A stretch of 27,042 nt of DNA from a virus, in the IMG/VR virus record IMGVR_UViG_3300032893_000242, positions 1-27,042 of that record; one strand, given 5' to 3'. The notes under the pieces were generated by a model, which ran no database searches, had not been told where the DNA came from, and saw only the letters and a program-made list of their open reading frames with translations. Shown here in pieces: positions 1-27,042 of the stretch; position 1 is the first letter of the stretch, and the number at the start of each line of letters is the position of its first letter. A program made the position numbers and the translations under genes.

Positions 1-2295
1 CTGTTTGCGTTTGGCGTACTCGGCATCATCAACGTTCTGGTTGCGGCGCTCTTCGCTGATGTACTTTTGCACCAAACCCTTGTTTTCAGCGTTGAGGCCG
101 GTTGCGTTGCGGATGGCGTTCTCGTCGCCCGTGGACACCACATAGCGCGCGAGGTTTCGCGCATCCTCATCGCTCAAGGTCGCGCCTCTCGGCATGCCCT
201 TTGGAGTAATCTTGTCTTCGGCCGTGGGAGGTTTCCCCGTAACCGCATCCTTGACCGCGCCTGACGATGTTTCCAGAACGAGCGGATGGACCGCACCTTC
301 AGGGGTTATAATGCTTCCGGCCGGCGAATACTTTTCTTTTTGCGCAATATCCGCTTCCTGCTTTTTCAGTGCGATGTAAGCAGGGTTGACCATCATTTGG
401 CCATTTGGCCCGCGGATCAGCGGCGAGGTCGCATGCCTCAGCTCGTCCTCTTGAGCCTGTCTTTGGTTCTCTAGCTGCTGCTGCAGTTCCTTCTGCTGCA
501 CCTCCTGCGACCTCGTATACCCCGCAAGACCGGCAAGCCCGCCCTCCCCAGCAGCACCCAGGAACGACCCCGGACCTCCTCGATGCGTCGCCATCATCGC
601 AAGCCCTGCCTGCAACAGGCCCTGCCGAAGCTCGGGGGTCATGTGGATTCCCAGGCGAGACAACAGCCCCTCTTCTCCTGACTGCGTGGCCTGCTGTGCA
701 ACACCGGCACGCGGCATGGGCTCGCCGCTGTAGGCGCTTACAGGAGAAACCTCTTCAGGCTCGGGCTGACCAATCGCCCTGTTGATGGCCGACACACCGC
801 TAGGAGCTTCACGGGATGCTAATGCGACCCCAGACGGTACCGGGGCATTCTGCGAATTTGCCGCCTCCTGAATGGCGTCGACGTCCCCAGTATCCCCGTA
901 GTGACCTTCAAGCCTGTGCTCATCGCCTGGATTGATTGCGCCCTGAGACCTTTCCCATGCAATGATGCCGGGCCTCTCCAAGGACTTGGACGTCAATTTC
1001 CCAATGTCGTATTCTGGCATCGGCTCGCCATAGAACCGATCGGCAAAGGCTGGAGTAGAAGCCCCTACCCCGGCGGATACCATGGGAGGTAGTTGATTGA
1101 ACTCATCGTTGAAGTCGGGCGCCCCGCCGTCTTCAAACCCAACCCTTCCACCTCGCTTCAACCCAATAAGATTCCCCCCACCCCCATAACCGGCATAGTC
1201 GCTTGCATCCAGCCCAGGCAAGGGACTGCTCGCAGACCCAAGATCTGATGGAGAAACGCCGGAATCCCCGGTCATCATGAGGTTGTAGAGAGAACCGCCT
1301 TCCTTACCCAGCCCCTTGATGCCCTTTAGCTGGTCGCTAGTGAGTCCAGACTGATCCTTTGGTGCAGATGGGGCCTGAGTATTCGGAGCGCTGGGTGCGC
1401 CCCTGCCAAGGCTTAAGCCTGCTTTAGGGACCCATGTCGGGTAGTCGCTATACGGCGCTCCTCCTTCTGCGTAGCCCTTGACGCGCCCGCCACGGTTAGC
1501 AAACAACGACCCGGCTGCCAGTCCAAGACCGGCAATCTGCGCAAACGTGTTCGGTTGAGGGCCGGTCGTCTGCCCCTGTTGATTGGTTGTGGCAGTCCCG
1601 CCCATCTGCGACCCGACCGCAGTATCAAGCCCAGCAAGCCACTGTGCTGTCTGGAATGGGTATCCTTGAGCCTGATAGTAATCCGCTCGAGCCTGAGTGT
1701 CCTTTGCCTGCTGCGTCTGCTGCTGAAGGGTGCCGGCATTGATTTGCTGATTGGCGGCAGAAAGAGCGGCATTGCCCGCCTGTAGACCAAATCCCTGCTG
1801 CTGCTGTGCGGTCTGTACGGCCTGGTTGTAGCCCTGACTTTCAAGGTTGGCGAGGACGGGAGCCTGCGCGAGCTGCTGTTGCTGCGCAGTCAAGGCCTGC
1901 GCAACCCCAACCCTATTCCCTCCAAGAGCGCCTTGCGCTGCGGCGTTGCCTATAACCTGCGCCTGCTGCTGGGCGTTCTGGTTGTTGAACTGTGCCTCGG
2001 TCGCGTTGACGACATTCTGGGTATAAGGATTCAGGTACTGCTGAATATTTGAAGCAGTAAGTGGAGCTCCGGCAGCCTGAATTTGCCCTACGGCCTGATT
2101 GACGTTCCCGATACCCGCGGTCTGCTGAGCATTGATGGGCGCAACTTCCTGCCCCTGAAATGCCTGATATGGCGTATTCGCGACGCCCTGCGTGCGATTG
2201 AGCAGCGCAAGATAAGCCTGATAGGCGTTCGCATCCGGCGACGTGTAAGACGTGCCGGACGATTGAGAGGTGGTTGTGTTCGAACCTTTTCCCAC
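1..2295 (-). CDS. Large virion-associated protein with GG motifs (3' end outside window)
   Basis: The frame is open from a GTG at 2295 to the left edge, giving 765 codons without a stop, so the C-terminus is missing. The GTG start is chosen because GAGG lies five bases upstream and the previous gene stops at 2298. The N-terminal third is Gln/Ala/Asn-rich and contains YLNPYTQNVVNATEAQFNN at about residues 86-104. A short hydrophobic Gly/Ala segment (about 250-265) is followed by RGGRVKGYAEGG, and a second copy, KRGGRVGFEDGG, lies near residue 375. The visible C-terminal part is Glu/Lys/Gln-rich and probably helical. I do not recognise a named family. The position at the end of the tail module and the composition suggest a virion component, perhaps an ejected internal protein or a fibre-associated protein. 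The role is inference; the reading frame itself is secure. Confidence 0.8.
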   Translation of the reverse strand, partial: MGKGSNTTTSQSSGTSYTSPDANAYQAYLALLNRTQGVANTPYQAFQGQEVAPINAQQTAGIGNVNQAVGQIQAAGAPLTASNIQQYLNPYTQNVVNATEAQFNNQNAQQQAQVIGNAAAQGALGGNRVGVAQALTAQQQQLAQAPVLANLESQGYNQAVQTAQQQQGFGLQAGNAALSAANQQINAGTLQQQTQQAKDTQARADYYQAQGYPFQTAQWLAGLDTAVGSQMGGTATTNQQGQTTGPQPNTFAQIAGLGLAAGSLFANRGGRVKGYAEGGAPYSDYPTWVPKAGLSLGRGAPSAPNTQAPSAPKDQSGLTSDQLKGIKGLGKEGGSLYNLMMTGDSGVSPSDLGSASSPLPGLDASDYAGYGGGGNLIGLKRGGRVGFEDGGAPDFNDEFNQLPPMVSAGVGASTPAFADRFYGEPMPEYDIGKLTSKSLERPGIIAWERSQGAINPGDEHRLEGHYGDTGDVDAIQEAANSQNAPVPSGVALASREAPSGVSAINRAIGQPEPEEVSPVSAYSGEPMPRAGVAQQATQSGEEGLLSRLGIHMTPELRQGLLQAGLAMMATHRGGPGSFLGAAGEGGLAGLAGYTRSQEVQQKELQQQLENQRQAQEDELRHATSPLIRGPNGQMMVNPAYIALKKQEADIAQKEKYSPAGSIITPEGAVHPLVLETSSGAVKDAVTGKPPTAEDKITPKGMPRGATLSDEDARNLARYVVSTGDENAIRNATGLNAENKGLVQKYISEERRNQNVDDAEYAKRKQ

Positions 2296-2297
2296 GG

Positions 2298-2876
2298 TTA
2301 CCTCATCATCGATGTGCCGTTTGTCGGCCTAAGCCTCAAATCCCTGCCGCTCGAGACGCGATTTCTCTTGGGGAATGGCTCTTTCCAGAACTGTGTATTA
2401 GGCTCCTCGTTCTGCCACTTGCAATTCGGCGGCATGTGAACGAACCAGGCTCCCGCAGGCACACCCAAAGACCTCTGATATAACCTGACCTTCCCCTCCA
2501 TCCTCTGGTTGGTCATCACCCCGATGGTCAAGGGAAGGCCGATTTCGTCAGAGCATTTCTTGGCAAATTCGATCAGGCGCTGGGCATAGTTTTCCTTGCT
2601 CTTGCGCATGTCCGGACGGACGAAATTGAACAGCTCCTCGATATGATGGTTTTTCGTGTACCAGAGCCTTGCAATTAACAGGTAGATCATGGCCTTGATG
2701 TCGCCAGGCTCCCCAATGACCCCCAAAATACCTCCGTCCTTGTTGAAGGCGCGGTTCATCATTTCGGTCGTCATCTGCATGTCCAGCGGCATCAACCCGT
2801 TCTCAGAGTGCAACTGATTATAGAGAAGCTGGATCTCTGGCAGGTCTGACGGTTGTGCGATGCGAACGACTTCCAT
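2298..2876 (-). CDS. GNAT-like acetyltransferase family protein
   Basis: This 192-residue protein starts with VVRIAQPSDLPEIQLLYNQL, the usual opening of GNAT N-acetyltransferases (first strand and helix). A central strand region with IYLLIARLWY and a later ENYAQRLIEFAKKCSDE helix followed by LPLTIGV fit the rest of the fold. The canonical acetyl-CoA loop (Q/RxxGxG/A) is not clear, so catalytic activity is uncertain. GNAT-like proteins are common among phage structural genes, where their substrate is generally unknown. The ATG at 2876 has AAGGA six bases upstream. The stop at 2298 lies just before the GTG of the next gene, and the upstream gene stops at 2879, so the gene is part of a tight operon. 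Confidence 0.6.
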   Translation of the reverse strand: MEVVRIAQPSDLPEIQLLYNQLHSENGLMPLDMQMTTEMMNRAFNKDGGILGVIGEPGDIKAMIYLLIARLWYTKNHHIEELFNFVRPDMRKSKENYAQRLIEFAKKCSDEIGLPLTIGVMTNQRMEGKVRLYQRSLGVPAGAWFVHMPPNCKWQNEEPNTQFWKEPFPKRNRVSSGRDLRLRPTNGTSMMR

Positions 2877-2878
2877 TT

Positions 2879-3463
2879 CTAATCCTTTGCGGGGGGCGCT
2901 AATTTTTTGAGAACGTCAATATGCTTTTTACGGTTCTGGACGACCCAGTTGTCCAGAAGCCTGTGTCCTAACGTCACGTCGCCGTCGCCGATAACAGCAA
3001 CTTCTTGAGGCGTAAGAACGTGCTCCCCGCCCGCGGCGACAATAGGCACCGGGCTTCCATCACTCCTGGTCCCACCTCCAGACGCGCGGTGCTTGCGAAT
3101 GATGTCTTTCGCGCCATGGGCAGAATGGACGAGTTTTTTCAACCCGTGCGCGCCAATTTTCTTGATCTTGTCCAGCCCAGCCAGAGTATTGTTTTCACCC
3201 AAGGAGGAAATCGATTCACTCGGCAGGACATAGGATCCGGCAGCAACGTCAATGGGGTGTTTGTCGGTTCTCCCCGGAACGGACGATACGATCGGACCCT
3301 CAAACACCCCGCCGCCTTCAGCCCGAGCGCGGCGCTTTGTCTCATACGCGATTGCAAGGGCCTGGGCGCGGCTCTTCACGTGCGGGCTCTCGCCCACCTC
3401 ATGCATTAACGTCTTGACGTTTGCCTTAAACGCCTTGTCGGACCTGGAATGGACAAGCGGCAT
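2879..3463 (-). CDS. Conserved phage protein with two similar VAAG...VL segments
   Basis: The protein has 194 residues. Residues 15-47 contain NVKTLMHEVG and SRAQALAIAYETKRRA, similar to a short helix-turn segment seen in many phage proteins of unknown function. Two similar segments follow: VAAGSYVLPSESISSLG at about 73-89 and VAAGGEHVLTPQEVAVIGDG at about 142-161. Each is followed by a Leu-rich helix, and Ser/Gly-rich linkers (EGGGVFEGP, ASGGGTRSDGS) precede them. This looks like an internal duplication. It is probably a virion or assembly protein; no enzyme signature is visible. The ATG at 3463 has GAGG five bases upstream, and a promoter-like extended -10 lies about 20 bases before the start, so this gene and its downstream neighbours may have their own transcript. 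Confidence 0.75.
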   Translation of the reverse strand: MPLVHSRSDKAFKANVKTLMHEVGESPHVKSRAQALAIAYETKRRARAEGGGVFEGPIVSSVPGRTDKHPIDVAAGSYVLPSESISSLGENNTLAGLDKIKKIGAHGLKKLVHSAHGAKDIIRKHRASGGGTRSDGSPVPIVAAGGEHVLTPQEVAVIGDGDVTLGHRLLDNWVVQNRKKHIDVLKKLAPPAKD

Positions 3464-3483
3464 TTTGCCCTCGCGAACACTTT

Positions 3484-3500
3484 GAATTATAACACAATTC
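3484..3500 (-). promoter_or_regulatory. Extended -10 promoter candidate within an inverted repeat
   Basis: On the minus strand the gap between the genes at 3506 and 3463 contains TGTTATAAT (3494-3486), a perfect TGn extended -10 element. It is flanked by GAATT and AATTC arms, an inverted repeat with a 7-base centre. No good -35 element is present at 17 bases, which is tolerated for extended -10 promoters. The gap is AT-rich against GC-richer neighbours. The start point would fall about 15 bases before the ATG at 3463. This is a sequence-only call. Confidence 0.45.
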
Positions 3501-3505
3501 GTATT

Positions 3506-3910
3506 CTACAACGCAGCCGCGGCATTAAAGAACGCATCCATTTGCGCCGACGTCCACCCATAGGCAATCCCGATTTGCGCCACGAGCGGATGACTACGGT
3601 GGTAAGTGTCGTTTCCTACGATCAGCATGGTTGCTGGGAATTGTTCCGACGACGGCAAACCATTGATCAAGACTTGCAGAGCTGCGGGTATGCTACCGGA
3701 GGTCACCGCTGCCAAGGCTTCTGCCTGCGTGATGATCCCCTGCACTGCAAGTTGCTGATAAAACTGACGACGCGATATGTCCGGAACGGGCGGGCTGAGA
3801 TAGGCAATCAGAGTTGGATCGTTGTCAGCAAGAAACTCCGACGTAAAGTCCTGCCGGTTGGCATACACGCCATTGATGTTGTTGTTTGCGTCACGAGAGA
3901 CGTAAGGCAT
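3506..3910 (-). CDS. Small conserved tail-associated protein
   Basis: This 134-residue protein begins MPYVSRDANNNINGVYANRQ. That opening, followed by an EFLADNDP element, is typical of a widespread small phage protein found next to fibre genes, often likened to tail-fibre assembly or chaperone proteins. The second half is a helical segment rich in Ala and Leu (about 50-134). The start at 3910 is chosen over an in-frame ATG at 3928 because it shares one base with the stop of the previous gene (TGATG) and matches the usual family start. The call as a fibre or tail accessory protein rests on family resemblance from memory and on context; no biochemical function can be read from the sequence. Confidence 0.7.
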   Translation of the reverse strand: MPYVSRDANNNINGVYANRQDFTSEFLADNDPTLIAYLSPPVPDISRRQFYQQLAVQGIITQAEALAAVTSGSIPAALQVLINGLPSSEQFPATMLIVGNDTYHRSHPLVAQIGIAYGWTSAQMDAFFNAAAAL

Positions 3911-4734
3911 CAGAGGAAATCCTGCCATCCAATTGTGTCAACGTAGTAGGTCGCGCCGGATGTGTTGCAGCGCTCTCCGATTTGAGCTGATGTATTGGTG
4001 AGAATGTCGAATTGTCCTTGTGCATTCGTGCTAGTCGATGCAAACCACGACATCGAGCTGTTACCGGCAGACGCCGCAGTGTCATTTTCAGAAGGTGACG
4101 TCCAAATAAGAGCGCCAGACGATGAGGCCCCCGCAACGCGACCTATGAATCTATGAAGTACAGATATACCAGTAGGGACCGACACCGTAATGAGGTGCCG
4201 CGAGCCATCGTTAGCGGTAGCTACGGCGCTGGCATCTAGGGCTCGTGCTGCCCAGAAGAACCAATTTCCCATCTGGAAGAATGAGGTCCAGTTGGTAAGG
4301 CCATCTGTAAACATCGCGCCTAGACGCCTGAACAGCGTATAACCTGCGGGCAATGTCGGAGATGAGAGTGACAGCGAAATCAGAACGTCTGTATTGGCCC
4401 CGCCCGGCTGCCCAATTATGAAGATGTAATACCACGTAGAAGCCGCTATCACTCCTGCATCCAGCCCAGGGCGGTTGTTGCCTGCGACCCACGTCCCCGC
4501 GTTAGTCTTCGCCAGATCAGACGGCAGAGTAAGCGTGGTGATGCCAGTGCTGTCTGTCACACTGCCCGCCGCAACAGTGAGCGAGTCACCAGCAGACGAG
4601 AGCGTTAGCCCCACAAAGCCTGTGGCAGTTTTGTTCTGCGCCACGAACGCCGTGGTAGCCACGTTATTGCTGTTGTCGCCCGCAGGAGGAGTCGGCGCAA
4701 CCCAATTTGGGCCAGATATTTGCTCAAAGCCCAT
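3910..4734 (-). CDS. Tail fibre-like structural protein
   Basis: This 274-residue protein contains PPAGDNSNNVATTAFVA near its N-terminus, the short repeat seen in many phage fibre and tail-appendage proteins (DNS-x-VATTAFV). The remainder is rich in Ser, Thr, Gly and aromatic residues, as in beta-structured fibres. It reads from a short shaft into a probable globular C-terminal domain that includes GNWFFWAARALDASA and ends at a TIGWQDFL tail. The ATG at 4734 overlaps the upstream stop by one base (TGATG) and has GGAG eight bases before it; an earlier in-frame GTG at 4743 is less likely. It lies between small structural genes, so it is probably an accessory fibre or receptor-facing protein. 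The receptor is unknown. Confidence 0.7.
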   Translation of the reverse strand: MGFEQISGPNWVAPTPPAGDNSNNVATTAFVAQNKTATGFVGLTLSSAGDSLTVAAGSVTDSTGITTLTLPSDLAKTNAGTWVAGNNRPGLDAGVIAASTWYYIFIIGQPGGANTDVLISLSLSSPTLPAGYTLFRRLGAMFTDGLTNWTSFFQMGNWFFWAARALDASAVATANDGSRHLITVSVPTGISVLHRFIGRVAGASSSGALIWTSPSENDTAASAGNSSMSWFASTSTNAQGQFDILTNTSAQIGERCNTSGATYYVDTIGWQDFL

Positions 4735-5150
4735 CAGAACCACTCCACCACGGTAAATGGTTGAGATGAACCGGTCCCAGAAAAGGCGGAAAACCCAGAA
4801 TTGATGTTAGGAAATTGCGCCGATGGCAGCGTAAATGTCCCGCCGGGATAAATGACAATGGACCCCGCTAACACACTGGTCGTGGGCGCAGATGCCATGC
4901 CGGTTTGATAAATGTAGACATTAGCCGTGCCGGGGTTATGCATGAGCAGCCCATGGCGGGTCGTGCTTGAAGCAATTGCCACACTTGCAGTAGTTGACAG
5001 CGTTACCGCGGTAAACTTGGGAGATGTCGTCGTGGTCGCGGCCGGCGTTGAATTGCTGATCGACTTTGACCATACAGACAATTGCCGAGCAATGTTGGCA
5101 AGCTGATTGATCGCTTCCGATATGCCAGGGCCGGTAGGAGTGTTATCCAT
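4734..5150 (-). CDS. Small structural protein, probably tail or fibre associated
   Basis: The protein has 138 residues. Its first 30 residues form a likely helix (GISEAINQLANIARQLSVW). A Ser/Thr/Ala-rich stretch follows, then a beta-rich domain with ASSTTRHGLLMHNPGTANVY and GTFTLPSAQFPN. The last part resembles the small beta-sandwich domains of phage decoration or fibre proteins that carry a 'supply a value, handle missing data' look (LLMHNPGTANVYIYQ), but I cannot assign a family. The ATG at 5150 shares one base with the upstream stop (TGATG) and has a strong GGAGG five bases before it, which decides this start over one 17 codons upstream at 5201. Virion placement is inferred from the neighbours. 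Confidence 0.7.
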   Translation of the reverse strand: MDNTPTGPGISEAINQLANIARQLSVWSKSISNSTPAATTTTSPKFTAVTLSTTASVAIASSTTRHGLLMHNPGTANVYIYQTGMASAPTTSVLAGSIVIYPGGTFTLPSAQFPNINSGFSAFSGTGSSQPFTVVEWF

Positions 5151-7195
5151 CACTGCCTCCCGGTCGGTTGCCAGCGATACCTGATCTTGCCCAGCCTCCA
5201 AAAGCTGCCCGTATCCGACGAGCTAACCGTGACCGACATTTGGCGCCCGCGAAACCGGACAGAGATGTATTCGGTCGTCTGATTCATGGTGTAGGGACCA
5301 TAAACCGTAGGCGTGTCACCGGGGTAGTTCAGCACATTGAACGAGATCTGGACCTGCGCATTCTTGGAACCTGCATATGTTCCCCAGATCATGTCCGGAA
5401 TGATCTTGTCGACAAAGGCGTATTCCTGACCCTCACCGATGTAGAAATACCCGGTGGTAAACGACGGAGACATTGGCTGTCCCGCGGCGTCGTTAGTCAT
5501 CTCATGCTGGTAAATAATGCCGTTCGGAGTTGCAGCTATGGGATTCCCAAGAACCGACTGATCGATCCATGCAGACCTTGGGAGAGAGCCATAATCCCAT
5601 GGTCTATTTGGTTCGTTGACGTTGAACTTGACGTAGGAATCACACTCTCCCGATCCAGACGAACTCGATGGGAATAGCCATCCAACCTCATTATAAGGCG
5701 TGTTTGGCATCGACCTTACGTTCTTCTGAAATGACGTGTTCAGATTCTGAAAAACAAAGTCCCAGACATTGCATGGCAGAACGCTGACCGCGCCATTCGA
5801 GTAGGAATAGAAATTGCTCGGACCCATCCAATAAACAGAACTACGGAAAGGTTGGGCTGCGTGAGACGAAATCAGGCCAGCTCCAGCACCGATCTTGTTG
5901 AACCCAAACACAAGAGGATAGCCGGCATAGTTCGCCGCCCACAAATCAACGTCCGTCCAGAACAGGTTCTGGTTGGCCATTGCCAACCCCCCGCGGAGGA
6001 TCGAACCTGTCGGAATGCGGAATGATCCGGCCTGGTTGGTTGTCAGTGGACTAAAGCTGGTGTAGTCGCCAACATCCGACCAGGAGATCAGAAGAGGATC
6101 AAGCGCCTGCCCAATGGTTTGATTAGCTGTTGCTCCGTAGGCGAACAAGATCTGAAGGGTGTTTGAAATGAATATCCCATTGTTGAACGGAGGTGCAGTT
6201 CCGACAATGCCGGCAATAGAATTCCCTCCCGTTGGGTCATACTGATAGATCGGCCCGCCAGGAACATTGACCAGGACAATTTCCCCCCAGTTATCGGACG
6301 TCCAGTCGGTTGCTGTAATAGGTGTTCCGATCTGTGATGCCGGCACAACGCCCGTGCCATATCCACCAGACCCATACCCACCAGACCCGTACCCTGCACC
6401 CGTAGCGGATGGTCCAAGCGAGATGAAGTACTGAAGGTTGGCATTCCCGGCATTCATGAACGACGTCGCCAGCGACGTGGCGAGCGAACTCACGTTGATG
6501 CTGAAGTTGTTTGTATCAACAAAAGTGATGGGATATGTGCCGTAAATCGTAACGCCGCTCAATGACGTCGTGGCCTGAAACGCTACTGTCTGCCCCGTTA
6601 TAGATGACGACAAGCCGTGAGACGTGAAATTCACATTGACGAGGTTGGACGTTGTGGCAGTCCGAAACAGCGGGAGAGAGCCTGTATTGGTCGCATTGGT
6701 CCCCGCCGCTGTTGCAAGGTCAATCGTGTACGTCCCGGCCCCCAGACTTGCGACGATCTGAAACAATCCGGAAATAATAGTGGACCCAACAGAGACGGGA
6801 GTATTGATCATCACATAGTCTAGGTTGGTCAGGTTTCCCACGCCGGCATCTACAATTGTGACGGTCGTTGAGTTGGCAACTGTAGAGAAATTGACCGCGT
6901 TGTTTGTGATGAGTTGTTGAGGGGTAATGTTCTGAAGCGACTGGCCAGTGATCACATTTAGACTGGTTGTAGTACCAGCAAGAAGATGCTGCGCTCCGTT
7001 CAGATCCTGCCACGCATGAAGATCTCTGGGGGTGCCGGCGATACTGAACCCATAAAACTGCGTCCATCCACCATACTTCTGGACTAGACCTTCACGAAAC
7101 CTAATGAGTTGGCTCGCAGCAATCCCCGCCTCGTTCAATGTAGGCGTTTTTTCAACATCAATGCCTGGAATGAGCGTGACAGACCCGAACGGCAT
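5150..7195 (-). CDS. Large tail protein, nozzle/stabilisation type
   Basis: This 681-residue beta-rich protein starts with PFGSVTLIPGIDVEKTPTLNEAG and soon has LIRFREGLVQKYGGW, the pattern of phage proteins that act like the P22 gp10 tail nozzle (packaged-DNA stabilisation protein). An insertion of several Ser/Thr-rich beta repeats (about 80-280) includes a Gly/Tyr spacer, YGSGGYGSGGYGTG. The C-terminal half contains the expected LLISWSDVGDYTSF and SVYWMGPSNFYSYSNG elements. It ends GSFWRLGKIRYRWQPTGRQ, a terminal strand pair often seen in this kind of tail protein. It would sit below the adaptor ring and close the DNA channel. Assignment is by order (adaptor, collar fibre, nozzle) and remembered family features, so the gp10 analogy is moderate. 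It shares a base with the gene on each side (TAATG, TGATG). Confidence 0.65.
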   Translation of the reverse strand: MPFGSVTLIPGIDVEKTPTLNEAGIAASQLIRFREGLVQKYGGWTQFYGFSIAGTPRDLHAWQDLNGAQHLLAGTTTSLNVITGQSLQNITPQQLITNNAVNFSTVANSTTVTIVDAGVGNLTNLDYVMINTPVSVGSTIISGLFQIVASLGAGTYTIDLATAAGTNATNTGSLPLFRTATTSNLVNVNFTSHGLSSSITGQTVAFQATTSLSGVTIYGTYPITFVDTNNFSINVSSLATSLATSFMNAGNANLQYFISLGPSATGAGYGSGGYGSGGYGTGVVPASQIGTPITATDWTSDNWGEIVLVNVPGGPIYQYDPTGGNSIAGIVGTAPPFNNGIFISNTLQILFAYGATANQTIGQALDPLLISWSDVGDYTSFSPLTTNQAGSFRIPTGSILRGGLAMANQNLFWTDVDLWAANYAGYPLVFGFNKIGAGAGLISSHAAQPFRSSVYWMGPSNFYSYSNGAVSVLPCNVWDFVFQNLNTSFQKNVRSMPNTPYNEVGWLFPSSSSGSGECDSYVKFNVNEPNRPWDYGSLPRSAWIDQSVLGNPIAATPNGIIYQHEMTNDAAGQPMSPSFTTGYFYIGEGQEYAFVDKIIPDMIWGTYAGSKNAQVQISFNVLNYPGDTPTVYGPYTMNQTTEYISVRFRGRQMSVTVSSSDTGSFWRLGKIRYRWQPTGRQ
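6354..6396 (-). repeat. 15-base tandem repeat encoding GYGSG spacer
   Basis: Three near-identical 15-base units encode GYGSG-GYGSG-GYGTG inside the large tail protein. The units differ by one or two synonymous or conservative changes. The stretch probably forms a flexible spacer and could vary in copy number by slippage. Confidence 0.75.
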
Positions 7196-8166
7196 TATGT
7201 TTTCACCAGCGCAAGGAAGCTAACAATAGCGGGAGGCATGTTCTGCGAACCTCCGCTCCCAGTGGTGCTGATTGCGCCCGTTGGGGTGGCTGCAGCAAGT
7301 AAGTTCAATGAGGACAAATAAGAGAAAAACGATAGAGATCCGGCCTGAACTTGCGTCGCATTGCCAGAAATCGCAAAAGTCTGCCCCGGACTATTCCCGG
7401 TAAAAGTATGTTTATGGGATTGCAGGCTTTGGCTACCACCAGCAGAACCAAACGTAGTCCCATTGATACCGGATATGCCACTTGTAACTCTGCCTGTTGC
7501 CCCCGTATCGACAGGAAGCCGCATCCTCGAGCGCTCGTCCGGCACACCGAACGTAGTGATGCCGTCCCCGCCATACGTTGAGCCAAGTAGCTGTGACAGC
7601 GCCGGATAGGTGGCGGTCGAATACGTCGATCCATCCTTGACCAGATACGGAGAAACAGTGCACGCCTGCATCCACGGAGGAAGACTGGTGGTATTGGTGT
7701 GAAGATCATACGCAACACCGGGATCCGGCATGTTCACGTAGTCCATGTTCGTTCCGTCAAAGAACACATGGCATTTCTTTCCGGGAGGAGCGCCGACCCT
7801 GTTCCCTCCAGTCAGGACACCTGAAGCACTTGGGGCGAGCTGGACATAACTGGTTCCAGTACATTGATTGTGAACGATGTAGAAACCTGGAAGCGAAAAC
7901 CCGACGATTGCGTTACCTGATTGCGCCCCGTTAAAGTACACAATCGCATTGACGCTTTGAGACAATCCCCCCGGCCAGACGCCGGTTGTTGCTGGTACAG
8001 ACAGAAAAAGCGTCGTCGCCCCCGCCAATGAAATCGTTGTTGACCCGCCAAACAGGGCGTCCAATGTCTGAAAGTTTGGATTGAGCGCCGAAGTTCCCCA
8101 AGCCGCCGGAAGATCTCCGGTGTTCGGGACAATGAAACTTTTACTGACTGTAATTGGTTCAGACAT
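7195..8166 (-). CDS. Tail collar-domain fibre protein
   Basis: This 323-residue protein has a central Phage tail collar domain (Pfam PF07484 type). After MQACTVSPYLVKDGSTYS comes YPALSQLLGSTYGGDG and TFGVPDERSRMRLPVD, the standard collar order (water or supply start, L-x-G-x-x-YGGDG, F-x-[VL]-PD-x-R). A fibre-tip-like end follows: SLQSHKHTF, Gly/Ser-rich loops, and a C-terminus with SQNMPPAIVSFLALVKT, the usual NMPP...KT ending. The N-terminus (about 1-60) has LPAAWGTSALNPNFQTLDALFGG, a fibre attachment-like segment. It is expected at the virion surface and may contact the host. The ATG at 8166 has AGGGG six bases upstream; its stop (TAATG) overlaps the next start by one base. Confidence 0.85.
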   Translation of the reverse strand: MSEPITVSKSFIVPNTGDLPAAWGTSALNPNFQTLDALFGGSTTISLAGATTLFLSVPATTGVWPGGLSQSVNAIVYFNGAQSGNAIVGFSLPGFYIVHNQCTGTSYVQLAPSASGVLTGGNRVGAPPGKKCHVFFDGTNMDYVNMPDPGVAYDLHTNTTSLPPWMQACTVSPYLVKDGSTYSTATYPALSQLLGSTYGGDGITTFGVPDERSRMRLPVDTGATGRVTSGISGINGTTFGSAGGSQSLQSHKHTFTGNSPGQTFAISGNATQVQAGSLSFFSYLSSLNLLAAATPTGAISTTGSGGSQNMPPAIVSFLALVKT

Positions 8167-8169
8167 TCA

Positions 8170-8871
8170 TCACCCCTTTGGGGAAACGGGTTGCGGCACC
8201 GTATTCCCGATCAGGAACTTCTTTCTAGCTTCCTCGGTTTGTGCAGACGACAGCAACGACTGATAGTGAGCTTCCCAACTCATCGCTGCTTTCGGATCAT
8301 CGGATCCGGCGCCAAAGTTTCTCTGGTAGGCAGACGCGAACACCATGGAGGCTGCCACCAATAGATCGGGAAAATAGACAGACAGGACCGACGTCGTTTG
8401 ACTGACATAGAGTGGCGTGAAGCGCTGCGATCCAACTACTTCTACGTTGTAAGATTGATCTGGAAATGGCCCCACAATCATCTGTTGAGACGTAATGGGC
8501 GCGAAATACTGAGGAATGGTTGACCCGTTTGACGAAGGCCACAACGCATCCAGGAGATCAACCGAACACTTTACCAGAGGATTTCTTGTTCCGGAATCTG
8601 CGCTTGAAGTCCCTACGGGAGTGATGACGTTCAGTTGCTCGACGGCAATATATGTCCCCGCATCCGTGGGAAGGGTGAACATGCGTGTACCCGGAATCAA
8701 CGTCCCAGTCGAATCCACGATCGTATTGTCCAGGAGATCAAGATCTCTTTGAAGCCGTAACTCCGCATCATCAAGCATGTTCGGGATCATGGTCTGGAAA
8801 CCAGAGTCCGCGATCGGCACAACCATCAAGTTGGCGATGGACGAGACGTATGTGGTGTACGTCAATGACAT
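8170..8871 (-). CDS. Phage adaptor family protein (head-tail connector)
   Basis: The 233-residue protein begins with a helical segment (SLTYTTYVSSIANLMV) and contains MLDDAELRLQRDLDLL. It then has a middle beta region and YFPDLLVAASMVFASAYQRNFG followed by DDPKAAMSWEAHYQSLL. This helix-strand-helix arrangement, with PDL-x-x-AASM and W-x-x-HYQ elements, is typical of adaptor proteins that form a ring beneath the portal in SU10-like and related podoviruses. The strand content and length (about 230) fit the family. A second adaptor-like gene lies at 10642-11334, so this one may form a lower ring or a fibre platform. Start and stop overlap or nearly touch neighbours (TGATG at 8871), showing operon membership. 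Confidence 0.7.
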   Translation of the reverse strand: MSLTYTTYVSSIANLMVVPIADSGFQTMIPNMLDDAELRLQRDLDLLDNTIVDSTGTLIPGTRMFTLPTDAGTYIAVEQLNVITPVGTSSADSGTRNPLVKCSVDLLDALWPSSNGSTIPQYFAPITSQQMIVGPFPDQSYNVEVVGSQRFTPLYVSQTTSVLSVYFPDLLVAASMVFASAYQRNFGAGSDDPKAAMSWEAHYQSLLSSAQTEEARKKFLIGNTVPQPVSPKG

Positions 8872-10259
8872 CAGGTCATTCCATAAATGCGAATAGTGCC
8901 CGTTTGGATGTTTCCGGAATTAAAGGCAAAGTTGATCCCCGTTACCGGAGATGCGTTGGAAAACATGCCATTAACCACCGACATGGCAAGCGTCGTCGTC
9001 CCTAATGCTCCCGGCGTTGGATACGTCACCCTGCCCTCAAGAGCCTTATTGGCAACCGATCCGGACGGATTGAACAAACGGATGTACCCGTTCACACCAT
9101 TGACCGTTGACGTCTGAAGCTGCGTTGTAGAGCGCGTGCCAGTCAAAAGTAATGCGGCGGTCGATGTATCCGTTACCAGCACCGAGCTGACATTGATTTG
9201 CGCAATCGAAACATAGCCTGATGTCGTAAATGCCGACCCAGATGTCGCAAGGGTGATCTGAAGCGTAGTTGTCTGGGTTGCCGGACAAACATTGTCAAAC
9301 ATAACTAGATAGTTGCGATACGTAGACGTAAAACTACTTGTGTCGTTGGTTGAGGCAACGTTATTTGGAAGTAGGGTATTCAACAGAACAAAATTGGGGG
9401 ATGCCGTCCCCACAACACCTGTCGCACTGACCTGAAGAAAGTTAGCAACTCCGCTCGATTGGCTCGCAAGAACGAGGGACCCGGTAAAAATCGACGTCCC
9501 GACAACGCCAAATATGTTCGACGTAAACTGCGTAGTCCCAATTACCTGAAACACATTGGAAGTAAACGTCGCGCTCCCAATGACATTGAAATCAGACGTG
9601 AACGTAGCCGTCCCAACGACATTGAAGAATGTGGAGGTAAAATTAGCCGTGCCGTTCACATTGAACGATGATGTGAATTGCGTGGTCCCAACTACACCGA
9701 AGGCGGAGGTAAATAAGGTAGTCCCGACAACGTTAAATACGCCGGTCAGAATAGACGTTCCGACCTGATTGAGCGTTCCGGTAGCTACAATCCCGCCACT
9801 AAATGAGGCAGTACCGATAACACTGAGAGTTCCCGTCAGCCCTATACTAGTAGCAAGTTGCGCGGTCCCAACTGCGTTATTCGCAAGCTGCGTACTTCCT
9901 ACCGCGCCAGAAGTGATGTTGCTTTGCTGGACAGCCAAAGCACCGAGCTGGGTAGACCCAACAGCCCCTGAAGTGATGTTTGACTGTTGAACCGCCAAAG
10001 CCCCAAGCTGGGTTGAGCCGATTCCGGCATTGGCAACAAAGGCCACGATAGCCGTGGTAGTCCCAGTAGTGGCAAGCGACGTCCCAACCGTCTTTACAAA
10101 CGAGTTGGCGGACGGCAACGACAGCATCTGGGTAAGAGACAACTGAACGGATTGCCCAACGCTATTGGAAGTCTGGACAGCCTCAAATAGCTCGTTACCA
10201 GTCACCGTAGTTCCGGCAGGCAAATCAACAATGGTGACTGAAGCAGCAAACGTCGTCAT
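8871..10259 (-). CDS. Repeat-rich tail fibre protein
   Basis: This 462-residue protein is a fibre by its architecture. Residues 80-128 hold 20-residue repeats of the type STQLGALAVQQSNITSGAVG. Residues about 140-258 hold ten units of 12-13 residues built around VGT-x-x-FTS-x-F, a beta-helix-like shaft. A C-terminal globular domain (about 300-462) contains SFTSTYRNYLVMFDNV and ends with NFAFNSGNIQTGTIRIYGMT, a tip seen in many phage fibres. It is likely trimeric and surface exposed. Its ATG at 10259 overlaps the previous stop by four bases (ATGA), and its stop overlaps the adaptor start by one base. Repeat number could change by recombination. The host receptor cannot be predicted. Confidence 0.85.
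   Translation of the reverse strand: MTTFAASVTIVDLPAGTTVTGNELFEAVQTSNSVGQSVQLSLTQMLSLPSANSFVKTVGTSLATTGTTTAIVAFVANAGIGSTQLGALAVQQSNITSGAVGSTQLGALAVQQSNITSGAVGSTQLANNAVGTAQLATSIGLTGTLSVIGTASFSGGIVATGTLNQVGTSILTGVFNVVGTTLFTSAFGVVGTTQFTSSFNVNGTANFTSTFFNVVGTATFTSDFNVIGSATFTSNVFQVIGTTQFTSNIFGVVGTSIFTGSLVLASQSSGVANFLQVSATGVVGTASPNFVLLNTLLPNNVASTNDTSSFTSTYRNYLVMFDNVCPATQTTTLQITLATSGSAFTTSGYVSIAQINVSSVLVTDTSTAALLLTGTRSTTQLQTSTVNGVNGYIRLFNPSGSVANKALEGRVTYPTPGALGTTTLAMSVVNGMFSNASPVTGINFAFNSGNIQTGTIRIYGMT
9480..9845 (-). repeat. 36-39 base coding repeats for the fibre shaft
   Basis: About ten imperfect tandem units encode a 12-13 residue motif (consensus F-N-V-V-G-T-x-x-F-T-S-x). Wobble positions differ between units, so the array is old at the DNA level although the peptide pattern is kept. 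It corresponds to residues about 140-258 of the fibre protein. Confidence 0.8.
9901..10020 (-). repeat. Two 60-base tandem repeats in the fibre gene
   Basis: Bases 9901-9960 and 9961-10020 align without gaps and encode two copies of a 20-residue unit containing LGALAVQQSNITSGAVGSTQ. A more diverged partial third unit lies at about 9841-9900 (STQLANNAVGTAQLA). The unit probably builds the base of the fibre shaft. Confidence 0.85.
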
Positions 10260-10621
10260 GGCGGAATATTCCCCGGCGTCACCGCAATGAGGTTGCTGAT
10301 GAAGGGTTGAGACGGGCTCAGGATGATCCTGATCTGACCAGCCTGCCCGCTCGTATTAAGGGTGTAGCGAGTAGACACCGGCTGCTCGTCAATCGAGTAG
10401 TTCTCTGGCCTCGCATTGACCAAAGGAAGAGGATCCGGCGGGATTACGATCGTCCCCAACTGCCTCTGAGGGACGTCAAGCTCATCCTCGTGAACCAGGA
10501 TGCGCCTGTTGATCAGCTTGTTGCCGCTCCATTCAAACTGCCACTTCATGCGGTGGAGATTGCCGACGTGTCCGTTACGGTCAGACGTCCCCCACCCCCT
10601 CGGATGATAGGGATCGACCAT
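10256..10621 (-). CDS. Small conserved structural-module protein
   Basis: This 121-residue protein starts MVDPYHPRGWGTSDRNG and continues MKWQFEWSGNKLINRRILVHEDELDVPQRQL, then IVIPPDPLPLVNARPENY. That order (DR-x-G, a W-x-W strand, LVH-x-x-x-x-D-x-PQ, then a Pro-rich segment ending in RPE) is typical of a small phage protein that often sits between adaptor and fibre genes. Related proteins sometimes carry Cys pairs of a zinc ribbon in the corresponding turns; none are present here. The ATG at 10621 has GGAG four bases upstream. An alternative GTG at 10645 would overlap the upstream stop. The stop overlaps the fibre gene by four bases. The function is unknown; a virion or assembly role is inferred from position. 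Confidence 0.7.
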   Translation of the reverse strand: MVDPYHPRGWGTSDRNGHVGNLHRMKWQFEWSGNKLINRRILVHEDELDVPQRQLGTIVIPPDPLPLVNARPENYSIDEQPVSTRYTLNTSGQAGQIRIILSPSQPFISNLIAVTPGNIPP

Positions 10622-10641
10622 CGCTCTCCGGGGATGGCGCC

Positions 10642-11334
10642 TCACGACCAATACCCCATCATCCTAGGGGCGACCTTCACAGGGGTGTTCTGAAGATCCT
10701 GCTCAGACGCCAGGTCCCACGCGTCCTTGTAGTCCTGCTTCCTTTTGTCCTCCAAGGTCGGCGCGTACACTCGAGCAAGCCTGTAAGCCATGCCAGCGCA
10801 CAGGGCGTCGTACCAGCGAACCGGGATGGCTGGGGTTTGCCCTGAAGATATGGAAGCGTCCTGGATCTGGGTGCAGCACCAGTACGTGAAGGTATACGGG
10901 CCTCCACTATCAGGGACCGGATAGACCGTGACCGTAGGGGTCGCTTGCCTATTGAGGTAATAGACGGTCGGAGGGGCCTGGGTTTGTTTCTGCGGATACC
11001 CGGAATAGTCATCCAGGGAAATGGGCGTCATGAAGATGTCGGTCGTCACCCCGCCTGAAGTGGTGGAGCGATAAGCATCCAGTATCATCACGACATTTGC
11101 AGGAAGCGTATAGGTCGCCGTCCCCTGCACCAGGGAAAGCGTGTTCTGAGCTACGGTAAACAGGTTGACCTGACGGTTGCTCCATTCCGAATTGAGCAGC
11201 AAGCTCAATTGCCGGCGGGCGGTCAGGAAGTGCTCCTGGACAAGCTTGGATGTGGGAATGCCGCAGCGCTCAAAGGCGTCTAATACGGCCTCGCCATTCG
11301 ATAAGCTGTAATTCCATGTTCCGCTGCTGGTCAC
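10642..11334 (-). CDS. Phage adaptor-like protein, first gene of tail module
   Basis: The 230-residue protein begins with NGEAVLDAFERCGIPTSKL followed by an EHFLTARRQLSLLLNSEWSNRQVNLF helix. A beta region (GTATYTLPANVVMILDAY) and YSGYPQKQTQAPPTVYYLNRQ follow, then TVTVYPVPD and RWYDALCAGMAYRLARVYAP. These elements match a common phage family placed at the head-tail junction, probably an adaptor or joining protein. The GTG at 11334 has GGAG seven bases upstream; a TTG at 11340 would be too close to that site. It follows an 86-base gap that holds a small hairpin and a 12-codon leader-like ORF ending on this start (GTGA). It may therefore be the first gene of a regulated tail transcript. Confidence 0.7.
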   Translation of the reverse strand: MTSSGTWNYSLSNGEAVLDAFERCGIPTSKLVQEHFLTARRQLSLLLNSEWSNRQVNLFTVAQNTLSLVQGTATYTLPANVVMILDAYRSTTSGGVTTDIFMTPISLDDYSGYPQKQTQAPPTVYYLNRQATPTVTVYPVPDSGGPYTFTYWCCTQIQDASISSGQTPAIPVRWYDALCAGMAYRLARVYAPTLEDKRKQDYKDAWDLASEQDLQNTPVKVAPRMMGYWS

Positions 11335-11350
11335 AACCAATCTCCAGGGC

Positions 11351-11365
11351 CCTCAAGCTCTGAGG
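11351..11365 (-). promoter_or_regulatory. Small hairpin with GAGCT loop before the adaptor gene
   Basis: The minus strand reads CCTCA-GAGCT-TGAGG, a 5-bp stem with a 5-base loop, ending 16 bases before the GTG at 11334. A similarly built element (5-bp stem, GAGCT loop) precedes the portal gene. No T-run follows, so it is not a standard terminator. It may affect translation start. The stem is short and could be chance. Confidence 0.3.
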
Positions 11366-11425
11366 TCATGAATTAGGTCGCAGCGCGCGAACGGATTGAT
11401 TTGTACTAGATTTGCGTCACAAAGG

Positions 11426-11776
11426 CTAGCGGTGGATCAATAGGGCGTTAAAAGCATTGGCTATTTCGGCATCACCTTTTGGATCATGGTAATCGCCGTA
11501 AACCCCGCCACCCCATTCCGTGTCTATAGACACGTTCCTGATTTCGATTTCCTTGGGATCGTCGTAACCATTTTCGTATCCATCAACCAGGACCCGCATA
11601 TCTCGTGGGTATTGCAACAATAGGTCAATCATCTCCCCAACGGTCCACGGTTTGCGAAATTCACGTTCTTCAACCTCTCCGTCCAAAACCGGCGCGACTT
11701 GATCAAATCGCGTTGTTTCGCCTTCGACCTTCAGGGCTACTCCAAAGTTTTGCAACTTAAATTCAAAGTCTGCCAT
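11426..11776 (-). CDS. Small conserved protein, last gene of the sugar island
   Basis: The protein has 116 residues and starts MADFEFKLQNFGVALKVEG. The middle reads PWTVGEMIDLLLQYPRDMRVLVDGYENGYDD, a pattern known from small proteins of unknown function in phages and bacteria (VGE-x-I-x-x-L...P-x-D-x-x-V-x-V-x-GYE-x-GYDD). The end holds EWGGGVYGDYHDPKGDAE. No catalytic motif is visible. The ATG at 11776 is one base after the stop of the glycosyltransferase gene. Longer in-frame starts would run deep into that gene and give low-complexity Arg-rich sequence, so they are rejected. A regulatory or accessory role is possible but unproven. Confidence 0.65.
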   Translation of the reverse strand: MADFEFKLQNFGVALKVEGETTRFDQVAPVLDGEVEEREFRKPWTVGEMIDLLLQYPRDMRVLVDGYENGYDDPKEIEIRNVSIDTEWGGGVYGDYHDPKGDAEIANAFNALLIHR

Positions 11777-11777
11777 G

Positions 11778-12539
11778 TTAAGCCGCCGGCAACATCGCAA
11801 TCTGGGCCTCGTCCATTGGCTGAATAGGCGCCATAGGAGCGCTCTGCCCCTCGATCTGATCCAGGTAACGTCCGGCATAGTCGTACGGCCCGACATGGCT
11901 GATCCTGTGCCCGATCGCCGCCCAGACCTGCCCCCCGCATTCCTTCCACCTCAGACAGAACGACAGATCCTCCGAAATCACGCCCCGATCCGGGAAGTCC
12001 ATCTTTTCAAAGAACCGCAAAAGCCTATTCGTCCCCGTCTGTCGCAATGTCTCCCCTGCAGGATGGAGCTGAAGCCGGGTGTCGATCAAGTCGGGGAATT
12101 TCGCCACCATCTTCTCAATACAGTCCCTCCGGATGAGGGTACAGCCGAACCCAACCCCCTCAACCAGCATGAAATCGCCCCGACGCTCTGTCTGGGAAGC
12201 TCCAGTACCTGATCCAGCCCAGGAAACCGGCTCTTTCCGTTGACGGTAGATCGTCCCCACAACGGGCTCATTGAACATCAGCATATCCGTCACGAGATCC
12301 GGAGGAATGCCCATGTCCGCGTCAATGAACAGGATATGAGACGACTGCGGCATGGTGTCATACCATACCGTCAGAGCCATGGACCGGAGTTCGGCAATGT
12401 CAGGAAAGGAAAGAGTAGAGATGCCCCCTCCAATCCCTTTCATGGTCAGGTGCTGCCTGATCGCGTGAGTGCTGAGGAATGTCGCCGCCGAGATAATTTG
12501 CCCGAACGCCGGAATGAACAGGAACACGTCGTTAGCCAT
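11778..12539 (-). CDS. Glycosyltransferase-like protein (GT-A fold)
   Basis: This 253-residue protein opens with a strand and loop, DVFLFIPAFGQIISAAT. It has SHILFIDADMGIPPDLVTDML at about 68-88, where D73-A-D75 is the DxD metal site of GT-A glycosyltransferases. EPVVGTIYRQRKEP, FMLVEGVGFGCTLIRRD and ISEDLSFCLRWKECGGQVWA follow, the latter with the acidic ED often serving as catalytic base region. The overall layout matches a phage glycosyltransferase family related to Anp1/GT62-like enzymes. It would move a sugar from a nucleotide donor to an unknown acceptor. The ATG at 12539 shares its first base with the HNH gene stop (TAATG). Together with the GT2 gene at 18682-19596 it brackets the sugar island. 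Confidence 0.7.
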   Translation of the reverse strand: MANDVFLFIPAFGQIISAATFLSTHAIRQHLTMKGIGGGISTLSFPDIAELRSMALTVWYDTMPQSSHILFIDADMGIPPDLVTDMLMFNEPVVGTIYRQRKEPVSWAGSGTGASQTERRGDFMLVEGVGFGCTLIRRDCIEKMVAKFPDLIDTRLQLHPAGETLRQTGTNRLLRFFEKMDFPDRGVISEDLSFCLRWKECGGQVWAAIGHRISHVGPYDYAGRYLDQIEGQSAPMAPIQPMDEAQIAMLPAA

Positions 12540-13051
12540 TAGATGATTACTCCGAAGCTCTTGTGATATTTCATGGACGCCCTGACATACTCAGCATGAG
12601 CATCTTCGGGCGTGTCGAAAATGCCAAGATACTTACACCTGCCATCAACCGTAATCTGAGCCACGAACTTGTGCTTAGATTTCGTGTGGCGCGTTACACC
12701 TTTAAAGCCAGTCGTATTGTGTTTTTTCTTGCTAACATTTCTGTTGTTTTCGTTTCGATTGGCTTCTCGCAAATTATTGATGCGATTGTCATTCTTTACC
12801 CGGTTTTTGTGGTCAATCTCTTCGCTGGGCCATTGCTGATGGACATAAAACCACGCCAAGCGATGCGCCATGTAGCGCAACCCGTTGACCTGAATTATGA
12901 TATGTCCATTCGTGTCACTTTGACCCGCAACGTCGCCAACCTTGACGCGATTTGACGTTACCTCTTTCCAGCGAAAGACTCCCGTCTCTGGATCGTATGC
13001 CAACAGCCGCGTCAGCTCGGCGTGGCTTAATTTTTCCTCGCGGGGGGTCAT
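12539..13051 (-). CDS. HNH endonuclease with AP2 DNA-binding domain
   Basis: This 170-residue protein has an N-terminal region with ETGVFRWK and GHIIIQVNG, then an HNH_3-type core, AHRLAWFYVHQQWPSEEIDH (62-81), with NDNRINNLREA (87-97). H63, D80-H81 and N88/N92-N93 are the expected metal-site and finger residues. Residues 115-168 form an AP2-like domain (GFKGVTRH, KFVAQITVDGR, YLGIFDTPEDAHAEYVRAS). This is the usual make-up of free-standing homing endonucleases of phages. Both ends are coupled: an ATGA overlap with the methyltransferase and a TAATG overlap with the glycosyltransferase. Parts are much AT-richer than neighbours (about one third GC at 12721-12780), suggesting recent arrival. No intron or split host gene is apparent nearby. 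Confidence 0.85.
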   Translation of the reverse strand: MTPREEKLSHAELTRLLAYDPETGVFRWKEVTSNRVKVGDVAGQSDTNGHIIIQVNGLRYMAHRLAWFYVHQQWPSEEIDHKNRVKNDNRINNLREANRNENNRNVSKKKHNTTGFKGVTRHTKSKHKFVAQITVDGRCKYLGIFDTPEDAHAEYVRASMKYHKSFGVII

Positions 13052-13725
13052 GCCTTTGTCATGTTGAAGAAAAAGATGTCTGTAGCTTCGCGAGAGCGCT
13101 CCACCGCCTCCCCAAGCATAACCGCGTAATCCCTGGGGATACTGTAATGCAGAGGCGATTGCCTGTGATTGATGATGATCTCATCATCCCATAGGTAATA
13201 ACTGTTCCAGTACCGCTCCTGCTTGAGCAGGTCGTCTATTTGTTCTTCATTGAACCGGCAGTATTCAATGAACGGATATTTTGAAACCATCCGGAGTTCT
13301 TTGCCGAAAACCCAGCCGATGTATCGATGGTGATGATATCCCCTGAACGGAGGGGATCCACCGTCCACCCCCCTGCCAAGCTCAGCCATCGGGGAGGGGA
13401 CCTCAATGTATCCTCGTTTGCCAACCCGCGACATTTCCTTGGCGATGGCGAACGGATTGAAAGAGTCTTCCAGAACATGCCTCGCAAACACGAAATCAAA
13501 TTCCTTGTCCTTGAACGGCATCGGTTCATTTACGATGTCGCACTTGACAAGGTTCTTGACCCCCGGCACATCCACAAAGTCTACGCACACATCAGCTCGC
13601 TTGAGCGGAGCATGTCCCGGCCCGACCTCGAGCACGCGATCATTTGACTGAATGACTACGTTGCTGATGTAGTCGATGACCGACTGTACGGGGGCCCAGT
13701 ATTTTTTGCTGGATTCGGTGAGCAC
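13048..13725 (-). CDS. SAM-dependent methyltransferase
   Basis: This 225-residue class I methyltransferase has motif I at 31-39 (VLEVGPGHAP), a probable motif II acidic strand (CVDFVDVPG), then EFDFVFARHVLED, a Methyltransf_11-type motif IV to post-IV segment, and GYIEVPSPM as motif VI. A His-rich loop (YHHHRY) and a Tyr/Trp-rich C-terminal cap may bind the substrate. Similar short methyltransferases occur in LPS and capsule gene clusters and in phage sugar islands. The start is GTG at 13725, directly after the TAG of the radical SAM gene, with GGAG nine bases upstream. It is coupled to the HNH gene by ATGA. The substrate is unknown; sugar methylation is inferred from the island. Confidence 0.8.
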   Translation of the reverse strand: MLTESSKKYWAPVQSVIDYISNVVIQSNDRVLEVGPGHAPLKRADVCVDFVDVPGVKNLVKCDIVNEPMPFKDKEFDFVFARHVLEDSFNPFAIAKEMSRVGKRGYIEVPSPMAELGRGVDGGSPPFRGYHHHRYIGWVFGKELRMVSKYPFIEYCRFNEEQIDDLLKQERYWNSYYLWDDEIIINHRQSPLHYSIPRDYAVMLGEAVERSREATDIFFFNMTKA

Positions 13726-14883
13726 CTACAAAAACTCCGCATGATCCGGCAATGGCGTGACAGGAAAATCTACCTTTCCATTCTTCCAATCGAACAGCCA
13801 TTGATTCGTGTGAGTTTGCAAACACTGGGTCCCACATCTCTCGCGAGGATCAAATTGATCGCTTGCTAGATAGCGAACCATTTCCCAATAACGATCGCTA
13901 GCCCAAATATCCCGGAAGCGAGTTCGAAGTATCGAATCGACATGGAATTTCTTGAATTTTTCATTGAAATGAAACCCGCAGCTCGTTATTAACCCGTTGC
14001 CGCTCATCTGCAATTGGAAAGGGACGCCAAGACATCGGCTGTATTGACGCTTTCCTTCTTCGGCTAATCGTGCCCACTTGACGACTACACGAAACGTATC
14101 GTCGCCCATCGCTTCTACTTCGCGAAAAGTGTCGTACAGCGCGTCATACTTCTTGTAGTCAACGCCAAGGTGACCTTCGTCGTTGTCGCTGCAATGCTTA
14201 TAGATTAGATAGCCGGGTCGGATTTCTTTGGCCAGCAAAGCCAGGGGCATGATCTGATCATGAAACTCAGGCATGGTGACCATCTGCATGTTCACAACGC
14301 AGGCGAGATTGTCACGCCGGACAATTTCCATCGCGTCCTTTACGTTTTGAATGACTTGATGGTAATCGCGCTCCTTTAGCCCCATGATTTCTTTGTATCG
14401 CTTCATCTCACCAGCGGAGAAATTGAAGCGAAGATATGAGATGTGCGGAAGGATGCGTTCCAGAACTGGCTTCTTCAAGCGAACGCCGTTGCTGCCAATA
14501 CCAATCTTGATGCCAAGCTTCGCAGCATACTCAATCGAGTCTTCGTACCACGGTACGACGGTCGACTCGCCGTCACTAATCAAGCTTATGCCCTTGACGC
14601 CAATTTCCGCAGCATCTTCCAAGAACTCAAATGCGTGTTTCTTTGTGATCTCTCCGCCGTCTTCGGATGCTTGCATCGTCGCAAAACAAAAAATGCACGC
14701 CGCATTGCACTTTCTGGTCCAGGCGACATCCATTGTGACGGGAGCAATCCTTTCGCCCCTGTCCCACGCAAGAACTCTGTCCTTCCACCAGCCGATTTTG
14801 CTTCCGTCCAAGATAAGATCGTTGACCGAAACGACTGGAGATCCGGTGACTACATGGTCAAAAAACTCCGGTAGGCTGCTCAT
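13726..14883 (-). CDS. Radical SAM enzyme with SPASM-like C-terminus
   Basis: This 385-residue protein carries the radical SAM cluster motif C59-x3-C63-x2-C66 in WTRKCNAACIFCFA. A SAM-binding GE-type loop follows (SDGEST, about 103-108), and IGIGSNGVRL marks a later barrel strand. The C-terminal part has C284, C302, C350 and C354 arranged like a reduced SPASM or twitch auxiliary cluster domain (GLITSCGF, RERCGTQC). Family members include sugar, peptide and cofactor modifiers, so the reaction cannot be told from sequence alone. Its position directly between the TPP pair plus small protein and a methyltransferase suggests sugar or nucleotide-sugar modification. The ATG at 14883 overlaps the 65-residue gene by four bases. 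GC looks lower than in the preceding sugar genes. Confidence 0.85.
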   Translation of the reverse strand: MSSLPEFFDHVVTGSPVVSVNDLILDGSKIGWWKDRVLAWDRGERIAPVTMDVAWTRKCNAACIFCFATMQASEDGGEITKKHAFEFLEDAAEIGVKGISLISDGESTVVPWYEDSIEYAAKLGIKIGIGSNGVRLKKPVLERILPHISYLRFNFSAGEMKRYKEIMGLKERDYHQVIQNVKDAMEIVRRDNLACVVNMQMVTMPEFHDQIMPLALLAKEIRPGYLIYKHCSDNDEGHLGVDYKKYDALYDTFREVEAMGDDTFRVVVKWARLAEEGKRQYSRCLGVPFQLQMSGNGLITSCGFHFNEKFKKFHVDSILRTRFRDIWASDRYWEMVRYLASDQFDPRERCGTQCLQTHTNQWLFDWKNGKVDFPVTPLPDHAEFL

Positions 14884-15077
14884 ATTCTTGCTCGCTCTTC
14901 TGGAGTCATAAGATTTCTAAGTTTCGAATCGTCAGGCATCGTTTTCTTGAACACTTCAATCGGAAGGCCGGTCGACTTGCGAAGATGGACTTCCAAATCA
15001 AACATGAGCTTGGCTTGCATATTACCATCTATGCTCTTGCCGAAACTCATAATGATTTCGTAGTCCTTACTTTTCAT
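14880..15077 (-). CDS. 65-residue protein between the TPP pair and radical SAM gene
   Basis: The small protein begins MKSKDYEIIMSFGKSIDGNM, has a helical middle (QAKLMFDLEVHLRKSTG), a short strand (PIEVFKKTM), and ends DDSKLRNLMTPEERARI. No Cys pair or membrane segment is present. I do not recognise a family. ATGA overlaps join it on both sides to the E1 beta-like gene and the radical SAM gene, so equimolar synthesis with them is likely. It could be an accessory subunit of either enzyme, for example replacing part of the missing transketolase C-terminal domain, but that is speculation. Confidence 0.7.
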   Translation of the reverse strand: MKSKDYEIIMSFGKSIDGNMQAKLMFDLEVHLRKSTGLPIEVFKKTMPDDSKLRNLMTPEERARI

Positions 15078-15619
15078 TTCGCCCGCGCTTCCCTGTACTG
15101 GTCCGTGAACTCAACCAGGATACTCGACCTCTCCGACCTCAATGCCGCCTCGTACCCCCTGACAATATCCGCTGCCTCCATCAGCAGAACCACATCCACC
15201 GTCCGTAACATCCTCGAAAACGCAAAGCTGAAATCGTCATCGTGTTGCGGCCCTGGATTGAACGGATGCTTTGAAGGCGTTGCGACGCGAACAATAACTT
15301 TCGGTTTATAGTCCGAATACAGGGGTATCCGGTCAAGATGGTTGATCAATTGATCGGCGGCCCTGAGCATGAAATTCCATCTCGGGATTATGCAGATCGG
15401 TAAAACCCCTTCCAGTGACATGCCGATGCTCATACCTACCTGAAGCTCTTCCGCCACCGGCATTTCAATTCGTTTGCTCTGAGGCACGTCCCGGAACGTG
15501 TCGCTCATGCTGGTTCCGGGATTGCCAACGCCCTGACCGAGAAAGACCGTGTTCGGCTCTCGAGCACAGATGCTCATCGCGCGGCATAGCTCGGCGTGGT
15601 AGTTCAAAACGACACCCAT
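15074..15619 (-). CDS. TPP-dependent E1 beta-like subunit, truncated to the Pyr domain
   Basis: This 181-residue protein matches the pyrimidine-binding half of E1 beta and transketolase-type enzymes. It starts MGVVLNYHAELCRAM, then FLGQGVGNPG, RIEMPVAEELQVGMSIGMSL (with E57/E58 in the place of the catalytic glutamate that activates thiamine), IPRWNFMLRAADQLINHL and KVIVRVATPS. It ends about where the usual Transketolase_C domain would begin; full E1 beta proteins have about 320 residues. The ATG at 15619 starts within the end of the E1 alpha-like gene; an upstream in-frame start at 15643 has a less typical N-terminus. It should pair with the protein encoded at 15604-16182. The acceptor and donor are unknown. 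Confidence 0.8.
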   Translation of the reverse strand: MGVVLNYHAELCRAMSICAREPNTVFLGQGVGNPGTSMSDTFRDVPQSKRIEMPVAEELQVGMSIGMSLEGVLPICIIPRWNFMLRAADQLINHLDRIPLYSDYKPKVIVRVATPSKHPFNPGPQHDDDFSFAFSRMLRTVDVVLLMEAADIVRGYEAALRSERSSILVEFTDQYREARAK

Positions 15620-16182
15620 TTTTTCAGCCCGACATGAGGCCACGCCAGTTGGTAATTGTAGTGCATGGTCGTCAGATTATGGTGCTTCCCCCAGACTTCC
15701 TCAGTGTCCGTGCAGACTGATTTCCCGTTGTTCTCAATGACGAACTGGATCGGCAAATCGTGTCCGCTCGCGTAGCGTTTTGTCTCGTGATAGATGCCGC
15801 TCATCGCAGTCATGTCCCCGACAAAGCACCAGACCTTTTCCTTGCCTCCCCTTCTCTTGATGGCCCACGCAATCCCCATGGCGATCGGAGCGATGCCCCC
15901 TACAATCGCTGAAGAAATGATCTTGTACTTCGGAAACGTAAGGGCGATGGAATGGCCGTCATGAATGGCCTTGCGAAGCTCTTCAGGAGGGACGCCCTTT
16001 AACAGACAATGCAGGTGAGTCCTCCATGCCCCGCAAACCCAGTCGTCAAGCTGGACGTTCTTGAAAATGTCCAAAAGCGTCTGCTCATTCCCTCCAGCAA
16101 GATGCACGGGAGCCTTGATCAGACCTTTCTCAAAGTCCTCCGCAATCTTGGCCTCAAAGGCGATGAGATCTTCAGGAGTCAC
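15604..16182 (-). CDS. TPP-dependent E1 alpha-like subunit, compact
   Basis: This 192-residue protein carries the PP-binding half of a thiamine-diphosphate enzyme. WRTHLHCLLKG (53-63) corresponds to the R-x-H region of E1 alpha. SSAIVGGIAPIAMGIAWAIK (90-109) is the hinge helix. The TPP/Mg motif is GDM at 122-124 with NN at 151-152 (FVIENNGKS), the usual GDG-x(about 26)-NN in a GDM form. Family E1 alpha subunits have about 320-400 residues, so both ends are reduced. It opens with GTG at 16182, overlapping the SIS stop by four bases (GTGA). No E2 or E3 gene is present, so it is not a pyruvate dehydrogenase complex. A two-carbon transfer to a sugar is the favoured inference. Confidence 0.8.
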   Translation of the reverse strand: MTPEDLIAFEAKIAEDFEKGLIKAPVHLAGGNEQTLLDIFKNVQLDDWVCGAWRTHLHCLLKGVPPEELRKAIHDGHSIALTFPKYKIISSAIVGGIAPIAMGIAWAIKRRGGKEKVWCFVGDMTAMSGIYHETKRYASGHDLPIQFVIENNGKSVCTDTEEVWGKHHNLTTMHYNYQLAWPHVGLKKWVSF

Positions 16183-16772
16183 TTCGCCTTCCCCTCAATC
16201 GCAATGAACTCATCCAAAATCGAGTGCAGGATGGCCAAATGGGAAATCTCAACCGTTCCATATTCAATTGACGGCACGTAGAAATTCACATTGCCCTTCG
16301 TTCTCAGGAAATTCCCCTCCCCAAAACCGGACAAGGTAACCACATTCATCCGCTTGGCTCGTGCAATGTCACAAGCTCTAAGGATGTTCTCGCTCATCCC
16401 GGACGATGAAATCGCAAATAGTACATCTCCTATATTCCCGTGCCGTTCGATCTGTTCGGCATAGACGTGCTCGTAACCATAGTCGTTGGCGTAGCAGCTC
16501 ATCATCGCGGTATCTCCGGGTCCAAAGGTCGGGAAGCCGCCATTTTTCTGGTAGTCGATCGCCATGTGTGAAGCGATAGCCGCAGACCCGCCATTCCCGA
16601 CAAAGAACAGCCTTGCCTTGTGCAGGCCGTGCAGCGTGATGAAGTTCATCACCGCAGCAAATCCGCCTTCCTCAACCTGGAAATCTCTGAGCGCATAACC
16701 AAGTCGAGCAAAACTATCCCGCTCGTAATTAAAGGGATGCGGAGCGCAGATGAGTTTAATGCCGTCGTTCAT
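16179..16772 (-). CDS. GmhA-like SIS domain sugar-phosphate isomerase
   Basis: This 197-residue protein is one SIS domain with the GmhA/DiaA layout. FFVGNGGSAAIASHMAID (57-74) is the phosphate-binding loop, ISSSGMSENILRA (121-133) the second SIS motif, and VTLSGFG (145-151) the third. H178 in the ISHLAILHSI helix is in the place of the catalytic His of GmhA. D73 stands where GmhA has a catalytic Glu, a conservative change. GmhA turns sedoheptulose 7-phosphate into D-glycero-D-manno-heptose 7-phosphate, the substrate for the HldE kinase, and an HldE-like gene lies just upstream. The ATG at 16772 overlaps the stop of an 11-codon mini-ORF by four bases, and GGAGG lies ten bases upstream. Confidence 0.85.
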   Translation of the reverse strand: MNDGIKLICAPHPFNYERDSFARLGYALRDFQVEEGGFAAVMNFITLHGLHKARLFFVGNGGSAAIASHMAIDYQKNGGFPTFGPGDTAMMSCYANDYGYEHVYAEQIERHGNIGDVLFAISSSGMSENILRACDIARAKRMNVVTLSGFGEGNFLRTKGNVNFYVPSIEYGTVEISHLAILHSILDEFIAIEGKAK

Positions 16773-16788
16773 GCCAGCAACGCCTCCA
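16769..16788 (-). repeat. 20-base direct repeat, copy 2
   Basis: The minus strand reads TGGAGGCGTTGCTGGCATGA, identical to the copy at 17073-17092. It contains the Shine-Dalgarno-like GGAGG, the last codons of the mini-ORF and the start codon of the SIS gene. Identity ends abruptly at both sides. Confidence 0.9.
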
Positions 16789-16804
16789 GGTCAGTCGCGG
16801 TCAT
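16769..16804 (-). CDS. 11-residue mini-ORF coupling two genes
   Basis: The frame MTATDLEALLA starts on an ATG that overlaps the stop of the winged-helix gene by four bases and ends on a TGA that overlaps the SIS gene start by four bases. Its last six codons are an exact copy of the last six codons of the HldE-like gene, apart from the first base of the first. It therefore looks like a relic of a duplication that keeps ribosomes moving to the next gene. Whether the peptide itself does anything is unknown. Confidence 0.5.
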   Translation of the reverse strand: MTATDLEALLA

Positions 16805-17076
16805 TCAATGTTGTCCGGTTCTGGCATGACCCACTTCACTTCTGGCATGGGCATTTTCAGGACATGTTCTATGAATGCCCTGCCTTTGGGGGTAATGCTA
16901 AATTTATATCCTTTTTCGACGCTACCAGTTGCGGATAGCAATCCAAGTAACTGCAATGCGCCGTAGCTATATTTAGCAATGTTTTCGTCATCCACCGAAG
17001 GAGGCGGTGCTGAGTCTGCTGCTGCGTGTCTCCACAGATAGTAATGGACCAGCATCTGAAGATCACGCCCTATCAT
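16801..17076 (-). CDS. Small winged-helix-like protein
   Basis: This 91-residue protein starts MIGRDLQMLVHYYLWRH. The core is YSYGALQLLGLLSATGSVEKGYKFSITPKGRAFIEHVL, a helix-turn-helix followed by a beta wing with the T-x-KGR turn common in winged-helix proteins and small phage proteins. The end, MPMPEVKWVMPEPDN, matches a frequent LP-x-P-x-x-x-WV-x-P tail in such phage proteins. It might bind DNA or act in a protein complex; neither is shown. The ATG at 17076 overlaps the kinase gene stop by four bases. The gene is bracketed by the two copies of a 20-base direct repeat, so it is probably a late insertion between the kinase and isomerase genes. Confidence 0.7.
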   Translation of the reverse strand: MIGRDLQMLVHYYLWRHAAADSAPPPSVDDENIAKYSYGALQLLGLLSATGSVEKGYKFSITPKGRAFIEHVLKMPMPEVKWVMPEPDNIE

Positions 17077-17092
17077 GCCAGCAACGCCTCCA
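17073..17092 (-). repeat. 20-base direct repeat, copy 1
   Basis: This copy lies at the 3' end of the HldE-like gene and includes its last codons, its stop and the ATG of the winged-helix gene. The repeat-to-repeat distance is 304 bases. It probably marks the original kinase-isomerase junction. Confidence 0.9.
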
Positions 17093-18467
17093 CCGTCTTG
17101 ATAATTTCTTCCCTCGTTACGTGCCTCTGATGCCCGAGAATAGACACCATGATCGCCCCCACCACATTCCCGACAAACGCCGCCACAGAAAGCGGCAACC
17201 CACACGCTACAAGAGGAGCCGTCACGGCAAACACCGCATCCCCCGCGCCGATCGTATCAATCCCCCCGTCAACCATCGCGGGGTTATGGCTGTGAATGCC
17301 TTCCGAATAGCTGTACGACCCGTGCCTTCCATGCGTGATCAGAATGTTATCGCACTTGGTATAGCCAGACAGGGATTCGGCAACCAGCCTGATGTTTTCC
17401 TTCTGCTGACAGGTCGCCAACCTAGCTTCCGGCTCATCCACGCAAACATACTTGGCGTTCTGATACTTCGTGACACGGTTGAACCCATAATTGCCTGCAT
17501 TGGCCTGGCAATTCACTGCAAGAAATGGAGCATCGACCAAAATCCCTGTTTCGATACTCCCCATCAATCCATGCCCAAAGTCGTTCACTACCACAACGTC
17601 GAAATCCACCATGGCATCCATCAGGCGATCGCGGAACACGTACCTGTCCTGGTGAAGCAGATCGATTTCCTTGGAGGAATAGACGTCGAACAGCTTTCGC
17701 TTGAAATCCTGGTCGACATATCGAGTCTTAGTGATCGAGCATGATCTCGGGTGCGTGAGGACTTCATAGTTCTTCCATTCGCCATGTTTTGAAGTGGCGA
17801 GAACTCCTCCCTCAAACTCTTCCCTGCCAGTCTGTACCGAGGCCAGCATCATTTCCTTTGATGACTTCCCAAGCCCATGCACATACTTGTAGACGTCGAT
17901 AATTGTCTCCCCAACGAACAGGATCTTCTTTGAATCGGCCTCATCAAAAGCCCTTAGAATGTCTGTCTTGGCTCCGTCCTTCTTCAGTTCATCAAGATAA
18001 CGACAGGTCTCCTCGCTGAACTTCTGGCCCTTCAAGAGGGATGATGACGACCATTTCTGCGACGTCGTAAACCTTAGTTCACCCCCTACCTGAGTGATAG
18101 CGTCGATCTCGTCCTGAAAACCAGGAACGTCCACGCTCGAGGCATAATCGATGCCCTTGACGTAGTATTTTGGCTTGAGTTTCCTGATCAGATTTGCGCA
18201 GGTCTTGTCATCATTGATGATTACTTCATCGACGAAATGTAATGCCCTCAAGGCTTCTGCGCGTTGTTCGGCCGTAAAATGTGGCCTACCCATTCCCTTG
18301 CTGATATGGCGGTCTGTCGTGACTGACACCACCAGATAATTGCCGAACTGCTTGGCTTCTTTCAGGTGCCTGATATGGCCAAGATGCAATAGATCGAAAC
18401 AGCCATGACAAAGAACAACCTCTCCTGGCCTCCAGTCTGCATCAACGGCCCGCGCTTTCACCTTCAT
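17073..18467 (-). CDS. Nucleotidyltransferase-PfkB kinase fusion, HldE-like with swapped order
   Basis: The 464-residue protein has an N-terminal cytidylyltransferase-fold domain: CHGCFDLLHLGH (20-31) with the H28-x-G-H31 nucleotide site, a YVKGIDYA strand, and a SSSS-LL loop near 140. The C-terminal domain is a PfkB/ribokinase-type kinase: FEGGVLATSKH, VVVVNDFGHGLM, YVCVDEPEARLA and DTIGAGDAVFA with the catalytic GAGD at 407-410. In E. coli HldE the kinase comes first and the nucleotidyltransferase second, so the order is reversed here. By analogy it would phosphorylate a heptose 7-phosphate at C1 and later attach a nucleotide. The start at 18467 is chosen for its ATGA overlap with the previous gene; an ATG at 18482 is possible. 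The stop is coupled to the winged-helix gene. Confidence 0.85.
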   Translation of the reverse strand: MKVKARAVDADWRPGEVVLCHGCFDLLHLGHIRHLKEAKQFGNYLVVSVTTDRHISKGMGRPHFTAEQRAEALRALHFVDEVIINDDKTCANLIRKLKPKYYVKGIDYASSVDVPGFQDEIDAITQVGGELRFTTSQKWSSSSLLKGQKFSEETCRYLDELKKDGAKTDILRAFDEADSKKILFVGETIIDVYKYVHGLGKSSKEMMLASVQTGREEFEGGVLATSKHGEWKNYEVLTHPRSCSITKTRYVDQDFKRKLFDVYSSKEIDLLHQDRYVFRDRLMDAMVDFDVVVVNDFGHGLMGSIETGILVDAPFLAVNCQANAGNYGFNRVTKYQNAKYVCVDEPEARLATCQQKENIRLVAESLSGYTKCDNILITHGRHGSYSYSEGIHSHNPAMVDGGIDTIGAGDAVFAVTAPLVACGLPLSVAAFVGNVVGAIMVSILGHQRHVTREEIIKTVEALLA

Positions 18468-18685
18468 AGCCCCATCAAGCATTCGTCGCCGTATTTTCTG
18501 ACATATATTCCAATGACGTTTGCCACAGCTTTTGTAACTTCAGGCAATTCTACTGGGCATTCACGAGAAACATGGCCGCAAGTTTTGCATTGCCCGACAA
18601 TGCGACCTTCATAAAGCTTTGCGCAAAGAGCTTGCGTTGCATCATAAAGCATCATCGTCTGTTCTGCGGTTAAATTACCTGTCAT
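18464..18685 (-). CDS. Small Cys-containing protein
   Basis: This 73-residue protein has a helical N-terminus (LTAEQTMMLYDATQALCAKLYEG), then QCKTCGHVSRECP with C-x2-C and a third Cys seven residues on, which may form a small metal site with a nearby His. The end (ELPEVTKAVANVIGIYVRK) is helical. I do not recognise a family. It is coupled by ATGA overlaps to the GT2 gene upstream and the HldE-like gene downstream, so it is a true member of the island. It might be an accessory or regulatory protein of the sugar pathway. Confidence 0.65.
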   Translation of the reverse strand: MTGNLTAEQTMMLYDATQALCAKLYEGRIVGQCKTCGHVSRECPVELPEVTKAVANVIGIYVRKYGDECLMGL

Positions 18686-19596
18686 ATGCTCACCCTCAAA
18701 GCCTTGGCGAACATTTCCTTTTCTTGATCGGGCATGCCGTAATCGTTCAAGAACTTCGGCACCATCGCAATCGCTCTCTGTTTGACGCGGTTGTATCTCT
18801 CGTCAAACGGAAGATTGCCCGCCCACTTCGACAGTTCAGCTGACTGAGCCCGAACAGTCTGGTTGATCAAACGCGAACGAACCTCAGTCAAAGGATGATG
18901 CGTCTTCAGAATGCTCTTCAACCAGTCAGGACAAACGAACTGTTCGTTATCGATGATGTCGTGCGCCTGCTTCCTTCGATACAAATACGCACAATCATAG
19001 AACGTCGCCCACCAGCCGGGCTCTCTCATCTCCTGCGTAACACCCGGCCTCGACTGATCGGTTTTGACAGCCGCGAACGAAACCCGCCCAATGATTTTGG
19101 CTAGATCATCCGTCCAGTGATCCACAAACCAGTAAGGAAATAGAGGTGGGAAGATCACCCCGCCCATCAATTCGACTAGTTTTGCCGTCGGCGCGACAGC
19201 TCCCGTAAAAGACAGATTAGCAAGATGACCATAAACCATCCCGATCTGATCAGGGAAACGAGAAGCCGCATCAAGAATGAGGCTGTCATATCCTGGAGTG
19301 ATGTAAGGATCGTCATCGGCAGCAACCAGATAGACGTCCGCTTGTGTCGTAACCGCCCTGTTCCACTTATCGGCAATCGTGTCTTCGCGCGGCTTGACGT
19401 TCGGAATAACCCTGCTGTCTTTAACGCAGTCAAGGCCAGACAATAACTGCAACGATCTCTGCAGCGACGGATCATCCTCGTCAAGCTGGACATACATGAC
19501 CGTTTCAGGATGCGTCCAGTTCGCATATGACTTGATAATCGTGTCAGTCAGACGCTCTGGTCTGTTTCGTGTAGCCAAGGTGATACAGAGGCGCAT
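18682..19596 (-). CDS. Family 2-like glycosyltransferase
   Basis: This 304-residue protein starts MRLCITLATRNRPERLTDTI, the usual GT2 N-terminal strand and helix. VMYVQLDEDDPS (33-44) is the nucleotide region. DVYLVAADDDPYITPGYDSLI (87-107) has the DxD metal site in D94-D96. A central FPYWFVDHWTDDLAK and a Trp-rich WWATFYDCAYLYRRK follow as probable acceptor-binding parts. No membrane segment is present, so it should be cytosolic. It would use a nucleotide sugar, possibly that made by the following genes. The ATG at 19596 has GGGAAAGAG just upstream; the stop overlaps the next gene by four bases. Host LPS, capsid protein and phage DNA are all possible acceptors. Confidence 0.8.
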   Translation of the reverse strand: MRLCITLATRNRPERLTDTIIKSYANWTHPETVMYVQLDEDDPSLQRSLQLLSGLDCVKDSRVIPNVKPREDTIADKWNRAVTTQADVYLVAADDDPYITPGYDSLILDAASRFPDQIGMVYGHLANLSFTGAVAPTAKLVELMGGVIFPPLFPYWFVDHWTDDLAKIIGRVSFAAVKTDQSRPGVTQEMREPGWWATFYDCAYLYRRKQAHDIIDNEQFVCPDWLKSILKTHHPLTEVRSRLINQTVRAQSAELSKWAGNLPFDERYNRVKQRAIAMVPKFLNDYGMPDQEKEMFAKALRVSI

Positions 19597-19624
19597 GCTC
19601 TTTCCCTATCGCGGCGTGCGAGGG

Positions 19625-19831
19625 TTAACGTTTTGGTCGTTCCAAGATTGGACCGTTGTCCCAACCACCATTCATCCAAGCGCAGATCTGATCTTTTCCA
19701 TCTTCTCGTTCAAGAATGAAAATGTCGCCAATCCACGGCATCTTCTCTGGAAGAACTGGCCCGTGTGGTAACTTGCTCTTTGCAAGCATCGACCAAAGAT
19801 AAGCAGACCACGCGTCCATAAGCTGACCCAT
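19625..19831 (-). CDS. 68-residue protein of unknown function
   Basis: The protein reads MGQLMDAWSAYLWSMLAKSK and then a Pro/Trp/Gly-rich part with MPWIGDIFILEREDGKDQICAWMNGGWDNGP. It has no strong hydrophobic membrane segment, although the first 17 residues are amphipathic. The ATG at 19831 lies three bases after the upstream stop and lacks a clear Shine-Dalgarno; a second in-frame ATG at 19819 is possible. It sits between the head genes and the sugar island. I do not recognise a family. Confidence 0.5.
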   Translation of the reverse strand: MGQLMDAWSAYLWSMLAKSKLPHGPVLPEKMPWIGDIFILEREDGKDQICAWMNGGWDNGPILERPKR

Positions 19832-19833
19832 TT

Positions 19834-20547
19834 TTATTCGTCCAGCTTGTAGTTGCCGGCCTGCTGATTGATGTTCAGGACATCAAGACTTTTGTCGATT
19901 TGCATCCTGACGCCCCCACCAGTTCCCTTGTACCGTCCGTCCATTTCAAAGCCTGGACCCAGGCTCTTCTTCACGCTGCCAAGCTTCAGAGCTTCATTGC
20001 GATCGTTGATCAACTGCTGCGCGTTGCGAATATCTTCAGCGCGCGCCTCATCAGTCAGAACCTTCGGTCTTTCCATCAGGATCTGCTGTCCGCGTACGAT
20101 GTTGCCCTTAGTGCCAGCAGGAACCAGGGTGCCGGCATAGCGCTCGGCCGGGACTGGTCTCCAGCCGTTCTGATGCATCATGTGATTCTGATCGAGCAAA
20201 ATGTCCGAGTTGCCTGCAACAGACATCGGATTCCATTGATAGGTCCAGCCTTTCGGAATCATATCCTTCGGGATTTCAAAGATGTCGCCAACCTGGGAAC
20301 GAGTGCGCGACAGAACCTCTCCGTTGCGACCCGTAACTTCCATACGACCATCAGATTTTGACCGCGCGCCCCGACGAACTTCCGTTCGTGCCGCCGCCTT
20401 TTCTTCAAAGATCGGCGGTTTCTTGACCTTGCGTTTAACTGGGGCTTCTGCCTTCCGCGCTGCCCTGTTCGCTGCAGCAACCGCTCGAGCCTTGGCCATT
20501 CTCTCGGCCGGCGTCATCTTCGGAGCCTTCGTGATTTCGTCGTCCAT
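19834..20547 (-). CDS. Conserved head-module protein with basic N-terminus
   Basis: The protein has 237 residues. The first 60 are Ala/Lys/Arg-rich (TPAERMAKARAVAAANRAARK, PVKRKVKKPP) and may be disordered or bind nucleic acid or scaffold. The rest holds IPKDMIPKGWTYQWNPMSVAG, NGWRPVPAERYAGTLVPAG and ILMERPKVLTDEARAED, elements I recall from a widespread phage protein encoded close to capsid genes. The last part (SLDVLNINQQAGNYKLDE) is likely structured. It is not a recognised capsid fold and lacks the length for one. A minor head or decoration role is inferred from its position directly after the scaffold-like gene. The ATG at 20547 has GGAG nine bases upstream. Confidence 0.65.
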   Translation of the reverse strand: MDDEITKAPKMTPAERMAKARAVAAANRAARKAEAPVKRKVKKPPIFEEKAAARTEVRRGARSKSDGRMEVTGRNGEVLSRTRSQVGDIFEIPKDMIPKGWTYQWNPMSVAGNSDILLDQNHMMHQNGWRPVPAERYAGTLVPAGTKGNIVRGQQILMERPKVLTDEARAEDIRNAQQLINDRNEALKLGSVKKSLGPGFEMDGRYKGTGGGVRMQIDKSLDVLNINQQAGNYKLDE

Positions 20548-20550
20548 GAC

Positions 20551-21522
20551 TTAGCTCTCCGTAAATGATCGGTCGTACTGACCACTTTTCATAAGCGCCA
20601 ATTTTCGGCGGGCGTATTCCTGCAGCCCGACCGGATCACCTTTTTTAAATTTCCCTTTTGGATCCGAAAAATTCCAGACCACCGTCCCGTCTACCGCGGC
20701 CTGCGCTTCTCTTGCCGTCAGGGTCACCGCCGCTCCTCCCGTCGCACCATTCGATGATACAGAAGCCCCAGGCGCCACAGGAGGGGCGGCAGATTTTGGT
20801 TTGGGTTCAGTCTTCGCTTCGGTCTTCGTCTCAGTCTTTTCTTCTTTCTTAGTCAGACCAAGATATTCCTCAACGCGCGCGAAATATTCCGGCGTATCAG
20901 GAATAAGATCCTCTGCCTGCGCAATAGCATCGGCCGCAGTGAGTTTCTTCAATCCTCTCTCAGACCTCACAAACTCAGGATGCGCCCTGATCCACGCCGC
21001 CGTCTGTGGCGTCCTGCCAGTAGCAAACGCCTCCACGGGATCCGTAGGGACTTGCTGTTTCGGAGGAGCCTTGATACGCGCTTCAATATCCGACTTGGCT
21101 TCATCAAGCCTGACCAGAGACGCCTTGGCCTCCGCAAGCCTCTCCTGCGCTTCAATCTCGGCTTCTACATCGCCTGCAGCTTTCGCGGCCCGAATAGCAG
21201 CCTTGGCCGATTCAACTTCCTGCTTCGAGGAGCCAATCGCAGTTGTGATCGTATCGAGATGGCTCGAGGTTTCCCGCTTGCGAGCGCTTTCCGCGTCCTG
21301 ACGGTGCTTTGCAGCCTCTATCTCAGCCTGCCGTCGCCGCTCTTCTTCCTCTTGAACGCGCTTTTCCTGGAGCTGCGCACGTTCTTCCAAAGCTTTGTAT
21401 TGAGCCTTCAGGTCTTCAAGGACATCATCCTTGACCTCGACCTTCTCTTCCTTGACCGCCTGCTCAATATTTGCCTGCTCGTCAGGAACGACGGTTACGG
21501 CAATCTCTTCCTCGTCAGCCAT
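20551..21522 (-). CDS. Scaffold-like acidic coiled-coil protein
   Basis: This 323-residue protein is strongly charged. Residues about 25-150 are a long heptad-like coiled coil (LEDLKAQYKALEERAQLQEKRVQEEEERRR and onward), followed by a helical middle with FATGRTPQTAAWIRAHPEFV and IPDTPEYFARVEEYLGL. A Lys/Glu/Thr- and Pro-rich linker leads to a C-terminus, EYARRKLALMKSGQYDRSF, with a basic helix such as scaffolds use to touch the coat protein. Composition, size and place between portal and head genes fit a scaffolding protein. No major capsid gene follows it in this window, which is unusual. The ATG at 21522 has GAGGG four bases upstream. Confidence 0.7.
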   Translation of the reverse strand: MADEEEIAVTVVPDEQANIEQAVKEEKVEVKDDVLEDLKAQYKALEERAQLQEKRVQEEEERRRQAEIEAAKHRQDAESARKRETSSHLDTITTAIGSSKQEVESAKAAIRAAKAAGDVEAEIEAQERLAEAKASLVRLDEAKSDIEARIKAPPKQQVPTDPVEAFATGRTPQTAAWIRAHPEFVRSERGLKKLTAADAIAQAEDLIPDTPEYFARVEEYLGLTKKEEKTETKTEAKTEPKPKSAAPPVAPGASVSSNGATGGAAVTLTAREAQAAVDGTVVWNFSDPKGKFKKGDPVGLQEYARRKLALMKSGQYDRSFTES

Positions 21523-21529
21523 TCATCCC

Positions 21530-21952
21530 TCAATAAATCAATGACGGGTCAGACACGCGACCGCGAATGAACACGTCTTCAATGAGACGGCAGGACAGCC
21601 CATCATTGGTCTTGCGGCGGTCGCGGATGAACATCTCAAAGCCATCGGAAGGTCGGTAAACAACCCAGTCACCAGGCTTGACTGAAACCCCCCCAAACTT
21701 GGCAACAGTGTCGTCTTCAAATGCCGTTGGTCCTACCTTGAGAACCAACCCGACCTTGCCCTGAAATCGGTTTTCGTCCAGCATCTTATCAGGCACGATG
21801 ATGCTGCCGATCTTCTCAGTGCCTGAGTAAGTCGCGACCAGAACCAGATTATGAAAGACCTCGTAGTCGCTGAGATCCCCGGCCGCATCAAGTAGAGCCT
21901 GCGCGGGATTGTGGCTCGCCTGCTGGGCAAGCTCACGAAGATTAGTTCTCAT
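21530..21952 (-). CDS. GroES-like co-chaperonin
   Basis: The 140-residue protein has the GroES beta-barrel pattern: VFHNLVLVATY at the first strand, then KIGSIIVPDKMLDENRFQG as the mobile loop equivalent with the hydrophobic IIVP, GKVGLVLKVGP, and VKPGDWVVYRPSDGFEM near the end. GroES has the same order (R-x-L-V/x-GG-I-x-x-P...G-x-V-x-x-V-G...V-x-x-GD-x-V-x-Y). An N-terminal helix of about 25 residues (LRELAQQASHNPAQALLDAAG) and a C-terminal IRDRRKTNDG segment are extra. It should help the host GroEL fold a phage protein, most often the major capsid protein. No GroEL is encoded here. The ATG at 21952 has a strong GAGGGG upstream. It lies between head genes. Confidence 0.75.
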   Translation of the reverse strand: MRTNLRELAQQASHNPAQALLDAAGDLSDYEVFHNLVLVATYSGTEKIGSIIVPDKMLDENRFQGKVGLVLKVGPTAFEDDTVAKFGGVSVKPGDWVVYRPSDGFEMFIRDRRKTNDGLSCRLIEDVFIRGRVSDPSLIY

Positions 21953-21962
21953 CTAGTCCCCT

Positions 21963-22187
21963 CTAGTTCTTTTGGGCCTTCTCGATCTCGCTACAGATGT
22001 GCAGCGCTTCATCGATGCCCTCTAGAACCCCAATGCTGCGTTGATACTGTGCCCAGTCCGTAACTGCTCCGCTCAGAATGTGCTCACAACGAGCGTTGCG
22101 AACACTTTCCAGTTGTTTGCGTATCGTCCGAATATCGTGGACATGATCAAGAGCAAATACGCGAAATCCTTCGCTCACGCTTCCCAT
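21963..22187 (-). CDS. Small conserved head-module protein
   Basis: This 74-residue protein contains ALDHVHDIRTIRKQLESVRNARCEHILSG and DWAQYQRSIGVLEGIDEALHICSE, a helix-rich pattern common in small phage proteins encoded near the portal. The function is unknown. The ATG at 22187 overlaps the preceding gene by 13 bases, while an in-frame GTG at 22178 gives a 4-base overlap (GTGA) and better spacing from GAGG, so the true protein may be three residues shorter. Its sequence looks like a helical hairpin that would bind a larger head protein. Confidence 0.65.
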   Translation of the reverse strand: MGSVSEGFRVFALDHVHDIRTIRKQLESVRNARCEHILSGAVTDWAQYQRSIGVLEGIDEALHICSEIEKAQKN

Positions 22188-22939
22188 CCCTCGGCTTTTG
22201 CGAGATGGTTCTTGCGCATTCTACCAACACCAGAGTTGGCGCCAGCCTTGAGATTTGGACCCATGTCCTCTTTCCATTTCCCGTCCGAATAAATCGGGCC
22301 GCCCGTTGCCTTGGTAATCACCGCCTTGCGACCGATGTTCTGGGTGTCGCTTTTGTTGCCGGAATGCTGAATGGGAGTTCTCTTCCCAATCCCGGTCACT
22401 CCCATGCTGTCAGCCAGAGATTTCTTCCCGACCATCCCACCCTTGGCTCGGGCCGGCATATCGTTGACGCCATGCTTTTGACGGTGCGGCGTCGACTCGA
22501 TCTTTCCCTTGAACCTGCGAACAACGTCAGACTTGTCATGGTGCTGGATTCGGCCGCCCTTTTTCCTCATGGGAATATTTGCGCCCCCACCGGGCCTTGG
22601 GGGAGGAGCAAGCGGTGGGGGCGCGGCTGGCGTAGGTAATGGGGAGGGCCCCGCGCCAGCCATCTGAGGAGGAGAATGTCCGGGTGCAACAATTACGTTG
22701 ACGTTGGTCTTGGCGCCCTTCTTGACGCGCCCACCCTTGGCCCGGCCAACCTTGTCAGCTCGAGCCTTGGGTTTCTTGCCGTCAGCCTTCAAAGCACTGG
22801 GCTTGACCTCTTTCTTGATCAAAGCCTTGTCTTCAGCCTCATCCGAATGAACCGAACCACCTCGGGCGTATCCCTTGGCGATACGTCCGACACGCTCATG
22901 CTCGACACGATGCGCGCGGTGCTCTTTCATGAAAGTCAT
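22175..22939 (-). CDS. Basic protein with repeated GG motifs
   Basis: This 254-residue protein is very rich in Lys, Arg, Gly and Pro. A recurring motif of a basic residue, one or two residues, GG and a hydrophobic residue occurs five times: YARGGSV, AKGGRV, KKGGRI, AKGGMV and KATGGPI. A Pro/Ala/Gly-rich linker (about 85-120) separates two basic halves. No enzyme domain is seen, and most of it is probably disordered, so it may bind nucleic acid or bridge head components. Similar GG motifs occur in the large protein at 1-2295. Its ATG at 22939 overlaps the 58-residue gene by four bases. It lies between portal and co-chaperonin genes, so a head or packaged role is likely. Confidence 0.7.
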   Translation of the reverse strand: MTFMKEHRAHRVEHERVGRIAKGYARGGSVHSDEAEDKALIKKEVKPSALKADGKKPKARADKVGRAKGGRVKKGAKTNVNVIVAPGHSPPQMAGAGPSPLPTPAAPPPLAPPPRPGGGANIPMRKKGGRIQHHDKSDVVRRFKGKIESTPHRQKHGVNDMPARAKGGMVGKKSLADSMGVTGIGKRTPIQHSGNKSDTQNIGRKAVITKATGGPIYSDGKWKEDMGPNLKAGANSGVGRMRKNHLAKAEGWEA

Positions 22940-23112
22940 CGCTTCAGCTCCTTGGGCTCGTAAGCCGCCTTCCCAGTGGTTTTCTTGTCACCGCCATAGT
23001 TTCGGATGGTGTCCGTCACATCGGCATCTTTGGCCTTCTCAACAAACTTCTGAACGCCCCGCAACCAGTTCGGGTCGTTTTTATGGGCGGCAGTTTTATA
23101 CGGATGAGCCAT
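22936..23112 (-). CDS. 58-residue protein after the portal gene
   Basis: The short frame encodes MAHPYKTAAHKNDPNWLRG, then QKFVEKAKDADVTDTIRNYGGD and a basic end (KKTTGKAAYEPKELKR). The ATG overlaps the portal stop by one base (TAATG), and the TGA overlaps the next ATG by four bases (ATGA). That fit on both sides, plus sensible composition, makes it a real gene. It is basic and probably helical. The function is unknown; its place suggests a small head or portal-associated protein. Confidence 0.7.
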   Translation of the reverse strand: MAHPYKTAAHKNDPNWLRGVQKFVEKAKDADVTDTIRNYGGDKKTTGKAAYEPKELKR

Positions 23113-25385
23113 TACTTCTTTCCTTTCGGCGGCTTAGGCGGGTTCAGCGCCTTGTGCGTTTCCAACTGCGCGTCAGTCGCTGCCTTCCGCGCCTCAAGAA
23201 CATGATTTGCTATGTTCATACCATGTTCGCGATCGTTCTCACGCACACCCAAGCCAGCCTTAACCAATTCAAGCCCATGCTTCATGCGGCTATCGCGGTT
23301 TGACTGCTCGAGCTTGGCGCGCTCCATGAGCAATTCCTGCTGATCCTTCGCGAACTCCATGTGAGCCTTCTCCTGGTCAGCCCCGTGGATGATCGCTTCC
23401 TTCGCAACGTCGGTCGCGTGGATGTCCTGTTCGGTTTTAAGCTCAGCCGCCTTTTGCTGTGCGTCCTGGGATTGATTTGCAATGTCCGCATCGACCTTCT
23501 TGGCCTTGGACGTCGCCTCGATCATCTTCGCCTGTCCAGCCAAATCAGGAGGCGCCTGTTGCGGTGCCTGCTGCACAATCAGCCCGTTCGGATCTTCCTT
23601 CATCGCCATCAGGACACGTTTCAGCACCTCGTCCCCGTCCATGCGAGGTGTGAACTGAGGCATCTGGTAGACCTGAACCAGACCCATTGCCTTGGCGATA
23701 CGGTGGATGTGACTAGGGGTGTTAGGGTCAGAAACCGGGACAAGCTTATGATTGTCCATCGCTTCAATAAGCTGCTCAGACGACCAATCCCCGATCGGGG
23801 AATCCGCATCCGACTTGATCAGGTCTTCAGGGTGTCTCCTGAACAACTCCAGGATCATCTGGATTTCTTCGGACTGGGCGTTGTGCATACCCTTGTGGGC
23901 CGCCGCCATCACCTTCGTGGCCTGTTCAATCGCGGCCATGATCGTGCCAACAGGAACGTTCTGCACCCCCTCCGACACGGGGATTTCAGCCGACTGAGCT
24001 ACAGACTTGGATTGATCTGTAATCTTGTCTATGAGCGCCAAAAGTCCGGGCGTGACGTCCTTGTAGAGCGTATTATAGACGAGGCTGGAAACGGGGGCAC
24101 CCGAAGTCTCGATAGGCTGAAATTCCCCCGGCCCCATCGTAAATGTCGTATTGGTGTTACCTCTTACCGCCCGCTTATCAATGAACCCGCCGGGGAAGTT
24201 TGCGAACATCCCGGCATCCAGCGCCTCCCTCCACGCCGCAGTCATCGCAGCCGAAGCGTTGCCAAGGATGTTGACCATCCCCGTGCCATAAAAACCCGGC
24301 CCAGGAACGTACGGGTATTTCACGTACATCTTGATGCGCGAGCACCATTCGTCGTCTTCCTGCCAATCTCTTCGGATCGACAAACACTCCTCATTGTCCT
24401 TGTCGATCGAAACCAGATAGGGAAGCGGGACACCCTGCCCCTTGAACTTGCTTTTCTCAGGAATGAACTCGTCCAGGTCCAGCTCGCACTGGGTTTCCCA
24501 AATGGTATAGGGCTTGTCTTCCGGTCTGGAAGGTACTGCTTCAGTCCCCTGTATAGCCGCGATCTTCTCGCCCACAATATTGGCAGTTGGGTTGGGTTGG
24601 GCTTCCCCAACTTTCCTGTACGCACCAATCAACTGCATCAGCTTGAACACTGACGGACGCATGGTGATTTCATGCGTGATGCGGCCACAGCTTCTAAGGT
24701 TCTTCGATGTATCCGAGACGATCAGATCCTTCGCCTCGACCATCTCCGAAACTGGTCGTCGACGTCTCGGACACCGATAGACCTTCTTGAACCCGCTCCC
24801 CCTGAAATACGTCCCCCACAAAAGCATGTGAGACGTTTCAGGGTAGTATTCGCTTGCTGTCGTGGTCAGGTAGCGGTTAACGGCCCTTTCAAGGCGCTCG
24901 GCCTGGTCGTCCTCGGTCTTGGTTTCTTCCCCGTCAGACTTGACCTTGACCGGACCATCCGCGGGCAAGAGCTCGGCTTCAGCATTGGCCCAACCCTTTA
25001 GACATGCCTCCAGCAGCATGGGGTTCTTGACCTTGGACATGACCGGGCCGTCGCCCGTGGTCTGCACATCCGCGGAGGGGTCCTCGATCTGGAGCCCCAT
25101 CAAATCCAGACCTCGAGTCGTATTCGCTAGCCAGCCTTGCCTAGATTGGTCGTCGGCCTTGATGCCTTCGATCAGGTCATTGATGATGACCGAGAGCTTG
25201 GTCCCGTCTAGCTCATCAATGAGGTTGTCAAACCACCCATCATCTTTTTTCGGTCCCAGACCGGGCTTGGCGTTGAGGCGAACAATTGCCCCACCGTCCG
25301 GCTGCATCTCCGTAATGGAGCCTGTTTCCAGGTCGACAAAAATTGTCTGTTCGTCGTCCTCGACAATGACCTTGAGAGGTTCCAC
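23112..25385 (-). CDS. Portal protein, P22-like
   Basis: This 757-residue protein would form the dodecameric portal ring at the packaging vertex. After an acidic N-terminus it contains the wing and stem region with ADDQSRQGWLANTTRGLDLMGL, YYPETSHMLLWGTYFRGSGFKKVYRCPRR and IVSDTSKNLRSCGRITHE, as in P22-type portals. PYVPGPGFYGTGMVNILGNASAAMTAAWREALDAG and a long helical segment with PVSEGVQNVPVGTIMAAIEQATKVM follow. From about residue 600 the protein is a Gln/Ala/Lys/Glu-rich coiled coil that resembles the P22 barrel. The GTG at 25385 has GAGGG six bases upstream. A promoter-like site lies 75-105 bases before the start. It directly precedes a run of coupled head genes. Confidence 0.9.
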   Translation of the reverse strand: MEPLKVIVEDDEQTIFVDLETGSITEMQPDGGAIVRLNAKPGLGPKKDDGWFDNLIDELDGTKLSVIINDLIEGIKADDQSRQGWLANTTRGLDLMGLQIEDPSADVQTTGDGPVMSKVKNPMLLEACLKGWANAEAELLPADGPVKVKSDGEETKTEDDQAERLERAVNRYLTTTASEYYPETSHMLLWGTYFRGSGFKKVYRCPRRRRPVSEMVEAKDLIVSDTSKNLRSCGRITHEITMRPSVFKLMQLIGAYRKVGEAQPNPTANIVGEKIAAIQGTEAVPSRPEDKPYTIWETQCELDLDEFIPEKSKFKGQGVPLPYLVSIDKDNEECLSIRRDWQEDDEWCSRIKMYVKYPYVPGPGFYGTGMVNILGNASAAMTAAWREALDAGMFANFPGGFIDKRAVRGNTNTTFTMGPGEFQPIETSGAPVSSLVYNTLYKDVTPGLLALIDKITDQSKSVAQSAEIPVSEGVQNVPVGTIMAAIEQATKVMAAAHKGMHNAQSEEIQMILELFRRHPEDLIKSDADSPIGDWSSEQLIEAMDNHKLVPVSDPNTPSHIHRIAKAMGLVQVYQMPQFTPRMDGDEVLKRVLMAMKEDPNGLIVQQAPQQAPPDLAGQAKMIEATSKAKKVDADIANQSQDAQQKAAELKTEQDIHATDVAKEAIIHGADQEKAHMEFAKDQQELLMERAKLEQSNRDSRMKHGLELVKAGLGVRENDREHGMNIANHVLEARKAATDAQLETHKALNPPKPPKGKK

Positions 25386-25406
25386 AGGCTGCCCTCATGA
25401 CGGCTC

Positions 25407-25421
25407 AACCCAGCTCGGGTT
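25407..25421 (-). promoter_or_regulatory. Small hairpin with GAGCT loop before the portal gene
   Basis: The minus strand reads AACCC-GAGCT-GGGTT, a 5-bp stem and 5-base loop, ending 21 bases before the GTG of the portal gene. Stem sequence differs from the element at 11351-11365, but stem length, loop sequence and location before a GTG-start structural gene agree. It might influence translation of the portal gene. Confidence 0.3.
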
Positions 25422-25461
25422 AAACGGTCAATCAGGTCGGCAGCGTGCGCGACCAAATCAA

Positions 25462-25490
25462 AATATAGAACTGTTTGCGCCAAATAACAA
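25462..25490 (-). promoter_or_regulatory. Promoter candidate for the portal operon
   Basis: The minus strand shows TTGTTA (25490-25485), 17 bases, then TATATT (25467-25462), matching the sigma70 -35 at four of six and -10 at five of six positions with ideal spacing. It lies in one of the two larger non-coding gaps of the window, 187 bases between a small membrane-peptide gene and the portal GTG. Transcription would start about 70 bases upstream of the portal gene. Confidence 0.5.
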
Positions 25491-25495
25491 TTTGG
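25480..25495 (-). promoter_or_regulatory. Inverted repeat over the -35 site, possible operator
   Basis: CCAAAT-TGTT-ATTTGG is a perfect 6-base inverted repeat with a 4-base centre, covering the -35 of the promoter candidate at 25462-25490. A protein bound here would block polymerase or help place it. A matching site was not seen elsewhere in the window. Confidence 0.35.
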
Positions 25496-25572
25496 TGTGA
25501 GGGTTTCCACCTCACTGCGCGGGTAGTGGCGGCCCCGCTCTGGCTTCAGCTTGGGACCAACCAGCCTAAGCC

Positions 25573-25707
25573 CTATCTGCAATCCCTTCCAACCAGCGGC
25601 ATGACGTCGCCTATCCTGACGCACTGATCTTTGGTTTCGCCCAGCACGAACACGATGATCCCCACCGCAACTAGAATGCATATCATTTCCAAGGTCTGTC
25701 TAGTCAT
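25573..25707 (-). CDS. 44-residue small membrane protein
   Basis: The frame encodes MTRQTLEMICILVAVGIIV and continues FVLGETKDQCVRIGDVMPLVGRDCR. Residues 8-22 form one hydrophobic membrane segment after a short N-terminus with Arg, followed by a small polar tail with two Cys. The ATG overlaps the stop of the upstream gene by four bases (ATGA), which supports translation. It lies between terminase-side genes and the portal. It could be a pinholin-like, superinfection or membrane accessory peptide, but nothing specific can be read. The topology (N-in, C-out or the reverse) is uncertain. Confidence 0.6.
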   Translation of the reverse strand: MTRQTLEMICILVAVGIIVFVLGETKDQCVRIGDVMPLVGRDCR

Positions 25708-25982
25708 GCCCGCCCCGGCTTCAAAATGCTTGACCGCCGAGACGTCCGCTCCTTCGTCCCATCAGTCACCGCAGCGTGGATCTTGTACTTCAGGTCATCA
25801 CAGGCAAGGTTCAAGCTCCCCGCATCCCGGCCCGCCATGACCGTGGCAAATCCATTCTCCATGCAAGCCACGATGCCAATGGTCTTGATCTGGCCTTCAA
25901 GGGCTTGTGCCAGGGCTTCCTTGAGCAGGTCGACAATAGCCGCTTGATCTTCAGATAGCGGCGTTCCGATTAGCTTTGTCAT
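25704..25982 (-). CDS. Small conserved protein of the packaging module
   Basis: This 92-residue protein reads MTKLIGTPLSEDQAAIVDLL, KEALAQALEGQIKTIGIVAC, then ENGFATVMAGRDAGSLNLACDDLKYKIHAAV. A helix followed by a strand pair and another helix resembles a small phage protein family of unknown function whose core is G-x-I-x-x-I-x-I-x...A-G (often next to terminase genes). The start at 25982 is chosen for its ATGA overlap and GGGGAAGAAGAG upstream; a start at 26021 would add an unlikely Ala/Glu-rich tail inside the neighbouring gene. The C-terminus is basic. The function is unknown. Confidence 0.65.
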   Translation of the reverse strand: MTKLIGTPLSEDQAAIVDLLKEALAQALEGQIKTIGIVACMENGFATVMAGRDAGSLNLACDDLKYKIHAAVTDGTKERTSRRSSILKPGRA

Positions 25983-26170
25983 CTCTTCTTCCCCTTCGGC
26001 AGCCGCGGCATGTCCCGCCATATCCTGGGAAATACCGGCCGCTCACCACAGAAAAACAATCCCCTCTGACCGTTCCAGACCGCAACCCTCACCTTATCAT
26101 CCACGTCAACCAAAACCTCTTCCCCAGGAGGAGGCTTGATCTTCGCTGTCGATTGCCAGACGTCAGCCAT
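25979..26170 (-). CDS. 63-residue protein, DUF551-like
   Basis: The protein begins MADVWQSTAKIKPPPGEEVL and continues VDVDDKVRVAVWNGQRGLFF, ending RPVFPRIWRDMPRLPKGKKR. The pattern W-x-x-x...P-P-x-G-x-x-VLV at the start and W-x-x-[ML]-P-x-LP at the end is that of DUF551-like small phage proteins, here short. The function of that family is unknown. The gene starts 56 bases after the terminase stop without a strong Shine-Dalgarno (GGAG 12 bases upstream) and overlaps the next gene by four bases (ATGA). It may be co-expressed with packaging genes. Confidence 0.6.
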   Translation of the reverse strand: MADVWQSTAKIKPPPGEEVLVDVDDKVRVAVWNGQRGLFFCGERPVFPRIWRDMPRLPKGKKR

Positions 26171-26226
26171 TAAAGTTCAGTGCTCCATCATCGCGAACAC
26201 TGACTATCCGAATATCGCGCCAAAAA

Positions 26227-27042
26227 TCAATAAAAGCTCAACGTCTGCTTCTTCCCATGATGGTAAAGCTGCTCCATCTCGCGCGCATGGGCCTCGTCAT
26301 CGTCAATCAGCAAATCGTTGTCCCGAATGAACTTGATCGCCTGCGTCGAAGAGTCCGTCAGGTCCATGTATTTGTGCTTCGGAAATGCCTCCATCTCCTC
26401 AATGACCATTTCCGCCCAGTCCCGCGCAGGCGCATAGACTAACATCTGGCTGAACGTCGGCTGCACAGCCAAAGCCCGCGCCTCCTTGCTGCCCTTCACA
26501 GGACAAAGCTGGATCCCGAAGCCAAGCCTCCCATACCTGTTCTGCAATTCCTGCGCCGCAGACATCCCGCTCGCCTTGGCCTCGATCAATAAATTATCGA
26601 CCTTGAACCGCTCACAGGAATACTTGACCCACTCAACCAGCCCCCATGACGATTGCGTGCGCTGAATGTAATCCATCCTCGATTCCCCAGGAAGAGGATC
26701 GGCCCTAGGACCGGAAAACTGCAAATGCTTCCTCCAGGCATGGACGAGCATAACACGGTTTTTGTCTTCCTGATTCCGGAAAATACCCCAGATCGTCAAC
26801 GCGCTCGGGTCGTTTCGTTCCTGTTCGGTAAAAGCCGAGTCCAATGAAGCTATCAGGTACTCAAACGCAGGGAATTTGCCGTCGTTGCTTTCCCATAGCT
26901 GCCACCAATCGCGCTTGAAAATACCGCCGCCTCGAGGGGTGGGAGACTGCATGTACTGGCCAGCTGTCGCGTACGGGCCAATGTCGACCTGAATCGCGTC
27001 CCAGACATGCTCAGGAAAGCGCTCTGGCCATGCCAGGATGTC
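26227..27042 (-). CDS. Terminase large subunit, C-terminal part (5' end outside window)
   Basis: The frame is open at the right edge; 271 residues of the C-terminal nuclease half are visible. It starts inside DILAWPERFPEHVWDAIQVDIG, then YATAGQYMQSPTPRGGGIFKRDWW, the linker typical before the nuclease. SLDSAFTEQERNDPSALTIWGIF carries the first catalytic Asp of the RNase H-like fold. LIEAKASGMSAAQEL is the second acidic motif region, and YMDLTDSSTQAIKFIRDNDLL is the third, the usual D-x-x-DS-x-TQAL-x-x-R/L signature. The enzyme cuts concatemeric DNA and drives it into the prohead through the portal; the ATPase half lies outside. It identifies the strand direction and the start of the late module. 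Confidence 0.95.
   Translation of the reverse strand, partial: DILAWPERFPEHVWDAIQVDIGPYATAGQYMQSPTPRGGGIFKRDWWQLWESNDGKFPAFEYLIASLDSAFTEQERNDPSALTIWGIFRNQEDKNRVMLVHAWRKHLQFSGPRADPLPGESRMDYIQRTQSSWGLVEWVKYSCERFKVDNLLIEAKASGMSAAQELQNRYGRLGFGIQLCPVKGSKEARALAVQPTFSQMLVYAPARDWAEMVIEEMEAFPKHKYMDLTDSSTQAIKFIRDNDLLIDDDEAHAREMEQLYHHGKKQTLSFY

Follow-up and report, generated by a model that had tools for sequence, protein, structure and literature searches.

Two routes to two-carbon branches on sugars have been described, one catalysed by PDH-E1-like pairs (AviB1/B2, Pau11/12 and KbDH) and the other by YerE (PMC4425429, PMC12247030). AviB1/AviB2, Pau11/Pau12 and KbDH-alpha/beta are sugar-branching enzymes of the alpha-keto-acid dehydrogenase 2 type (PMC4425429, PMC12247030), and enzymes of both the E1-alpha/beta type and the YerE type place carbon branches onto keto-sugars (PMC4425429, PMC4753412, PMC12247030, PMC10338323). 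The structure 8rph is that of JanthE, a YerE-like enzyme that couples alpha-keto acids to ketones (PMC12188165). Here we analysed a 27,042-bp IMG/VR virus fragment, IMGVR_UViG_3300032893_000242 (the whole of this stretch is called the window), which carries a cassette of genes for two glycosyltransferases (GTa and GTb), an HldE-like fusion (NT-KIN), a GmhA-like SIS isomerase, the two halves of a minimal thiamine-diphosphate (ThDP) enzyme (E1a and E1b), a radical SAM/SPASM enzyme (rSAM) and a SAM-dependent methyltransferase (MT). No account of this exact gene set was found in the open-access literature.

The genes of the window, nearly all of them on the minus strand, run in the order terminase end, portal, GroES, scaffold, a 237-aa protein, cassette, gp4-like adaptor and tail. 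Gene calls placed the cassette (11778–19596, minus strand) between the scaffold/head genes (19834–25385) and the adaptor (10642–11340), in agreement with an earlier note on this DNA, and all the genes named in that note were recovered by Pfam and PHROG searches on the minus strand, roughly where it had put them. Its interval of 11426–19596 did contain the cassette, but the first 350 bp (11426–11778) are an unrelated small ORF, and its gene list was correct except that it omitted an HNH/AP2 homing endonuclease that has been inserted among the cassette genes (12539–13051, minus strand; PF13392, 3e-12; phrog_99, 3e-66). Two other minus-strand ORFs matched no family, namely one of 73 aa (18464–18685), for which no homologue was found in relatives, and a doubtful one overlapping the end of NT-KIN (16801–17205), whose sole match was a 33-residue stretch in the relative L016. 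The catalytic motifs are intact: HxGH of the nucleotidyltransferase, GAGD of the kinase, the Glu of E1-beta and CxxxCxxC of the radical SAM enzyme.

Elsewhere in the window, a GroES-like co-chaperonin gene that is kept in relatives lies within the head operon (21530–21952), and a fibre-like tail protein contains many near-repeat stretches (8871–10259; VVGTxxFTSxF). In relatives, the coat gene, a decoration gene and a gene for a 418-aa protein stand between GTa and the adaptor; in the window these are missing at about 11340–11778. The coat gene was present in all 9 of the 9 relatives tested and is absent from the window, which reflects deletion, relocation or assembly error. GC skew was considered as proof of a chimaeric window and was not decisive, since relatives also shift.

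Relatives were gathered with the portal, kinase and radical-SAM proteins as queries. The full order GTb-NTK-SIS-E1a-E1b-rSAM-MT-GTa (NTK standing for NT-KIN) was found in L016, L019, L021, L023, L024, L025, L032 and L083, and a partial order in L018, L020, L026, L075 and L085, so that the order is repeated in more than 10 other viral contigs with 36–79% protein identity for most genes; the gene-neighbourhood search proposed in the earlier note thus found the homologues together in other viral contigs and elsewhere. The cassette-bearing contigs belong to one family of uncultured tailed phages of approximately 65–73 kb, and L032 gives a weak hint that the host may be a member of the Rhizobiales. 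Two cassette-less relatives (L006 and L007) retain portal, GroES, scaffold and, alone among the cassette genes, GTa, so that the cassette behaves like cargo with the 237-aa gene on one side and GTa on the other. The term 'island' therefore holds in that the genes are coupled and cargo-like, but they are a stable trait of the family rather than a one-off.

Between L016 and L024, all cassette genes with an estimable dS had a much lower dN (for instance, dN = 0.009 and dS = 0.632 for the radical SAM gene; dS of MT was saturated, hence no estimate), and strong purifying selection acts on the cassette. The recurrence of the gene order in more than 10 contigs, together with dN far below dS, indicates that the cassette is more than chance. 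The radical SAM gene is the most constrained of the cassette: in the comparison of the window with L016, synonymous change has mostly reached saturation, and the protein is still 93% identical. Recent transfer as the cause of this identity was rejected because saturated synonymous sites point to constraint. L073 has neither the nucleotidyltransferase nor SIS and retains the kinase, the ThDP enzyme, the radical SAM, the methyltransferase and the glycosyltransferases; this counts against the pathway proposed below and suggests that activation may sometimes depend on the host.

Neither GTb (18682–19596, minus strand; phrog_14945 glycosyltransferase, E = 1.6e-6) nor GTa (11778–12539, minus strand; phrog_1574) matched a Pfam family. 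The AlphaFold (AF2) models of both proteins, with pLDDT of 88 and 82, respectively, match GT-A glycosyltransferases, and both carry the GT-A fold and the DxD motif. The best PDB matches of GTb are GT-A glycosyltransferases, and those of GTa are STIV A197, ColGalT1, LH3 and the PBCV-1 capsid glycosyltransferase, so that the modelled fold of GTa resembles viral and protein glycosyltransferases. GTb co-occurs with the cassette and is absent in cassette-less L006/L007, whereas GTa adjoins capsid genes in relatives, cassette-less ones included. Next after GTa, the relatives carry a decoration-like gene and then the coat gene (86–98% identical among cassette-bearing relatives), showing that the cassette sits inside the head operon. 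A SASA-type carbohydrate esterase gene lies between GTa and coat in one close relative (L024:13621–14592).

NT-KIN (17073–18482, minus strand; PF01467 and PF00294) consists of a nucleotidyltransferase (residues about 1–158) and a PfkB kinase (about 160–469), in the reverse of the kinase-first order of HldE. Both catalytic domains are motif-complete, HxGH and GAGD being unchanged across eight homologues, and the protein scored 126 bits against the HldE profile, short of the cut-off of 521. SIS (16179–16772, minus strand; PF13580) scored 90 bits against the gmhA profile, under the cut-off of 209, and its best PDB relatives are phosphoheptose isomerases (E = 8e-21). Every SIS in the window's phage family has Asp at the position of Glu65 and retains His180, residues which we take to be catalytic in GmhA. 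With scores so far below the cut-offs, a sugar other than heptose is possible. On the other hand, canonical heptose genes stand beside the radical SAM and E1ab in sister clusters, supporting a heptose-derived substrate: a woesearchaeal contig (L062) encodes, within 5 kb of radical SAM and E1ab, a fusion of a kinase (352 bits, cut-off 345) with a SIS isomerase (208.9 bits, cut-off 209.45) along with a GmhB of 161 bits (cut-off 149.6), and the kinases of viral L120 and L145 scored 295–299 bits to heptose-7-phosphate kinase. The heptose route put forward in the earlier note thus gains support from the kinase and GmhB of L062 and is weakened by the sub-cut-off scores in the window itself, while its more general sugar-nucleotide route, with a GmhA-like and an HldE-like enzyme and two glycosyltransferases, is supported, with homologues together elsewhere. 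The lack of HldD and GmhB that it pointed out was likewise seen in eight long family records (64–73 kb, six of them cassette-bearing), where no HldD-type epimerase or GmhB-type phosphatase scored over the cut-off; the L016 record contains one sub-threshold HAD match. An archaeal contig (L054) brings together SIS, kinase, HAD phosphatase, nucleotidyltransferase, two radical SAM genes, E1ab, an ALS-like gene and an epimerase. Two cyanophage genes called 'phosphoheptose isomerase' (L009:12474–12812 and L010:16980–17291) were rejected as SIS relatives because they align to no SIS motif; one of them has a weak HAD_PNKP match.

E1a (15604–16182, minus strand; PF00676, E = 1.7e-13; PDH E1 alpha, 79 bits) and E1b (15074–15643, minus strand; PF02779, with a PDH E1 beta match) correspond to the two ThDP-binding/activating domains, about 190 aa each. 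The E1_dh and Transket_pyr domains of a PDH E1-type enzyme are present, as is the cofactor-activating Glu of E1b, which is invariant among the homologues compared, and the ThDP motif of E1a reads GDM..N in place of GDG..N. Across all loci, GDM rather than GDG was found in 113 of 143 E1a homologues. E1b (189 aa) is without PF02780, the transketolase C-terminal/E1-beta C-terminal domain, and the window has no E2/E3 partner genes. In L013 and L015, whose cassettes otherwise match, E1a and E1b are absent and an enzyme of ~600 aa is found instead together with a sugar O-methyltransferase (over the cut-off in L013); L022 combines SIS, nucleotidyltransferase and a separate kinase with the same type of ~600-aa enzyme and radical SAM. 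The closest solved structure to these three enzymes is 8rph (371, 379 and 366 bits for L013, L015 and L022, respectively), followed by acetolactate synthase (284, 293 and 258 bits). This exchange of ThDP enzyme class at one locus, the strongest functional evidence found, points to carboligation rather than transketolase chemistry, and in its sugar-cluster context the split enzyme is more likely, as judged from sequence, to add carbons to a ketone sugar than to make sedoheptulose 7-phosphate.

The radical SAM enzyme (13726–14883, minus strand) has the CxxxCxxC motif and matches PF04055 over the cut-off (1.1e-13), and its C-terminal SPASM domain lies just under it (PF13186, 19.4 bits against 21.5, E = 0.0014). 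Relatives of E1a were found in at least 569 viral contigs and in 47 stretches of 84,980 species genomes, a ratio that is indicative only because the two scans used slightly differing patterns; among the 47 stretches, L032 is a phage contig of the window's family. E1b adjoins E1a in 71 of 72 cases. In other phages E1ab is surrounded by genes of the kind that make NDP-keto-sugars, encoding SDRs that resemble GDP-mannose dehydratase, DegT aminotransferases and B12 radical-SAM proteins; within 5 kb of 74 non-redundant viral E1a loci, an SDR occurred in 45 and a DegT in 44. One phage B12-radical-SAM gene is split by an intein (L002:14434–16965; PF14890). An SDR was found in none of the 18 viral loci with a SPASM radical SAM versus 45 of the 56 without (0/13 versus 24/30 after clustering at 65%). 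The common descent of the phages confounds this difference, and cellular E1a loci showed no such exclusion (7/13 with and 17/26 without). From this exclusion we infer that in the viral loci that carry it the SPASM radical SAM may supply or modify the acceptor.

Taken together, we consider it an even call that the phage encodes a pathway to an activated higher-carbon sugar, running from SIS to glycosyl transfer. In this pathway, SIS would convert a ketose phosphate (host-derived sedoheptulose 7-phosphate or a close analogue) to the aldose, and the kinase and nucleotidyltransferase halves of NT-KIN would then yield an NDP-heptose, with the 7-phosphatase coming from the host or being unneeded. 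The SPASM radical SAM would make or modify the attack site, most simply by turning an alcohol into a ketone, and the split ThDP enzyme would decarboxylate an alpha-keto acid, probably pyruvate, and ligate the acyl unit to the carbonyl, so that the sugar gains a carbon branch or a longer chain; in relatives the YerE/JanthE-like enzyme would be interchangeable at this step. MT (13048–13725, minus strand; PF08241 above cut-off) would cap the extended sugar, and the glycosyltransferases would move it, most likely onto the virion, since the cassette is part of the head operon and, in relatives, directly precedes the coat and decoration genes. Virion glycosylation is the simplest target on the basis of gene position and fold only. 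More tentatively, and on balance doubtfully, the minimal two-domain ThDP enzymes, which are enriched in viruses, and a SPASM radical SAM that makes a ketone on NDP-heptose might together produce a new branched capsid sugar.

The earlier note had proposed transketolase-type chemistry, and a small transketolase could indeed supply the GmhA substrate: sedoheptulose 7-phosphate would become an ordinary NDP-heptose through the GmhA/HldE-like enzymes and be decorated by the radical SAM and MT. E1a directly adjoins SIS and kinase in the window family and stands beside SIS, nucleotidyltransferase and kinase in L145 and L054, and split transketolases do exist (weak PDB matches 8k03 and 6yak). However, family profiles prefer PDH E1 (79 bits) to transketolase (15 bits), E1b matched no transketolase in the PDB, and most viral E1ab loci have SDR and DegT and no SIS. 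Transketolase identity was thus rejected on profile scores, the lacking C-terminal domain and PDB matches, and with a YerE-like carboligase standing in for the split enzyme in relatives, we regard this route as unlikely.

As for where the sugar goes, the same sugar could be placed on the host surface (LPS/capsule), remodelling the receptor against superinfection or against rebinding of progeny to debris. The cyanophage relatives of E1ab do lie in LPS/capsule-like sugar clusters and the YerE products are O-antigen sugars, but the position of the cassette within the late head operon and the retention of GTa even without the cassette make this destination somewhat improbable. Among the cassette genes, moreover, no membrane glycosyltransferase, flippase or polymerase was found. 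Attachment to phage DNA bases as a shield against restriction, for which the Thanatos phage offers a precedent by glycosylating its DNA with pentose (PMC12838424), is very improbable given the late morphogenesis position; in addition, no thymidylate-synthase-family (base hydroxymethylase) gene was found in ten family records, while the control was positive in 9 of 14 genomes, a result that speaks against modified DNA. We give equally little credence to a radical SAM/SPASM enzyme acting on a peptide, apart from the sugar genes: its best profiles include, at low scores, peptide maturases and the PqqE/MoaA families, and SkfB is a weak PDB match, but no precursor peptide gene was recognised, and related radical SAM proteins also accompany E1ab in bacteria, in DPANN archaea and in unrelated phages (L011, L050, L053, L060 and L067).

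If the proposed branched-sugar pathway is true, these phages not only transfer sugars of the host but also produce an unusual donor themselves, and phages hold a large pool of compact putative carbon-carbon ligases, with matches in at least 569 viral contigs as against 47 in the species genomes. The radical SAM and ThDP carboligase would be a testable pairing, and the cassette would be an immediate candidate for making capsid glycans.

Among known systems, mycobacteriophages Che8 and Rita are similar in encoding glycosyltransferases and in having a major capsid protein that bears glycans (PMC11256854); the window family also encodes a putative donor-making pathway, and its capsid glycosylation is a prediction. 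The ADP-heptose pathway (GmhA, HldE, GmhB and HldD) shares homologues of SIS, the PfkB kinase and the nucleotidyltransferase, whereas the phage fusion has the reversed order, scores are below cut-offs, and GmhB and HldD were not found in the family records. The clusters of cyanophages P-TIM68 and S-SM2 likewise unite E1ab, PfkB kinase and nucleotidyltransferase, but their E1ab is fused, SDR and Zn-ADH are present, no true SIS was found, and they lie outside the head operon. YerE/JanthE is the nearest solved structure of the enzyme that replaces E1ab in L013 and L015, although this enzyme type is absent from the window and dideoxy-sugar dehydratase genes are not nearby. The split enzyme itself is like AviB1/AviB2, Pau11/Pau12 and KbDH-alpha/beta (PMC4425429, PMC12247030) in that two PDH-E1-like subunits form a ThDP enzyme that belongs to a sugar pathway; compared with these full-length enzymes, the phage subunits are truncated to ~190 aa, have the GDM motif and no E1-beta C-terminal domain, and their acceptor seems to be made by a radical SAM or from heptose, not by a 4,6-dehydratase.
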